DNA of 64,000 nt from Spirochaetaceae bacterium. GTDB taxonomy: Bacteria; Spirochaetota; Spirochaetia; DSM-27196; SKKC01. This document shows positions 1 to 64,000 of this stretch, in pieces; within the stretch, counting starts at the first letter, position 1, and each line of letters starts with the position of its first letter. Location of the stretch: contig RECN01000063.1 in the NCBI GenBank assembly GCA_007694005.1, positions 1 through 64,000 of the forward strand, in the 5' to 3' direction. The notes below the pieces were generated by a model. The model saw nothing but the letters and a program-made list of their open reading frames with translations, did no database searches and had not been told where the DNA came from. The position numbers were made by a program, and so were the translations under genes.

Positions 1-51
1 GCGGTCAAGCTGAGAGACGGTGTTGCCCGACTGCTCTCGCCGTATCTGTAG
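1..51 (+). CDS. Possible C-terminal tail of an upstream gene (partial)
   Basis: Frame 1 is open from the window edge and ends in TAG at 49-51, giving 16 residues that read like an ordinary protein tail (AVKLRDGVARLLSPYL). Too short to identify. Another frame stays open further, so the assignment rests only on protein-like composition and on the stop lying just before the trxA promoter. Confidence 0.3.
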   Translation, partial: AVKLRDGVARLLSPYL

Positions 52-76
52 ATTCACGGTATCTGTACATCGGGGC

Positions 77-105
77 TTGTCAGATGGATTTAAATATATT
101 ATATT
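77..105 (+). promoter_or_regulatory. Sigma-70-type promoter of trxA
   Basis: TTGTCA at 77-82, a 17-base spacer and TATATT at 100-105 lie in a very AT-rich stretch. The predicted start of transcription is near 112, giving a leader of about 22 bases with the AAGGAG ribosome-binding site at 121-126. Confidence 0.7.
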
Positions 106-133
106 TCATATATAAACAGTAAGGAGCGTTTCT

Positions 134-490
134 ATGACACAGAAAATGACAACCGATGATTTCATTAACAAGGTATTTGATTTCAAGAACGAGAGCGAGT
201 GGTCGTTCAAAGGTGAGCGTCCCGCAATCATCGATTTCTACGCCGACTGGTGCGGCCCCTGCAAGATGGTCGCCCCCATCCTTGAAGAACTGTCTGAAAA
301 CTACAAGGACAGGATCGACATCTACAAGGTCGATACCGACAAGGAACAGGAGCTCGCCGGAGCATTCGGCATACAGAGCATTCCTTCCATACTTTTCATT
401 CCTGTAGACGACAAGCCTCAGATGGCCGCTGGAGCACTCCCGAAGGAAACTCTTGAGCAGGTTATCGGCGACGTTCTGAAAGTCAGCTGA
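134..490 (+). CDS. trxA: Thioredoxin
   Basis: Cytoplasmic thiol-disulfide oxidoreductase of 118 residues, the normal thioredoxin size. The redox motif WCGPCK is at residues 39-44, preceded by the usual strand IIDFYAD; the cis-proline loop is SIPS near residue 82. It would reduce protein disulfides with electrons from thioredoxin reductase. The ATG is fixed by an AAGGAG seven bases upstream. It has its own promoter and is followed by a hairpin and a separate gene, so it may be monocistronic. No signal peptide is visible, which argues against an envelope thioredoxin-like protein. Confidence 0.95.
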   Translation: MTQKMTTDDFINKVFDFKNESEWSFKGERPAIIDFYADWCGPCKMVAPILEELSENYKDRIDIYKVDTDKEQELAGAFGIQSIPSILFIPVDDKPQMAAGALPKETLEQVIGDVLKVS

Positions 491-519
491 TACCATCGTA
501 TCCACTTGCCCAGACGGCG

Positions 520-545
520 ACCTGCAGGTATAGTTTCCTGCAGGT
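520..545. repeat. Perfect inverted repeat (stem-loop)
   Basis: ACCTGCAGG at 520-528 and CCTGCAGGT at 537-545 form a perfect 9-bp stem with an 8-base loop, 30 bases after the trxA stop. No T-run follows, so it is not a classical intrinsic terminator; it may protect the trxA mRNA 3' end or act as a weak terminator. Confidence 0.6.
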
Positions 546-637
546 AACGTCATGGACGATCCCGACCCTCTTCCACATCAATCAATACAACACATAATCG
601 CCAGTAATCGAATGCTGTTTCCGACGGAGTACCTGTT

Positions 638-1915
638 GTGACAGGTGTTCTTTTTCTGCTCGGCCTGCTCGGCCTGTCAGGATTCTTCTCGGGCGTTGAA
701 ACAGCGTACACGTCACTCAGCCCATCCCAACTTCACGGTATTGCCGATCGTTGGCCTCGTCAGGGTAAGCACGTACAGAAGCTGATTCAGCGTCCCGACC
801 GCCTGCTCTCGACGATCCTGATCGGAAACAATCTCGTGAACATTACCGCGGCGAGCCTCGCGACGGTGCTGGCAACCCGTTACTTCGGTGATTCCGGACC
901 GGGGATAGCGACCGGCGTCCTTACGCTCTTTATTCTGATTTTTGGCGAGGTGACGCCGAAGCAGATTGCGATTGTTCATAACGAGCGCATAGCGTGTCAT
1001 ACCGCACGACTCATCAGGGTACTCGAGATTTTCTTCCTTCCGCTTGTGCTCTTCGTTTCCTGGGTCAGCAGCGCGATCAGCCGACTCGCCGGCGGGAGCC
1101 ATCGCAGGACGCCTACACCCGAAGGTATCCTTTCACTCGTGAGGCACGCGGCGAGCGTCGGAGTGCTGTCCAATCATGAATCCTGGCTGGTAAAGAATGT
1201 CTTTCGTTTTAACGATGTGACCGTCAGTATGATCATGACACACCGCACACAGGTGTTCAGTCTGGACAAGAACACGCTCGTCTCCGATGTCTTTCCTATG
1301 ATCCTGAATCGGGGATTCTCGCGATTTCCGGTGTACGATCGTGATCCTGAGCGAATTGTCGGCGTCGTACACGCCCGCGATCTCGCTCAGAGTGTGTCTT
1401 CCGACGACAGCGGCATCGGTGATCTGCGCCTCAAAGACGTTATGATGAGCCCGATCTTCGTACCGGAGACGCATAAGATACAGACCATGCTGGCGCAGTT
1501 TCGCCGCGAACGCAAACACCTCGCAGTCGTGCTCGACGAATACGGAGGGCTCGCGGGAATCGTGACCCTCGAGGATGTAGTCGAGGAGATTTTCGGGGAA
1601 ATTTACGATGAAAGCGATCAGGGCGAGCAGCAGCGCATCGTCCACCAGCCCGACGGCAGTTACCGCATGGCCGGTGATACCCCCTTGTACGCCGTGAACG
1701 ACTATCTCGCGGTCGATTTTCCCCACCGGCGAAACGTACAGACGGTTGCCGGGTACATTTCGGAAAAAATCGGCCGCATACCCCAGGCTTCGGAGCGCGT
1801 CGAAACACCATTCGGCACCTTCAACATTGAAGAAATATCGAGAAAACAGGTGCTTTCTGTCCGCTTTATTCCAAAAAAAACCACCGAATTACAGGAATCT
1901 GAAAAAAAACTGTAA
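638..1915 (+). CDS. CorC/HlyC-family (CNNM) membrane protein with CBS pair
   Basis: A 425-residue inner-membrane protein. The N-terminal ~180 residues are hydrophobic and match the DUF21/CNNM transmembrane domain. A CBS-domain pair follows at about 195-320 (motifs such as FPVYDRDPERIVGVVHARDL and EYGGLAGIVTLEDVVEEIFG), then a C-terminal CorC/HlyC domain at about 330-415. The family is linked to magnesium or other divalent-cation efflux; the old name hemolysin is misleading. The start is GTG with GGAG at 626-629, eight bases upstream. The substrate cannot be told from sequence. Confidence 0.9.
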   Translation: MTGVLFLLGLLGLSGFFSGVETAYTSLSPSQLHGIADRWPRQGKHVQKLIQRPDRLLSTILIGNNLVNITAASLATVLATRYFGDSGPGIATGVLTLFILIFGEVTPKQIAIVHNERIACHTARLIRVLEIFFLPLVLFVSWVSSAISRLAGGSHRRTPTPEGILSLVRHAASVGVLSNHESWLVKNVFRFNDVTVSMIMTHRTQVFSLDKNTLVSDVFPMILNRGFSRFPVYDRDPERIVGVVHARDLAQSVSSDDSGIGDLRLKDVMMSPIFVPETHKIQTMLAQFRRERKHLAVVLDEYGGLAGIVTLEDVVEEIFGEIYDESDQGEQQRIVHQPDGSYRMAGDTPLYAVNDYLAVDFPHRRNVQTVAGYISEKIGRIPQASERVETPFGTFNIEEISRKQVLSVRFIPKKTTELQESEKKL

Positions 1916-2128
1916 CCTGAGAAGCTCTATCTGTGTTTACAGGGTGAATGTGTTTGACGATGCACCGCCGTTGGCGACTAATCAGACAGCACATTCACAG
2001 CGCTGACGTGGCTTCACCCGTGTAAGTCGCCACCTTCACTTCGGACACACCATTCGAAGTGAGCACGGATATGAAGTTTTCATCAGCGGAAACGAGTCGT
2101 GTGGTTGTACGTTGTCCTTTCCGCGTTG
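1916..2128 (+). other. Non-coding stretch with stem-loops, possible small RNA or leader
   Basis: No convincing gene lies here. GTGAATGTG (1944-1952) pairs with CACATTCAC (1990-1998) and encloses a smaller CGCC-GTT-GGCG hairpin at 1966-1976. TCACTTCG (2036-2043) pairs perfectly with CGAAGTGA (2055-2062). The region runs straight into the intrinsic terminator at 2129-2167. Three stems ending in a terminator suggest a small RNA or a long 3' UTR of the preceding gene. I looked for signatures of tmRNA, RNase P RNA and SRP RNA and did not find them; 6S RNA is not excluded. Confidence 0.4.
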
Positions 2129-2167
2129 CCCCTCAGGTTCTACCTCCTTTCCTGAGGGGATTTTTTT
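2129..2167 (+). terminator. Strong rho-independent terminator
   Basis: CCCCTCAGG (2129-2137) and CCTGAGGGG (2151-2159) form a perfect 9-bp stem with a 13-base loop, followed after one A by seven T at 2161-2167. It ends whatever is transcribed from the left and isolates leuS. Confidence 0.9.
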
Positions 2168-2215
2168 GCCCTTTTCACAAAGCTGTTCCCGGTAAATCTA
2201 CCACAATTCTCTTCG

Positions 2216-2245
2216 TTGACCCGTATTCTCCGTTCTCGGTAGTAT
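2216..2245 (+). promoter_or_regulatory. Promoter of leuS with almost no leader
   Basis: TTGACC at 2216-2221, an 18-base spacer and TAGTAT at 2240-2245. Only nine bases separate the -10 box from the ATG at 2255, so transcription would start at or next to the start codon. No Shine-Dalgarno is visible. Confidence 0.6.
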
Positions 2246-2254
2246 TTCCGGATC

Positions 2255-4723
2255 ATGAGCAAAAAATACCCGTTCAAGACTATCGAAAAGAAGTGGCAGG
2301 ATTACTGGGAGTCTCACAAGACATTCCGGATTACCGAGGATCCGTCGATCCCCCGGGAAAAGCGGGCATACGTCCTCGATATGTTTCCCTATCCATCAGC
2401 AGCGGGCCTCCACGTCGGTCACCCCGAGGGTTATACCGCCACGGATATCTACTCACGATTTCTGCGAATGCAGGGCTTTGCGGTACTGCATCCCATGGGT
2501 TTTGACAGTTTTGGCCTTCCAGCCGAAAACTATGCTCTGAAGACTGGCACCCATCCCCGGACAACGACCGAAGAGAATATCGATCGCTTCCGCGTACAGA
2601 TAAAAAGCCTCGGGTTTTCGTACGACTGGGACCGGGAAGTATCGACGCACGATCCCGATTATTACCGCTGGACGCAATGGATCTTCCTGCAGCTCTATAA
2701 AAGGGGACTCGCGTACATGGAAGAAGTACCGGTGTGGTATTGCCCGGACATGGGAACCGTCCTTGCCAACGAGGAAGTCCTGACAACCCCTGAGGGTCCA
2801 CGAAGCGAACGCGGCGACTATCCCGTGGAGCGGCGTCCGCTCCGACAGTGGATGCTCAGAATAACCGAGTACGCCGACAGGCTGCTGGAAGGACTTGAAG
2901 ACCTCGACTGGCCTGAAAGCATCAAGGCCATGCAGCGGAACTGGATCGGTCGCAGTGTGGGTGCCAACGTGCGGTTTACGCTCGAGGACAGTTCCGAGGT
3001 ACTCGAAGTCTTTACGACCAGACCTGACACGCTCTTCGGGGCAACCTATATGGTCGTTTCGCCCGAACACCCCGTGGTCAAGGAAATCACGTCTGCTGAG
3101 CAGGCTGACGAGGTACAGCGATACATCGAGCGGTCACGCCTGAAAAGCGACCTTGAACGAACAGATCTCGCCAAAGACAAGACCGGGGCCTTTACCGGTT
3201 CGTACGCAGTAAACCCGGTCAACAATGCGCGGATCCCCGTCTGGATCAGCGACTACGTCCTCATGAGCTACGGAACAGGCGCTATTATGGCCGTTCCCGG
3301 TCATGACGAGCGCGACCACGAGTTCGCCGAGACATTCGGTCTGCCGATTATTCAGGTCGTCACCGATACATCGGTGGAGTCCTGGAAAGACGTACCGGTC
3401 GGCGGTCAGGGCGAGACGATCGCAAAGGGGGCTTTTTCCGGTGACGGCGTAGCATGCAACTCCGGTCAGTTTGACGGAAAAGATACCGAGACGGTTAAAC
3501 GAGAAATCATCACCTGGCTTGAGAAGCACAAATGCGGCACTCATTCGGTCAACTACAAGCTGAGAGACTGGATTTTTTCCCGGCAGCGCTACTGGGGAGA
3601 ACCGATTCCGCTCGTCCACTGCGGAGACGATATTATTCCTGTCCCGGAAGATCAGCTTCCACTGACGCTTCCGGAAGTAGAGAGCTACAAACCCGCCGGC
3701 ACCGGGGAGTCACCGCTGGCGAAAGTGGACGACTGGGTACACTGCGGGTGCCCCGACGAGTCGGGTCGGGTCGGACGGCGCGAGACAAACACAATGCCGC
3801 AATGGGCAGGATCCTGCTGGTACTACCTTCGATATATTGATCCGACGAATGAGAACGAGATTGCAGACAAAGAGAAACTCGATTACTGGCTCCCGGTCGA
3901 TCTGTACGTCGGCGGCGCTGAACACGCCGTGCTTCACCTGCTCTATGCACGATTCTGGCATAAGGTGCTGTTCGATATCGGCGTCGTTTCTCACGACGAA
4001 CCGTTTCAGCGCCTGGTCAATCAGGGAATGATACTCGGCTCGGACGGGAATCGCATGTCAAAATCCCGCGGTAACGTCGTAAACCCCGACGATGTCGTAG
4101 CCGAGTACGGAGCCGACAGTCTTCGTCTCTACGAGATGTTCATGGGTCCTCTTCGTCAGAGCAAGCCCTGGTCGACGAGCGGGCTTATGGGTATGCATCG
4201 CTTCCTTGATCGCGTATGGCGCCTCGGTGAACGGGAACTCTTTGACGGAGAGCCACCGCTGGCCCTGAAACGAATGCTCCATAAAACCATCAAAAAAGTC
4301 GAAGCAGACACCCGGAATCTCGATTTCAATACGGCTATCTCGCAGATGATGATCTTTGTGAACGAGCTGTACAAGGAAGACAGTCTGTACCGCACGCTCT
4401 GGGAGCCCTTCCTGCGCGTTCTTGCACCGTACACTCCGCATATCGCAGAGGAACTGTGGGAACGTGCCGGGTATGAAGCCCCCGTCTCACTCGCACCGTG
4501 GCCGAGCTACGACGAGGCACTCGCGATCGACGATCAACTGACAATCGTGGTTCAGGTGAACGGGAAGGTCCGAGCAGAATTCGAGGCAGACCGCGACAGC
4601 TCAAAAGAAGTTCTCGAAGAAACAGCTCGCTCGCTTGAAAAGATACAGGGCTATCTTGCGGACGCAGAGGTCAAACGAATTATTACGGTCCCGAACCGCC
4701 TGGTCAACTTCGTTATCGGCTGA
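2255..4723 (+). CDS. leuS: Leucyl-tRNA synthetase
   Basis: Class I aminoacyl-tRNA synthetase that charges tRNA-Leu, 822 residues and full length for a bacterial LeuRS. The HIGH motif appears as HVGH at residues 53-56 and the KMSKS loop as RMSKS at 600-604. The CP1 editing region lies between them ([19 protein letters not shown] around residue 250 and [15 protein letters not shown] around 340). The C-terminal anticodon-binding and tail domains are present. There is no Shine-Dalgarno, and the promoter sits only nine bases from the ATG. The last 11 bases overlap the 3' end of the convergent lipoprotein gene. Confidence 0.97.
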
Positions 4724-5474
4724 TCGCCACCGCGGTACCGTCCTCGTAGACCTGCACGGCGAGGACGTGTACTGCATCGATGGTCAGAAGAAGGTGCGTT
4801 CCCGGAGGAAGAGACAAAGCAGGCTGCCCGTTCTCAAGGAGTTCTACAGGCTCAGGATTCAGGGGATCGGCCGTGAACCATGTCGGCGAACCCCCTGGCA
4901 CTCCTGAAACGTTCAGAGTGACGTCAACAGCAGACTGCGGCGTCAGATCATACACCCGCAGGCGCTCGTTGACGATTGCATCGACCACCTGTGGGATGCG
5001 TATGCTCCAGGCGTGCCGGCCCGCCCGCGTGGAAATCTCCTCGCGCAGGCGAACAGTATTGACCCTGCGGAGCGGATAGCCGGCCTCGGCAACCTGCCTC
5101 AGGATCGTTGCGAGTGGACCGTCTTCCCACGATGCCCATACGGTGTCCTCACTGTCGCGCACCACCGCACCTGCCGGTAGCAGGCTCACACCGCGCAGTG
5201 CGAGTCGGGGCAAGACAAGAATAACAGATGGACCTTCCGCCGGAATCGCGAGATTCAGGGTATCGCCGGCCGTAACTGAGCCTTCTTGGAAGCCGTTCAC
5301 GGTCACGTCGAAGCGCAAATCCGCTGCAAAGCCCTGCCACGAGGGCGGGAGCTCCGGCGTGTGCAGGTCTACCGTTCGCGTGCCTGAAAAAATGTCGCAG
5401 GCCCCGCCTGCCGCCAGGAAAGCAGAGAACAGAACAAGGGCTCGCATTACCACATACTGATACGCAGGTTTCAT
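4713..5474 (-). CDS. Putative lipoprotein of unknown function
   Basis: A 253-residue protein with an N-terminal hydrophobic segment ending in AAGGAC, which would place the lipid-modified cysteine at residue 26. The -3 position is Gly rather than Leu, a departure from the classical lipobox that spirochaetes may tolerate. The remainder is beta-rich, with the look of one or two Ig-like or carbohydrate-binding-like domains, but I recognise no family. The start is supported by GAGGTG just upstream. It is convergent with leuS (11-base overlap) and divergent from the next gene. Confidence 0.65.
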
Positions 5475-5559
5475 TGGTCACCTCATCCTCATATACGCGG
5501 AAGAAAAGCGTTTTGCTTGCCCCGTCTACAGGAAACACGCGATACTGACAGCGACAGGT

Positions 5560-6981
5560 ATGGCGAACGAACAGAGTAAATACACGGCACAACTTGAACA
5601 GTCTCTGAACAGCTGGCGCGATCAGATCAACCGGACGCAGCTTCCCGGTATGAAGGAAACGCTTCGAACGTATCGCGCAGCCTTCAAAGGTCTTCTTGAG
5701 CTTCTCGTTCGAAACTCAGCGGTCTCCGAGGACCCCTACGCGCAGGATCACAAAATCTCCGATGTAATGCCGCCCGAGAACGAACCGGTATCAGACAGTG
5801 AGCGCGACCACGTGATCAGCGGGCGCTTGAGCTTCTATGATGCGATGCTCGATTTTCTGACCAACTATTACCAGCTCAGCCTCGACGTGCTTTCGATACG
5901 CGATATCAAGCAGGTGGCCGATACGATCGGGTTTTTCAAGTGGCAGCAGGTCACCGGCCGTGGAAGCACGCACGGCACGACCCGCGCTCTTGCCGAGATG
6001 ATCATCAAACTGCGAGCCTCACTGAATCCGATGCAGTCGGGGGTGCTCACCGAAAACGTCAATCAACTTGTACGCGCACAGAACAGCGTCATGTCGGGTC
6101 TCAAGCAGCTCTCACAGTACAAGCGGGAAGAGTACAAGCTGAATGCCCGCCTGGAAGTCACCGATGCGCTGTTCACCTCAGACATAAACCCGTCTGATCT
6201 CGACGCGGCGATTACCAGCGTAAAAAAGGCATGGAAGGCCAATGGCGTGCAGGCGCCCTTCTACAGCGATCTGTTGCGTGAGGTCCTCGCCGAAGACTAC
6301 ACGGAGGGCGGCCGTCGCGATCGTGATGCACGACTTCAGACCCTCGCGCCACAGGCAACAGGCGGCGAAACGTCCAGAAAGAAGCAGGTACAGGACAGGA
6401 AGGCTCTGCTCGATGCCGTACACGCACTGTCGGCCGCGGGTCGGTCGCTGCAGGAATGCGTTGAACGTCTGACCGAGAGCAGTGAAGAACTGCAGTCTCA
6501 AAGCCGCGGCATCCTGCACGCGCTGAAACGCTGGCTCTCACAGCGTGTACAGGGCGAGAAACCTCACACGGCTTACGAGGTGGAGTACACAGACATTACC
6601 ACCTCGGCAAAGCACAGTGAGACCGTTGATTTTACCGTGTTTATGGAGAAACTCAGCAAGAAAGCCCGGCAGCTGTCGGCACTGGGTCATCGCTCCGGAA
6701 AGGCGTGGTCGCGCCTTCAGACAGCCGACGAAGATCAGGTCCTTGCCTTTCTGACTCGAAGTATCGAAGAGCTTCAGCTTCTGCATCGCACCCTGGCCGC
6801 ACTCGACGAGTTTTTTCGCCGCCACCGGGAACGGATACCGGGTTCGCAGAGCCGGGGGATACGCATCGAGCTTGGTTCGATACGCGACCATATCCGGAAA
6901 TCCAATCAGCTCCGTCACGAGTACGTGGCCCGAAAAGAAGAAGCCGAACAACTGCGAAAGCTCGGCGTTACGGATCAGTGA
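5560..6981 (+). CDS. Conserved-looking cytoplasmic protein of unknown function
   Basis: A 473-residue, highly charged, mostly helical protein without signal peptide or membrane segment. I do not recognise a family. Helical stretches with heptad-like spacing occur around residues 180-220, 275-330 and 400-470. Codon usage resembles that of the neighbours and the frame is long and uninterrupted, so it is probably a real gene. A promoter candidate (TTGCCC, 18-base spacer, GATACT) ends about 13 bases before the ATG; the ribosome-binding site is weak. It stands alone between oppositely oriented genes. Confidence 0.7.
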   Translation: MANEQSKYTAQLEQSLNSWRDQINRTQLPGMKETLRTYRAAFKGLLELLVRNSAVSEDPYAQDHKISDVMPPENEPVSDSERDHVISGRLSFYDAMLDFLTNYYQLSLDVLSIRDIKQVADTIGFFKWQQVTGRGSTHGTTRALAEMIIKLRASLNPMQSGVLTENVNQLVRAQNSVMSGLKQLSQYKREEYKLNARLEVTDALFTSDINPSDLDAAITSVKKAWKANGVQAPFYSDLLREVLAEDYTEGGRRDRDARLQTLAPQATGGETSRKKQVQDRKALLDAVHALSAAGRSLQECVERLTESSEELQSQSRGILHALKRWLSQRVQGEKPHTAYEVEYTDITTSAKHSETVDFTVFMEKLSKKARQLSALGHRSGKAWSRLQTADEDQVLAFLTRSIEELQLLHRTLAALDEFFRRHRERIPGSQSRGIRIELGSIRDHIRKSNQLRHEYVARKEEAEQLRKLGVTDQ

Positions 6982-7011
6982 GAACACACCAGGACTAAAC
7001 CCGGTACAGCA

Positions 7012-8916
7012 CTATACGCGGTACAGCCCGAGCGTTCTGAGATCCTCACTGACTGCAGCGAGAGCATTCATCCCTTCTTCGAACTTTTCCTTGTCTTCAG
7101 GGATCTGTATGTCGAGGTAAAACATGTAGTTCCACGGTTTACCGGGAATGGGTCGTGATTCGAGTTTCTGCAGGTTCAGGTTCCGCTCGGCGAGAACCTG
7201 CAGACACACAGAAAGCGCTCCCGGAGCGTCGGGTGTCGCAAGAACCAGCGCTGCCATGTTCGGCGTGTCAACGGGAGGGTGATCCCTGTGCCCGACGATG
7301 GCGAAGCGGGTATAGTTGTGGGGGTTCGTCTCGATCCCCTCACGGAGAACGGTCATCCCGTATATACCGGCCGCTTCCCGCGAGGCGATCGCGGCTACCG
7401 CCGGATCGTTTTTCTCCGCGACCAGAGCAACCGACCCCGCCGTATCATAGTGGGGTAATGCGGTAATTCCGTGATCTTCAAGAAACTGTCTGCACTGAGC
7501 AAGGCCCTGCGGATGTGAATACGCCGTTCTGACCGTGTCAGTGGATGCTGCAGCAGGACCGATGAGGCAATGCTCGACCCTGATCTTTGTCTCAGCGAGT
7601 ATCGTTACATCGGGATAGCGTAAAAGCAGGTCATAGTTTTCGTGCACGCTGCCGGCGAGACTGTTTTCGAGTGGAATCACGCCGTACTCGACCTGACCCT
7701 GCAGTACCGCCTCGAAGACGTCGCGGAACGACTCCTTCGCTTCGGCGGTCACATCGTTGGCCTGAAAGTACCGCAATAGCGCGGTCTCGCTATAGGCACC
7801 TCGTGCGCCCTGGAATGCGATTCTCAGCGTGGTGCTCCCGTCGGCTTCTGACACAGGGGTACCCCCGCCGAATACCGGACGCACATCCGGCCGGTCCGGG
7901 AGGCGGACAAGCTCCCGACCGAGCACCGGGCTTATAGCCTCAATATCCCGCATGAGCTTCTCGAACTGCTCCGGATACAGAGTCTGAGGTCCGTCACTCA
8001 TCGCGCGTTCCGGGTCCGAGTGCACCTCGACGATAATGCCGTCAGAACCGACCGCAGCTGCCGCGAGCGCGACGGGAGGGACTTTCTCGCGTATACCAGT
8101 CGCATGACTCGGATCAACGACGACCGGGAGGTGACTGAGTTTCTTGACAACGGGAATAGAGGAAATGTCGAGACTGTTCCGGGTGAAGGTCTCGAAGGTC
8201 CGTATGCCGCGATCACAGAGAATTACGCTCTCGGTTCCGTGAGCAAGCACGTACTCGGCTGCCATGAGCCATTCTTCGATAGTCGCCGACAGCCCCCGCT
8301 TGACCATGACCGGCATGCCGGTCGCCCCGACTTCTTTCAGAAGTTCGAAGTTCTGCATGTTGCGCGCACCGATCTGAAACACATCGACGTATTCACGCAT
8401 CATTGCGACATGCGACGGAGAAACGATCTCGCTGATCACCGGCATTCCCGTCGCCTCACCCGCTTCCTTGAGGTAGCGAAGACCCTCTTCGCCAAGGCCC
8501 TGAAAGCTGTACGGTGAGGTGCGAGGCTTGAACGCGCCACCCCGCAACATGACCGCACCGGACTTGCGGACAATACGGGCGACCTCCAGGATCTGCTCCC
8601 GACTCTCCACGGCGCAGGGTCCGGCGATAACCGTGAAGCGCGATCCCCCGAAGCGGACAGGGCCGACCTGCACCACCGTATCGTCTTTCCTGAGCTCTCG
8701 GCTCGCAAGCTTGTACGGCTTCGTGATCGGGATGACCTTGTCCACACCGGGAAGTATCTCGACTTCGCGCAGATCTATCGGAGACGCCCCCACCGCGCCG
8801 AAAATCGTCTCTTCCACACCGACGATCTCGCGTACCTGAAACCCGTGGTTTTCGAGAAAGCTTCGTATCTGCTCTTTCTGTGCATTGCGGATGTCCCGCT
8901 CAAGAACGACTACCAT
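7012..8916 (-). CDS. DAHP synthase-prephenate dehydratase fusion with ACT domain
   Basis: A 634-residue fusion of the first shikimate-pathway step and a late phenylalanine step. Residues 1-335 are a type I-beta DAHP synthase with its N-terminal ferredoxin-like extension (GPCAVES at 99-105, GARNMQNF at 183-190, [10 protein letters not shown] at 265-274). Residues 365-542 are prephenate dehydratase with the catalytic TRF motif at 536-538. Residues 554-630 are an ACT domain with the ESRP phenylalanine-binding motif at 586-589. One ACT domain could therefore let phenylalanine control both activities. The promoter leaves almost no leader. It is last in a minus-strand row after a methyltransferase and a transglycosylase. 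Confidence 0.93.
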
Positions 8917-8925
8917 AGACCTGAC

Positions 8926-8954
8926 ACAGTACGGAGCAGCATTCCCCGTGTCAA
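8926..8954 (-). promoter_or_regulatory. Promoter of the DAHP synthase-prephenate dehydratase gene
   Basis: On the minus strand a perfect TTGACA (8954-8949), a 17-base spacer and TACTGT (8931-8926) are followed by only nine bases before the ATG at 8916. This predicts a leaderless or near-leaderless mRNA. Confidence 0.7.
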
Positions 8955-8969
8955 TCTAAGCAGCGCGGC

Positions 8970-9749
8970 TTATACCCCGGCGATGTCTACAGGGCCCGGT
9001 GGGAAGTGCCGCTCTATATGGGCCCGGAAACTCCGGAGAAGCTGCTCACGGTAGGCTGAGGCGCGCTGCACGTACAACTGCGTGGAGGGGGGGGTGAGTC
9101 CTGCGAGCACCCGCCCTTCCCCGGCGTTGTAGATCGCGATCGCTGTCCGGTAATCGCCTCCAGCACGGTCGAGCGTATACCTGAGATGCCCCATCGCGTA
9201 TCGCGCATTCGTGTCGATGTGGAAGAAGTCCTCTTCGGACAGATGAGGAAACGTCCGGTTGTTCAGCTGAAACAGCCCACGGTCTATGGAGCGTTCGTTG
9301 AAGTTCACTACATTGGTGCGATAACTGCTTTCGATGAACGCGACGGTAAACGCCAGTGTCAGCGGGATATCGTACTGGTCGGCGTGGTGGGCGATGGTCA
9401 AGGCCATGACTTCATCGCCGGTGTGACCGGCAAAGAACTCAATGACCGCCCGGCGCGTCACGTTCTCCCGATACAGGGCAAGCGCCGGATCGTGCAGCTG
9501 AAGGAAGTTTGCAATATTCGGGAAGTACCGGCCCGAACCGATCCAGTACGGCGACGTCCAGTTCGCATCATTATCCCGAACCGCCGTCTGTGCAGGCCGC
9601 CGCCCCGACGGCAGAAGGTCCGGTGCCGCGGCGCTGCTCGCCGAGAGAAGAACGAAAACACACGCGAGCAGAATGTACCTGGCAGCCGGATGCTGGTCGT
9701 ACGGGGTGGAGTAATCGTGACTGTACGCGGGTTTTGAACGGTAACTCAT
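8970..9749 (-). CDS. Lytic transglycosylase (SLT domain)
   Basis: A 259-residue exported murein hydrolase. A hydrophobic segment at about residues 23-42 serves as signal peptide or anchor. The SLT fold follows with the catalytic glutamate E140 in the IESSY motif, GLFQLN at 159-164 and the substrate-groove motif YNAGEGRV at 207-214. It should cleave the MurNAc-GlcNAc bond in the periplasm, leaving anhydro-MurNAc ends. A promoter candidate (TTGCCA, 18, TACATT on the minus strand) ends 14 bases before the ATG, so it may be transcribed apart from the methyltransferase gene upstream. Confidence 0.88.
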   Translation of the reverse strand: MSYRSKPAYSHDYSTPYDQHPAARYILLACVFVLLSASSAAAPDLLPSGRRPAQTAVRDNDANWTSPYWIGSGRYFPNIANFLQLHDPALALYRENVTRRAVIEFFAGHTGDEVMALTIAHHADQYDIPLTLAFTVAFIESSYRTNVVNFNERSIDRGLFQLNNRTFPHLSEEDFFHIDTNARYAMGHLRYTLDRAGGDYRTAIAIYNAGEGRVLAGLTPPSTQLYVQRASAYREQLLRSFRAHIERHFPPGPVDIAGV

Positions 9750-9812
9750 ACGGCGGAACCCATAATGTACCGAATTGCCCGATCGTGTGGCAAGTATTCT
9801 GTCTACTGTGGC

Positions 9813-10514
9813 TCAGACAGTTTTAACGAACACAGCGTGTCCATTGAGGTTGTGTACACGCACCCGGTCCGCGAGATGCGCGACCTCGTCGACGTAGGTG
9901 GTTACGCCTTCGCAGCCATAGAAGCCGTAATCGTCGTAAACAACGATACCTCCGACCGGCAGTCGCGGCCAGACCCACTCGGTCACCTCTCTCGCGCCCT
10001 GGTACACGTCGACGTCGATATGGCACATCGATATCTGTGCGGAGGCAACTTCATGGGCGGTATCGTCAGGAAATACCCCGCTGAGAATCTTCACGTTCCC
10101 CAGCTCCAGGCGATCGACAAGCCGCTGGACGTCCTCCGGGCTCGCATTCGCGTGTTCACCACCCCGATAGTACTGATCTTTCGGCCCGGCCTTCACGACA
10201 CCCCGGAACGTATCGGCAAGATATACCGTCCTGTCGGGAGCACGTTCGGCGATGCGGGCGGCGATCAGCGCGCCGGTTCCTCCGCGCCAGACCCCGACTT
10301 CGAGTATGTCTCCTGGGACTTTGCAGGCCTCGGCTGCAAGCTGCCAGAGTTCGTAGCTCCGATACAGGTCAACAAGGGTCTGCTCCCGGGTGATTACGTT
10401 GACTTCGTGAAAGCGCTTATCACCCTGCCAGGGGGCGTAGGTAGCCCGCGGCTCAACGCGTTCATAGCCTGGTGCCGTATACCGTTGCTCACCCGATTCT
10501 CCCTGTCTGGTCAT
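9813..10514 (-). CDS. TylF/MycF-like SAM-dependent O-methyltransferase
   Basis: A 233-residue class I methyltransferase. The SAM motif EVGVWRGGTG is at residues 72-81, followed by DTFRGV, and the HIDVDVYQ and YDDYGF motifs carry the metal-binding aspartates typical of the TylF (macrocin O-methyltransferase) family. In antibiotic producers such enzymes methylate sugar hydroxyls; elsewhere they often act on surface glycans. The substrate here is unknown. The ATG at 10514 is preferred over the in-frame GTG at 10535 because AGGAG lies nine bases before it. It is divergent from the class II DAHP synthase gene. Confidence 0.8.
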   Translation of the reverse strand: MTRQGESGEQRYTAPGYERVEPRATYAPWQGDKRFHEVNVITREQTLVDLYRSYELWQLAAEACKVPGDILEVGVWRGGTGALIAARIAERAPDRTVYLADTFRGVVKAGPKDQYYRGGEHANASPEDVQRLVDRLELGNVKILSGVFPDDTAHEVASAQISMCHIDVDVYQGAREVTEWVWPRLPVGGIVVYDDYGFYGCEGVTTYVDEVAHLADRVRVHNLNGHAVFVKTV

Positions 10515-10557
10515 TGTCCGACGCTCCTGTTTCACGCCATAGTGTCACTACCGCGTT

Positions 10558-11919
10558 ATGATGACTCCGTTTCACCAATCATCGGCAGAGAGTACCCACA
10601 ACTGGAATCCTGACAGCTGGCGCAGCAGACCGGCGCTGCATCAACCCGAATATCGGGATGCCCGCAGGCTCAGCGAGGTACTTGATCTGCTCGAGTCGCT
10701 TCCTCCCCTCGTGTTCCCCGGTGAGGTCGATCGCCTCGCCGTCGAACTGGCCGACGCCTCAGAAGGCAGCCGGTTCATTCTGCACGGAGGAGAGTGTGTC
10801 GAGCGTTTCGCCGACTGTAATGAAGCGACGATTGCGAACCGCATCCGCATACTTCTGCAGATGAGCATTATCCTGACCCACGCAGCGCGAAAACCGGTTG
10901 TACGCATAGGGCGGATGGCCGGGCAGTTCTTCAAACCGCGCAGCCGGCAGACGGAAATCATCGACGGGCAAGAGGTGCCGACCTACAAGGGTGACGCCGT
11001 CCACGGCTTTGAAACCACGCAGCGTGAGCCGGATCCGTCGCGCCTTCTGCAGGGGTACTTCCGTGCATCGGCGACCCTCAATTATATCCGGGCAATGATA
11101 GCGGGTGGTTTTGCCGACCTTCATCACCCCGACTACTGGAACCTCAGGGATATGGAACACGCGCCCCGGTATACAGAGTATCAGGGCATCGTGGAACGCG
11201 TTCAGGACGCGATACATTTCATGGAAAGCTTCGGCGGACTCGATCGGGGAACGGTCGGGGGGGTGGACTTTTTTACGTCGCACGAGGCCCTGCATCTCGC
11301 CTATGAGCAGTCGCTCACCCGCCGCGACGGGGAGAAATGGTACAATCTTGGCGCACATATGCTGTGGATTGGAGACCGCACGCGCGGGCTGGACGGAGCC
11401 CACCTCGAATACCTTCGTGGTCTTTCGAACCCGGTCGGCGTAAAACTGGGACCTGACACGGCCCCTGACGATCTTCGCGATCTGTGCCGCATACTCAATC
11501 CGTCGCGCCGAGCCGGGAAAGTCGTCTGCATTACCCGCCTCGGATACCGGGAGGCCGCTGAACGCGTTATCAAGCTGGCAGACGCCGTGCAGCGCGACGG
11601 GATGCCCGTGGTGTGGTGCTGTGATCCCATGCATGGAAACACCGTTACAACCTCAGGCGGCCACAAGACCCGCAGTTTCGATCACATAGTCTCAGAGCTG
11701 CGGGATACCTTCGCTGCGCATCGCGAAGCAGGTTCGGTTCTTGCTGGCGTGCACTTCGAGATGACTGCGGACCCGGTCACCGAGTGCATAGGGGGCTCGA
11801 TCGGCCTCGCCGAGGCCGACCTTTCACGAAACTACCAGTCGTGGTGTGACCCGCGGCTGAACTATGCGCAGAGTCTTGAGGTGGCCTTTCTTATCGCCGA
11901 TCACCTTCGATCTCAGTGA
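10558..11919 (+). CDS. Class II DAHP synthase
   Basis: A 453-residue 3-deoxy-7-phosphoheptulonate synthase of the class II (plant/mycobacterial AroG-like) family, condensing phosphoenolpyruvate and erythrose 4-phosphate in the cytoplasm. Family hallmarks are WNPDSWRSRPALHQPEY near the N-terminus, LHGGECVERF, VRIGRMAGQFFKPRS, GDRTRGLDGAHLEYLRG, NPVGVKLGP and WCCDPMHGNT. It is unrelated in sequence to the type I-beta enzyme encoded 1.6 kb away. The promoter candidate (TTGTCC, 18, CATAGT ending at 10543) leaves a leader of only a few bases and no Shine-Dalgarno. Its 3' end overlaps the convergent coiled-coil gene by 29 bases. Confidence 0.93.
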   Translation: MMTPFHQSSAESTHNWNPDSWRSRPALHQPEYRDARRLSEVLDLLESLPPLVFPGEVDRLAVELADASEGSRFILHGGECVERFADCNEATIANRIRILLQMSIILTHAARKPVVRIGRMAGQFFKPRSRQTEIIDGQEVPTYKGDAVHGFETTQREPDPSRLLQGYFRASATLNYIRAMIAGGFADLHHPDYWNLRDMEHAPRYTEYQGIVERVQDAIHFMESFGGLDRGTVGGVDFFTSHEALHLAYEQSLTRRDGEKWYNLGAHMLWIGDRTRGLDGAHLEYLRGLSNPVGVKLGPDTAPDDLRDLCRILNPSRRAGKVVCITRLGYREAAERVIKLADAVQRDGMPVVWCCDPMHGNTVTTSGGHKTRSFDHIVSELRDTFAAHREAGSVLAGVHFEMTADPVTECIGGSIGLAEADLSRNYQSWCDPRLNYAQSLEVAFLIADHLRSQ

Positions 11920-13582
11920 TCTCGAGATTTCGGAAGCGGGCTCCGTCCCCGAGCGAACGAAGCGCGACTTCAAAGCCGGCATCCACATCAAACCACGTGC
12001 GGTACCGAACCGTATCAATGCCGTTCACCGCGACTGTCACGTAGCCCGAGTCCGGTTCATACAGCACGTCGACGCTCAGCCCATCGGCAATATGCGGCTC
12101 TATCTGCGCATCGAGCACCCGTTCCATGCGGACATCGTCGTCGCTGCGATAGAGTTGCAGATAGGTGCGGTCATTCTGGTAGTGGGCCGGATCACGGGTA
12201 AACCACACGAGCAGCGATTCGCCGAACCCGTATCCGCGACGGAAGGAGTTCGATGCACTGAAATGCAGCCCGGCACCAACCCAGCCGCGAGGTCCGGTTT
12301 CCACGTCAAAGCTGTAGAGCGTAACATTCGATCCCTGTTGCACCGGTATGATGTACTTCGCGAAGAACTCGCGCTCTGAGGTCTGCTCGAGCAGATTGTC
12401 CGACACAAACCATGTGCCGAGCTGCGGTACGCCACCGTCGAATCCCCGCTGCAGGGTGCTTCCGGGTAGTTCTGCGACCCCTGAAACGATGCCCTCGTCG
12501 AGGAACCGGAGCAGGGTGCGCTGCTCCAGATGATCCCGTTCGCTCCTGGTGGCTGCGATCTCGGAGCGAAGAAGCGTCAACTCGCTGCGCAGTCGCGCCT
12601 CGAGAGCCCGGGTGCGCGTGTCGGCCTGCTCCCTGGTTTCGGTTTCCCGGGACCTCTGCTCGAGCTCCCGGAGCCGGGTGTCAGCCTCAGCGAGAAACTG
12701 TCTCAACGATTCAGCTTCGCGATTGAACTGCTCGGCAGTAACGCCATCGCTATATTCCCGACTTTCGGAGAGCCTCACGATCTCCGACTGCAGGTGAATG
12801 ATCTCTTCGTCGAGTCGCGATACCGTCTGTTCAAGCACGCGGATTTCGGCCCTCAGATCATCATTCTCTACGATCAGCCTGTCTCTGTCCTGTTCGGTCG
12901 TAGCCAGTCGCTCTGCGAGTTCGTCCCTCACAGATTCGAGACTTGAGAGCTCGCCCTCGAGACCTCGAATTCGCTCGTCGAGACGGCGGGCTTCCCGCGC
13001 AAGAAGCTCCTGATCCGGATCGTCGTCCAGGATCATAAGGAGGATCTCGCGGTCGCGAAGAGCGTGGTCAAGGTCAGTTTCGAGTTCGTGTATGCGGCGC
13101 TGGTAGGCCCTTCGCTCACCTTCGGCGAGAAGGTCACCAAGCACGGCCGCAGCATCAATCGCCCGCTGCCCGGGAATGCCCGGTTCAAAGCTGCCGTCAA
13201 AGTCTATGACGGCTGCCTCATCAACCTGAAAGCTTCCCCGAAATACCTGACTGCCCAGAATGATCCCGTCAACATGAACCGTATTGACGCCGTCGGTGGT
13301 CACCTCAACAAAATCGAGAACCAGGTTCTCGTCCCACAAGTCACGATCAGAGGGGAAAAAGTCAACGATATACCAGCGACCGTCGTGCCCGAGCGCGATC
13401 GTACCGGACATGGCGGTGCCATCGAGCATCACATTCCGCACGTAGAACTGCTCGGGACCGGCTATGCTCAGTCTGACCTGAGAGAAGTCGAGCTCCTCAA
13501 GTGTCTGCGCATGACCGACAAAACCGGTAAAAAGCATGGCACACAGGAGACCGGCGAACGCTCGCCTGAAACCAGATATCAT
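11891..13582 (-). CDS. Secreted coiled-coil protein with C-terminal beta-sandwich-like domain
   Basis: A 563-residue protein with a classical signal peptide ending around GHAQT (residue 27). Residues about 30-150 are beta-rich. About 160-350 form a long Glu/Arg-rich coiled coil (LERQ, LDERIRGLEGEL and similar heptads). The C-terminal ~180 residues look like a concanavalin/LamG-type sandwich (YSFDVETGPRGWVGAGLHF, GLSVDVLYEPDSGYVTVAVNG). It is probably a periplasmic or surface protein that may bind glycans; I recognise no named family. It overlaps the convergent class II DAHP synthase gene by 29 bases. Confidence 0.72.
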   Translation of the reverse strand: MISGFRRAFAGLLCAMLFTGFVGHAQTLEELDFSQVRLSIAGPEQFYVRNVMLDGTAMSGTIALGHDGRWYIVDFFPSDRDLWDENLVLDFVEVTTDGVNTVHVDGIILGSQVFRGSFQVDEAAVIDFDGSFEPGIPGQRAIDAAAVLGDLLAEGERRAYQRRIHELETDLDHALRDREILLMILDDDPDQELLAREARRLDERIRGLEGELSSLESVRDELAERLATTEQDRDRLIVENDDLRAEIRVLEQTVSRLDEEIIHLQSEIVRLSESREYSDGVTAEQFNREAESLRQFLAEADTRLRELEQRSRETETREQADTRTRALEARLRSELTLLRSEIAATRSERDHLEQRTLLRFLDEGIVSGVAELPGSTLQRGFDGGVPQLGTWFVSDNLLEQTSEREFFAKYIIPVQQGSNVTLYSFDVETGPRGWVGAGLHFSASNSFRRGYGFGESLLVWFTRDPAHYQNDRTYLQLYRSDDDVRMERVLDAQIEPHIADGLSVDVLYEPDSGYVTVAVNGIDTVRYRTWFDVDAGFEVALRSLGDGARFRNLEITEIEGDRR

Positions 13583-13665
13583 GGATACCCCCTAGGAGCA
13601 CATATCGGCAAAAAACGCAGCGAACTGCAGCGCATCGGCACACGGCGTGTTACTATGTGCCCACT

Positions 13666-14802
13666 ATGAAAATCGGTGTTCCAAAAGAAATAAAGCGACA
13701 CGAGTATCGTGTCGGTGTTACCCCCCACTGTGCAAAGACCTACGTCAGTCACGGACATTCGGTCCTGGTAGAGCGCGCGGCCGGTGATGGGAGCGGGTAT
13801 ACGGATACGGAGTACGAGGCGGCAGGAGCGACCATCGTACCCTCGGCAGAATCGGTCTACGAACAGGCGGACATGATCGTGAAGGTCAAGGAGCCGCTTC
13901 CGCCGGAGTACGAGCTCATGCGCCCCGGACAGATCATGTACACGTACCTGCACCTCGCGGCGAACCGGGAGCTGGTCGATGTACTCATGTCGCGTAAGGT
14001 GCAGTCGGTCGCCTACGAGACGATACAGCTGCCCGACGGGAGTCTGCCCTGCCTGACGCCTATGAGCGAAATCGCCGGGCGTCTGAGCGTACAGGAAGGG
14101 GCCAAGTACCTCGAGAAAGCCTTCGGAGGACGGGGGATTCTCCTCGGTGGCGTTCCGGGGGTTCCTCGCGGGAACATAGCGATCCTCGGAGGCGGGGTGG
14201 TCGGAACGAATGCCTGTAAGATCGCCGTCGGTATCGGAGCAAACGTGACGATACTCGACGTAAACGCGAGACGCCTCGCCTACCTGGACGACATTTTCGG
14301 CAGCGCAATTACGACGCTCTACGCCACGGAGGCAAATATCGAGTTTGTACTCCGCGAATCGGACATCGTGATAGGCGCGGTACTCCTGCCCGGCGAGTCC
14401 ACGCCAAAGCTGGTTCGAAGGGAACATCTATCAATCATGAAGCCCGGTGCGGTACTGGTAGATGTCGCGATCGACCAGGGCGGGTTCGCCGAAACATCAC
14501 GCGCTACGACGCACGACGATCCGATATTCATAATCGACGACGTGGTTCACTACTGTGTGGCGAATATGCCGGGTGCGGTTGCCAGGTCAAGCACCATCGC
14601 CCTTACGAGCGTCACGCTGAAGTACGGGCTATCGATTGCTGACCACGGGCTGCAGGAGGCATGCGAGGCGGACCGGGCATTAGCCCTTGGGGTTAACGTA
14701 CACGACGGTACATGTGTACAACCGGGCGTTGCTCGCAGCTGTGGTATCGACCTGTCTCCCTTCGGACCACTTGACGAGACGGGGCAAAAATCCGGACGCT
14801 AA
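13666..14802 (+). CDS. ald: Alanine dehydrogenase
   Basis: A 378-residue NAD-dependent L-alanine dehydrogenase interconverting alanine with pyruvate and ammonia. The N-terminus MKIGVPKEIKRHEYRVG is diagnostic, with the active-site histidine in MYTYLHLA and the Rossmann motif ILGGGVVGTNA. An in-frame GTG lies nine bases earlier, but family alignment supports the ATG at 13666. A -10-like TACTAT at 13651-13656 lies nine bases from that ATG and no Shine-Dalgarno is seen. The following peptide-binding protein starts three bases after the stop, suggesting a link between amino-acid uptake and catabolism. Confidence 0.96.
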   Translation: MKIGVPKEIKRHEYRVGVTPHCAKTYVSHGHSVLVERAAGDGSGYTDTEYEAAGATIVPSAESVYEQADMIVKVKEPLPPEYELMRPGQIMYTYLHLAANRELVDVLMSRKVQSVAYETIQLPDGSLPCLTPMSEIAGRLSVQEGAKYLEKAFGGRGILLGGVPGVPRGNIAILGGGVVGTNACKIAVGIGANVTILDVNARRLAYLDDIFGSAITTLYATEANIEFVLRESDIVIGAVLLPGESTPKLVRREHLSIMKPGAVLVDVAIDQGGFAETSRATTHDDPIFIIDDVVHYCVANMPGAVARSSTIALTSVTLKYGLSIADHGLQEACEADRALALGVNVHDGTCVQPGVARSCGIDLSPFGPLDETGQKSGR

Positions 14803-14805
14803 GGA

Positions 14806-16410
14806 ATGCAGACAACCCGCCTGACCGTCATACTGCTGTCCGCTGTATTTACCGTTGTGGTGGCACACGCCCAACCCGATCAGCGCTCCGACCTGCCTTC
14901 AACACCGCGGTCCGCGACCTTTCGAATCGCGGTAGAGGATTCCGACTTCGAGATGAATCCCCTGTACGCCTTTGTAGCGACCGAGGCGCAGATCTTTACG
15001 GGACTGTACGAAGGTCTGGTCGGATATAATCCCCTGACCCTGTCTCCGATTCCCGGGGTGGCGCGGCGCTGGGAAGTTCTGGACGATGGCACTCTGTACC
15101 GGTTCTACCTGCGACCGGATGCGCGTTACGACAACGGTGACCGCGTTCGTGCGGAACACTTCCGCGATACCTGGATTGCGCTTCTGTCGCTCGGTGACGA
15201 TGCGGCTTATGGCTCACTTTTCGACGATATCGTCGGCGCACGGGACTTTCGCCGGGGACGCATCGAGGATCCCGACGAAGTAGGAGTGCGGGCAGTCGAC
15301 GACCTGACCCTCGAAGTCACTCTCAGACGACGGACGCCACATTTCGCCGAACTGCTGGCTCATCACAGCTTTGGACCGCTACACCCGGATGTTCGCCATA
15401 TCCGCGACCTGTCGGACCCGGACGTTCACGTGGGCAACGGCCCATTCCAGCTGCTATCCTTCGACGCTTCCGGGATTGTCATGGACAGGAACGAGCACTA
15501 CTGGGCGTCTGAATCGGTATCGATGGACCGCATCGTCTACGAACGGTTTGCTGACGCCCGCAACGCCACGGATCTTTTTTTCGACGGCGAGATCGACTGG
15601 AACACCGGGCTTATTGCTTTCGACGGCGACTTCGACAGTAGCGACCTCGTGGTAAACCCGCTCTTTGCGACCACGTTCTACTACATACGCGCCGAGCAGG
15701 AACCGTGGAACGACGAACGCGTCAGACGGGCGCTTGCACTCGTCCTCCCCTGGGATGAGATACGAAGCCCGGATGTGTACTTTACGCCTACCTCCCGCCT
15801 GGTACCAGAGATTCCGGGGTATCCGACACCCGAGATGATAACGGAACGGGATGTGAACGAAGCGATGGGCCTGCTCGCAGACGCAGGGTACCCGGAAGGT
15901 GCAGGTCTTCCCGATCCCCTGATCCGCATACCAGGAGGCGATTCCGAACGCGTAGCCAGGATAATGCGCGAAAGCTGGAACTCCACGTTCGGCCTTGATA
16001 CGCAGATCGAAACGGTGAGATATCCGGAATATTTCGCGCGAGCATCGGACCCGGAAGTCACCGTCGGCATCCTGAGCTGGATAGGAGATTTCACCGACCC
16101 GGTAACTTTCCTCAAGTTGTGGATATCAGAAAGCACCCTGAACGAGGCTGGTCTTGTGTCGGAACGCTATGACACCCTGATCGAAGAGGCTTCCTCCCTT
16201 GAAGGCGCAACCCGCTTTGCCAGGATGGCGGAAGCGGAAAGCCTGCTGCTTTCAAGCGGGACCATTCTTCCCGTAAGCCACGCAGCGGCGTTCAATCTGA
16301 TTAACCTTGAAGCTTTTGAAGGGTGGTTTCCGAACCCGCTCGACATACATCCGGTGCGCTTCCTCAGACGGACCGGTGACGAACCTGCACCCGGTGTCGT
16401 TCGTCGATAA
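14806..16410 (+). CDS. Peptide/oligopeptide ABC transporter substrate-binding protein
   Basis: A 534-residue family 5 solute-binding protein (OppA/DppA type). It has a signal peptide (TVILLSAVFTVVVAHAQ), then the usual start of the mature domain (FRIAVEDSDFEMNPLYAFVATEAQIFTGLYEGLVGYNPLT), RRWEVLDDGTLYRFYLRPDA and VGNGPFQLLSF. It should bind peptides or a related solute in the periplasm for an ABC importer, whose permease and ATPase genes are not adjacent. It lies three bases after ald with AAGGA directly against the ATG, so coupled translation with ald is likely. The cargo is not predictable. Confidence 0.9.
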   Translation: MQTTRLTVILLSAVFTVVVAHAQPDQRSDLPSTPRSATFRIAVEDSDFEMNPLYAFVATEAQIFTGLYEGLVGYNPLTLSPIPGVARRWEVLDDGTLYRFYLRPDARYDNGDRVRAEHFRDTWIALLSLGDDAAYGSLFDDIVGARDFRRGRIEDPDEVGVRAVDDLTLEVTLRRRTPHFAELLAHHSFGPLHPDVRHIRDLSDPDVHVGNGPFQLLSFDASGIVMDRNEHYWASESVSMDRIVYERFADARNATDLFFDGEIDWNTGLIAFDGDFDSSDLVVNPLFATTFYYIRAEQEPWNDERVRRALALVLPWDEIRSPDVYFTPTSRLVPEIPGYPTPEMITERDVNEAMGLLADAGYPEGAGLPDPLIRIPGGDSERVARIMRESWNSTFGLDTQIETVRYPEYFARASDPEVTVGILSWIGDFTDPVTFLKLWISESTLNEAGLVSERYDTLIEEASSLEGATRFARMAEAESLLLSSGTILPVSHAAAFNLINLEAFEGWFPNPLDIHPVRFLRRTGDEPAPGVVRR

Positions 16411-16431
16411 TCCCGGTGTATCGTGTACCGG

Positions 16432-16896
16432 TTATGACCCCTGTCTGAACCGGTCCATGTCGTCGGCGTGCGATGAGTCATCTGCATAGAACTCGGGAAA
16501 CAGGTATACGATGCGCCCGTTGTCGTCTACGTCCATTTGCGCATAGCCTTTCTCGACGATGCTGTCGAGTATCTGGTTTGCCTCTTCTATCGAGCAGCTG
16601 CTCTTCAGCGCCGCAACCGCCGGCGTGATCCGTCCGTGCTCGATCTTGGCTACTCTCAGTATTTCCTTTTCCTGACGGACCCGCGCAATTTTCGGAGCTT
16701 CGCTCGCAAGCTTTTTGCCCTCGGTCATTTCGGCCAGAAGCTTTCCACCGCTACCTATCGTCGGCAATACACCGGCGAACAGGCCTATGAGCAACCAGAT
16801 GTTTGACCCGGTAATGAGCCATAACGACCCGAATATGACGCTCGTTGACAAGCTTGAGACGAAATCCTGAATAAGCCGGTTCTTTCTTTTACCCAT
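16432..16896 (-). CDS. Small two-helix membrane protein with helix-turn-helix-like tail
   Basis: A 154-residue protein. Two hydrophobic segments (about 14-31 and 34-46) are followed by a charged cytoplasmic region. Residues about 80-135 (RVAKIEHGRITPAVAALKSSCSIEEANQILDSIVEKGYAQMDV) resemble a winged-helix fold. The function is unknown; it could be a membrane-tethered regulator. Its promoter (TTGAAC, 17, TACTGT on the minus strand) lies ten bases before the ATG, back to back with that of carD. Confidence 0.6.
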   Translation of the reverse strand: MGKRKNRLIQDFVSSLSTSVIFGSLWLITGSNIWLLIGLFAGVLPTIGSGGKLLAEMTEGKKLASEAPKIARVRQEKEILRVAKIEHGRITPAVAALKSSCSIEEANQILDSIVEKGYAQMDVDDNGRIVYLFPEFYADDSSHADDMDRFRQGS

Positions 16897-16906
16897 TGCT
16901 CATAAG

Positions 16907-16935
16907 ACAGTACTACCACGCCGACGAAAGTTCAA
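16907..16935 (-). promoter_or_regulatory. Promoter of the small membrane protein gene
   Basis: Minus strand: TTGAAC (16935-16930), a 17-base spacer and TACTGT (16912-16907), then ten bases to the ATG at 16896. Short-leader layout without Shine-Dalgarno. Confidence 0.45.
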
Positions 16936-16949
16936 TTTCCTACGGTATT

Positions 16950-16979
16950 TTGACCTGTGTACCCGTTTTTCGATATACT
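16950..16979 (+). promoter_or_regulatory. Promoter of carD with almost no leader
   Basis: TTGACC at 16950-16955, an 18-base spacer and TATACT at 16974-16979. Eight bases separate the -10 box from the ATG at 16988, so the mRNA is predicted to be leaderless or nearly so. Confidence 0.7.
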
Positions 16980-16987
16980 GTTCATCT

Positions 16988-17584
16988 ATGGCCAAAAGCT
17001 CCAAGACAAAACAGAAAACCACCTTTCAGCAGGATCAGGAAGTGGTCTATCCACTGCAGGGTGTCGGTAAAGTAATAAGCATTGAGGAGCGCAACTTCCG
17101 CGGCGAAGATCTCCTGTATTACATAATCTATCTCGAAGTTTCCGACATGACGGTCATGGTACCGGTGGACAAGGCCGAGGAACTGGGCATTCGCGCAATC
17201 GTGAACAAGAAAGAGGCCGACGCAGCCCTGAAGCTCATTACCGAAGACTATGAACCCGTTACGGCCGACTGGAAGATGCGCTACCAGATGAACCACGATC
17301 TGTTAAAACAGGGAAGCGTGAAGGATATAGCAACCGTTGTCCGCGCCCTGTATCACCGCAGCAAGGTCAAGGAACTGCCCATACTTGAGCGGAAGCTGTT
17401 CGACAGCGCTCTGAAGCTCCTGGTCGACGAGGTAGGGTTTTCTCTGAACAAGCCGAAGGCCGAGGTAGAGAAGAATATTTTCGAGAAGCTGAACGTGGTC
17501 CATGAACGACAGGCAGCCGCTGCGTCCGCCAAAGCAGCATCCATGCCTGTGGATGATGACGACGATCTGGATGAAGAGTTCTAG
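16988..17584 (+). CDS. CarD/CdnL-family transcription regulator
   Basis: A 198-residue CarD-family protein. The N-terminal RNA-polymerase-interacting Tudor-like domain is clear (VVYPLQGVGKVISIEER, LLYYIIYLEVSDMTVMVPVDKAEELGIRAIV). A helical DNA-contacting domain follows (about 85-165) with a short acidic tail. CarD proteins bind the RNA polymerase beta subunit and stabilise open complexes at sigma-70 promoters. Its C-terminal codons overlap the start of nth by 14 bases, so the two are probably co-expressed. It is leaderless by promoter position. Confidence 0.9.
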   Translation: MAKSSKTKQKTTFQQDQEVVYPLQGVGKVISIEERNFRGEDLLYYIIYLEVSDMTVMVPVDKAEELGIRAIVNKKEADAALKLITEDYEPVTADWKMRYQMNHDLLKQGSVKDIATVVRALYHRSKVKELPILERKLFDSALKLLVDEVGFSLNKPKAEVEKNIFEKLNVVHERQAAAASAKAASMPVDDDDDLDEEF

Positions 17585-18221
17585 AAAAGAACTGCTCGAT
17601 GTAATGGAGGCTGCGGTTTGCGATGCGACGGCATCGGTGACCTTCATAGCAGCCCGCTACCGGACTCCTTTCGCCGTTTTTGTGTCTACGGTAGTTTCTC
17701 TTCGTACCCGGGACGAGGTGACGTTTGCCGTGTCGCAGCGGGTTCTATCGGAGTACCCGGATATTAAAGCGCTCGCCGGTGCCGACGCCGGTGATCTCGC
17801 AGAGCTTCTGAAACCCGCCGCGTTCTACCACAATAAATCGGTTTCGTTGATCGACGCTGCGCGTCAGATACTGGGCAGACACGCCGGAGAGATTCCGACA
17901 CAGATCGAAGACCTCCTGGCGCTTCCCGGCGTCGGACGCAAGACGGCGCAGCTTGTCAGGGCCGAAGGTCACGGTCTCCCGGCGATATGCGTAGACATAC
18001 ACGTACACAGGATCTCAAACCGGCTCGGACTATGTGACACCCGCAAGCCGGAAGAGACCGAGAAGATACTGGCTGCCTGTTTTCAGGAGCAGGACTGGAT
18101 ACGCGTAAACAGAGTTATGGTGCCCTTCGGGCAAAAGGTCTGCGCGCCCGTCTCCCCCTGGTGCTCACGATGCCCCCTGCAGGCGGAGTGTCCCCGTATC
18201 GGGGTGGCGCGCAATCGTTAA
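17571..18221 (+). CDS. nth: Endonuclease III-family DNA glycosylase
   Basis: A 216-residue base-excision-repair glycosylase/AP lyase that removes oxidised pyrimidines. The helix-hairpin-helix motif LPGVGRKTA carries the catalytic lysine, CVDIHVHR carries the catalytic aspartate, and the C-terminal 4Fe-4S ligands are four cysteines spaced CX6CX2CX5C. I chose the ATG at 17571, which lies inside the last codons of carD; earlier in-frame starts would extend into carD without family support. The stop codon sits in a 12-bp palindrome shared with the convergent gene. Confidence 0.92.
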   Translation: MKSSRKELLDVMEAAVCDATASVTFIAARYRTPFAVFVSTVVSLRTRDEVTFAVSQRVLSEYPDIKALAGADAGDLAELLKPAAFYHNKSVSLIDAARQILGRHAGEIPTQIEDLLALPGVGRKTAQLVRAEGHGLPAICVDIHVHRISNRLGLCDTRKPEETEKILAACFQEQDWIRVNRVMVPFGQKVCAPVSPWCSRCPLQAECPRIGVARNR

Positions 18222-18230
18222 GAATTCTTA
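18219..18230. repeat. 12-bp palindrome joining two convergent stop codons
   Basis: TAAGAATTCTTA is perfectly self-complementary. Its left TAA is the stop of nth and its right TTA is the minus-strand TAA of the convergent ATPase gene. It is too short for a terminator. Confidence 0.6.
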
Positions 18231-18938
18231 CTGATCTTCGAGTATCAGCATGGTTGCCGGGTCAAGCCTTAGATGCAGGTCCTGCCCGCCGGGGTAGGTT
18301 TCGTGATCCTTCACGAGCCGGAGCGTGACATGGTGCTGTTCCGGGGTCAGGGTTATCAACAGACTCAGATCGTCGGATATGTGCATAAGACGGTGTGGAA
18401 CGCCCCGCTCATCGGGCTCAGGATCCTCACGACGAAGCGTCGCACTGATCCATACGGTAACCCCAAGCTCGCGTGCAAAGTTGTGCAGGACATCCATTGA
18501 TTCGGTGGTCAGTGACGTGAGATCAAGGCCGTCAATAACAATCATGTCGGCGCTGAAGCCACCGTCGGTCACCATGGCCCTGAGGCTACGGAAGACCTGT
18601 TCCAGGGATGAACCCTTTTCGTTGAAATTCATGATAACGCGACGTTCGACAACCTCGTCGTGTACTTCCATCGCGTTCTGGAGATTCTGACGGGTGGCGA
18701 TCTCCTTGAAAATGTCCTCGTACCAGCTGATTATGTGATCAGTTTTGCCGGCGAAACTGACATGTATCACGTGCTGCCCCTGAAACAGCGAATCGGTCGC
18801 GATATGTACCAGACAGGCCGTCTTCCCGACGCCTTTCCTTGACGCGATGACTCCAATCGATCCGGGATTCAATCCCCCGTGTGTTGAGCGCTCGAGTATC
18901 CGCAGGGGACTTCGTTTAACAAGTTCTTCCTTAACCAT
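18228..18938 (-). CDS. RecA/KaiC-like P-loop ATPase of unknown role
   Basis: A 236-residue protein with a single RecA-like domain. Walker A is ASRKGVGKT at about residues 32-40 and Walker B is MIVIDGLD near 145. The overall arrangement is like KaiC/RadA/DnaB-type ATPases but no helicase or Lon-like domain is attached. It could act on DNA or as a regulatory ATPase. The ATG at 18938 is preferred to one 24 bases upstream because GAGAGG lies seven bases before it. It follows fusA by 52 bases on the same strand. Confidence 0.65.
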   Translation of the reverse strand: MVKEELVKRSPLRILERSTHGGLNPGSIGVIASRKGVGKTACLVHIATDSLFQGQHVIHVSFAGKTDHIISWYEDIFKEIATRQNLQNAMEVHDEVVERRVIMNFNEKGSSLEQVFRSLRAMVTDGGFSADMIVIDGLDLTSLTTESMDVLHNFARELGVTVWISATLRREDPEPDERGVPHRLMHISDDLSLLITLTPEQHHVTLRLVKDHETYPGGQDLHLRLDPATMLILEDQ

Positions 18939-18990
18939 TGCTGTGCCTCTCTGTTCTCTCATTCAGATAATAATCGCATGCCCGAAACAG

Positions 18991-21084
18991 CTACTTCTGC
19001 TCGGCCTTCCGCTTTGCCTCATATTCCTTCTTGAGTTCTTCAGACACGCTCTGAGGAACTTTACCGTACTTCAGAAACTCCATTGAATACTCAGCTTTCC
19101 CCTGCGTCAATGACCGCAGCACGGTTGAGTACCCGAACATTTCGGATAGCGGAACTTCGGCTTCCACGACAGAGAAGACACCTTCGTCAGAAGACGTGAG
19201 AATGATGCCTCGACGCTGGTTGATGCTCGCAAATATGTTGCCCTGATACTCTGTTGGCCCTTCGACCACGACCTTCATGATTGGTTCGAGGATGATGGGC
19301 TTCGCTTTCGCATAGGCCTGCTTGAAACAGCCGATGGCGGCCTGCTGGAAGGCCATATCGGAGCTGTCGACCGGGTGCGTGCTTCCGTCGTTAATGGTGA
19401 CCTTGACGCCGACAATGGGGAAGCCGATCAGCGATCCTTTCTGCATGGTCGCCTTAAAACCCTTGTCGCAACTGGGAATGTAATCATTCGGTATGACACC
19501 ACCCTTGATCGCGTCTACGAACTCGTAATCCTTACCTTCTTCGTTAAGCGGCTCCATGAAACCTGCAACGCGTGCAAACTGTCCTGAACCACCGGTCTGT
19601 TTCTTGTGGGTATAGTCGAACTCCGCCATCTGGCTTATTGCCTCACGATAGGCAACCTGAGGAGCACCGGTCTCTACATCTGCTTTGTACTCGCGGCGCA
19701 TGCGTTCGATGTATACGTCGAGATGCAACTCACCCATACCCTGTATGATCGTCTCATTGGATTCGGGATCCACAAAGGTACGAAAGGTCGGATCTTCTTT
19801 CGCGAACCGGTTCAGGGCCTTACCCATGTTCCCCTCAGATTTTTTGTCTTTCGGAGAGATCGCAAGGGATATGACCGGATTCGGGACGTACATCGAAGTC
19901 ATGGAGTAATTGTTGCTGGGATCACAGAAGGTATCGCCGCTGGCACAGTCGATGCCGAAAAGCGCAACGATGTCGCCAACAGGCGCCTCGGTTATGTCGT
20001 CCATTTTATTCGCGTGCATGCGAATGAGACGCCCGACCTTGAACTTTTTCTGCGACCGGGTATTGAAAAGTTCATCACCTTTCTTGATCGAACCCTGGTA
20101 GATACGGATGTAGGTCAGCTGACCATACTGTGTGTCTTCAAGTTTAAACGCGAGTGCGACGGTTGGCTTGCTTTCGTCACTGACAAGTGTAACGCGTTCC
20201 TCTCCCTTGTCGAGATCGAGGGCCATGTTCGTGACCTGCGTCGGATTCGGAAGAAAATTGACGACACCGTCGAGCAGCGGCTGAACACCCCGGTTCTTGT
20301 AGGCGGAACCGATAAACACCGGGAGAAGCTCACGCTTGAGTACGCCAGCCCGAACGGCTGAGAGCACCTGATCTACGGTATGCTCGCCTTCAAGATACGC
20401 TTCCGCAAGTTCGTCGCTGAACATGCTCGCCGCGTCGAGCAGCTCTTCGTGGCGCTTTTCTGCCTCCGCCTTCAGCTCCTCGGGGATTTCCTCTTCCCGA
20501 ACCATCTCTCCTGCAGCGCCGTCGAAATAGATCGCCTTCATCGAGATCAGGTCAACGATTCCCTGGAACTTGTCTTCAAGGCCTATAGGGATCTGCACCA
20601 TGACCGCATTGTGGCCTAGTTTCTCTTTGAGCTGTTCGGCGACTCGCCGCGGGCTTGCGCCGGTACGGTCGCACTTGTTTACAAACGCGATAAACGGTAC
20701 CGAGTAGCGACCGAGCTGTCTGTCTACCGTCAAGGTCTGACTTTGTACACCACCGACCGAATCGAGGACGAGTATCGCTCCGTCAAGTACTCGAAGCGCC
20801 CGCTCAACTTCGATGGTAAAGTCAACGTGACCCGGCGTATCGATAATGTTGATGGGATGCTCTTTCCACGCTACGTTCGTGGCGGCGCTGGCAATCGTAA
20901 TACCGCGCTCACGTTCGAGCTCCATGGAGTCCATCGTTGCGCCGACTCCGTCCTTACCACGAACCTCATGTACAGCGTGAATCTTCTCACAGTAAAACAG
21001 AATCCGCTCGGTGAGCGTTGTCTTACCCGAGTCAATGTGTGCGCTGATTCCTATGTTACGTCGTTTCTCTAGCAGTGAACTCAT
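18991..21084 (-). CDS. fusA: Elongation factor G, spirochaete EF-G1 type
   Basis: A 697-residue translational GTPase. The G motifs are [13 protein letters not shown] and NKCD, and domains II-V are complete. From memory it strongly resembles the Treponema pallidum EF-G encoded by TP0767 ([40 protein letters not shown]), the spirochaete/mitochondrial EF-G1 group. In Borrelia EF-G1 is reported to do translocation while EF-G2 does ribosome recycling, so a second EF-G is expected elsewhere. The start at 21084 is set by GAGG four bases upstream and by the family; longer in-frame starts are unsupported. About 200 bases without a gene precede it. Confidence 0.95.
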
Positions 21085-21285
21085 ATCACCTCGACCCCTT
21101 ATGCGAAATGCCAAACGTGTTTCGTCTTGAAAAAAAATATGATTGATTGTAGCCGTGCGGTCTTGCTGGTTGTGCTGTATCGTAAAGACTCTGCCCCCGA
21201 TAATCAATACCGGGAGGCGTTCACGGAATATTGATAGTAATCTCACACTTCGCGGGAGAAATGCAAGCGTCAGCCGGTAATAAAC
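21085..21285. other. Intergenic region upstream of fusA
   Basis: No gene is visible. On the minus strand it holds a run of eight T near 21130 and a weak promoter candidate (TTGATT, 17, TACGAT near 21180-21210), plus the GAGG ribosome-binding site next to the fusA start. I saw no convincing riboswitch or terminator stem. Confidence 0.3.
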
Positions 21286-22272
21286 CTATTCTACTACACC
21301 GAAATACACCGCGAGAACGGCTTCGACCTCCGAGCGCGATGCGGAGATACCTCTGTCCGAGACTGCGGAGCGAATCTCATCGAGTGTGGCCTCCGGATTA
21401 CTGCGTTTCTCATCGACCACGGCCGTGACAATATCGTCATCAATGGCACGAAGACGACCAAAGAAACTCTGGTTCGCGACTGCGAGAAGTCCCGAACGCA
21501 GAATGGAGAGCTCCGCCTCCTGGTCCGCAATAAGCTCATTCCGAAGCTCTCGCTGCTCTTCGCGCTGGTCCTCCAGGGCGCCGGCAAGACGCCGATTCTC
21601 CGCAGATAGTTCCTGAACATCGTTCACAAGAATCTCTACAAGTTCGAGCAGCGAAGCGGTAAGCTCGTCTAGTTCGTTGAGCCGGTCGGCCACGATCTCG
21701 GGACGTAAACTGTCGAGGAAGGCAACCGGATCCTGTACAGCACGGAGAATACGTCCGACGAACTGATCCTCGCCGATATACTGACCTCGTAGTCGGATGA
21801 AGAAGTCCCCGACACGGACGCGAAAGTCATACTCCAGTACCTCGTCGAACTGGAATCGGAGCCCAGCAGGAACGTGAGGTAGAAGATTAACGCCTTCGTA
21901 CACGAAACGTGAGGGAATGAGCGCTATCTCGGCGAACCCGCCGATAAAGGTGACCGTCAGGCGTTCGATATCGAGCGTCCGGAGATTCCCGGTGATCGTG
22001 CTGATAACGTCGACGATTGCAATCTGCTGCTCGGACAGGTCGGCTTCCCGGTCGTTTCGTACGTCTATGCGGTCCCCTTCCGGGGTTTCGAGTACAAAAC
22101 GCGTCACACCGCCTTCGACTGTCTCGTCGAGCAGGCGCAGTCCCACTGCCGACGCCCGTTCCGAGGTGTTCGCGTACGCCCCGGAAGCGAGTGCGAGCAG
22201 CAGAACCACCAGCAAAGCCCTTAAGAGCGCAGCTGTTGCACCGTTTCCTGAACGTCCGGCATCTGTCTTCAT
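21286..22272 (-). CDS. Exported protein with C-terminal coiled coil, unknown function
   Basis: A 328-residue protein. A signal peptide spans about 15-36 (LLRALLVVLLLALASGAYA). Residues 40-180 are beta-rich, and about 195-250 form a coiled coil (LLELVEILVNDVQELSAENRRLAGALEDQREEQRELRNEL). A C-terminal helical piece follows. The ATG at 22272 is chosen over a GTG nine bases upstream, which overlaps the GAGGTG ribosome-binding site. It is third in a minus-strand set with a cyclase and a membrane coiled-coil protein (25-base gap), and probably works with them in the envelope. Confidence 0.68.
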   Translation of the reverse strand: MKTDAGRSGNGATAALLRALLVVLLLALASGAYANTSERASAVGLRLLDETVEGGVTRFVLETPEGDRIDVRNDREADLSEQQIAIVDVISTITGNLRTLDIERLTVTFIGGFAEIALIPSRFVYEGVNLLPHVPAGLRFQFDEVLEYDFRVRVGDFFIRLRGQYIGEDQFVGRILRAVQDPVAFLDSLRPEIVADRLNELDELTASLLELVEILVNDVQELSAENRRLAGALEDQREEQRELRNELIADQEAELSILRSGLLAVANQSFFGRLRAIDDDIVTAVVDEKRSNPEATLDEIRSAVSDRGISASRSEVEAVLAVYFGVVE

Positions 22273-22296
22273 ATCGTTCACCTCTGTTTTATCCTC

Positions 22297-23904
22297 TTAC
22301 TCGGTCGAATCCGCTGCGGGGTCGGTCCTGCCTGCGATGTCAAGCAGTACGCGATCGAACGGGCGTATGCTTCGATTGTCGGCGAGATCAAGCAGGCGTG
22401 CGCGAAAACCGCGCGCGGTCTCAAAAAACTCAACCGTGCCTATAAGGCCTTCCGGATCGCGGAAGACGAAAGCACGAACTCCCTCGTCAACATCCCGACT
22501 CGGATCAAGATAGATGTGTATCTGCTCAGCATCCCTCGGGTCGACGACGTAGCCGTCCTCCCGGTCATCCTGAATGAGTTCGCCAAAGGCATGCTCAAAC
22601 TGCGAGAGCTGCGAGCGCAGCTGCTCGGTTTCGCTCGCAATTCGCTCTTCCGCGGCAGTCTGTACCCGTGACAGCTCCTGCCTCGTCTCGTTCAGTTGCC
22701 GGCGGACCGTCTCGAGCTCACTGCTCGCCGTATCGCGCTCGGTAGTCAGGGTGTCGACCGAGGCCTCAAAAGACCGCGTCAGATCCGCTCCGGCCCGGTT
22801 AAGCCCTGCGACGAGAGCCTGCGATCGTGACAGGATCTGATCAAGCGCTTCGGGTACGCTGTTCTCGTAAGGAACCTCGCGCAGACGTTCGACTATCTCG
22901 AACAGCTCATCCACGCTGTTTCGCACCTCGGTGAGCTCGGCCTGTCTGAGCACACCCTGCTCAAGAAGCGCGCGTTCGAAAGCTTCGCTCTCAGACTCTA
23001 TAGAGCCGTCGAAAAATGAAGCCTCGAAGAGACGCGCTATGTCTTCGTCGCTGAAATCCGGGTTGTACAGGAGAAAGAGCTCTTCAAGCTCGGCTTCGTG
23101 TTCAGCGACAAGTCGTGCGATCTCGCCTGCAAACTGCTGCCGGAGCGTGAACTCCACCTGATCCCGGTGCTCTCCGAAAGCACCAAGCTCGTCCTGGTAC
23201 GCGGTTCTCAAGGATGTGATCCGTTCCGTGAGGAACTCCTGCTGTCGCTCTAGTTCCAGGTCAAAGAGCCGTCGCTGGTCGTCGAGAATACCGCGACGGG
23301 CAAGCGCGGCGTTCACCTGCGTCTGATCGAACTCCTGCTCCCGGCGACGAAGAATCTGTTCGCGTTCATCTGCAAGAGCTTCGAGCTGTCCGGTGTACTC
23401 GAGGCGGATCTGCTGCCGCTCGGTCTGCAGGGCCTGTTGAGTACGGGCCAGTTCCACACCGAGAACTGCAATACCTGCATCCGCGCGAAGGCGGGCAAGC
23501 TGCCTGTTGCGTTCAGCCCTCTGTTCCGCAAGCTGCAGCCGCTCATCGCGCTCCTGCTCGAGGCTGCTAATCTGATCTTCGATTTCTTCGAGACGGTTTT
23601 CGGTGCGAAGCCAGGCCTGCAGGACGTCGCGGAGGTTGATCTGCTCAAAGTCACCCGACTCGATCTCTTCGATCTGTGAGCTTCGTTCAATCGCGAAGTT
23701 AACGGCAAACGCGACAATGCTGAACAGAAGGACCATTGCAATAAGAACGCCGGGTACGATGAACGTGCGATTCTTTCTCGTCTTTGCAAACTCAGCATCC
23801 AGATCGTACTGGCTCTGCCGACGCCTGAAGTCCTGGACCGCATCACTGAGAAATACAGACTTACTCTGTTCAACGAGATCCGTTACTTTTCCGTCATTGT
23901 CCAT
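22297..23904 (-). CDS. Membrane-anchored coiled-coil protein, unknown function
   Basis: A 535-residue protein. A cytoplasmic N-terminus of about 45 residues precedes one transmembrane helix (about 49-73, FIVPGVLIAMVLLFSIVAFAVNFAI), then several hundred residues of Glu/Gln/Arg-rich coiled coil, and a compact C-terminal domain of about 90 residues (AEQIHIYLDPSRDVDEGVRAFVFRD). The ATG at 23904 overlaps the 3' end of the cyclase gene by 22 bases, so translation is coupled. It may link the inner membrane to periplasmic partners. No family recognised. Confidence 0.7.
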   Translation of the reverse strand: MDNDGKVTDLVEQSKSVFLSDAVQDFRRRQSQYDLDAEFAKTRKNRTFIVPGVLIAMVLLFSIVAFAVNFAIERSSQIEEIESGDFEQINLRDVLQAWLRTENRLEEIEDQISSLEQERDERLQLAEQRAERNRQLARLRADAGIAVLGVELARTQQALQTERQQIRLEYTGQLEALADEREQILRRREQEFDQTQVNAALARRGILDDQRRLFDLELERQQEFLTERITSLRTAYQDELGAFGEHRDQVEFTLRQQFAGEIARLVAEHEAELEELFLLYNPDFSDEDIARLFEASFFDGSIESESEAFERALLEQGVLRQAELTEVRNSVDELFEIVERLREVPYENSVPEALDQILSRSQALVAGLNRAGADLTRSFEASVDTLTTERDTASSELETVRRQLNETRQELSRVQTAAEERIASETEQLRSQLSQFEHAFGELIQDDREDGYVVDPRDAEQIHIYLDPSRDVDEGVRAFVFRDPEGLIGTVEFFETARGFRARLLDLADNRSIRPFDRVLLDIAGRTDPAADSTE

Positions 23905-25577
23905 ACGCCATTCCAGTTCCTTGGGGCCCGCTGACCGCTCATTCGACGCGTAAAGACCTCGGCGACCTTCAGCCCGCAACGCTTGAAGGCGCGTGTCGAA
24001 TCCGCCCACTTTCCTTCGTAATACAGTTGAAGCCCTTCGCTGTACGCTTCTATGTCCTTTTCAAATGCTTCGTCGATTCGACTCCGCTCTATGGGCCAGT
24101 ACACCTGCTTACCCTGCGTCTTACCCTTCACCTGGACGGTATCGAGTTCCATGAACACGTAGTCCGCGAAATCACGCTCCACCTCGTTTTTCACATACTC
24201 ACTCACGATGACCGGTACGTTGTAGAAACGCGTGAGCCCCTCAAGTCGTGCCGATGAGTTCACGTTATCACCGATTACCGTGTTCACCATTCGCTCTTCG
24301 CTACCTATGTTTCCGTAGAAGACCATTCCACCGTCGATGCCGACACCGATCTCGATGAGTACGGCCTCGTACACGCGCTGTTCGGCGTCGGTGAGCGAAC
24401 CGCGCTTGCGGATAATCTCCTCACGCTTCTCGCTCATCTTGCTGCGTAGCGATGACGCAACGTCGTGCAGCAGGTAGGCTGAACGGATCGCCTGATAGGA
24501 CTTGTTTTCGTCTCCCTTCATGGTGCCGAACACGGCCAGGAGCGCGTCCCCGATGATAGAGCCGATGTCACCGTTGTGACTGTGGATGTGCCGTATGGAC
24601 TGATCGTAGTGCAGATTAAGGAGCTTGATGATGTCGGTCCCGAGCGTCTCGGTCATGAACGTGAAGCTGCGAATATCCGTGAAGAGAACCGTCAGGTCCC
24701 GCTGTACCCCTTCGAGGCGGATCTCGCGCTCCTCGTAAGCCTTTGAGGCGACATCGCGTGCGACAAACTTCTTGAAGATGTTCATGAGGTTGTCGATAGT
24801 CCCGGCAAGACTGTTAAACGCGAGTCCGAGATAGGTCACGTCGTCATTCGGAGCACCTGACATGTCAAGCTGGTTGAGCTCCTGCGAGTCCTGCATAGCC
24901 ATGATTGCCCGCGTAATGATCGGGACAAAGCGCAGGATGTAGCGGATAATGATAACGCCAACAACGAGACACACGAGGGAAATGAGGACGATCAGAATCG
25001 AAATCTGCAGGAAGATTTGTCGTGAGCGGGCAAGAAACTCAGACTCCTGCTCGGCCCTCACGAAGTATGCGTTCCATTCGTTATGCCAGCGATACACCCC
25101 GAGCTGTGGTGCACCTTCCATCTGAAAATTAAAACTTCCGTCGAGTATACCCTCGGTGCGGCGGTCGTTCATCTGATCCAGGGCTTCAGAATCAAACGAG
25201 CCGATCTGGTCGACAGGGCCGGCGAAAAACAGAACGCTCCCGTCCGGTCGCACGGCAAGCGCGAGACTTCCCTCGAACTCAAACCTTGTAGCCGCACTCG
25301 CCTCCATGTTTGCTCGTGCGAGGTCTTCGTCCCCCGTGAACAACAGCAACTCCGCCTGCCTGCTCGCGAACAGATGCAGGTCGTTCAGATCTTTTACCAT
25401 GATCTGGTTCAACAGCCGCGCCTGTTCACCACGATTCAACACAAGATTGATGTAGTTCGAGAAGAAGTTTGAGACAAGCAGGAATGCCGCGAAGATGAAA
25501 ATGATCTTCGTCATTAAGGGGACAACTCGTACCCCGTTAATCTTACGTCCGGCAAGTCTTTCGAAAATATCTTGCAT
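23883..25577 (-). CDS. Membrane-bound class III adenylate/guanylate cyclase
   Basis: A 564-residue sensor cyclase. Transmembrane helix 1 (about 18-47) and helix 2 (about 188-215) flank a periplasmic sensor of about 140 residues; a HAMP-like linker leads to a class III cyclase domain (about 285-480). Metal-binding aspartates are D301 (FTDIRSF) and D344 (IIGDALLAVFG); the transition-state Asn and Arg are N440 and R444 (GDNVNSSARLE). The residue four before D344, usually Lys in adenylate cyclases, is Ser340, so base specificity is uncertain. The ATG at 25577 has AGGA nine bases upstream. First gene of a three-gene set. Confidence 0.88.
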   Translation of the reverse strand: MQDIFERLAGRKINGVRVVPLMTKIIFIFAAFLLVSNFFSNYINLVLNRGEQARLLNQIMVKDLNDLHLFASRQAELLLFTGDEDLARANMEASAATRFEFEGSLALAVRPDGSVLFFAGPVDQIGSFDSEALDQMNDRRTEGILDGSFNFQMEGAPQLGVYRWHNEWNAYFVRAEQESEFLARSRQIFLQISILIVLISLVCLVVGVIIIRYILRFVPIITRAIMAMQDSQELNQLDMSGAPNDDVTYLGLAFNSLAGTIDNLMNIFKKFVARDVASKAYEEREIRLEGVQRDLTVLFTDIRSFTFMTETLGTDIIKLLNLHYDQSIRHIHSHNGDIGSIIGDALLAVFGTMKGDENKSYQAIRSAYLLHDVASSLRSKMSEKREEIIRKRGSLTDAEQRVYEAVLIEIGVGIDGGMVFYGNIGSEERMVNTVIGDNVNSSARLEGLTRFYNVPVIVSEYVKNEVERDFADYVFMELDTVQVKGKTQGKQVYWPIERSRIDEAFEKDIEAYSEGLQLYYEGKWADSTRAFKRCGLKVAEVFTRRMSGQRAPRNWNGVWTMTEK

Positions 25578-25630
25578 ACACACCGATCCTTTTACAGGCC
25601 CCGGTCAGATTAACCCAGGATCGAAATAAA

Positions 25631-25657
25631 TGAAAGTAAGTTGTGCGAATACTTTCA
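25631..25657. repeat. Perfect inverted repeat upstream of purine permease
   Basis: TGAAAGTA (25631-25638) and TACTTTCA (25650-25657) form a perfect 8-bp stem with an 11-base loop, in the gap between the divergent cyclase and permease genes. No T-run follows. It may be an operator; a purine riboswitch is not recognisable here. Confidence 0.5.
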
Positions 25658-25694
25658 CGGTAGAAATACAAAGCAGGCACCAGTCTTATCCTTG

Positions 25695-25723
25695 CAGACC
25701 GGGATAGACTCGTTAATAAAAAT
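25695..25723 (+). promoter_or_regulatory. Candidate promoter of the purine permease gene
   Basis: TTGCAG, a 17-base spacer and AATAAA lie about 25-55 bases before the ATG at 25750. Each box matches consensus at only four of six positions, so this is a moderate candidate. Confidence 0.35.
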
Positions 25724-25749
25724 ACAAACCTTTCTTGGGAGACGCAGAT

Positions 25750-27069
25750 ATGAAGCAGTTTTTCACCCTTTCTGAACTCGGAACGGACGTCAAGACGGAA
25801 GTTCGCGCGGGTTTTGCCACCTTTCTCACGATGGCGTACATTATCGTTGTAAACCCGGCGATCTTAAGCGCGTCGGGAATGCCTGTAGAAGGCGTTGTGT
25901 TTGCAACCATCATGGTCAGCGCACTCAGCTCCATCCTTATGGGCCTTACGGCTAACTTGCCGTTTGCGCTTGCACCGGGAATGGGCATCAACGCGTTCTT
26001 TACCTATAACATCGTACTCGGAATAGAGGGCATGACCTGGGAGACTGCACTCGGGGCAGTGTTTATCTCCGGTATCATCTTTCTCCTCCTCTCGGTGTTC
26101 AAAGTTCGCGAGCTTATCGTAGCTGCCATCCCGCGGAGCCTTCGCTACGCGGTCGCATCCGGTATAGGCCTTTTCCTTGCCTTCATCGGTTTTCAGTGGG
26201 CAGGGTTTATTACCGCAAGTCCGGCTACACTGGTACAGTTCGGTGGCTTGAGTCCGGAGGTAATTATCTTCTCGATCGGACTCTTCGCGACGAGCTGGAT
26301 GGTCATAAAGAAAGTACCCGGGGCGCTCATAATCGGAATCGTGGCGACCAGCGTCATTTCGATAGCTGTAAGCCTCATTCTCGAAAGCACCGGTGCCGAC
26401 GGTTTCGTGAGCCTCCCGGACCGGGCATTCGCGCTTCCAAGCATGGCGGTCTTCTTTCAGCTCGACCTCGTTGGCGCTCTGTCAGTCAGCATGATTCTGC
26501 CGATCTTCACGCTGCTGTTCACCGATATGTTCGACAGCATTTCGACCTTCGTCGGTGTTTCAGAAGTCGGTGGATTCACGGACGAAGAGACCGGACAGCC
26601 TCGTAACGTCGGAAAGGCACTGTTTGTTGACGCTATTTCGACCACATTGAGCGGTCTGTTCGGAACATCAAGCGGTACGACGTACATTGAAAGCGCTGCC
26701 GGGGTTGAAGAAGGCGGACGAAGCGGACTCACGGCTGTTGTTGCCGGGTTGCTCTTCCTTCCCTTCCTTTTTCTCAGCCCCCTGATTCAGTTTGTACCGC
26801 AGGTAGCCGTAGCACCGGTCGTGGTTCTGGTAGGTGTGTTTATGATCAAGCCGGTTCTCAGTATAGACTGGAGCAACTTCGAAGAAAGCATCCCGGCCTT
26901 TCTTGCCCTGATCCTGATTCCCCTTACCTACAACATCACTCAGGGTATCGTCTGGGGATTCCTGTCGTATACCGTAATCAAGGTTCTCGTTGGCAAGGGA
27001 AAGGAAATCACGCCGATGCTCTGGGTTGTTGATGTGTTCGCTATTGCAGCGCTCGTCTACGGAGCCTGA
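25750..27069 (+). CDS. NCS2-family purine permease (AzgA/PbuG-like)
   Basis: A 439-residue inner-membrane transporter with about 12-14 hydrophobic segments. Family signatures are RAGFATFLTMAYIIVVNP near the N-terminus, NLPFALAPGMGINAFFTYNIV, and GTSSGTTYIESAAGVEEGGRSGLTAV, typical of the AzgA-like branch that imports adenine, guanine or hypoxanthine with protons. The ATG at 25750 has GGGAG eight bases upstream, better than an in-frame start 15 bases earlier. It is followed by a strong terminator. Confidence 0.92.
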   Translation: MKQFFTLSELGTDVKTEVRAGFATFLTMAYIIVVNPAILSASGMPVEGVVFATIMVSALSSILMGLTANLPFALAPGMGINAFFTYNIVLGIEGMTWETALGAVFISGIIFLLLSVFKVRELIVAAIPRSLRYAVASGIGLFLAFIGFQWAGFITASPATLVQFGGLSPEVIIFSIGLFATSWMVIKKVPGALIIGIVATSVISIAVSLILESTGADGFVSLPDRAFALPSMAVFFQLDLVGALSVSMILPIFTLLFTDMFDSISTFVGVSEVGGFTDEETGQPRNVGKALFVDAISTTLSGLFGTSSGTTYIESAAGVEEGGRSGLTAVVAGLLFLPFLFLSPLIQFVPQVAVAPVVVLVGVFMIKPVLSIDWSNFEESIPAFLALILIPLTYNITQGIVWGFLSYTVIKVLVGKGKEITPMLWVVDVFAIAALVYGA

Positions 27070-27073
27070 TCAC

Positions 27074-27105
27074 AAAAAAAGCCGCCTCGTTATGAGGCGG
27101 CTTTT
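27074..27105. terminator. Bidirectional rho-independent terminator
   Basis: GCCGCCTC (27081-27088) and GAGGCGGC (27094-27101) form a perfect 8-bp stem with a 5-base loop. A T-run follows on the right and a seven-A run precedes on the left, so it can end both the purine permease transcript and the convergent glycine betaine operon. Confidence 0.92.
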
Positions 27106-27140
27106 CTGTTACCGGCAGCTACGCTGCCGTGTAACAATTC

Positions 27141-28055
27141 TTACTGCATCTGTATTCCGCTCGGAAGCGCTGCGTTAATGGCGTCGAAGTATTCGTCGAC
27201 AACCTGTGCGGCTGCTGCTTCGGGACGTGTGCCGTCAGCCGAAAGAACCATGATCTCGTTGATAGGCTCGTGAAGAGCAAACCAGTCGGTCTCGTCAAAG
27301 AAACGGAACGCCATTTCGTTCTCTTCCTGGAGTCCCTGGCGAACGATCGTGTTAATGGTCTCTTCGTCGCCGAAGATATTGTTCGTGTCTTCGAGAATCT
27401 TGAGGTCAAAGCGTGCGAACTTGATGTGGGGGTCCCAACCGGTTACTACGATCGGTTCTTCACGGGAAATCGCATCCGAGAGCGCACCCATCATGCTTGC
27501 GTCGCTGCCTTCCGTCAGGGTGAAAACACCGAGACCGGCAACGTCATCGTCGATGGCGCCTTCTGTCTGCGACATCATACCAGCGCCCGGATCGATACCG
27601 GTAATGGTGTTGTCAAACATGTCAGCGTTCGCGGCAAGATCCTCGATGCTGTTGATGTCTTCGAGGTAGGTCGGAACGACCAGACCAAGTCCTGCACCAG
27701 TGAAATGCGGTCCGAGGTCTACGAGAACCTCACTATGCTGTTCCCAGAACGCCTCATGTGTTGCCGGCAGCCATGCCGACACGTGCGCGTCGATATCGCC
27801 TACTGCGATCGCTTCCCACATAGCGGGATTTGCGAGCGAAAGAACCTCGACCTGGAAGCCGATTCGTTCCATGACTTCACCGATCAGGAAGGTGTGAGCG
27901 GGCTCGCGGTCCCATTCAACATACCCGATTCGGACGACACCGAGATCGTCCGCTGCTGCTTCACCGGCGCCGCCGGCAAATGCCATTCCGGTAACAAACA
28001 CCAGAATAAGACCAACAAGCATGATGCCTCGCATCATTTTTGTCGTATTGTTCAT
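27141..28055 (-). CDS. Glycine betaine/proline betaine-binding protein
   Basis: A 304-residue OpuAC/ProX-type solute-binding protein. A signal peptide ends near FAGGAGEAAA. The mature protein starts with VRIGYVEWDREPAHTFL and contains tryptophans in AMWEAI, VSAWLPATHE and VVTGWDPH expected for the aromatic betaine-binding cage. It captures compatible solutes outside the inner membrane for the adjacent permease. A perfect AGGAGG precedes the ATG, consistent with high expression. A 134-base gap with a small stem-loop separates it from the permease gene. Confidence 0.93.
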   Translation of the reverse strand: MNNTTKMMRGIMLVGLILVFVTGMAFAGGAGEAAADDLGVVRIGYVEWDREPAHTFLIGEVMERIGFQVEVLSLANPAMWEAIAVGDIDAHVSAWLPATHEAFWEQHSEVLVDLGPHFTGAGLGLVVPTYLEDINSIEDLAANADMFDNTITGIDPGAGMMSQTEGAIDDDVAGLGVFTLTEGSDASMMGALSDAISREEPIVVTGWDPHIKFARFDLKILEDTNNIFGDEETINTIVRQGLQEENEMAFRFFDETDWFALHEPINEIMVLSADGTRPEAAAAQVVDEYFDAINAALPSGIQMQ

Positions 28056-28147
28056 AAAAGCCTCCTACATATGGCTTTGTGTGGTTATATCCCGAAACAG
28101 ACTGCAACGCAGCAGGCATCGGGATCCTCTACAGTTTCACCACCAAA

Positions 28148-28166
28148 TATCCTATTCCGAAGGATA
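28148..28166 (-). repeat. Small stem-loop between permease and binding-protein genes
   Basis: TATCCT (28148-28153) and AGGATA (28161-28166) can form a 6-bp stem with a 7-base loop in the intercistronic region. Such stems often stabilise the mRNA or tune the level of the binding protein relative to the permease. No T-run is present. Confidence 0.35.
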
Positions 28167-28189
28167 AATGGCAAGTCAGATCTCAAATA

Positions 28190-29053
28190 TCAGCTCGCTT
28201 TCCTGTCCTGTGCCGCAATTTTCTGCGTGACCCGGTCCAGAATCATCGCAAGGATGACGACCGCGAGGCCGGCTGCGAATCCGTCGCCAGGGCGAAGGCG
28301 CTGAATTGCACGCCATACTTCACCACCAAGACCACCCGCACCGATCATGGACGCGATAACGACCATGGACAGCGCGAGCATGATAGTCTGGTTGATACCG
28401 GCCATGACCGTCGGTAGCGACAGTGGAAGCTGCAGCTTGACCAGCTTCTGATAGGTTGTTGACCCGAACGAATCAGCTGCTTCGACCAGTTCCTTGTCGA
28501 TCTGGCGAATACCGAGCGCGGTAAGGCGTATCGTCGGCGGGATCGAAAAGATAACTGTCGACATGATGGCCGACGTAGCCCCGAGGCCGAAAAACGGAAT
28601 CGCGGGTATCAGATACACGAATGCCGGCATGGTCTGCATGAAGTCAAGAATCGGTTTTACGATAAGAAAGAACCGATCGCTGAGGCCAGCGACGATACCG
28701 AGCGGAAGGCCCATGGCTACGGCCAGAATGGTGGCAAAGAAGACCAGTACGAGCGTCGAAACCATGGCTCCCCAGAGCCCGATGTTCCAGATAAACAGAA
28801 ATCCCAGGAACGAACCGATCGCGATGCGTCTACCCGCGATAGCCCAGGCTATACCAACCAGCACAAGTATCAGAACGATGGGCGGAAGCGTATCGAGGAA
28901 GCCGGTGATCCCGCGTATACCGTTGCGGAACACCGTCGACACCGCCCGGGTCGCGGTAGAAAGAAGTGTCGTAAGCACACTCAGTATTGATTCGATCCAG
29001 TCAGAAAGGGGTACCTGGGGTATTATGTCTCCCATTAATTCGCGTGTTCCCAT
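28190..29053 (-). CDS. Glycine betaine ABC transporter permease
   Basis: A 287-residue inner-membrane permease (ProW/OpuAB type) with about six or seven hydrophobic helices. The cytoplasmic EAA loop is EAADSFGSTTYQKLVKLQLPLSLPTVMAGIN, where the ATPase docks. The N-terminal ~50 residues are amphipathic, as in ProW. The start codon lies one base after the stop of the ATPase gene, so the two are translationally coupled. Confidence 0.93.
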   Translation of the reverse strand: MGTRELMGDIIPQVPLSDWIESILSVLTTLLSTATRAVSTVFRNGIRGITGFLDTLPPIVLILVLVGIAWAIAGRRIAIGSFLGFLFIWNIGLWGAMVSTLVLVFFATILAVAMGLPLGIVAGLSDRFFLIVKPILDFMQTMPAFVYLIPAIPFFGLGATSAIMSTVIFSIPPTIRLTALGIRQIDKELVEAADSFGSTTYQKLVKLQLPLSLPTVMAGINQTIMLALSMVVIASMIGAGGLGGEVWRAIQRLRPGDGFAAGLAVVILAMILDRVTQKIAAQDRKAS

Positions 29054-29054
29054 A

Positions 29055-30368
29055 TCAGTTATTCTCCTTATCGGCTTCGTCGGAAGCAGCCTCGTTGTTT
29101 GACCCCGGGGTCAATACCTTGCTCGCAAGCTCCGACGGCTCGTCAATGGACGTGGAATCTGAATGAGATTCTGCGAGGGCTGCAAGGATAGATCCGCGTA
29201 CAATCACACCTTTGAAGTGGTGATCCTCGTCCACGACGGCGATCGGGTTTCCGCTTTCGACCATAGGGAAGAGCGTACGCACCGGCTGATCGAGCGGCAC
29301 CGAAAGGACCGAATCACGGTCGGTTACCTGGTCAAGCCACTTATCTTCGTTCTTGGCCGCCTGCGCTGCCTTGTCTGCGGTCAGATGGCCTACAAGCTCG
29401 CCGCTGCTTTTGACGACGAACATCCCACTCAGGCCGTGTTCCTTCATCTTCCGGAGGGCAACTCTCGGTCCATCCTTCACGAACGCGACAGGAGAGTGAA
29501 TCTTCATGACATCCTGCGCGGTAAGAACCTTCGTGATGTCAACGTTCGCGACGAATCGCTGAACGTACTCGTCGGCCGGATTCGTGAGTATCTCCTCGGG
29601 CGTCCCGATCTGTACTACATATCCATCTTTCATGAGGACGATGCGGTCGCCCATCTTCAGCGCTTCGTCAAGATCGTGTGTGATAAACAGGATGGTCTTG
29701 CGGACTCTGTCGTTCAGAGCGATCAGCTCATCCTGCATATCCGAGCGAATCAGCGGGTCAAGCGCGCTGAAGGCCTCGTCCATGAGCAGGATATCGGGAT
29801 CAACACTCAAGGCACGCGCGAGACCTACCCGCTGTTTCATGCCGCCGGAGAGGTTCTCCGGGTAATAGTCGCCCCACCCGTCGAGACCGACGAGTTTCAG
29901 CGCCGTTTCGGCTTTTTCCCTTCGCACCTCTTTATCAACACCCTGTATTTCGAGCCCGTACTCAACGTTCTCAATGACTCTTCGGTGAGGGAAAAGCGCG
30001 AAGCTCTGAAAAACCATCGAAAACTTCTTGCGACGAACTTCGCGAAGTTCGTCGTCGTTGAGTTTTGTAATGTCAACATCGTCGATGAGAATTTCGCCTG
30101 CAGTCGGATCCATGATGCGGTTTACGCATCTGATCAGCGTACTCTTTCCCGACCCCGAAAGCCCCATAACAACGAGGGTTTCGCCTTCGTACACGTCGAA
30201 GGAGACGTTAGACACACCGACTGCCAGTTTGGTTTTTTCAAGGATCTCATCCTTACTGAGGCCCTTCTTCGAAAGCTCCACCCCACGTGCGGCGTTCTTT
30301 CCAAATACCTTATATACGTTTCGAAGGCTGATCTTAACGTTCGCCTTCTCCGAATTGTTATCAGACAT
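29055..30368 (-). CDS. Glycine betaine ABC transporter ATPase with CBS domains
   Basis: A 437-residue ProV/OpuAA-type ATPase. Walker A is GLSGSGKST, the Q-loop follows in MVFQSFALFPHR, the signature is LSGGMKQR and Walker B is ILLMDEAFSALD. After the nucleotide-binding domain (about 1-280) comes a CBS pair (about 285-405), which in OpuA senses ionic strength or cyclic di-nucleotide, then a Ser/Glu-rich tail. First gene of the uptake operon, with AAAGGA upstream of the ATG. The transporter supports life at changing salinity. Confidence 0.95.
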   Translation of the reverse strand: MSDNNSEKANVKISLRNVYKVFGKNAARGVELSKKGLSKDEILEKTKLAVGVSNVSFDVYEGETLVVMGLSGSGKSTLIRCVNRIMDPTAGEILIDDVDITKLNDDELREVRRKKFSMVFQSFALFPHRRVIENVEYGLEIQGVDKEVRREKAETALKLVGLDGWGDYYPENLSGGMKQRVGLARALSVDPDILLMDEAFSALDPLIRSDMQDELIALNDRVRKTILFITHDLDEALKMGDRIVLMKDGYVVQIGTPEEILTNPADEYVQRFVANVDITKVLTAQDVMKIHSPVAFVKDGPRVALRKMKEHGLSGMFVVKSSGELVGHLTADKAAQAAKNEDKWLDQVTDRDSVLSVPLDQPVRTLFPMVESGNPIAVVDEDHHFKGVIVRGSILAALAESHSDSTSIDEPSELASKVLTPGSNNEAASDEADKENN

Positions 30369-30561
30369 ATTTTTTCCTTTCCGAGACGTGCAGTATCCCG
30401 TTCAATACGAGAGAAGCAGACACGAACCGCCCGAGCGCGCAATACCGTGTCACTGAAGCTGAAAAACATCATATACCGCTCAAAAACAGCAGATGACTCC
30501 GATCGCGAGACGACCAAAGTGCGTATCCGCATGAGTGGTGCACAGGTGTATTGTGTTAACT
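30369..30561 (-). other. Long 5' leader of the glycine betaine operon
   Basis: About 190 bases lie between the predicted transcription start (near 30561) and the ATG at 30368. No gene fits here. I saw no riboswitch class I could name; a salt- or di-nucleotide-responsive leader is possible. Confidence 0.35.
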
Positions 30562-30567
30562 GAAGTT

Positions 30568-30596
30568 ATACTATCTATTTATTTTGGTATTGTCAA
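30568..30596 (-). promoter_or_regulatory. Promoter of the glycine betaine transporter operon
   Basis: On the minus strand a perfect TTGACA (30596-30591), a 17-base spacer and TAGTAT (30573-30568) lie in a markedly AT-rich stretch. One of the best sigma-70-like promoters in the window. Confidence 0.75.
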
Positions 30597-30689
30597 ATTA
30601 CGCATCATAATCTTTCGTACACCAATCAGTCGGTCTGTTCCAGAGATTGCTGATTACCCCAAGCGTGTCGCGTGTGCTACTATCGCCGC

Positions 30690-31289
30690 ATGCGAGTAAT
30701 GTGCCTTGATCTTGAAGGAGTCCTGTATCCCGAGGTATGGATTGCTGTAGCGAAGCATTTCGATAATGCCGACCTGAAAGTGACAACACGCGAGATCCCC
30801 GACTACGATGAACTCATGAAACACAGACTCTCCGTGCTGCGTACCGCCGGTATCGGCATGCGCGAGATCACCACGGTACTGAACGGCTTGAGCCCGCTCG
30901 ACGGCGCCGTCTCGTTTCTGCAAACGCTCAGAGCCTCTCTACCCGTGATTATTCTCTCTGACACCTTCGAACAGTTTTCGGTGTCCATTGCACGACAGCT
31001 GAACTACCCGGTAATCCTCTGCAACAGACTCGAAGTACAGGACAACGTCGTCACCGGCTATTCCCTGCGGCAGACCGACGGTAAACGGCGTGCGGTCGAA
31101 GGCTTCAAGACAATGAACCTCGAGGTTTTCGCCGCTGGCGACAGCTATAACGACCTCTCCATGATTCTTGCAGCCGACCGTGGAGCGCTGTTTCGGGCGC
31201 CTGACAGGATAATCGCGGATCATCCCGACATTCCCTCGTACATTGACTACTCCGAACTGCTTGACTGGGCCGGCCTGCACAGCAGCTGA
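30690..31289 (+). CDS. thrH: ThrH-like phosphoserine phosphatase/homoserine phosphotransferase
   Basis: A 199-residue HAD-superfamily enzyme. The N-terminus CLDLEGVLYPEVWIAVA matches ThrH, with the nucleophilic aspartate D7 and the general acid-base E9 in DLEGV; motif III is GDSYND. ThrH from Pseudomonas dephosphorylates phosphoserine and can transfer phosphate to homoserine, linking serine and threonine synthesis. The ATG at 30690 is chosen from the family start; an in-frame GTG lies upstream. TACTAT at 30678-30683 sits six bases before it, suggesting a leaderless mRNA, though no good -35 was found. Confidence 0.88.
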   Translation: MRVMCLDLEGVLYPEVWIAVAKHFDNADLKVTTREIPDYDELMKHRLSVLRTAGIGMREITTVLNGLSPLDGAVSFLQTLRASLPVIILSDTFEQFSVSIARQLNYPVILCNRLEVQDNVVTGYSLRQTDGKRRAVEGFKTMNLEVFAAGDSYNDLSMILAADRGALFRAPDRIIADHPDIPSYIDYSELLDWAGLHSS

Positions 31290-31331
31290 ACAGGGAGACA
31301 TTTGACGACGAGCCCTTGTTATGTACGATTA

Positions 31332-31400
31332 ATGTCGACGATACCCCTGCTTCACGAGTATGTTCGTGCCATGCAGGAACTGAACAGGCGTAAGAACTGA
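31332..31400 (+). CDS. Possible 22-residue small protein or leader peptide
   Basis: ATG at 31332 opens a 22-codon frame (MSTIPLLHEYVRAMQELNRR then KN) whose TGA is directly followed by the ATG of the receiver-Hpt gene. TTGACG at 31303 and AT-rich sequence before the ATG could be a promoter. Placement suggests translational coupling, but the frame is short enough to be chance. Confidence 0.25.
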   Translation: MSTIPLLHEYVRAMQELNRRKN

Positions 31401-32186
31401 ATGGAAATACACGCAGACGTACTTCTCGTCGACGATAACGCAATAAACCAGCTCGTGGCACAGCAGATTCTCAAGAAAGCAGGCTACACCTGTGAGGTGG
31501 TGTCCAGCGGGGAAGAAGCGATCTCACGACTCGGGCGGGAACGATATCGACTCATTCTCATGGATGTGCAGATGCCCGGGCTCGACGGCATAGAGACTAC
31601 CCGTCGCATACGATCCTTTCCGGACGAACAGCCGAACGCCGACGTCCCCATCATAGCCATGACCGCGTATACCACTGCCGAGGACCGGGAAAGCTGTAAA
31701 AGCGCCGGTATGAACGACTACATGACCAAGCCTCTGCAGCTTGACCATTTCCTCACGACGGTCAGGGAGCATCTGGACGGTTCGGGCCCGTCGGCCTCCG
31801 GAAACCAGGAGGACACACCGGATGACCAGGATGAACATCGTCCGGCCAGTTTTGACCTTGACGATGCTCTGGCGCGGACAGGACGCGACCGCGAGCTGAT
31901 CGAACGGACTGTCACCATGTTCCTGAACAGCGCCGCAGAGCGTGTTCGCAGTATCGCCGCTGCGTGTGCCCGGGAAGACTTTCAGAAGGCGCGCGATCTT
32001 GCACACAATCTGCACGGAGCAGCCCTGAATGTTTCGGCCCGAAATCTCGCCCGTATCGCCACACGCATTGAACAGGCCTCACGCGCCGGGGATTGTATTC
32101 AGGCAACGGACGCGGTGGGGGACCTTGAACACGAGCTTGAGCGTGTCCGGACAGCGGTCAAAGACAGCGGCCTTTTACAGACCTGA
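31401..32186 (+). CDS. Response-regulator receiver fused to a histidine phosphotransfer domain
   Basis: A 261-residue signalling protein. The receiver domain (about 5-125) has the acidic pair in VDDN, the phosphoacceptor aspartate in LMDVQMPG and the conserved lysine in TKPL. A linker rich in Asp, Gln and Pro leads to an Hpt domain (about 150-255) with the phosphoacceptor His in AHNLHGAA. There is no output domain, so it is a phosphorelay intermediate resembling the detached C-terminus of a hybrid kinase; the kinase is not in the window. It ends 16 bases before a convergent gene. The ribosome-binding site is weak. Confidence 0.87.
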   Translation: MEIHADVLLVDDNAINQLVAQQILKKAGYTCEVVSSGEEAISRLGRERYRLILMDVQMPGLDGIETTRRIRSFPDEQPNADVPIIAMTAYTTAEDRESCKSAGMNDYMTKPLQLDHFLTTVREHLDGSGPSASGNQEDTPDDQDEHRPASFDLDDALARTGRDRELIERTVTMFLNSAAERVRSIAAACAREDFQKARDLAHNLHGAALNVSARNLARIATRIEQASRAGDCIQATDAVGDLEHELERVRTAVKDSGLLQT

Positions 32187-32202
32187 GCACCCGTCCTCTG
32201 TT

Positions 32203-34281
32203 TCATCGGCCCCGGAAGACTTCGTCGAGTATGTGGCGGGTGATCCCGTACAGGGGAGGAACTCCCTCCGAAACCTGCAGCCGGCTCGATAACGCGAGAT
32301 CATGCTGTAGCGGAAGATCGGACACATAGTAGAAAAAGCGCAGATCGACGTCCCGGGAAACGACCCCAAGTTCCATGGACTCGAGCACCTGCCGGTAATA
32401 ATAGGTCCCTTCCATTTCGAGTCCGATGCACTGTCTGATCCGGCGGTAAAAGTTCAGCATGACGCGGTTCTGCAGAAGCGTACCGTCTACCGTGAGTATA
32501 GGGCCACGATGTACCGTGTGTGCAGGTACGCGCTCCTGCAGACGCTTCCAGGGGAAATCCGGCCGGTCGGGAACCGGCTGGAACAGATCTCCGGACTGCT
32601 CGATAAAAGCGGTTGGCTCAAGGATATCGCCCCGTTTGCCGACGAGTGCCCCGGCTTTTCCGAGGAAGTTGATACTCGACACGTTACGGCCGAAGAGCAG
32701 GAGCAGATTCCGCATTATGTGCTCGGCCTGCTCTCCGAATGCGTAATCAATGTTAACGAGGACGATGCGGCGTTCGGCAGTGGGTTTCCGTATGCCCGGG
32801 TCGATCTCGTCCGCGAAAAGGCGCGAAACATCAATCAACTGAACCTGTATCCCCGTCGAAGCGGTACTGCGCAGGCGATATATTCCGGCGCTGTCGGCGA
32901 CGCGGTGGGCATCCTCGGCTTCCTCGGGATGTGCGAGAAAATACGAGCGCGCAGCCGAATACATGCGATCGTATGAGTCCGTCCACGCTGCCTCGTAGAG
33001 TTCCGGCTCATGCTCCTGAGCCCACTGCTCGAGGGCGGTGCCTTTTCGCCGGTACCAGGGGTTCAGACAGTTCGTTACTGAGTGTGTGTTGCTGCTGATG
33101 ATGTGAACTTCAACGTCGTCGGGCAGCAGGGCCGGAGGATGACCCAGCAACTGCCCGGCAGCCTGTGCGACCTGCGATGCCCAGAGTTCGGCTCGCCTGC
33201 TGTTATACGTGTTTGCGCCACGCCGGACATCGATACCGAACATCTCCCGATGACGCACGATCTCGAACAGGCGTCGCGCGGTGTCTTCCGGCCAGACTCT
33301 GGTGATACCGGCTGCCTCCTCCTCGCTGAACGGCAGCGCAGCCAGCAGTTCGTGCAGCGGCGGGTGATCACCGGACGAAAGATAGCTCGAGAGAGCTTCG
33401 AGACACGCAGGGGTACTCAGTCGTTTGCGGATCTTCTTCGCTTCGACTGCGTAGGTGCAGAGGCAGGTCACAAAATCAATAAGATCGGAAACACCGTTTC
33501 TGAGCAGAACGAGGTTCTTTCCCGGCACCATTTCCCATACCTCGCGCCGACGGGCTGAGGTCTCCACCTGGGGGAAGTACTGGTCCGGTGTACTGTAAGC
33601 GCCGACGAGATTGTCGGTCAGGAGCAGAGCGAACGTGCGCGTAATGTTGTCGGGGAGTCGCCGCACCGCGTACGAGAGGCCCGACACGTCAATGACCGTA
33701 GGGTTCGCAGCTCCAGGATGCAGCGCGGGTTCAAGCGACTCATACAGAGGTAAGAGGCGCCGGACGACGAGATAGCCGTTGGTGACGTCCCTGAACAGCT
33801 GGGCCTTGAACCGCTCGAAGGCCGCAAAGATCCCCTGACGATCACGAAGAAGCGTGCCGAGCCCCTGGGCAAATGCACTCGAAACGTTCAGAAGGCCAAT
33901 AAACACGTCTCCGGGGATGCGATACGACCAGGTATCGGTCGTACTGAGTACATTGTAGGTCCGCGGGCAGTCAAAGACCGACTCCCATTCACCAAAATAG
34001 TGCCCCTCTTCTACGGTGCTGATAACTCTCGGAAGGCGACTTCTCTTGTCCAGATCCTGCGGCGACTGTATGGAAGCGGTACCCCCTCCGAGGAGGTACA
34101 CCCAGGTATCGGTCGCGCCCTGCTCTATGATCATATCTCCCGCGCGGTAGGTGCACCGTTCCATGCTGTCGAGTAATCCCAGTCGTTCCGTACCGTTCAG
34201 AAAACGGAATGGAATGACCGCTTCGAGAAGTGCAGACTTTTCTCTATCCGAGCCGGCGTCCCCGCGCTGTTGTACATTCAT
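32203..34281 (-). CDS. Cyclic-nucleotide-binding protein with nucleoside-phosphorylase-like C-terminus
   Basis: A 692-residue protein with an unusual layout. Residues about 22-145 are a Crp-type cyclic-nucleotide-binding domain with the phosphate-binding cassette FGEWESVFDCPRTY. A long helical middle region (about 150-490) is unrecognised. Residues about 505-690 resemble the PNP/UDP-phosphorylase/MTAN fold: NIDYAFGEQAEHIM, FLGKAGALVGKRGDI, the substrate-site motif GLEMEG at 620-625 and a late SD at 654-655 where these enzymes have their catalytic Asp. I infer a nucleotide-regulated nucleoside-processing or base-sensing protein. It lies five bases after the 322-residue unknown gene. Confidence 0.7.
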   Translation of the reverse strand: MNVQQRGDAGSDREKSALLEAVIPFRFLNGTERLGLLDSMERCTYRAGDMIIEQGATDTWVYLLGGGTASIQSPQDLDKRSRLPRVISTVEEGHYFGEWESVFDCPRTYNVLSTTDTWSYRIPGDVFIGLLNVSSAFAQGLGTLLRDRQGIFAAFERFKAQLFRDVTNGYLVVRRLLPLYESLEPALHPGAANPTVIDVSGLSYAVRRLPDNITRTFALLLTDNLVGAYSTPDQYFPQVETSARRREVWEMVPGKNLVLLRNGVSDLIDFVTCLCTYAVEAKKIRKRLSTPACLEALSSYLSSGDHPPLHELLAALPFSEEEAAGITRVWPEDTARRLFEIVRHREMFGIDVRRGANTYNSRRAELWASQVAQAAGQLLGHPPALLPDDVEVHIISSNTHSVTNCLNPWYRRKGTALEQWAQEHEPELYEAAWTDSYDRMYSAARSYFLAHPEEAEDAHRVADSAGIYRLRSTASTGIQVQLIDVSRLFADEIDPGIRKPTAERRIVLVNIDYAFGEQAEHIMRNLLLLFGRNVSSINFLGKAGALVGKRGDILEPTAFIEQSGDLFQPVPDRPDFPWKRLQERVPAHTVHRGPILTVDGTLLQNRVMLNFYRRIRQCIGLEMEGTYYYRQVLESMELGVVSRDVDLRFFYYVSDLPLQHDLALSSRLQVSEGVPPLYGITRHILDEVFRGR

Positions 34282-34286
34282 ACACG

Positions 34287-35255
34287 CTACCCCTGCGGGG
34301 ATATTACTACAGATGGTGCCCTGAGGAGGACCTGAGTCACAGCCGTATCGAGGCGTTCGATGGCGGCTCTATAGGTAGCGTGTTCGGTCATACGGAATAC
34401 ATCATCCTCGAAATAAACTCCCTGCCGGTTCACCCAGCCGAACAGCGGATTCTGAATAACTCCGAGCAATGCTTCTGTATCTATACCGCTGCGACTGCAG
34501 TAGCGTGCAAAGCCCAGATCCTCGACGGGATGAGGCGAGCCGTTACCGTCGACAAGATATCCAAGGCCGTCCAGAATCTGCTCGAAGGGACCGCGCGAAT
34601 AATGGAAGATCCGATTGAGCGGAAGGCGCGGATTCACGAGTCCGGCATCAATAATCTGCTCGTACATTTCCTGTACGAGCTCCTCGAAGTAGCTGTACCC
34701 GACACGGGATCGAAAGAGCATCACGGCAATGTCGGTACCACGATTGTTCTTGTGCAATACGGCCGGAATGTCGGAGGCAACGACCCAGGCTTCGTCCAGG
34801 TGTTTAAGGGTCTGACCTGCGATGATGCAGATCTGCGACTCGTCGACCCAACGCGCAAACATACCCTCAGGTTCCATCTGAAGCACATGAAGGGCCTCAA
34901 AGGCCCCGAGAATATTCGCTGTTTCGAAAGACTCTCCAGTCTGTGACTCAAAGGCGGTCTGCATCCACGGCGTGAACGCCTGTTTCCCATGAACGGCAAA
35001 GTGAAGCTTATGACGGTAGTGCTTCTCGACAACGTGCTGCTCGAGCATGTATTCGCCAGGGAGGTTCGCCATGTACACGAGATCGAGGCCGTTATGATAG
35101 GCGGGACACTGCTTTATGACCCGCATAAGGCGGCTCTCTACCTCCACCCCGTTCGTCTCAGGTCGGAGATAAATGAATATGTCTTCCGCCTCGGGTCCGT
35201 CTGCGGGTCCGGTATACGGCACCAGGACGGTCGGGGCCTGATCTGCATGCGGCAC
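34287..35255 (-). CDS. Unknown protein paired with the cyclic-nucleotide-binding protein
   Basis: A 322-residue, apparently cytoplasmic protein. No signal peptide, membrane helix or known catalytic motif is visible. Mixed alpha/beta composition with segments such as DIFIYLRPETNGVEVESRLM, GMFARWVDESQICIIAGQ and RGPFEQILDGLGYLVDGNG. The five-base spacing to the next gene implies co-translation with the cyclic-nucleotide-binding protein and probably a shared job. It follows pheT by about 50 bases on the same strand, so it may also receive pheST transcripts. Confidence 0.65.
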   Translation of the reverse strand: MPHADQAPTVLVPYTGPADGPEAEDIFIYLRPETNGVEVESRLMRVIKQCPAYHNGLDLVYMANLPGEYMLEQHVVEKHYRHKLHFAVHGKQAFTPWMQTAFESQTGESFETANILGAFEALHVLQMEPEGMFARWVDESQICIIAGQTLKHLDEAWVVASDIPAVLHKNNRGTDIAVMLFRSRVGYSYFEELVQEMYEQIIDAGLVNPRLPLNRIFHYSRGPFEQILDGLGYLVDGNGSPHPVEDLGFARYCSRSGIDTEALLGVIQNPLFGWVNRQGVYFEDDVFRMTEHATYRAAIERLDTAVTQVLLRAPSVVISPQG

Positions 35256-35304
35256 GACTGCACCACTCCGGTACTTGTGTGAATACGCCGACTGTCCCTC
35301 TTAA

Positions 35305-37041
35305 TTATACTCCGGATTCACGCGAGAGCAAGGAGCCGATATTCAGCTCCGCAGCAGTCGTCGGCATACTTATACCCCAGTTCTCAAGGACCTGCGGGTG
35401 TAACTCACCCATAATGCCTGCTATCCGTCCCGCGACACGTATCTTCGCACAGCGACCGGCGATAAAACGCGAATCATCCGCCGCCTCATAACGCGCGTCG
35501 ATGTTCAGGAAATAGAGCATGGTATTCACTTTATCGCGTACGGTATTGAACGTTGATTCGACATCCGACAGGACGAGACCCAGCACATCGTCCGTCCGTG
35601 TTCCGCTGGAATCGGCGGCATCACGCACGGCGACTTTTCCGACCTCGAATATCAGATGCGGATAAACCGCGTGGGCGGAAACGGCCTCAGCAGAAAGGAG
35701 CGACGGCAAGACCGAAGGTCGCACATACTCATAGTTTTCGCTCATGGGATTCTGTATGCGCACCATGGCGGAATCATAGGCGTCGGACTCGTCGGTTGCG
35801 ACCGGCTGCATGCGGTCGAGATAGTCGCGACGCGAGCCTAAGTAGTTGAAGACCATTTCCTGAAAGCCAAGACCGACAAGGACCGTTTTTACGTCCCGGG
35901 ACAGAACCTCGACCGCGGTCAGACGCCCGACCGTGAAGTCCTGAAGCATGGTCGGCTCGAAGTTGCCCATGCCGTAGCCGATCATGATGTCCTCGGCGAT
36001 ATCGACGGGATGCAGAAAGTCGTTCCGGTACGGTGGCGGCTGCACACGAACGCTGCCCCCGGTCTCCGCTGCAATGCAGCCCATGCGGCCGAGCAGCCGA
36101 ACACAGTCCCCGGCAGTGAGCGATACCCCGAGCCACTTCGACGCAAAGGCTGGCTCGATTTCGACCGGGGTCTGGAAGTACTGCGGTGTCACGACCGTCG
36201 TTCCGGCAGGAGTATCGTAAGGATACTCGATGCAGACCGGCTCAATCGTGAATCCGGCGTCCGCAAGATCGCAGGCAACGATGGAGCACGCAAGATGCAG
36301 TACGCTCTGATCCGTTCCCGTAAGCTCGATGAAAAGCGAACTGTCACCGACTTCGACGGCACCGAGACGGGCGCTGTTGATGACAGGGGGAAAGCTGAGA
36401 GCGTCCCCGCCAGCGTCTTCGAGGTAGGGCATCTTCGGAAAGTCAGCCACAATATGCCCGAAATCGCGCCCTTTTGGATGCTCGGTGATCATCTGTCGCA
36501 GGCTCATGGCGCGTTCCTCGGCGAGCGGTATGAACTGCGTCGCGTCGGGATCTGCCGCCCGGTACGAGACAGGGAACTGCATGAGATCACTGCGATATAT
36601 GCCCATCGCAACGGCCCGCCGCTTCTGCCCGTAATTCCAGCAGAGTTTTTCCTGGGTCTGAATGATGTCGTTGAGCGTCGACTCATCGATCGAGGGGCCG
36701 CGTGCGACGAAACCTGCAATGTATGGCCGAATATCCTTCAGACCTGCATCGACCTGCACTACCCGGCTGCCGCATTCTTTCGGTGCGTCGGTGGTACTGA
36801 AAAAGTCATACTCGGAAATGGCCCCACCGCGGTACACGCGAAGCTGTCGGCCAAGTCCCGCAGTCGACCAGAGGTCAGGCCTGTTCGTGTCGTTCAGCTC
36901 GATTTTCAGAAGCCCGTGTTCGTCTTCCCATTCATCGACCTCTGCCTTCGCGACGGAAAGCTGTTCTTCCAGCACGTCGTTCTGCAGTCTTTCTCCGATG
37001 TATGTGTCCAGTGCGTTTCTGTACAACTCGATTTTTGGCAT
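35305..37041 (-). CDS. pheT: Phenylalanyl-tRNA synthetase beta subunit, archaeal/eukaryotic type
   Basis: A 578-residue beta subunit. Ordinary bacterial PheT is about 800 residues with N-terminal EMAP-like and C-terminal anticodon-binding (FDX-ACB) domains; this one is short and matches the archaeal/eukaryotic form (MPKIELYRNALDTYIGERL, IELNDTNRPDLWSTAGLGRQLR, PPYRNDFLHPVDIAEDIMIGYG). Spirochaetes are known to have this type. It forms the alpha2-beta2 enzyme with the gene just upstream (3-base gap). The B3/B4 editing domain lies in the N-terminal half. Confidence 0.93.
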   Translation of the reverse strand: MPKIELYRNALDTYIGERLQNDVLEEQLSVAKAEVDEWEDEHGLLKIELNDTNRPDLWSTAGLGRQLRVYRGGAISEYDFFSTTDAPKECGSRVVQVDAGLKDIRPYIAGFVARGPSIDESTLNDIIQTQEKLCWNYGQKRRAVAMGIYRSDLMQFPVSYRAADPDATQFIPLAEERAMSLRQMITEHPKGRDFGHIVADFPKMPYLEDAGGDALSFPPVINSARLGAVEVGDSSLFIELTGTDQSVLHLACSIVACDLADAGFTIEPVCIEYPYDTPAGTTVVTPQYFQTPVEIEPAFASKWLGVSLTAGDCVRLLGRMGCIAAETGGSVRVQPPPYRNDFLHPVDIAEDIMIGYGMGNFEPTMLQDFTVGRLTAVEVLSRDVKTVLVGLGFQEMVFNYLGSRRDYLDRMQPVATDESDAYDSAMVRIQNPMSENYEYVRPSVLPSLLSAEAVSAHAVYPHLIFEVGKVAVRDAADSSGTRTDDVLGLVLSDVESTFNTVRDKVNTMLYFLNIDARYEAADDSRFIAGRCAKIRVAGRIAGIMGELHPQVLENWGISMPTTAAELNIGSLLSRESGV

Positions 37042-37044
37042 TGC

Positions 37045-38589
37045 TTACTTCCTCCGTCGCAGACGAACCCGTTCAAGGTCGTTCGAGAACAGCTCGCGCA
37101 GATCGTTCAATCCAAGATGCATGAGAGCCATCCGATCGATACCGAGCCCCCACGCGAGCACCGGGACGTCAATGCCGAGCGGTGCAGTGACTTCGGGGCG
37201 GAATATACCGGAACCGCCAAGCTCAAACCAGCCGAGTTTCGGGTGCTTGATATGAACCTCAACCGAAGGCTCAGTAAACGGAAAATAGCCCGGTACGTAC
37301 TTGACCTCAGTCGCTCCTGCAACCTCTTCAGCAAACATCTTCAGCATGCCGAGCAGCGTTCTGAGATTCACGTCTTCGCCGAGTACGATGCCTTCCGTCT
37401 GATAAAAATCGCTCAGATGCGTAGCATCGACCTGATCGTAGCGGAAACACCGCACGATGCCAAAGTACCGGCCGGGCACCTTGGCCTTCGGCAACTGTCT
37501 GGCCGAGAGGACCGTCCCCTGACTTCGAAGGATGAGCCTTCGCGTGAAGTCGCGGTCGAATCCGTAGTTCCAGCCCCTGCTGCCGGTGGTCCATCCGTTC
37601 TCGTGAACCGCAGCGACCTGATCGAGGTAGGGCTGTTCGATCTCGCGCGCGTGCGTCGGCTCGGCAACGTAATATACGTCATGAATATCCCTGGCTGCGT
37701 GAAACTGGGGCATGAACAACGCGTCCGAGTTCCAGAACTCCGTTTCGACGACCGGTCCATCAAACTCCTCGAATCCGAGTCCGACCAGCGTGTCTTTCAC
37801 TGACTCCAGGTATTCGGCATATGGATTACGGCGCCCCGGTATGAGTCGTGCGGGCGGCGTTTCGATGTTATATGAGCGAAAGCTCGCGTGTTTCCAGGAA
37901 CCATCACGCAGCATAGCCGGTGTCAATGACCCCGTTTCCTCACCGGTGAGTCCGGAATCCGCAGCCGCCTTCCGGGCGGCCTCGCCGGATTCGGTAAAGC
38001 GATACACAACCTCGTTTCGTTCCACAATGCGGAAGGCGACGGAACCGGCGCCCCGTTTTTTTGCGATGCCCTGAACCGCGGTACGCTCGGCGTCAGCGAG
38101 ACTCTCTTCTGCCAGTGCACCTTCACGAACCGCACGCTCGAGGATCCCACGGACAAGCGGCACCCAGTCAGCCTTCGCCGGATCGAGCAGAACGGCACGC
38201 TTCTCTGAGTCCATCTGCACCGCCCCGGCCTTGGAAAGCGCTCCAAAGGCCGATCCGATGTCGCGCATTTCGAGCCCGCAGGCTGAAGCAAGCGCTGGAA
38301 GCGGCGTAGCGCCGTCCTTTTCAAGCACACGAAGCAGCCGTTCCTCCGGCGCACCCGTGTCGGCGTACTCTTTCCCGAGTTCGGTAAGCTCGTAGAAGAC
38401 CCGAGCCGTCCGTGACGACTCTTCGATAAGGCCTTTCGCCGCAAGCCAGCTCACAACCTGGTTGCCCTGCCCCTCTTTGAGACCGACACGTGCCACCATC
38501 TCGGGAACAGTGAGCTCTGACGCTCCCGAAAAATGCAGAAGAACCCTGATTTCTAGTGGATGAAAGCTGCGAATATCAATATCTGTCAT
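37045..38589 (-). CDS. pheS: Phenylalanyl-tRNA synthetase alpha subunit, archaeal/eukaryotic type
   Basis: A 514-residue catalytic subunit. The N-terminal ~200 residues hold winged-helix-like modules (HPLEIRVLLHFSG, EMVARVGLKEGQGNQVVSWLAAKGLI) found in archaeal/eukaryotic PheS, which bind tRNA. The class II catalytic domain follows with GFEEFDGPVVETEFWNSDALFMPQFHAARD (motif 1 region), FGIVRCFRYDQVDATHLSDFYQTEG (motif 2) and GWFELGGSGIFRPEVTAPLGI leading to motif 3 (AWGLGIDRMAL). Longer than bacterial PheS (about 330-350). Transcribed with pheT. Confidence 0.95.
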   Translation of the reverse strand: MTDIDIRSFHPLEIRVLLHFSGASELTVPEMVARVGLKEGQGNQVVSWLAAKGLIEESSRTARVFYELTELGKEYADTGAPEERLLRVLEKDGATPLPALASACGLEMRDIGSAFGALSKAGAVQMDSEKRAVLLDPAKADWVPLVRGILERAVREGALAEESLADAERTAVQGIAKKRGAGSVAFRIVERNEVVYRFTESGEAARKAAADSGLTGEETGSLTPAMLRDGSWKHASFRSYNIETPPARLIPGRRNPYAEYLESVKDTLVGLGFEEFDGPVVETEFWNSDALFMPQFHAARDIHDVYYVAEPTHAREIEQPYLDQVAAVHENGWTTGSRGWNYGFDRDFTRRLILRSQGTVLSARQLPKAKVPGRYFGIVRCFRYDQVDATHLSDFYQTEGIVLGEDVNLRTLLGMLKMFAEEVAGATEVKYVPGYFPFTEPSVEVHIKHPKLGWFELGGSGIFRPEVTAPLGIDVPVLAWGLGIDRMALMHLGLNDLRELFSNDLERVRLRRRK

Positions 38590-38850
38590 TATGCGCTACC
38601 CCTCTCGTCCGCGCGAGTGTCTGATATACCTACCGCAGTCTCCGCGTCTTGTAAAGCGCACAGTTTCACGGCGTAGTAATAAAAGAACGGTACTGTATGA
38701 TTATGTGTACAAACAGGCCAGTTCACCCGAAACTTCCGTAGAGACGAGTGTCCGTAAATCCCTCTTTTACCATGCTTTACGTAACATGCTGTTCCGATGG
38801 TGCCGCTCGGCACGAAACTTGCATTAGGTCAGTACGGAGTGTTCGTATTC
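38590..38850. other. Divergent intergenic region between pheS and a membrane kinase-like gene
   Basis: About 260 bases without a convincing gene. AT-rich patches around 38680-38720 probably hold promoters; a minus-strand candidate (TTTACA, 17, TAGGTA) would serve pheS. I see no attenuator or T-box. Confidence 0.3.
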
Positions 38851-39516
38851 ATGGAATATACAGGCCTTACCCGCGCACGAAATTACACAAGCCTGCAAAC
38901 AGGTACCTCAGCTGCCCGCCGCGTTTTTGGCACCATTCCAGCGGATATTCGCACAGAGCTCGTACGCAAGTCCATACACATGTTCATCGCATTCGTGCCC
39001 CTGTTCGCGCGCACGATCGGAACAGTCGCAACGATGTCGATGCTCGCCTTCGGCACGGTTTTCTACGCGGTCGCCGAAATCGAGCGCCTCAGCGGGCGTC
39101 CGGTCTTTGTAATCGGGCGTCTGACCGCCATGGCTCAGCGGAGTCGTGATATCGGCCATTTCGTAATGGGGCCGGTGACACTGGGCCTCGGTGCTATGGC
39201 GGCCCTGCTTCTATACCCGTACCCGGCTGCAGCGATCGCGATTTACGCCCTTGCGTTCGGAGACGGATTTGCCAGCCTGGTCGGCAAGGCGGTTGGACGT
39301 CACGCGCTACCCTTTACACAGGGCAGCAAAAGCATCGAGGGGAGTCTGGCCTGTTTCGCATCCGTCTTCGCGGCGTCCTCGATCTTCCTCGCGAACAGCA
39401 GTCAGGCCTTTCTCGTAGCGCTGGTCGCGACCGCCCTCGAAGCGGCCCCGGGTAAGGACATCGACAACCTGCTCCTTCCCATCGGCACGGGACTGGTCGT
39501 CGCTCTCATTCTCTAG
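38851..39516 (+). CDS. Dolichol/phytol/diacylglycerol-kinase-like CTP-dependent membrane protein
   Basis: A 221-residue protein with about five or six membrane helices. The segment ELVRKSIHMFIAFVPL and the motif GDGFASLVGKAVGRHALPFTQGSKSIEGSLACF match the Sec59/Dgk1/VTE5 group of CTP-dependent kinases, related to CDP-diglyceride synthases; ALEAAP...DIDNLLLP completes it. It probably phosphorylates a lipid alcohol in the inner membrane. The start is uncertain: 38851 fits the domain best, but an in-frame ATG at 38797 would add 18 residues. Confidence 0.75.
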   Translation: MEYTGLTRARNYTSLQTGTSAARRVFGTIPADIRTELVRKSIHMFIAFVPLFARTIGTVATMSMLAFGTVFYAVAEIERLSGRPVFVIGRLTAMAQRSRDIGHFVMGPVTLGLGAMAALLLYPYPAAAIAIYALAFGDGFASLVGKAVGRHALPFTQGSKSIEGSLACFASVFAASSIFLANSSQAFLVALVATALEAAPGKDIDNLLLPIGTGLVVALIL

Positions 39517-39531
39517 ATCAGGTTCTCTATA

Positions 39532-40377
39532 TCAGGTCCACAAATACACCGCGTAGCTGTTCCGCGCGAAAAGCGCAAAGCCGACTGCATACAGCACGCC
39601 AGCCGCGAGGTGAAGCGGCAGCCCGGACACGTAGAAAAACAGTTCCCTCGACACGAGTATTGCAAAAACCCCCAAAGGTACAACGACCCTCGCTGATTCC
39701 TCGGCTTCGATTCCATAGCGAAGGAAGTTAATGAGCGTCAGCACAGCGAGCGCACCCGTGATGAGCTGAATGTTTCCCCGCGCTTCGAGGCGGTGTAGCA
39801 GCGCCTCGTCCAGCTGGAACGCATCCACCGGCAGAACGTAGGCAAAGGCAAGTGCGATGGTCATGACGGCAATCATCGCCCCCCAGATCCTTGTGTACTG
39901 GGCTCCGGCGGCATAGATGCTTGCGGTAAACAGCGCCAGGGCCCCCGCGATGTGAGCGGCATAGACTGCCCGCGAGAGAGTTGCCGCGTAGGTGGACGAA
40001 AACCCGTAGCCGGGAAGAATGATCTGGGCAATGCGGATCGCAGTCAGCCCCGATAATACCATCGAGAGCGTGACGAAAAAGATCGTCGGTGTGACGCTCG
40101 ACCGAAAATACCGCCTTGTAAGCAGTGCCGACCCTACCGCTACGGGAACCGGAAGCAGCGGCGACAAAAACACGCCGAGGGGACCGGCCCCACTGGCCGG
40201 CACAGAAAAACCATACAGACTTCTGGCCTCGGCGAGCTCGGAAAACGCGTAAAAAACCGTTTGCGGGCCCCCGTTTGACCACACGTGCACACCGACGACT
40301 GCGGATAGAACGACAGCAACGAAAAGAACTGCGAGCGCGGAATAAAGAATGAGTCGATTGCGGGCACGCAGCGTCAT
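39532..40377 (-). CDS. Polytopic membrane protein of unknown function
   Basis: A 281-residue protein with about eight hydrophobic segments (for example LILYSALAVLFVAVVLSAV at the N-terminus and LFFYVSGLPLHLAAGVLYAV near the end) and short loops. No transporter signature recognised. The ATG at 40377 is chosen because a minus-strand TATACT (40393-40388) lies ten bases upstream and the sequence before it is not protein-like, although the frame is open further. Convergent with the preceding gene. Confidence 0.65.
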   Translation of the reverse strand: MTLRARNRLILYSALAVLFVAVVLSAVVGVHVWSNGGPQTVFYAFSELAEARSLYGFSVPASGAGPLGVFLSPLLPVPVAVGSALLTRRYFRSSVTPTIFFVTLSMVLSGLTAIRIAQIILPGYGFSSTYAATLSRAVYAAHIAGALALFTASIYAAGAQYTRIWGAMIAVMTIALAFAYVLPVDAFQLDEALLHRLEARGNIQLITGALAVLTLINFLRYGIEAEESARVVVPLGVFAILVSRELFFYVSGLPLHLAAGVLYAVGFALFARNSYAVYLWT

Positions 40378-40468
40378 GGTGCAGTTGAGTATACGGTAGA
40401 AAGGGCCGAAAAAACTACAGTTTGGCGAAAACTGCTCGATACTGTGTACGAGGGAGGTGCGCACACAC

Positions 40469-41164
40469 ATGAGACGAGGACCTGTTTCTGCATTTCTGGC
40501 AGTAATTCTCATTGCAGCCGCGTATGGTGCGGCCGCTGACGCGGCGATCTTCACCAATCTCGGGTTTTCCGAAGACGGACGCTTTCTTATGTTCTCTCAG
40601 CACGGTATCGAACGCGCAAGCGGACAGGCCTACGCCGAGATATACACCGTTGACGTTCCGGCAAACCAGTTTGTTCCCTCGGGAGTCTTCAGACAGCGAT
40701 ACCCGGAACCGGTAAGCGCCGGTCAGACCGGTCACGCGGCACTGCTGACGCTGCTTCGTGAGGCTGAATCGGTTCGCAGCAGCCGCGGAATCAGTCATTT
40801 CCGCCAGGGGCGACTCGTGTACCTGCTTCTGAACAACGACGAACCACGGTCGGAAATAACCTTCCGCGACTTCGTCGGCGGTGACAGTTACCACGTCCGG
40901 CTGACACAGGAGTCACAGGGCTCGGGTACCGACGTACAGGCCCGGTTTCACATAGACCTGACGCGAACAAGCGCCGCAGGACGAAGTCACGAATACAGGA
41001 TCGGTCTTCCAGACCGTTTTCGGGATGGAGTGCGCAGCTACCGCGTGCGGCAGGCCATTCTGACCCCGGATGGAAACGGCATGGTATTCGTCGTAGAGAT
41101 GGAACGCCCCTCGGACACCGGTGGTATATCGATCCGGTACATGGTAGAGACCGTCCGCTTCTAA
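40469..41164 (+). CDS. Predicted secreted protein, DUF2259 family
   Basis: A 231-residue exported protein. A signal peptide (SAFLAVILIAAAYGAAADA) is followed by the family hallmark IFTNLGFSEDGRFLMFSQHG and a later RQAILTPDGNGMVFVVEMER. These proteins are predicted to be periplasmic; their function is unknown to me. The ATG at 40469 has GGGAGG 11 bases upstream, better than a GTG inside that ribosome-binding site. It is divergent from the membrane protein gene and lies 73 bases before proS. Confidence 0.8.
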   Translation: MRRGPVSAFLAVILIAAAYGAAADAAIFTNLGFSEDGRFLMFSQHGIERASGQAYAEIYTVDVPANQFVPSGVFRQRYPEPVSAGQTGHAALLTLLREAESVRSSRGISHFRQGRLVYLLLNNDEPRSEITFRDFVGGDSYHVRLTQESQGSGTDVQARFHIDLTRTSAAGRSHEYRIGLPDRFRDGVRSYRVRQAILTPDGNGMVFVVEMERPSDTGGISIRYMVETVRF

Positions 41165-41169
41165 AGCCG

Positions 41170-41198
41170 TTGACGCCGTGGATACCGCAATTTAGAAT
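41170..41198 (+). promoter_or_regulatory. Promoter of proS
   Basis: TTGACG at 41170-41175, a 17-base spacer and TAGAAT at 41193-41198. Predicted leader of about 33 bases carrying GTGAGG before the ATG, so proS is not leaderless. Confidence 0.7.
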
Positions 41199-41237
41199 AG
41201 CACTTCCGAATCCAACAGATACTGAACGTGAGGTCTC

Positions 41238-42671
41238 ATGGCGCAACGCATTACTCCGCGGTCCAAAAACTACTCGGACTGGTATGTCGATATCGTTCTG
41301 AACGCAAAACTCGCCGACTACAGCCCGGTCAAAGGCACAATGGTCATACGTCCGCGGGGCTACGCGCTCTGGGAGCGCATGCAGTCGGCTCTGGACGCCA
41401 TGTTCAAGGCAACCGGCCACGAGAATGCGTATTTCCCTCTGCTCATCCCCGAGAGTTTTCTCAAGAAGGAAGCCGAACACGTTGAAGGCTTCGCCCCGGA
41501 GTGCGCCGTGGTTACACACGGTGGTGGAGAGGAACTCGACGAGCCTCTTGTGATTCGCCCTACGAGCGAAACCATCATCTGGAGCATGTACAAGAAGTGG
41601 ATACAGAGCTATCGCGATCTACCGCTTCTGATTAACCAGTGGGCAAACGTCGTCCGCTGGGAAAAACGGACGAGGCTGTTCCTGCGTACAACCGAGTTCC
41701 TCTGGCAGGAAGGGCACACAGCGCACGCGACTGAAAAAGAGGCCCGCGAAGAAGCGCTTCGCATGCTTGAGGTGTACAGAACCTTCGCAGAGGAGTACAT
41801 GGCCCTACCGGTGTACACCGGTGTAAAGAGCGAAAGCGAAAAGTTTGCTGGTGCCGTTGATACGTACGCTATTGAGGCGATGATGCAGGACCGAAAGGCC
41901 CTGCAGGCGGGAACGAGCCACTTTCTCGGCCAGAACTTTGCAAAGGCCTTTGACGTGACATTCCAGAGCCAGGAAAGCACCCTCGAACACGTGTGGGCAA
42001 CGAGCTGGGGCGTAAGCACCCGGCTGATCGGCGCCCTGATCATGGCGCATTCAGACGACAGTGGCCTTGTACTCCCGCCGAAACTTGCTCCGACACAGGT
42101 CGTCGTCATCCCCATCTTCAAGAACGACACCAAGGATCAGGTCATCGAGTTCACGCGCCGGGTGCACGCATCGCTCGGGAAAGACCTTCGAACCGTGATC
42201 GACGAAGACGACAAGAACTCCCCGGGCTGGAAGTTCTCCGAATGGGAAATGGTGGGAGTGCCGGTCCGGGTAGAAATCGGACCCCGTGACATGGAACGTG
42301 GACAGGCTGTCCTGGTCCGGCGCGACACCGGAGAGAAGTCAACCGTTCCCGTCGCCGAAGTGGCGGGCAGAGTTCATTCGCTCCTCGACGAGATACAGAC
42401 CTCACTGTTCCGGAAAGCGAAAGCCTTTCAGACAGAGTGCACGCACGAAGTCGATACCTACGAGGACATGAAACGTGTGCTCGAGAACGAGGGCGGCTTC
42501 GTTGTCGCTCCGTGGGACGGATCCCCCGAAAGCGAAGCACGTGTCAAGGAAGACACGAAGGCAACCATCCGGGTTCTGCCCTTCGGGAACGAGGAAAAGG
42601 CAAAAGGAAAGACCTGTGCCATCAGCGGCAAGCCCGCGAAGCACATCGCGGTGTTCGCGAAGTCCTATTGA
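41238..42671 (+). CDS. proS: Prolyl-tRNA synthetase, archaeal/eukaryotic-type architecture
   Basis: A 477-residue class II synthetase. It lacks the inserted editing domain of ordinary bacterial ProRS (about 570 residues) and carries the C-terminal extension of the archaeal/eukaryotic type, ending in a zinc-domain-like region and a terminal Tyr (HIAVFAKSY). Motif 1 is [15 protein letters not shown], motif 2 is [24 protein letters not shown] and motif 3 is [19 protein letters not shown]. This form occurs scattered through bacteria. GTGAGGT precedes the ATG. Confidence 0.96.
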
Positions 42672-42714
42672 TCTGAAGCCACGTTGCACGGAACGTGATA
42701 TACTCTTTCATGTT

Positions 42715-43401
42715 GTGAATACGTCCTTGAGAGTGTACATCTGCTCCATAACCCTGTTTCTGATCGCCGTGCAGATTACCGGTTCGGAGGGCCTTGAGTT
42801 CCGTCAGGGCAGCCTCTGGATCGGGAACGCATACCGACAGCCATGGACCGAGGAAGCGGTTGAAGGGAGTGAGGCCTCGACGCTGACCGGTCTGACCGGT
42901 GCCGGATACACGGTGCCGCTGCAGGGCCCGTGGCAGATTTCACCGGGCATAGACCTCTGGTACAAGGATTTCGCATTTACAGAAGGCCGGGCGGTTCCGA
43001 CGCAGATTGAGACGGCTCCCTCGGCATCGGAGGGACGGGAAGTAGCGGGCACGCTCGGCATCATGCTTGCAATCCCCGTGGAGTATACACTGCCGATCAG
43101 CGAACAGTGGTTCGCACGTGGTGGATTTTCCCCTACAACGCTGTATCGCATCCCCCTGCTGGCGGTAGAAGACTCTCCAACCGACAACCTGTCACGGTTC
43201 TTCTACGAAAGCGGCCGCTTTCTGTATCCGGAACTCCGCCTGGGCTTCGGATACAGAATGGAAGAACGCATCACCTTTCAGTTTGCTGGACGCTGGTTTC
43301 TCCCGGTGTTTCGCCTCTGGGATGACGGGCCCGATCTTCCGTGGTGGGATTCGCACATGCTGTCCGGTCAGCTCGGCATACTCATACGCCCCCGCGACTA
43401 A
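42715..43401 (+). CDS. Exported protein, possible outer-membrane beta-barrel
   Basis: A 228-residue protein if started at GTG 42715, which gives a signal peptide (VYICSITLFLIAVQITGSEG). The mature part is rich in alternating polar/hydrophobic segments with aromatic residues (LEFRQGSLWIGNAYRQPW, LRLGFGYRMEERITFQFAGRWFLPVF), compatible with a small beta-barrel, though it ends in RPRD rather than a terminal aromatic. TATACT at 42699-42704 lies ten bases before the GTG with no Shine-Dalgarno. The frame extends back into proS, but those residues are not protein-like. Confidence 0.62.
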   Translation: MNTSLRVYICSITLFLIAVQITGSEGLEFRQGSLWIGNAYRQPWTEEAVEGSEASTLTGLTGAGYTVPLQGPWQISPGIDLWYKDFAFTEGRAVPTQIETAPSASEGREVAGTLGIMLAIPVEYTLPISEQWFARGGFSPTTLYRIPLLAVEDSPTDNLSRFFYESGRFLYPELRLGFGYRMEERITFQFAGRWFLPVFRLWDDGPDLPWWDSHMLSGQLGILIRPRD

Positions 43402-43425
43402 CGCGATTAAACCACTAAACCGGAA

Positions 43426-44658
43426 CTACACCATATCGTGTGTGTCAGGAAGGTCCCTGAGCTTTCGCCGCCCGGCCACAATGTGCATAACAGCCCCCGC
43501 CGTCATGACGTCGACATAGGCAGCGATGGAGAGCAGGATGGGTGCTGCGGGCCTGAGGATCAGATAGGCGTCCTCAAAGCCCTGACTGTAACCCGAGGCG
43601 AGCATGGACAGGAGGACGAGCACACCGCCAGCGGGCACGGCCGGCAGCAGAAACGAAAGCCCGAAACTCATGACAACAACACGGATTACGCTGGCCATCC
43701 CCAGCTCAAGACCGGAGAAAGACCGCAGCACCATAATGAAGGCCATGGCCGATACCATTGCACTTCCAGCACGCGCAAACATGAGCGCGATTGGCAGCGC
43801 CGAGCCGCCGACTTCCCGACGCACACCGATGTTGTGACGTCCAGTGTACGCGAGCGTGCCACCTGCCAGAAAAACGTCTCCTGAGACGAGGGCCGCGAGC
43901 CCCGGTGCAATCATCGAATACATCCACAGGAGCGGGTTCCACTTCCGCCCGAATCCCCACACGAGCAGTGGATACAGACCGAGAGTCACCACACCCGCGG
44001 TAAAAGCAATGACCAGAATCATGGGTGCATAGAACTCGAGATTCCCGAGATTTCGAAAACGCAATACGGTCGCGACGGTGATCGCCAGCAGGCCTATGCC
44101 GAAGAGCTGCACAATGACCGCATTCAGCCGAAAAAACAGCCTGCAGAGGGCATCGGCTATGTCCTCCAGGAGGCCCGCAAAACGCTTGTCCGCGCTCATG
44201 GTCATTCCCGTCACGGCTCCAAGGATCACGGCGGCGAGGAGATTCCTGCCGGGACCGGTTAGAACCGAAAGCGCGTTGTCGGGAAAGATGACTCCCAGGA
44301 TGCTGAGAATGTCCGGTGTCTCCTGCAGTACCGCGTCTTCGAGGATGATCGGAAGCACGCCGGGCTGAAAAAACAGCAGCGCAATCGCGCCGACGATCAC
44401 CGCCAGTGCAGGTAGAGCCACGATCAGAACAATCAGCAGTGTATAGGTCGAAAGAGCGTGTTTGTGTTCCCGAAGATCATGAACCGAGACCAGGGTCCCG
44501 AAAAACACGAGCGGTAAGAGCAGATAGCGCCCGACACGTATCGCAAGCTCCGATAGATCGTACCAGACTTCGGAGCCTGCCGACACGGGATCGACAAAAA
44601 AAACGGCGATAATCAGCCCCGCCGTCAGACCAAGTAGATATCGGATCCAGATTTTCAT
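43426..44658 (-). CDS. Dicarboxylate/amino-acid:cation symporter (DAACS/SDF family)
   Basis: A 410-residue inner-membrane transporter related to glutamate/aspartate/dicarboxylate carriers. Hydrophobic segments alternate with the family landmarks LLPLVFFGTLVSV (helix 2), ILGVIFPDNALSVL, GSALPIALMFARAGSAMVSAMAFIMVLRSF and a C-terminal LLPAVPAGGVLVLLSML. The usual serine-rich re-entrant loop and NMDGT motif are not obvious, so the substrate may differ from classical members. It is downstream of a degenerate SDR-like gene (21-base gap) on the same strand. Confidence 0.82.
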   Translation of the reverse strand: MKIWIRYLLGLTAGLIIAVFFVDPVSAGSEVWYDLSELAIRVGRYLLLPLVFFGTLVSVHDLREHKHALSTYTLLIVLIVALPALAVIVGAIALLFFQPGVLPIILEDAVLQETPDILSILGVIFPDNALSVLTGPGRNLLAAVILGAVTGMTMSADKRFAGLLEDIADALCRLFFRLNAVIVQLFGIGLLAITVATVLRFRNLGNLEFYAPMILVIAFTAGVVTLGLYPLLVWGFGRKWNPLLWMYSMIAPGLAALVSGDVFLAGGTLAYTGRHNIGVRREVGGSALPIALMFARAGSAMVSAMAFIMVLRSFSGLELGMASVIRVVVMSFGLSFLLPAVPAGGVLVLLSMLASGYSQGFEDAYLILRPAAPILLSIAAYVDVMTAGAVMHIVAGRRKLRDLPDTHDMV

Positions 44659-44679
44659 GATGTGTAGTTCCTTATGCTC

Positions 44680-45318
44680 TTACTTGAACAGTCCGCGCAG
44701 TGCCCCGCGCCGACCGTATCGCTGCACCCGACCCCGTGCCCGTTCGCCGCGCTCTGTCCGGCAGAAGGTCGCGAACTCCTCGATCTGATCGGGTCCCGGA
44801 GCGCCGACGCTCGCGTAGACGGCCGGTACTCCGGTCCTGTACTGCGTCACCAGACTTTCGGCAAAGCCGGCGAGTCCGGACCGTACCATCTGCTCAAGCG
44901 GTGCGTACACCGCCTCAGGATCGTCCAGAAGCACCAGCGAAAGCACCCCTTCGGACTGTGCGGTAAACAGAGCGAGAACTTCACGGGCAAAATACATGGA
45001 CGCCCGCAGCGTTTCATCCATGTACTGTTCTATCTCGGATATGCTCAGTTCCGGCAGCGACCCCCGGCAGGGCTCAGGGGAAAGTGTCAGTACGCATTCA
45101 TCGAAGGGCCCGAATGCATTCCTGACATGGGTACACGCGGCTTTCGCTGAAAGCGACGATCGGGGAGACCAGGGCACATGAAGCATGCCTTCGCCGGGTT
45201 GATGCAGGGAGGAATGGCGTGCGGCTGCCACGGCAACGTTTCTCCCGGCGCTCTGGACGACACGTATCAGTTCATCGGTGACCGGGTGCATATGTCCCGC
45301 AAACAGGGTGGTAGCCAT
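44680..45318 (-). CDS. Degenerate short-chain-dehydrogenase-like protein
   Basis: A 212-residue cytoplasmic protein. The order of predicted strands and helices (opening strand-helix-strand, the segment SEIEQYMDETLRASMYFAREVLALF, GVLSLVLLDDP, SGLAGFAESLVTQY) follows an SDR Rossmann fold, but the glycine-rich cofactor motif and the catalytic YxxxK are absent. It probably lacks dehydrogenase activity and may be a binding or regulatory relative. The assignment is a structural guess. It is divergent from tetR. Confidence 0.45.
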   Translation of the reverse strand: MATTLFAGHMHPVTDELIRVVQSAGRNVAVAAARHSSLHQPGEGMLHVPWSPRSSLSAKAACTHVRNAFGPFDECVLTLSPEPCRGSLPELSISEIEQYMDETLRASMYFAREVLALFTAQSEGVLSLVLLDDPEAVYAPLEQMVRSGLAGFAESLVTQYRTGVPAVYASVGAPGPDQIEEFATFCRTERGERARGRVQRYGRRGALRGLFK

Positions 45319-45386
45319 GGATGCTCCATCCTATATAGCCGCATGTGGCCGGTCAAGAAAGAAAAACTCGCAATACCGCTTGATAA

Positions 45387-45414
45387 TTGACAGAGTGCAT
45401 CGCTATCTTATTAG
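45387..45414 (+). promoter_or_regulatory. Promoter of the tetR-efflux operon
   Basis: TTGACA at 45387-45392, a 16-base spacer and TATTAG at 45409-45414; an alternative pair is TTGATA at 45380 with TATCTT at 45404. Either way the -10 to start region is covered by the inverted repeat at 45411-45434. Confidence 0.5.
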
Positions 45415-45434
45415 TTGAACGAATATTCAGCTAA
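45411..45434. promoter_or_regulatory. TetR-type operator (inverted repeat)
   Basis: TTAGTTGAA (45411-45419), six bases, then TTCAGCTAA (45426-45434), matching in eight of nine arm positions. It overlaps the promoter and lies 17 bases before the tetR ATG, the expected place for autorepression. Confidence 0.6.
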
Positions 45435-45451
45435 ACGGAGCATTGCCTGCC

Positions 45452-46057
45452 ATGTCACGCCCCCAGGATTCCGCAAAACGCAGCCGCATACTCGATGCCG
45501 CCCTTCAGACCTTCGGTGAAGTAGGTTTCTCCAGCGCAACCATCAAGGACATCGCCGGGCGGGCCGACATAGCACCGGGTACCGTATACACCTATTTCTC
45601 CGATAAACGGGAGCTCTTCCGACAGACCGTACAGGCGGCGTGGACGGAACTGCACGCCGAGCTTGACGCCATCAGGAAAGAGAACGCCTCCTACGCGGAA
45701 AAACTGACCCGCCTTCGTCACAAAGGACTCGCCCTGCTCAAGCGCATGCATCCAATTCTCAACGGAATGTTTTCGGAGGCTGTTCGAATGGATCTGTTCA
45801 CCGAAAACCTCGAACGCTTTCTCGACCAGCTTGAAGAGTTGTATCTGGAGGGACGGAGCAAGGGAGAGATACACGAGCTTCAGGACCACCGGCAGCGCCG
45901 CTTTCTGCTGCGGACCATCGCGTGTGGACTGCTTCTTCAGATCAGTATTGTCGACGCCGAACATCTGGATCAGGAAATGGACCGGCTGCATGACGATCTC
46001 GAGCAGAACGAGCAGGCGTGGCTCGAAATGAACCGCACCTTAGGAGGCCGCCCGTGA
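45452..46057 (+). CDS. TetR/AcrR-family repressor of the efflux operon
   Basis: A 201-residue regulator. The N-terminal helix-turn-helix is clear (RILDAALQTFGEVGFSSATIKDIAGRADIAPGTVYTYFSDKRELF); the C-terminal ligand-binding part is helical. It probably represses its own operon through the adjacent inverted repeat and is released by a pump substrate. The ATG at 45452 has GGAG 11 bases upstream; an in-frame TTG nine bases earlier is too close to it. Its TGA overlaps the GTG start of the adaptor gene. Confidence 0.92.
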   Translation: MSRPQDSAKRSRILDAALQTFGEVGFSSATIKDIAGRADIAPGTVYTYFSDKRELFRQTVQAAWTELHAELDAIRKENASYAEKLTRLRHKGLALLKRMHPILNGMFSEAVRMDLFTENLERFLDQLEELYLEGRSKGEIHELQDHRQRRFLLRTIACGLLLQISIVDAEHLDQEMDRLHDDLEQNEQAWLEMNRTLGGRP

Positions 46058-47331
46058 AGCGCAGCACCCGCAGAATCTTCATCATCCTGGCGCTGGCTCT
46101 GGTTCCGATCGTCTTCCTCGGGATTCCGGCCCTGCAGATTGCCCTTGCCGTTCAGGAAGACGACCTGGACGTCGGAACTCCGGTACGCCTGGGGTCACCG
46201 GAGCTTCGAACGCTCGAACGGCGTGTGCAGTACGCGGGGAACCTTGAAGCAGAACAGACCGCGGCCGCGCTGGCGCGGGTCAGCGGTGAAGTTCTTGAAG
46301 TACTCGTGACCCGCAATCAGCAGGTAGAAACCGGCCAGATCATCGCCCGCATCGAAGACGATGTGCCCCGGCTTGAACTTGCCCAGGCACAGGCGAACCT
46401 TACCGTCAGGGAAAGCCAGCTACGGGCAGCACGTCGCGGAGCGAGGGACGAGGAAGTAGAGAACGCACGGGCCGCCGTCGAGCAGGCAGAGGAAGACCTT
46501 GCCAACGCCGAGAACGACCTCGAACGGACCCGCAGGCTTTTCGACGCCGGCACAATATCGCGCAGCGAGTTCGAGAACGCGGAGAACGCCTTCCGTCGCG
46601 CACGAACCGACGTCGAGAATGCTCGCCGCAGCCTTCGCATACTCGAACAGGGGGCCACGGAGGAGGAGATCGAGCAGGCAGAGGCGGGGGTCGAAGCCGC
46701 ACGACGGCAGTACGAGCTTGCCCAGTTGAGTTTAAGCTTCGCGACCGTTCGAGCTCCCGTATCCGGGCGTGTTACGGATGTACCCGTAGAGGTCGGAAGC
46801 ACCGTGGAACCTGGTCGACCTATTGCCGTGATCATGAACGACGACCTCGTTCGTGCCCGCATCCGCGTTCCCGAGCGGCGCTTTGAGGCCTTTACCCGGG
46901 GAGAACTGAACCCGGAGGCCTTTCTCACTGCCGTCGCGTTTCAGAGCATGGACCCGGCGCGTGCGGAAGTCCGCCGCGTCGGAACGACGATAGACCCGAC
47001 GACCCGCACCTTCGAGGTCGAGCTCATCGTAGATAACGCGAACGGGCTTCTACGGCCCGGCATGTTCGTGAACAGCTGGTTCACCGTCGCCCGGGAAAGC
47101 GACGTCATCGCCGTACCGGAACGGGCCGTTGTGCGCAGGGGCGACCGGGCACTCGTGTTCGTGCTGAACGACGACGGCGAGACGGTACGCGAGGTTTCGG
47201 TGACCCGGGGGCTCGTTCAGGACGGGTTTGTCGGGGTCGTCGGTGACATCACGCTGGAAACCCGGATCGTCGTCGAAGGAAACAGCTTCCTCGAAGACGG
47301 ACAGAGAGTACGCGTCCTCGAAGACGCGTGA
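46054..47331 (+). CDS. RND efflux periplasmic adaptor (membrane fusion protein)
   Basis: A 425-residue HlyD/AcrA-type adaptor. An N-terminal membrane anchor (IFIILALALVPIVFLGIPAL) is followed by half of the lipoyl domain (GNLEAEQTAAALARVSGEVLEVLVTRNQQVETGQIIARI), a long alpha-hairpin coiled coil (about 115-230), the second lipoyl half (ATVRAPVSGRVTDVPVEVGSTVEPG), and beta-barrel and membrane-proximal domains. It bridges the pump and TolC. Start is GTG at 46054, overlapping the tetR stop as GTGA, with AGGAGG five bases upstream. Confidence 0.95.
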   Translation: MKRSTRRIFIILALALVPIVFLGIPALQIALAVQEDDLDVGTPVRLGSPELRTLERRVQYAGNLEAEQTAAALARVSGEVLEVLVTRNQQVETGQIIARIEDDVPRLELAQAQANLTVRESQLRAARRGARDEEVENARAAVEQAEEDLANAENDLERTRRLFDAGTISRSEFENAENAFRRARTDVENARRSLRILEQGATEEEIEQAEAGVEAARRQYELAQLSLSFATVRAPVSGRVTDVPVEVGSTVEPGRPIAVIMNDDLVRARIRVPERRFEAFTRGELNPEAFLTAVAFQSMDPARAEVRRVGTTIDPTTRTFEVELIVDNANGLLRPGMFVNSWFTVARESDVIAVPERAVVRRGDRALVFVLNDDGETVREVSVTRGLVQDGFVGVVGDITLETRIVVEGNSFLEDGQRVRVLEDA

Positions 47332-47341
47332 GGTACGGACT

Positions 47342-50300
47342 ATGAGCATCCCGCGCTTTGCAGTAAAACACCCCGTAACCTCGACCATGATCTTTGCAGC
47401 GATCACCCTGCTCGGTGCGATCTCGCTTTCACGCATAGGACTTGAACTCTTCCCGGAAGTCTCGCTGCCGAGCGTGATCATTATCACCCCCAGTCCTGGC
47501 GTCGGTCCCTTCGACGTCGAGGAGCAGATTACCCGCAGGCTTGAGAACAGCGTGGCCGGACTCAGCGGCGTTGAGGGTCAGAGCTCGACATCCGAAGAAG
47601 GACTGAGCCTGCTTATCGTGAATTTCTCGGAGGATACCAACCTCGACACCGTCGTTCCCGACGTCCGGGAGCGGATCAACAACGTCACCGGGGACTTTCC
47701 CGACGGGACTATGCCGTCAACGATTTTCCAGTTCAGCGCCGGGCTGGTACCGAGTCTGCAGCTCGTTGTGCTGAGCTCGACCGAAGGCCTCGATATCCGC
47801 CGTCTGGTGGAGAACGACATTGTGCCGCAGATCGAACGGGTCCCCGGCGTGTCGCAGGTTAACCTCTTCGGCGGTCGCGACCCTGCCGTCATGGTGAGGG
47901 TGAACCTCGACGAAATCCGCATGCGTGGCATCCCCTTAAGCGGGGTCGTGCGTGCGTTTTCCGGCGACAACGTGAGCCTGCCGGCGGGCACTGTCGGCCT
48001 CGAAGACCGTGAACTTGTGCTTCGCACGGTCGGTGAGTTCGAAAGCGTGGCGGATATCTCCGACGTGCTCGTGACCATGATAGACGGTGTGCCGGTGCGG
48101 CTTGGAGACATTGCCGAAATCGAGCTCGACTTCAAGCCACAACGGGAGTTCGTGCGGACCCGGGACGGCGACGGTATCCGCATCGCCGTACAGAAACGCC
48201 CGGGATTCAACACGGTCGACGTCAACGAGGAAGTCCTCAGGCGGCTCGCCGATCTTGCGCAGACCCTGCCTCCAAGCATACGCATAGAGATACAGGAAGA
48301 TCAGGCCAACACGGTCCGCGACGCAATCGGCGGTGTGGCCGAGGCCGCCTGGCAGGGAGGCCTGCTCGCGGTTCTGGTGCTCCTGTTCTTCCTACGCAAC
48401 ATGCGTAGCACCTTTATTGTTACAACCGTCATTCCCGTGTCGGTCGTCGCCACCTTTGCGCTCATCGATTTTGCCGACATGACGCTGAATCTGACGAGCC
48501 TGGCCGGAATTACGCTCGCAATCGGCATGTTCGTCGACAACGCGATCGTTGTGCTGGAATCGGTCTACAGAAAATCACTCGGCGGACTCGATGCCGAGGA
48601 AGCCGCCATAATCGGAACCGAAGAAGTCGGTAAGGCAGTTACCGCGAGCACGCTCACGTCCATGTCGGTCTTCCTGCCCATGCTCTTCGTCGACGGGATC
48701 GCGGGCATCATGTTCCGGGACCTTTCGCTGACCATCTCGTTCAGTCTTTTCGTGTCGCTCATGTCGGCGCTTATTCTGATACCGGTCATGAGCTCCCGGC
48801 TGCTCGCGAAGTCCTCCATACGAAAACGGGCCGATCACAACCCCGACAGCTATCACGAACTGAGCCTCGCTGATATCGAAGTCGTGACCCGATACCGCTG
48901 GCTCAACCGCATACTCGACCGGATACAGCGTTCACTCGAAATTCTTGATACCGTCTACGAGCGGGCAATCTCCTGGAGCCTTGACCATACAAAGACCATC
49001 CTTGGCGGAGCGGTCATCATTCTCGTCATGAGTGTCGGGAGCATACTGCTGCTCGGTATGGAGTTTCTTCCGGAGGCCGACGAAGGACGGTTCAGAGTCG
49101 ACTTTGAGACCTTCCCCGGCGCAACCTACGCCCGGACCACCGAAAAAGCGGCGCAGGTGGAAGACATCATTCGGGAGGAAGTGGATGATGAGTACATCCT
49201 GAGTCTATCCAGCCGGGTCGGCGATGGCGGCAGCAATCTCGCCACCGTCTTCGTGACCCTGGTCGATCTCGACTTCCGCTCCGTGTCGCTCTGGGACGTG
49301 GTAAACCGGGTCGAGAATCGGATATCCCGCGAGTTACTCGACGTTGACTCCCGCATATCGATCGAGGGAATGAGCAGTCTCGCAGCTTCTTCCTCTGGTG
49401 TCACCTCGCCGCTGGTCGCACGCATAAGCGGTGACGACCTCGGGGTCATGAACGCGTACGGAGAACGCATCGCAGAGGCCATGCGGAGCGTTCCCGGTAC
49501 CCGAAGCGTGTTCTCCAGCTACTCCGAAGCCCGCCCCGAGCTGCAGTTCAGGGTACTGCGCCGCGAGGCGACCAGCCTTGGCCTGAGCCCGGCTGAGATC
49601 GCCCGGGAGCTGCGCATCGCGTATAACGGCGTCTCGGTCGGCACCTTCACCCAGCAGAGCGATGACTTTGACATCGACGTGCTCCTGCAGGACACAGATC
49701 GCCTCGACCGCGACCGGTTCACGAGCATGTTCTTCGTGAATCCGGCAGGCGATGCCATACCGCTCGAGAGCGTGGTGGAGATACGCGAAGGACTCGGCCC
49801 GCTTGCGATAGAGCGCATAGACCGCCAGCGGGTCATAGAGATACGCGGGAGCCTCACGGGCGAGCGGGCGCTCAACCGGGTCATGACCGACGTGCAGACC
49901 GCCGTCGCGGGTCTTGGCGACCCGCCGAGCGGCACTGACCTTGAGTTCACCGGGTCGAGCGCGGAAATGACTGACAGCTTTCAGAGCCTCTTCTTTGCCC
50001 TCCTGCTCGCCATTGGCCTCGTATACATGGTCATGGCGAGTCAGTTCGAGAACCTCATAAACCCGCTTCTGGTCATGTTCAGCGTTCCCTTTGCGATTAT
50101 CGGGCTTGTGGCCATTCTGCTCCTGACCAACACGACCTTCAGCATTCTGACCTTTGTCGGGTCCATACTGCTGGTCGGCATCGTCGTGAACAACGCCATA
50201 GTGCTGATCGATTACATCGTGCAGCTGCAGAACCGCGGTGTCCCGCTGCGGATCGCGATCATAGAAGGCGGCAAGACGAGGCTCAAACCCATACTCATGA

Positions 50301-50665
50301 CGACCTTTACGACCCTGTTCGGGCTCCTGCCCATGGCGCTCGGCACCGGCACAGGAAGCGAGATCATGACCCCGCTCGGCCGCTCGGTCGTCGGCGGACT
50401 CACGACCTCGACCCTCATTACCGTGATTCTGATTCCGACCCTGTACTGGGTGGTCGAAACAAAAATCAGGAAACGGGGACCTGCCGGGGCCTACGCCGGG
50501 CTTACCCCTCTTTCTTCTGATGCAGATGATGATGAATACATCACGCGGAACGGCAGTAACGGAGCAAACGGGAGCGAAGTTCGCGGGCACAACCGCGACA
50601 GCGGCGGATCAGACCTGGTCCACACGCCGACAGACACACAGCACGAGGACAGACATGAAGACTAA
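47342..50665 (+). CDS. RND efflux transporter
   Basis: A 1107-residue inner-membrane pump with the 12-helix, two-loop RND layout starting MSIPRFAVKHPVTSTMIFAAI. Helix 4 has GMFVDNAIVVLESV, where classical AcrB has an Asp-Asp pair (here Asp-Asn). Helix 10 has GIVVNNAIVLIDYIV without the AcrB lysine; this is the pattern of a common RND branch. It drives proton- or ion-coupled export. A central charged insertion (SIRKRADHNPDSYHELSLADIEVVTRY, about 510-545) and a Ser/Asn-rich tail are extra. The last 11 bases overlap the lipoprotein gene. Confidence 0.95.
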   Translation: MSIPRFAVKHPVTSTMIFAAITLLGAISLSRIGLELFPEVSLPSVIIITPSPGVGPFDVEEQITRRLENSVAGLSGVEGQSSTSEEGLSLLIVNFSEDTNLDTVVPDVRERINNVTGDFPDGTMPSTIFQFSAGLVPSLQLVVLSSTEGLDIRRLVENDIVPQIERVPGVSQVNLFGGRDPAVMVRVNLDEIRMRGIPLSGVVRAFSGDNVSLPAGTVGLEDRELVLRTVGEFESVADISDVLVTMIDGVPVRLGDIAEIELDFKPQREFVRTRDGDGIRIAVQKRPGFNTVDVNEEVLRRLADLAQTLPPSIRIEIQEDQANTVRDAIGGVAEAAWQGGLLAVLVLLFFLRNMRSTFIVTTVIPVSVVATFALIDFADMTLNLTSLAGITLAIGMFVDNAIVVLESVYRKSLGGLDAEEAAIIGTEEVGKAVTASTLTSMSVFLPMLFVDGIAGIMFRDLSLTISFSLFVSLMSALILIPVMSSRLLAKSSIRKRADHNPDSYHELSLADIEVVTRYRWLNRILDRIQRSLEILDTVYERAISWSLDHTKTILGGAVIILVMSVGSILLLGMEFLPEADEGRFRVDFETFPGATYARTTEKAAQVEDIIREEVDDEYILSLSSRVGDGGSNLATVFVTLVDLDFRSVSLWDVVNRVENRISRELLDVDSRISIEGMSSLAASSSGVTSPLVARISGDDLGVMNAYGERIAEAMRSVPGTRSVFSSYSEARPELQFRVLRREATSLGLSPAEIARELRIAYNGVSVGTFTQQSDDFDIDVLLQDTDRLDRDRFTSMFFVNPAGDAIPLESVVEIREGLGPLAIERIDRQRVIEIRGSLTGERALNRVMTDVQTAVAGLGDPPSGTDLEFTGSSAEMTDSFQSLFFALLLAIGLVYMVMASQFENLINPLLVMFSVPFAIIGLVAILLLTNTTFSILTFVGSILLVGIVVNNAIVLIDYIVQLQNRGVPLRIAIIEGGKTRLKPILMTTFTTLFGLLPMALGTGTGSEIMTPLGRSVVGGLTTSTLITVILIPTLYWVVETKIRKRGPAGAYAGLTPLSSDADDDEYITRNGSNGANGSEVRGHNRDSGGSDLVHTPTDTQHEDRHED

Positions 50666-51503
50666 GAACCAGCACACCAACGTACGCACAGGACTTGGCG
50701 CCATCGCCGTCCTGGTCTTTCTTTCCGCCTGCGGCAATATCTACCGGGCGGATATACAGGGACGAGTCGAGGACGCGGACAACGAAACAGGCGTAAACCG
50801 CGCGACTGTTCGGGTCTACGAAGAGAAGCCGGATGAGGCTGACTCCCCCGGTTTCCTCGTACGCACTGAAACGGCGACCTCGGGAGGAACAACAGGGGTC
50901 TTCCAGACCACCGTCGTGTGGCGCAGCCTCTTCGGTTCTTTCGGCGACCAGGCAGACACCACGAGCCTGTGGCTCGGGATAACCGCGGAAGACTACGGCC
51001 CGCTCGTCGTCGAGGTCCCCGGCATCCTGAGCGACGCGTCAAACACGGTCGGCACCTTCAGACTGCTCGACACGACCCGCGACGAAGACGCGAGAAGCGC
51101 TCTCATACAGGGACGGGTGTTCAGGACCGTCGGCGCCGATGAGGAGGTACCGGTAGCCGGGTACCTTGTAGCGGTGGGGGTTGAAAATCCAGCAGTTGCG
51201 GATGATTGGCTCTCGCCAGACGATGCACCCGAAGGCTTCGACTTTCCGCGCACCGTCACCACCGGTGCGACCGGTGCCTTTGCCTTCGTGGTCGAATGGC
51301 CGGGCGAAGAAGACGAGCCAGATCTCGAAGAGATACGGGTCGGACTGTTTTACTGGGATGATGATCCGGGAGCCGGGGATCGCCTTGTAGAGCCACCACA
51401 GCCCCCGAATCCGCCAACTACTGCTGCTGCGTTACGCACCATCACCGTCGAAGACGGCGACAACGAGTTCGTGCGCGACGTCGTGCGGGACAACCTCGAC
51501 TGA
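50655..51503 (+). CDS. Lipoprotein encoded inside the efflux operon
   Basis: A 282-residue protein. The signal peptide ends in a good lipobox, LSAC, placing the lipidated cysteine near residue 26. The mature part shows repeated Ig/transthyretin-like modules (ADIQGRVEDADNETGVNRATVRVYEE; ALIQGRVFRTVGADEEVPVAGYLVAVGV) resembling carboxypeptidase-regulatory-like domains, then an acidic, Pro-rich end. Position between pump and TolC genes implies a role in the efflux complex or its envelope site. It starts within the pump gene (11-base overlap) with GAGG seven bases upstream. Confidence 0.75.
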   Translation: MKTKNQHTNVRTGLGAIAVLVFLSACGNIYRADIQGRVEDADNETGVNRATVRVYEEKPDEADSPGFLVRTETATSGGTTGVFQTTVVWRSLFGSFGDQADTTSLWLGITAEDYGPLVVEVPGILSDASNTVGTFRLLDTTRDEDARSALIQGRVFRTVGADEEVPVAGYLVAVGVENPAVADDWLSPDDAPEGFDFPRTVTTGATGAFAFVVEWPGEEDEPDLEEIRVGLFYWDDDPGAGDRLVEPPQPPNPPTTAAALRTITVEDGDNEFVRDVVRDNLD

Positions 51504-51509
51504 CAGCGT

Positions 51510-53060
51510 ATGAAAAACGCCCGCACGCCCATCATCATCATCATGCTCATTCTGCTGCTCGCCCCGCTGGCGCTCCCGGCCGGTGGCAGGCGGGAGACTC
51601 AGGCGGCGGCCGCCGCGGCCACGGACTCTACGGCGCCTGACACCGCCGGGCGTAACGGGGAAAGCGGCACGTCCGGGCGCAGCGCCCTGCCCGCGACGAC
51701 GGGTGTACCGGCCCCCCGGGATCGGCCCGACACGATCCCCTCCTCGCTGTCGGTCGAGCAGGCCATAACAATCGCACGCGCGGCCTCGGGAGACCTGGAA
51801 CGTGCGCGCATTGCGCTTGACCAGGGCGAGGCGGACATACAGATCGCGCGGGCGAGACGTCTGCCGGCGATCACCGGGCAGGCCAGCGCGAGCTACCTGG
51901 TTTTTCCGCCCGACGGCATAGGCCTGCGAGCCGGTGAGCTCGGCACGATCCCGGACCCGGGCGGATTTCCAGTACGGGTTCCCGACAGCAACGTGGATCT
52001 CGTCCCCGATCCCGAGCCGACGTTTTTCCGTGTCTCCGCGTCGCTGTCGCAGGCACTCGTGACCTGGGGTAAGGTACAGGCAGGGATAGAAGCATCACAG
52101 CTCGAACGCGACCGCTTGCGGGTGGATGCGACTGATCGCGAGCGACAGCTCGTCACCGAAGTCCGCCGGGCGTATTTCGGACTCGTTCTCGCCCGCGAGA
52201 CGGTTGATCTGCTTCGGGACACGCAGGACATCCTCGATCAGATCACCGAAGACCGCAGACGCGGATTTGACGCAGGTGTTCGAACGAGACAGGAAGTCCT
52301 TGAGGTCGAAGCCGAACTCGCCGCGGTACGCCGGCAGCGGGTGTCTGCTGAACAGGGCATGCGCAGCGCGCGTCGTGGACTGTCCTTCCTCCTTGGTGCC
52401 GATGTACCCGAAGAAACGGAACTTGTCTCGCAACCGCGTACGGCGGAAACGCCTGATCCGGATGAATCCGAGGTCCTTGCCGAGGCGCTGCGCTTCTCGC
52501 CACAGCTTCGGGAGCTCGGCATACGCCGCGAACAGGCGTCTGTCGGTCTGTTCGTCGCCGAACGGACAAACAGTCTTCGCTATCCCGACATAGGTCTGAG
52601 CGTGAATGCCGAGGTCTCGGGTGGCAGAATCCCGTTTTCGTTCAACTGGCGCGACAGCTGGGACACCGATCTTACCCTCACCCTCGCGAGCGAGTTCAGC
52701 GTCTTCGACGGTGGCGCGCAGGCGGCCCGCGTTCGACAGGCGGAAGGTGATCTCGCGCAGGCCGTAAGCGGTCTGACCGACGCCGAAGACGGTCTTCGCA
52801 TAGAAGTGAGCGAACGCATCGAGGCGGTCCGGGTAGCCGCTGCTGAGCTCGCGGAAGCGAAGGCCGGTCTCAGACTCGCCGAAGAGCGCCGGAACAACGC
52901 GGAAGTCAGCTTCGAAAACGAACTCATTACCCGCGAAGACGTGCTCATGGCCCGTATCGGCGCCACGATTGCCACGCTCGAGGTTTCAGCTGCTGCATTT
53001 CAGCTCGAACAGGCACGAACCGGTCTGGATGCGTTGACCGGACGCATCCTTAATCCGTAA
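51510..53060 (+). CDS. TolC-family outer-membrane efflux protein
   Basis: A 516-residue channel subunit. A signal peptide (IIIIMLILLLAPLALPAGG) is followed by an Ala/Thr-rich linker, then two copies of the OEP repeat with coiled-coil helices (SVEQAITIARAASGDLERARIALDQGEADIQIARARRLP; ELVTEVRRAYFGLVLARETVDLL; DFNGGAQAARVRQ-like FDGGAQAARVRQAEGDLAQ). It should form the trimeric outer-membrane duct for the RND pump. It begins six bases after the lipoprotein stop and ends nine bases before the FAD monooxygenase gene. Confidence 0.93.
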   Translation: MKNARTPIIIIMLILLLAPLALPAGGRRETQAAAAAATDSTAPDTAGRNGESGTSGRSALPATTGVPAPRDRPDTIPSSLSVEQAITIARAASGDLERARIALDQGEADIQIARARRLPAITGQASASYLVFPPDGIGLRAGELGTIPDPGGFPVRVPDSNVDLVPDPEPTFFRVSASLSQALVTWGKVQAGIEASQLERDRLRVDATDRERQLVTEVRRAYFGLVLARETVDLLRDTQDILDQITEDRRRGFDAGVRTRQEVLEVEAELAAVRRQRVSAEQGMRSARRGLSFLLGADVPEETELVSQPRTAETPDPDESEVLAEALRFSPQLRELGIRREQASVGLFVAERTNSLRYPDIGLSVNAEVSGGRIPFSFNWRDSWDTDLTLTLASEFSVFDGGAQAARVRQAEGDLAQAVSGLTDAEDGLRIEVSERIEAVRVAAAELAEAKAGLRLAEERRNNAEVSFENELITREDVLMARIGATIATLEVSAAAFQLEQARTGLDALTGRILNP

Positions 53061-53069
53061 TTTCTATCA

Positions 53070-54383
53070 ATGGAATACGATGCGCTTGTAATCGGTGCGG
53101 GGCCTACGGGGCTCACCGCAGCCGTTCTCCTGGCCCGGGCCGGGATGCAGGTGCAGGTCCTCGAGGCTAAGCCCGGGCCCGACTTTCGAGTCCGCGCGAT
53201 CGGGGTCACACCACCGAGCCTCGAGATCCTTCAGTCCGTCGGGGTGGCGGACAGTCTGGTGCGCCTCGGCACAGCGGTCAGGGAAGCGCTGGTGTTCGAT
53301 GAGTCGCGACTGCTGCACACGCTACGCTTCGACGGCATACACCCCGACTTTCCCTTCATCCTGTCGGTGCCACAGGGCCATACCGAGACCGTCCTTCGCG
53401 AAGCAGTTGCCGTACACGACAATCTGAAAATCTCCTGGGGTACGCGGGTCGTGTCGCTGACTGAAGCGGCGCCCGTGACTACAAATGTTTCACAGAAGGC
53501 CGCAGCGTCCGGGTACATCGCACGTACGGAGGCCGGCCACACGGTCAGCGCCGGCCGGGTTATCGTCTGCACCGGCAGCTCGGGAGAACCGCTCCTTCCC
53601 AATCCCCTGCGGCTCGACAAACGCTATCGCCACCGCTTTCTCATCGGTGACTATCCCGACACGGGAGCACTCGGTGCCCGCGCGGTGCTGGTATTTACCC
53701 CGGACGGCTCCGTTGAAAGTTTTCCTCTGGCCGATGGGTTCCGCCGATGGATCGTTCAGCTTCCGACACGCTACCGGAACAGCCTGCTCGACGCCGAACT
53801 CGCCGACAGGCTGATTCGTGAACGGGTACGGCTCCGCGCCGGGAAGGTCCTTCGCGACAGCCTCCCTGCCGGAACACCGCAGTGGTGGAGCAGCTTTCAG
53901 CCCCAGCGTCGCGAACGGCGGGTGTTTCGTTCCGGGGACGTATTCTTTGCCGGTGACGCCGCTCATACCATGTCACCGATCGGCGGACAGGGTATGAACA
54001 CGGGCATCGCGGATGCCGAGCTCGCAGCGCATCTGATCGCGCACGAAGCCGGGCTGTTGTCATCAGAGGGTCTGGCGCAGGGCAGGCAACACGCCGTTCC
54101 CGACTACGCGGCGGTACGCCGCCGGGCGTATCGCGCTGCGGCGGACCGGGCGGCGGTTTCCATGGCAGTTGGCGCCGCAACCGGAAATATCGTCTCGAAA
54201 ATCAGGTCGACGGCGATACGCCTGCTGCTGTCCCGCCTTCCCGATCACACCGTTGCTTCCCACTTCGCCATGCTGACCATACCCGGCAGGCGTTCGGCCC
54301 TGTCATCATCCTTTTCTGAAAACCGAGAGTTCCATGATACCCAGAAAAAACAGACGCGACCGCTTGAGTCGCAGCCCATGTGA
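53070..54383 (+). CDS. FAD-dependent aromatic hydroxylase (PHBH/UbiH-like)
   Basis: A 437-residue flavoprotein monooxygenase. The FAD-binding motif GAGPTGLTAAVLLARAG is at residues 9-25 and the GD motif is GDAAHTMSPIGGQGMNTGIADAELAAHL. Enzymes of this family hydroxylate phenols and polyketide aromatics using NAD(P)H and oxygen. Next to a type III polyketide synthase it probably hydroxylates the phenolic product, as SrsC does in Streptomyces phenolic-lipid synthesis. No Shine-Dalgarno is seen, and it starts nine bases after tolC, suggesting read-through. Its last 78 bases overlap the convergent methyltransferase gene. Confidence 0.85.
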   Translation: MEYDALVIGAGPTGLTAAVLLARAGMQVQVLEAKPGPDFRVRAIGVTPPSLEILQSVGVADSLVRLGTAVREALVFDESRLLHTLRFDGIHPDFPFILSVPQGHTETVLREAVAVHDNLKISWGTRVVSLTEAAPVTTNVSQKAAASGYIARTEAGHTVSAGRVIVCTGSSGEPLLPNPLRLDKRYRHRFLIGDYPDTGALGARAVLVFTPDGSVESFPLADGFRRWIVQLPTRYRNSLLDAELADRLIRERVRLRAGKVLRDSLPAGTPQWWSSFQPQRRERRVFRSGDVFFAGDAAHTMSPIGGQGMNTGIADAELAAHLIAHEAGLLSSEGLAQGRQHAVPDYAAVRRRAYRAAADRAAVSMAVGAATGNIVSKIRSTAIRLLLSRLPDHTVASHFAMLTIPGRRSALSSSFSENREFHDTQKKQTRPLESQPM

Positions 54384-55046
54384 GGCAGCAAGCGCATGAA
54401 AACGGTTCCGCGGCGGAAAAGACCTGAGACTCCTCGCAATGTACGCGTAGACTTCCGGGTCCCCATGCAGAATGCGCCCCCACACGTGCCCCCAGAAGCG
54501 AAGGAGGCGGTACCGCCACGCGAAGCCGAATGGACTCGGAACCCGGGAGAAATCGAGGAAGGCCGCCGTACCGCCGGGCTTGAGTACTCTCGCTACTTCA
54601 GCCAGCGCTTCGCTCAGATCCGGCGCGTTTCGCAAGGCGTAGCCCCCGGTCAGAACCTCCACGCTTCCGGACTGCACCGGGAGCTGCGTCATATCGGCCT
54701 CGAGCGCCTGCACGCGATCGCCGTACTCGTGAAGACGCCGCTTCGCCCGCGCGATCATGTCCGGGTTCAGATCGGTGGCCAGCACCTGCGCGTCGGGGTA
54801 GCGTCTCGCCATCGCTTCGGCGATGTCACCGGTACCACATGCGATATCCACGGCCTGTCCGGTGACTCGCGACGGAAGCATGCCGACGAGCCTGCGCTTC
54901 CACAGGCCGTCGTTTCCGAAGGACAGAACGCGAGTAACGACATCGTACTTCGGAGCAACGATCGAAAACAGATTCCGGTTATACGTCCTCTTGCGGGCAG
55001 GATTTGCAAGCTCCGCCGACCTGACCCGATACGATTCCTGTACCAT
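54306..55046 (-). CDS. UbiE/COQ5-family C-methyltransferase
   Basis: A 246-residue class I SAM-dependent methyltransferase. NLFSIVAPKYDVVTRVLSFGNDGLWKRR and VDIACGTGDIAEAMARRYP are characteristic of UbiE/MenG enzymes, with GGYALRNAPDLSEALAEVARVLKPGG and a later FLDFSR. UbiE-type enzymes methylate the ring of quinol precursors; here the likely substrate is the polyketide-derived ring. GGAG lies seven bases before the ATG. Divergent from the polyketide synthase gene with only 28 bases between starts, so promoters must lie within coding sequence. Confidence 0.88.
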   Translation of the reverse strand: MVQESYRVRSAELANPARKRTYNRNLFSIVAPKYDVVTRVLSFGNDGLWKRRLVGMLPSRVTGQAVDIACGTGDIAEAMARRYPDAQVLATDLNPDMIARAKRRLHEYGDRVQALEADMTQLPVQSGSVEVLTGGYALRNAPDLSEALAEVARVLKPGGTAAFLDFSRVPSPFGFAWRYRLLRFWGHVWGRILHGDPEVYAYIARSLRSFPPRNRFHALAASHGLRLKRSRLFFLGIMELSVFRKG

Positions 55047-55074
55047 TCACATCTCCAGACGAAAAGGATTACCC

Positions 55075-56244
55075 ATGACTGACACTCCGGCCACCTCCGC
55101 TGCGCGGATCATTTCGATCGAAACCAGCGTGCCACAGCACCAATATACACAGGAACAGGCGCTCGCGTTCATGAAAGCCGTTCCTTCGTATGGAAACGAC
55201 GAACGAGCCTTTCTTGATCGCATCTACCCGCCGAGCGCGATAGGCTGCCGGTACTCGACGATAGCTGATTTCGGGCGCTCGCCGGAGGAGTACGACTTCT
55301 TCTCGCGTTCAGCGGATCTGCTTCCGGAGCCTCTTCTGGAGAAGCGCAATGCCATGTACGTCGAGGCCGCGCCACGGATCGCTTCAGAGGCCGCACGCAA
55401 GGCCCTCGACGCTGCTCCCGGTGTCGATGCGCAATCGGTGACGCACATTGTTTCGGCAAGCTGTACCGGCTTCTCCGCGCCCGGGGTGGATCTTGCCATA
55501 CAGCGCAGCCTCGGTCTCCCGGCTTCGACACGGCGCATACACATCGGATTCATGGGTTGTTACGCTGCGGTGCCCGCACTGCGCACCGCACGGGACATAC
55601 TCTGCGCTGATCCTGCGGCGGTCGTGCTGGTCGTTTGTGTGGAGCTCTGCAGTCTGCACTTTCAGCTGAAGCCCGACAGAGAACAGATGGTTGCAAACTC
55701 GCTCTTTGCCGATGGAGCCGCAGCAGCGGTCGTGGTGAACCCGATGCGCGCCGGGGACGGCGTCGAGACCCAGACCGGCGCCGGGGCGGGGTTCGATCTG
55801 CTTGACTTCGAAACGGCCCTGCTCGATGACAGCGAGCAGGACATGGCCTGGACCATCGGCAGTATAGCCTTTGACATGCGACTGTCCGCCTACGTACCCA
55901 AGATTGTCCAGAAGAACATACAACCGGTGCTGAACACGCTGCTCGGTCGTAACAGGCTCACTCAGGACGACCTCGTGCGATGGGCCATACACCCCGGCGG
56001 CCGGGCGGTGCTCGAACGGGTCAGCCGGGGTCTCGGCTTCGACCCTCCGGGCCTGGAAGACAGCTATGCGGTTCTCAACGAGTACGGAAACATGAGTTCG
56101 CCGACCATACTCTTCGTACTCCGCAAGACAATGGAAGCGCTCAGGCAGAACGCACAGCCCGGGCCGGTGGTTGCAGCCGCCTTCGGGCCGGGACTCACCG
56201 TCGAGTCGGCCCTCATGGCTTACACCGAGGGGACGGAGCACTAG
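55075..56244 (+). CDS. Type III polyketide synthase
   Basis: A 389-residue homodimeric chalcone-synthase-like enzyme. The catalytic triad is intact: Cys162 (GFMGCYAAVPAL), His306 (WAIHPGGRAVL) and Asn339 (NEYGNMSSPT). It extends an acyl-CoA starter with malonyl-CoA and cyclises it to an alkyl-resorcinol, pyrone or similar ring; starter and ring type cannot be read with confidence. AAGGA lies before the ATG at 55075; the frame extends further upstream through the divergent gene but without family support. One base separates it from the next methyltransferase gene. Confidence 0.93.
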   Translation: MTDTPATSAARIISIETSVPQHQYTQEQALAFMKAVPSYGNDERAFLDRIYPPSAIGCRYSTIADFGRSPEEYDFFSRSADLLPEPLLEKRNAMYVEAAPRIASEAARKALDAAPGVDAQSVTHIVSASCTGFSAPGVDLAIQRSLGLPASTRRIHIGFMGCYAAVPALRTARDILCADPAAVVLVVCVELCSLHFQLKPDREQMVANSLFADGAAAAVVVNPMRAGDGVETQTGAGAGFDLLDFETALLDDSEQDMAWTIGSIAFDMRLSAYVPKIVQKNIQPVLNTLLGRNRLTQDDLVRWAIHPGGRAVLERVSRGLGFDPPGLEDSYAVLNEYGNMSSPTILFVLRKTMEALRQNAQPGPVVAAAFGPGLTVESALMAYTEGTEH

Positions 56245-56245
56245 G

Positions 56246-56962
56246 ATGAGCAGGACGGGATACTTCGGTCGCTTTCAGCATCGGGAGTGGGTAGAAGAGC
56301 TCATGGACGATCCCAACGGAGACGTCACACGACTGCACCGGACGCTGCGTCAGTTCAGGTTCATTAACCGATTCTTCTCACGCGTACATCGACCGCTCGT
56401 CGAGATGGTCCTGAACGACATGACCACAGAACGGATCTATACGCTTCTGGACATAGGCGCCGGTGACGGCGATATCGCGCGGCGACTAATACGCGCCGCA
56501 CGGAAACGGGGTCTGGACCTGCGCATTACCTGCATCGACGCGGACGAGCGCATTGCCACGTGGTGCCGCGAGCAGTGTTCGGCCTATCCGGAAATCGAGG
56601 TGCTGCACGCGCGGCACGACTCCCTGCAGAGGCGATTCGATTACGTGTTCTCCAATCACGTGCTGCATCACCTTGATGACGAAAGTGCAGTCGGCTTTCT
56701 CAGCAGTATGGATCGCATAGCCGACAGACGGATCATAATCAGCGACCTCGAGCGCAGCGCGTTTTCGTACGCTGCGTTCTCAGTGTTTGCTTTCCTCGCC
56801 TTCCACCGCAGCTTCGCACGCGTAGACGGTCAGAGGTCGCTGCGAAGGGCCTTCCGGAGAGAAGAAGTGCAGACGCTTCTTTCACAAACGAGCTGGGGGG
56901 CGAGGGCGCGCGTACACGCGGCATTCCCCGCCCACATGCTCATCGTTTGCGAGTTCGCTTAA
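56246..56962 (+). CDS. Class I SAM-dependent methyltransferase of the polyketide cluster
   Basis: A 238-residue enzyme. The SAM motif LLDIGAGDGDIARRL lies near residue 68, followed by CIDADERIATWC and YVFSNHVLHHLDDESAV. It most resembles methyltransferases that follow type III polyketide synthases and act on the ring or hydroxyl groups. The ATG is one base after the synthase stop, so the two are made together. The last 23 bases overlap the convergent GH13 gene. Confidence 0.85.
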   Translation: MSRTGYFGRFQHREWVEELMDDPNGDVTRLHRTLRQFRFINRFFSRVHRPLVEMVLNDMTTERIYTLLDIGAGDGDIARRLIRAARKRGLDLRITCIDADERIATWCREQCSAYPEIEVLHARHDSLQRRFDYVFSNHVLHHLDDESAVGFLSSMDRIADRRIIISDLERSAFSYAAFSVFAFLAFHRSFARVDGQRSLRRAFRREEVQTLLSQTSWGARARVHAAFPAHMLIVCEFA

Positions 56963-59900
56963 CCCTAACCGCCTCGGCCGCTGCTTCTAGAGAAGCGGTG
57001 AGCAGCTCAAGCTTGTATTCCGCCTGAGCGTTCGCCTTTGACAGGATCGCACACACGTCTTCAACCCGGGCCAGAGCCGCAAGCGAGGCCTCCTCAGTGG
57101 GTTTCTTTACCCGCGAGGAAACGCTCTTCGTGGTGCCGGAAGACAAGGCTTCCGGGTCGTCGTCGCGCGTAGTCGCAGCCTTCAGATACGGAGACTCAGG
57201 AAGATCATCCCCGACTGCCTCGTCGAGTGCCGCGATGGCGCCGCTGTATTTCAGGCGAAAGAGCAGATCTTCAAAGCCTTCGGCTCTATACCACAGGATA
57301 TCTCCACCCCGGTTGACACCGAGGTGTTCGGCTACGCGATGGTCGTCGAGAATTTCGGTCATAAGCTCCAGAGACAGCTGTTCCGGGGCGGTCTTCGTCG
57401 GATAGGCCGACTGCCACGATCGAAACGTCAACGCCGGTTCAAGAGGGCCTGAACCGGTGATTTCCATCCATTTCCACCCGAGCATGAGATCCTCGACGGT
57501 ACTGACGGCATCGTAGTGCAGTGCCGAGTCGGGCGATTCGTCAAACCCGTCATTCAGCAGCGAGAGCGGTTCGAGCAGCAGGTAGCCAATCAGCTCGTCA
57601 AAGGACTGTTCGTCACCTGCGAGTCGCGCGAAAAATCCCCGCCAGGCATCACTCAGGACCGGCGAAAGACTGCTCAGGAGCTCGAAGACCGTGCACCGCC
57701 TGACAAAATGGCGCGCAGCCTCAGCGGCATCGCCTGACAGTTCCGACTCACGGAGAACCGCCCCGGCAAATGCCTCGTATGCGTCGGTGAGCGCCTCCCG
57801 GTCGGATGGTGTGAGCGGTCGTTTTTCTTCGAAGACGGCTCGCAATCGGGTCACCGCATCGCCGTCGATCAGTTCCTCGAATGCAGCGTGAAGCGGCTTG
57901 AGGAACTGCTGTTTCAATGCCTGATCCACATCGGGGACCCCTGCTCCGCCGAGCTCGTCGCACAACTGCCGGTAGTGACCATCCGCTGAATCCACGACAT
58001 CGTAGATGTCTACGAAGACCTGTGTTTCGTAACCTTCCAGAATTACGGCCATTCCCCGCTCGTGTATTTCTGTCGCTCTGCGGATATACCAGAGGTCTGA
58101 TACGTGTTCGTGCAGAATGACGTAGCAGTCGCCCTGGTTCCGCACCTCGAGGGCTTCACCGAGCGTGCGACTGCTCATAGTCTCGTCCTCCCCACGCTTC
58201 ACCGCCGTGGAGTGCATGATCGAGCCGACAACCCGGTCGTAGGCGTTGTTGTACAGCACGAGACTCTTCGCCCCGTCGACCTGATTCGAGTACGCAAAAA
58301 CACTCTCTGCGACGCCTCCGTGCTCGCGATGCACATCGTACAGCTCAAAGGCTTCTACCTCGGCGAACATCCAGCGCCGGCGGGCCAGAGGAAAAATCTC
58401 GCGTTCGTGGCGGGCAACCAGATCTACATCGACGGACTCATCCCAGTACGCCTTCGAGTACTCCATGCCGTACTTCTCGGCGTATCCTTCGATCTGTCCG
58501 TGGCCGATCATCGGAAGACCGGGCATGGTCAGCATAAGCGTGGCGACACCAAAATACTTGTCACCCTTGCCGAACTGGGCCACAGCGGTTTCTTCGTCAG
58601 GGTTGTTCATGAAGTTCACGAAACGCTTGAGGATCTGGGGGTCAAACTCCAGGGTGTTCTTGACCGTCTGACGATACTTTTCGTTCTCCTCGTTCTTGAG
58701 CATGTTCATGAACGCGCTGTTGTACACCCGGTGCATGCCAAGCGTGCGAACGAAGTAGCCTTCCATCATCCAGAATGCTTCGGCGAGAAGGAGCGTGTCG
58801 GGAACCTCGGCGGCTACCCGATCGACGACGTCGCGCCAGAACTCCCTGGGCATGTGCTTGAGAAAGTCGTCCTTCATCATGCCGTGTTCGGAACGGCTTG
58901 CGATATCACCACCGGAACCCGGCTCAGGATACCAGAGCCGCTGCACGTGCTTGCGGGCCAGGGTCATGGCGGCGTCGAAACGAATAATCGAGAAGTTCCG
59001 CGCGACCTGCAGGATGGTCTGAATAACCGCTTCGCGTACGTCTTCACGGATGAAATCGAGCTGTGCGGTATCGTTCCAGGGCATCTGCGTTCCGTCGTTC
59101 CCGTGGTAAATGAAGCGCTCTTCTCCGCTGCGATGATCAACCCGCTTGAACACGACAGCGGCGTCCGTGCGGTCGTAGTAGTGGTCTTCAAGATAGATTC
59201 CGGTGTCGGGCTTCGTCGAAAGGTTCTCTCCGTTAAAACTGTAGCTCGGAAAAGGCGGGTGGGGCAGCTGTACGAACCAGTCGGGGTGTTCGTGCATCCA
59301 GGCGGAGTCAATGCCCGTGTGATTCGGTACCATGTCGCTCGCGAGACGTATGCCACGCTGCTCGCAGCGCGCCCGGAGGTTGTCCAGAGCGTCCCAGCCA
59401 CCAAGCTGGGCGGCAATCTGATAGTCGTGCAGGGAGTATGCACTCGCTTCGGCATCCGGATTTCCGCAGAGGTGCTTGATCCGTTTCGATGCAGCGCTCC
59501 GCTCCCACAGACCGATAAGCCACAGTCCGGTGAAACCACAGGAGGCAATGCGATCAAGCTCCTCATTGGGAACCTGGTCGAGTCGGCGTATCTCGTACCC
59601 GTACTCCCGGCTCAGCTGGTCAAGCCAGACAAGCGTCGTCTTGGCGAGAAGCACGACGCGGGGCATCCAGAAGCGGTCCGGGCTGAAACGCTTGCCGGAA
59701 AGACCCGCCTCGTAATCGGCGTCACCGTACTCAAGAACACGGGTTTCGCCGGGACCTCCGGTGCGTCCAAGAGCCATTGCGTCTTCGCGCAGAAAATCAA
59801 GACCCCGCAGCAGACGAAACAGAAACTTGCCAATGAGATGACCCCAGCGCTCGCGAATGTAGGCGAGCTGGTCGTAAAGCGAGTCGGGGTAGAGCCGCAT

Positions 59901-60563
59901 GGGTTCGGACAGAAAGGACATGAGGTCCTCCCCTTTAGCGCCGAACGGCTCCTCGCGCGATAGAAAGGTTTCAAGCTCCTGTACGACCGCCGGATATACG
60001 GGATCGAGCCGAAGCGCACTATCGTCGAACAGCTCCTGAAACGGTGCATAGGCCGGATTCCGGTTTTCAAGAACGAGCAGCAGCATTTCTTCGAGCGCTA
60101 CCTCGCGGCCGGTCTCACCTTCGAACTCGGCGTCGAGATAGTCGGCTACCGACATTCGCTTATGGTACACGTCCTGGGGGGGGAAGGCTTCAACATACCG
60201 CACCAGCAGATCGTCAATCTGCTTCGAAGAGAACCGGTCGACAAGCGCTTCCCGCGCGCGGGCAAACACGTCATTACTTGTCTGTTCGCGGTACTGGAAA
60301 ACCACGTAGTGCATGATCTCTTCGATCAGCCCCATGGAGTAAATGTCAGACGTATAGACGGTCTGTCCGGGTTCCGAACGGATGTCGCGGGTGCTGTTGA
60401 TCCGCTGGCTGAAGAGCCTGCAGGCGTGCAGATCGGCGAACACCGCGTGTCCGTGGAGTGAGAACACCCTGTGGTCGAAACCGTAGCGTTTTCGGGCGGC
60501 AAGCGAGACATGAAACTCGCGGGCAAGAGGTGAGAAAACCTGTTCGCAGGGTGGTATCGTCAT
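56940..60563 (-). CDS. Very large GH13-family glycosidase/glucanotransferase
   Basis: A 1207-residue enzyme without signal peptide, so probably cytoplasmic. A helical N-terminal region (1-290) precedes a GH13 barrel (about 300-800): region I SDMVPNH at 409-415, region II IIRFDAA with nucleophile D530, region III LLLAEAF with acid E595, and region IV NNPD at 653-656. Region IV normally reads NHD; the His is replaced by Pro, as in some transferases such as GlgE. About 350 further C-terminal residues are unassigned. Its ATG overlaps the TGA of malQ. It probably works with MalQ on maltodextrin or glycogen. Confidence 0.85.
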   Translation of the reverse strand: MTIPPCEQVFSPLAREFHVSLAARKRYGFDHRVFSLHGHAVFADLHACRLFSQRINSTRDIRSEPGQTVYTSDIYSMGLIEEIMHYVVFQYREQTSNDVFARAREALVDRFSSKQIDDLLVRYVEAFPPQDVYHKRMSVADYLDAEFEGETGREVALEEMLLLVLENRNPAYAPFQELFDDSALRLDPVYPAVVQELETFLSREEPFGAKGEDLMSFLSEPMRLYPDSLYDQLAYIRERWGHLIGKFLFRLLRGLDFLREDAMALGRTGGPGETRVLEYGDADYEAGLSGKRFSPDRFWMPRVVLLAKTTLVWLDQLSREYGYEIRRLDQVPNEELDRIASCGFTGLWLIGLWERSAASKRIKHLCGNPDAEASAYSLHDYQIAAQLGGWDALDNLRARCEQRGIRLASDMVPNHTGIDSAWMHEHPDWFVQLPHPPFPSYSFNGENLSTKPDTGIYLEDHYYDRTDAAVVFKRVDHRSGEERFIYHGNDGTQMPWNDTAQLDFIREDVREAVIQTILQVARNFSIIRFDAAMTLARKHVQRLWYPEPGSGGDIASRSEHGMMKDDFLKHMPREFWRDVVDRVAAEVPDTLLLAEAFWMMEGYFVRTLGMHRVYNSAFMNMLKNEENEKYRQTVKNTLEFDPQILKRFVNFMNNPDEETAVAQFGKGDKYFGVATLMLTMPGLPMIGHGQIEGYAEKYGMEYSKAYWDESVDVDLVARHEREIFPLARRRWMFAEVEAFELYDVHREHGGVAESVFAYSNQVDGAKSLVLYNNAYDRVVGSIMHSTAVKRGEDETMSSRTLGEALEVRNQGDCYVILHEHVSDLWYIRRATEIHERGMAVILEGYETQVFVDIYDVVDSADGHYRQLCDELGGAGVPDVDQALKQQFLKPLHAAFEELIDGDAVTRLRAVFEEKRPLTPSDREALTDAYEAFAGAVLRESELSGDAAEAARHFVRRCTVFELLSSLSPVLSDAWRGFFARLAGDEQSFDELIGYLLLEPLSLLNDGFDESPDSALHYDAVSTVEDLMLGWKWMEITGSGPLEPALTFRSWQSAYPTKTAPEQLSLELMTEILDDHRVAEHLGVNRGGDILWYRAEGFEDLLFRLKYSGAIAALDEAVGDDLPESPYLKAATTRDDDPEALSSGTTKSVSSRVKKPTEEASLAALARVEDVCAILSKANAQAEYKLELLTASLEAAAEAVRVKRTRKR

Positions 60564-62551
60564 AGCGCCTCCTCGGGCTGTCTCCTGGCGTCGACAAGAT
60601 CCCGTATTCGATCCATGAATCCGGGATGCTCTTCGAGTTCGCCGGTCGTGCGTGGAATCCGGTAGGTCCAGTTCTCGCTGTTGTACGTACCCGGTACGTT
60701 TATCCGTTCATCTTCCGGGTCGTCGGGCACCATATCTCCGCACAGACTCATAAGGTCCTGTACCTGAAACATACACAGGGCACTACCCGTACCGGCAAGT
60801 GCGGTCAGAACCTGCCGTGCAACCTCGGGCGTATACTCGGCCGGTGCCGGCTCAGGAAGACCTAACGCAGCCCAGAATCCCTCGCGCGCATCAGGGTCTT
60901 CGTACCACCAGCCGCGCAGTGAACTGGTGTCGTGCACACTCGCGGCGCACACGCTCAAGTAGGGAAACCCCGACGGCGCCACGAAAGGTTCACCAGGCGT
61001 GTTCCATTCCCGCGTCCAGCGGGGGACCCGCAGACCCAGAATGCCGAGCTCTTGAAGCACCCGCGGCACGCAGTCAGGTACGACTCCGAGATCTTCCGCG
61101 CAGGCGAGCATGCGCACGGTCGAACACATGAAACCCAGAAGTTCACGCCCGTGTTCTTCCCATACCTGCTGGCTTTCAAGGTCTGCCCGGGCGACAAGCG
61201 CCTCAAAAGCCGTTTTCTCGTCATTGGTCAGGGACTGATACCGGCTACATTCGCGGAACACCCAGGTGGCCGTGTAACGGTTCCTGCCTATGTTCAGCAG
61301 GGCACGATCCCGGTACAGCTCTAGCAGAGCACCTTTGTGCTCATCCGATACCGGAAGCGCGTGGATATCGCGCTCACCGGCGATCTCAGACGAAAAGAGG
61401 TACAGATCCTCGTCGCCGATCCGGGAGAAGCAGCGCTCGGCAGCCGCGGGATCAGCATATCCGTCGAAAATATCCCGAACCTGCTCCCCGGATATGTGGG
61501 GCTCGGAGAGCCATCGGATACGGCCTTCGTCGAGCCCTGCCGACAGAAGTTCATCGACGGTGAGGTAGCGGGAGGGACGAAAATACCCGAGCATGCCACT
61601 TTCGTTTGCGGCGGGAACCGCCCAGATCCGGAAGAACCCCAGGACGTGGTCGATGCGAAACAGGTGAAAATACTTGTCGGCCTGATACAGACGATTCTTC
61701 CACCAGGCGTAGCCTGCCCGCTTCATGACATCCCAGTCATACAGGGGGAAACCCCAGTTCTGGCCGTCCCGACTGAACATGTCCGGGGGTGCTCCCGCGC
61801 GCAAATCGCGACGGAAAGACTCCCGGTGCAGCCAGACGTCGGCCGAGTCATCGTTCATGAGGATAGGAATGTCCCCTTTCAGGTACACGCCGAGGGCTTC
61901 AAGCCGTTCCACCGCCTGTGACAACTGCTTTTCAAGGCGCATCTGCATCCACGCGTAAAACAGCAGGTCCGTCCGATGAGCCTCATTGTCCCATACCGCA
62001 TCGATGTCATCCGGACCCGGATCAGTCAATTCGTTCCACTGCCACCACGCCGACTGCCCGTTTCTGTCCTTGTAGATTCTGAACACGGCATAGGGTTTCA
62101 CCCAGTCGTTTCGGCCGATCCATTCCTGAATCTCCCTCTCGGAGGAGGGGCTGCGCGTAACTGCCTCGTAGATGGTCCGCAGAATCGCAAACTTCGCATC
62201 GAGCACCTCGTGGTAGGCGACCGTCACACGCGCCTCGGCGTTTCGCCGCATCTGCTCGAGCAGGGGGGCAACCGTATCGGCTGTTCGGGAATCAGCCAGC
62301 TCCGGCAGATCCGAAATGCGCAGATAGATGGGGTGCAACGCGTAGGCGCTCAGCGCGCTGTAGGGACTCGAGTCGAAACCACTGTCGTTTATCGGGAGTA
62401 TCTGCAGCACCTGAAGACCGGAGTCGCGGCAGAGCCGGCCGAATCGGGGAAGATCCGCAAACTCTCCCACGCCGACATCCAGATCTCCCCGGAGCGCCGA
62501 GACCGGCACCGCAACTCCTGTCATAAAACCCTGTAATCCGGGAAAGTCCAT
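60560..62551 (-). CDS. malQ: 4-alpha-glucanotransferase (amylomaltase, GH77)
   Basis: A 663-residue GH77 enzyme that transfers maltodextrin segments between alpha-1,4-glucans. The nucleophile is D301 in FRIDHVLGFFRIW, the acid/base E486 in AEDLGVVP and the third carboxylate D541 in VHDTSSLRGWW. The start at 62551 has AAGGAG five bases upstream and overlaps the gamma-glutamyltransferase stop as TAATG; the frame is open further but lacks family support. Its own TGA overlaps the start of the GH13 gene as ATGA, so all three genes are translationally coupled. Confidence 0.95.
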   Translation of the reverse strand: MDFPGLQGFMTGVAVPVSALRGDLDVGVGEFADLPRFGRLCRDSGLQVLQILPINDSGFDSSPYSALSAYALHPIYLRISDLPELADSRTADTVAPLLEQMRRNAEARVTVAYHEVLDAKFAILRTIYEAVTRSPSSEREIQEWIGRNDWVKPYAVFRIYKDRNGQSAWWQWNELTDPGPDDIDAVWDNEAHRTDLLFYAWMQMRLEKQLSQAVERLEALGVYLKGDIPILMNDDSADVWLHRESFRRDLRAGAPPDMFSRDGQNWGFPLYDWDVMKRAGYAWWKNRLYQADKYFHLFRIDHVLGFFRIWAVPAANESGMLGYFRPSRYLTVDELLSAGLDEGRIRWLSEPHISGEQVRDIFDGYADPAAAERCFSRIGDEDLYLFSSEIAGERDIHALPVSDEHKGALLELYRDRALLNIGRNRYTATWVFRECSRYQSLTNDEKTAFEALVARADLESQQVWEEHGRELLGFMCSTVRMLACAEDLGVVPDCVPRVLQELGILGLRVPRWTREWNTPGEPFVAPSGFPYLSVCAASVHDTSSLRGWWYEDPDAREGFWAALGLPEPAPAEYTPEVARQVLTALAGTGSALCMFQVQDLMSLCGDMVPDDPEDERINVPGTYNSENWTYRIPRTTGELEEHPGFMDRIRDLVDARRQPEEAL

Positions 62552-64000
62552 TACAACTCCTTCCTGTGCATGCTCTCTGCGTTCGGGGCAATATCGTCGG
62601 ACAGCGCACAACCGTCACCCCTTCCGTCGCTGCCGGCGATGCATCCGTCCGCCGTCTTTCCTATGATCTGTCCGAGACCAAACTGATAGCGGTCACGCCC
62701 GGCGATCTCTTTCGTCCGGTGTCCTCGTGCGCTCAGAGCGGCAGCCAGTCGATCGCCTTCGGTTTCTTCCACCAGAACCGTCGCGTTCGGCTGCCCGTTG
62801 TCCAGCTGGAATCGCGGGCGGTCAAGCGCAGCCTGAGGATCGATGTCTGCGTCGACGAGCGAACTCACGACCTGGAGATGCCCCTGCGGCTGCATCATAC
62901 CACCCATGACCCCGATTACTGAATGCAGTCGGGCACGATCCGGCGTCGTTACGAGTCCGGGTATTATGGTGTGATAGGGTCGGCGACCGGGTCGCAGCGC
63001 ATTCGGATGATCCGGATCAAGCGAAAATCCATAGCCACGATTCTGCAGGCTGAATCCGCAGCCTTCCGGGACGATGCCGGTACCAAAGCCCATGAAGTTC
63101 GAGTTAATGAAACTGCACCCGTTCCCCTGCCGGTCGGTCACCGCGAGGTAGACCGTATCGTCTCCGACAGGAAGCGGCTCAACGGACCGCGTTCGATGCG
63201 GATAAAGCCCGCGCGCGATCTCTCCCGCTTCGACAACATCACGGGCCCGGGACCGGTCGATAAGCGCGGCCCTGCGTCGACCGTACTCATCGGACAGCAG
63301 ATCCTTAAGCGGTATCTCTACTTCGGCCGTATCGGCGACGCAGTAGGCGGCGTCGGCGAAGCCGAGGCGCATGGCTTCTACCATACAGTGCACAAAGCCA
63401 TCGTCAAGACCATCTCCGGCTTCGATATGGTTCAGACTGTTCAGCGCGAGCAGAGCGGCGATTCCCTGGCCGTTGGGAGGACATTCCCAGACCTCCACGT
63501 CCCGGTAGCGGACCGACACAGGCTCGACCCATTCACTGCGATGCGCTGCAAGGTCGGACATCTCCATGCAGCCGCCAGCTGTTCTGACTGCCGCCACGAT
63601 CCGCTCGGCGACAGCACCCGTGTAAAAGGGCTGCGCTCCTGACTCGGCAAAGGTCTGAAGCACCCCGGCGAGGCCCGGATTTCTGAAGCGCTCACCGACT
63701 CGAGGCCCGCGGCCGGCTATGGTCAGTTCGTGACCGAAGGCCGTGTGGGCGAGCTGCTTCTCCGCGCCGGCGCCCCACCAGAGCGAGGTCATGGGAGCGA
63801 CGGGGAAGCCCTCTTCGGCAAGTCTGATTGCGGTCGCGACAACGTCTTCGCGGGGAAGGCGACCGAAACGCTCAAGCAGGTCCTGCCAGGCAGCGGGTGC
63901 ACCTGGAACCGTCACGGTATGCGCGTGAAAACGGGGCAGGTCAGCGCCTAAGCCCTCTGCACGGAGCCGGGCTATGCTCAGGGCTTCCGGTGCGCGACCA
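62551..64000 (-). CDS. Gamma-glutamyltransferase-family protein (5' end outside the window)
   Basis: The frame stays open to the window edge: upstream of the first possible GTG at 63915 it reads ARLRAEGLGADLPRFHAHTV and continues as TVPGAPAAWQDLLERFG, typical GGT sequence, so the gene is cut at 64000. The autocatalytic threonine is expected in GDDTVYLAVTDRQGNGCSF; later motifs are NSNFMGFGTGIV and GGMMQPQGHLQV. The form resembles YwrD-like cytoplasmic or atypical GGTs more than secreted Ggt. It hydrolyses or transfers gamma-glutamyl groups of glutathione-like compounds. Its stop overlaps the malQ start. Confidence 0.9.
   Translation of the reverse strand, partial: GRAPEALSIARLRAEGLGADLPRFHAHTVTVPGAPAAWQDLLERFGRLPREDVVATAIRLAEEGFPVAPMTSLWWGAGAEKQLAHTAFGHELTIAGRGPRVGERFRNPGLAGVLQTFAESGAQPFYTGAVAERIVAAVRTAGGCMEMSDLAAHRSEWVEPVSVRYRDVEVWECPPNGQGIAALLALNSLNHIEAGDGLDDGFVHCMVEAMRLGFADAAYCVADTAEVEIPLKDLLSDEYGRRRAALIDRSRARDVVEAGEIARGLYPHRTRSVEPLPVGDDTVYLAVTDRQGNGCSFINSNFMGFGTGIVPEGCGFSLQNRGYGFSLDPDHPNALRPGRRPYHTIIPGLVTTPDRARLHSVIGVMGGMMQPQGHLQVVSSLVDADIDPQAALDRPRFQLDNGQPNATVLVEETEGDRLAAALSARGHRTKEIAGRDRYQFGLGQIIGKTADGCIAGSDGRGDGCALSDDIAPNAESMHRKEL

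Follow-up and report, generated by a model that had tools for sequence, protein, structure and literature searches.

A cyclic-nucleotide-binding domain fused to DUF6909 in a spirochaete protein, a predicted nucleosidase of the PNP/MTAN/AMP-nucleosidase superfamily

The described enzyme that best matches the fold of the C-terminal half of the protein reported here is AMP nucleosidase (Amn; structures 2GUW, 1T8R/S/W and 7UWQ). In AMP nucleosidase, the base and sugar are bound by N205, W383, M404, E405 and D428 and the phosphate by R381 and K436 together with H188 and Y189 from the neighbouring chain, and distant homologues of known structure keep only M404, E405 and D428 of this active site (PMC9584410). 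MTA/SAH nucleosidase and purine nucleoside phosphorylase (PF01048) have the superfamily and the catalytic Glu and Asp in common with the protein described below, which differs from them in carrying approximately 220 extra residues of the Pfam family DUF6909, in having SSNxHS rather than GAMEEE or GDPxR in the strand-1 loop, and in matching PF01048 only below the family cut-off. On the sensor side, the closest described relatives are the cyclic-nucleotide-binding (CNB) domains of PKG and PKA and of the spirochaete channel SthK. To our knowledge, few CNB-controlled enzymes have been described beyond kinases, exchange factors and acetyltransferases.

The window analysed here is the whole stretch of 64,000 nucleotides taken from contig RECN01000063.1 of a Spirochaetaceae bacterium (GCA_007694005.1). 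Within it, a CNB-DUF6909 protein of 692 aa (ATG start) is encoded at 32203-34281 on the minus strand, by a gene present in a single copy in the genome, and a conserved protein of 322 aa (GTG start) is encoded 5 bases upstream on the same strand, at 34287-35255. Because third-position GC is of the coding type in both ORFs and both proteins are conserved (~40-95%) across one bacterial order, we regard the two as real genes. Directly upstream of the 322-aa gene and on the same strand lie pheT and pheS (35305-38589), assigned by Pfam, spacing and synteny; judged from spacing alone, pheS, pheT and both ORFs may form one transcription unit, and promoter and terminator scans gave a signal no better than that in shuffles. 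The convergent neighbours on the plus strand, a thrH-type phosphatase and a receiver-Hpt protein (30672-32186), are often retained in relatives.

The CNB domain (PF00027; residues 44-132; 33886-34152, minus strand) matched its Pfam profile at E = 9.4e-9, with 35.6 bits against a cut-off of 27.5. The nearest solved structures by sequence were the PKG/PKA regulatory domains and SthK, which have the cassette Glu and Arg in common with the 692-aa protein, whereas here the domain is fused to a predicted enzyme of a different fold; furthermore, Trp-Glu follows the cassette Glu where usual CNB domains have Leu-Ala. The phosphate-binding cassette is intact, with Glu98 retained in 27/27 CNB-bearing relatives and Arg107 in 25/27 of them, and from these features we infer that the domain binds cAMP or cGMP and acts as a gate. 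Class III cyclase catalytic domains number 14 in the genome, including one encoded in the window, so a source of ligand for the CNB domain is likely. The cyclase-domain protein in the window (class III adenylate/guanylate type, 566 aa; PF00211, E = 4.5e-14) is encoded at 23883-25583 on the minus strand, 7 kb from the CNB protein.

Residues 173-689 were matched by Pfam DUF6909 (PF21850) over the whole model (positions 1-534 of 535; E = 3.1e-125; 419 bits versus a cut-off of 27), making the protein a member of a family whose Pfam entry carries no function. In a literature search that had most subscription papers outside its scope, DUF6909 was named nowhere, and a fusion of a CNB domain with a nucleoside phosphorylase was likewise not mentioned. 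The novelty would lie in an established type of sensor being joined to a predicted superfamily enzyme that had no previous assignment, DUF6909 itself being already catalogued. The N-terminal half of the family (residues 173-380; 33142-33765, minus strand), delimited by the PF21850 match and by conservation, contains the invariant residues Y204, R208, R244, R246, D269, E280 and K283; no relative of this half was recognised, and hhalign against the N-terminal domain of AMP nucleosidase returned nothing.

The C-terminal half (residues about 390-692; 32206-33114, minus strand) was placed in the PNP/MTAN superfamily on the basis of PNP_UDP_1 (PF01048) matches and Foldseek. In the 692-aa protein the PNP_UDP_1 match fell below the cut-off (21.3 versus 25.1 bits; residues 520-625; E = 1.9e-4), but it is unlikely to be due to chance since matches to the same profile recurred in 19/33 relatives (E up to 1, the best being 1.1e-6). 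An AlphaFold model built on a 33-sequence alignment reached a pLDDT of 90.1 and a pTM of 0.87, and its top Foldseek match in the PDB was AMP nucleosidase (2guw, E = 5.6e-9), with further matches to CNB structures and to many MTAN/PNP structures (E ~1e-7 to 1e-8, probability 1.00, TMt 0.60-0.65). The alignment with 2guw spans ~500 columns at an rmsd of 21, so it is the core alone that superposes on AMP nucleosidase. A profile of DUF6909 alone yielded chance matches only when searched against the PDB; the link between DUF6909 and PNP thus rests on the Pfam matches and the fold. As modelled, the C-terminal half has a PNP fold. A preliminary description of this DNA had proposed a CNB-PNP fusion from three motifs, namely the cassette FGEWESVFDCPRTY (residues 96-109), GLEMEG (residues 620-625) and a late SD (residues 654-655). 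All three were found in the protein, and both the fusion and the PNP-type C-terminus are supported by the Pfam profiles, by the model (pLDDT 90) and by its Foldseek matches to AMP nucleosidase, MTAN and PNP. The approximately 340 residues that the same description had called unrecognised belong, on the other hand, to catalogued DUF6909, which also takes in the PNP part.

Profile comparison pointed in the same direction. The C-terminal half scored 31.5 with hhalign against an AMP nucleosidase profile (E = 0.0018; hhalign E-values ranged over 0.0018-0.005, with low probability) and 23.2 against an MTAN/PNP profile (E = 0.028), while three decoys (NDK, a reversed PNP profile and the upstream gene) scored 12.9-14.5. 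The difference between the AMP nucleosidase and MTAN/PNP scores is only a hint because the MTAN/PNP control profile was built from 7 sequences, and with E-values this modest the comparison is weak by itself and serves as supporting evidence only. The hhalign alignment was colinear throughout, starting with the strand that precedes GKAG and reaching as far as SDLPL, and the following segments stood in register with those of AMP nucleosidase: GKAG/RGD with GHCGGL/GD, GP..T with TGTVVTTD, LEMEG with IDMES, and SDLPL with SDKPL. Within GLEMEG (32407-32424, minus strand), M623 and E624 correspond to M404 and E405 of AMP nucleosidase, and S654-D655 (32317-32322, minus strand), which contains the putative catalytic Asp in an SDxPL motif, aligned with SD428KPL; these positions were invariant in 33/33 members.

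The two proteins accordingly have in common colinear motifs including SDxPL as well as the catalytic Met, Glu and Asp, and AMP nucleosidase was both the top fold match and the best profile match. N398 (33/33), the Asn of an S/T-N motif that closes strand 1, probably also occupies the position of N205, a placement made by eye only. The DUF6909 protein could on these grounds be a spirochaete substitute for AMP nucleosidase that splits AMP into adenine and ribose 5-phosphate and in which the CNB domain stands in for the classical regulatory N-terminal domain. That domain, AMNp_N (PF10423), was absent by Pfam from the 692-aa protein and was found in 0/296 Spirochaetota genomes, which would fit a replacement, but its absence says little since 11/14 control genomes lacked it too; moreover, DUF6909 occurred in only 19/296 sampled Spirochaetota genomes, leaving most spirochaetes with neither. 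Unlike AMP nucleosidase, the protein carries a CNB domain in front, and no equivalents of R381, K436, H188 or Y189 were conserved in the DUF6909 alignments, nor did Trp383 have an evident equivalent. Non-conservation of the phosphate-binding residues argues that the DUF6909 protein is not an AMP nucleosidase, and we consider the substitute reading unlikely.

We predict instead, with moderate confidence, that the protein is a cAMP/cGMP-gated N-glycosidase of the PNP/MTAN/AMP-nucleosidase superfamily, one that would act by hydrolysis rather than phosphorolysis and whose natural substrate would be a purine compound other than AMP. Binding of cAMP or cGMP by the N-terminal CNB domain would alter access to, or the geometry of, the nucleosidase active site, where Glu624 and Met623 would hold the ribose and base, Asp655 would protonate the purine, and water, not phosphate, would attack the sugar; the invariant charged cluster in the middle of DUF6909 probably either contributes the remainder of the active site or provides a binding site for a phosphate-bearing ligand. 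The choice of water over phosphate bears on another reading, that of a phosphate-dependent nucleoside phosphorylase gated by a cyclic nucleotide. The PNP_UDP_1 family includes phosphorylases, and the invariant K542 in GKAG could conceivably hold phosphate. In hexameric PNP, however, phosphate is held by Arg residues (Arg24 and Arg87 of DeoD) for which the aligned motifs contain no equivalent, and AMP nucleosidase, a hydrolase, outscored MTAN/PNP; a phosphorylase is, in our judgement, improbable.

A different possibility is that the protein is a non-catalytic sensor or scaffold, in which a nucleoside or nucleotide occupies the PNP-like pocket, the CNB domain receives a second signal, and another protein is regulated. 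A single chain with two ligand-binding folds would suit such a role, as would the wide conservation outside the catalytic triad (SSNxHS, DYAFG and a charged N-terminal cluster). Nevertheless, M623, E624 and D655 show no variation across a very deep divergence, in CNB-less members as well, and the motifs are intact even in Bacteroidota, which would be unusual for a pseudoenzyme; we therefore find a purely sensory protein rather unlikely. If the gated nucleosidase is taken one step further, the second messenger would allosterically switch a DUF6909 enzyme that cleaves a non-AMP purine compound, possibly a signalling or damaged nucleotide, such that cyclic-nucleotide signalling would act directly on nucleotide breakdown and not via transcription or a channel. 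We put this fuller version forward tentatively. A cyclic-nucleotide-gated nucleosidase would, if real, be a new kind of output, one through which the numerous class III cyclases of spirochaetes might exert a direct allosteric effect, while DUF6909 gains a testable superfamily and a set of putative catalytic residues.

DUF6909 was found in 37/61 close relatives, mostly in single copy. The CNB region was present in 27/27 alignment members of the window's class (L045, which starts near a contig edge, was left out of this count) and absent from six members (about 555-595 aa) that belong to a different spirochaete class and from two plasmid-borne Persicobacter (Bacteroidota) members of 562 aa. Since members without a CNB domain exist, gating is no inherent property of DUF6909 proteins. 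The CNB-bearing members formed one side of a branch with an SH-aLRT of 99, with a long-branch warning on two rows, a topology consistent with either one gain or one loss of the CNB domain. The CNB-less Persicobacter genes lie on large plasmids (L121 and L122, around 4797-6545), a location that suggests transfer between phyla, and in one of them the gene adjoins a mechanosensitive channel gene. In one genome (L106; G302, family f56; 2083-3467), no CNB-DUF6909 gene separates the upstream gene from the receiver/thrH genes and the gene order is otherwise preserved, an apparent clean loss of the gene; the same is suggested for other f56 genomes without DUF6909.

The gene setting also bears on a role in immunity, since PNP domains serve elsewhere as immune effectors, as in Detocs, and the protein might by analogy destroy nucleotides on infection. 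PADLOC gave no specific match (only TIR-effector matches at E of about 0.01 over the CNB part), there was no match among phage records, and the gene is single-copy and is kept throughout an order next to pheST and thrH, which are housekeeping genes. An effector of this kind appears extremely improbable, and the defence-like module envisaged in the preliminary description is not supported.

The 322-aa upstream protein had no Pfam or NCBIfam match and is not homologous to DUF6909. Its model (pLDDT 86) gave no significant Foldseek match in the PDB, the best matches, mostly nucleoside diphosphate kinases (NDKs), having E values of 0.14 or worse and a TMt of about 0.5. Thirteen residues, including R31, P32, E40, Y80, K151, H218 and D229, were invariant over 27 diverse family members, and in the same alignment the invariant H218 stands in an HxS context with S220 at least 90% conserved; equivalence of this His to NDK His118 was drawn by eye only. 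The order of strands and helices and the HxS motif resemble those of NDK, from which the protein differs by a ~95-residue insertion. The similarity is suggestive of a divergent NDK, yet it found no support in Pfam (no NDK (PF00334) match at E up to 10 in the 27 members) or hhalign (E = 0.13 over 13 columns), and a role as the sole NDK of the genome was ruled out by a normal NDK encoded elsewhere in it.

Among the 61 relatives, 35 had both genes, 2 had DUF6909 only, 14 had the upstream gene only and 10 had neither (Fisher p = 8e-4, uncorrected for kinship). Where both were present, the two lay at most 3.5 kb apart on one contig in 26/35 genomes, and in a few of these (L037, L038 and L039) the pair was split by several hundred bases or by an additional ORF. 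The upstream gene also follows pheT without DUF6909 (L089 and L106) and occurs in other spirochaete classes with neither pheT nor DUF6909 beside it. Thus, of the earlier proposal of a partner gene, the conserved side-by-side arrangement stands, whereas an obligate or dedicated partnership does not, because 14/61 relatives and many other spirochaetes have the gene without DUF6909; by its genomic distribution, the adjacency is real and order-wide, and the upstream gene is a neighbour rather than a proven partner. Elsewhere in the window, a DAHP synthase-prephenate dehydratase fusion is encoded as a single 634-aa protein (7012-8916, minus strand), and an ABC transporter set at 27141-30368 (minus strand), comprising a binding protein, a permease and an ATPase with two CBS domains, is probably of the glycine-betaine type.
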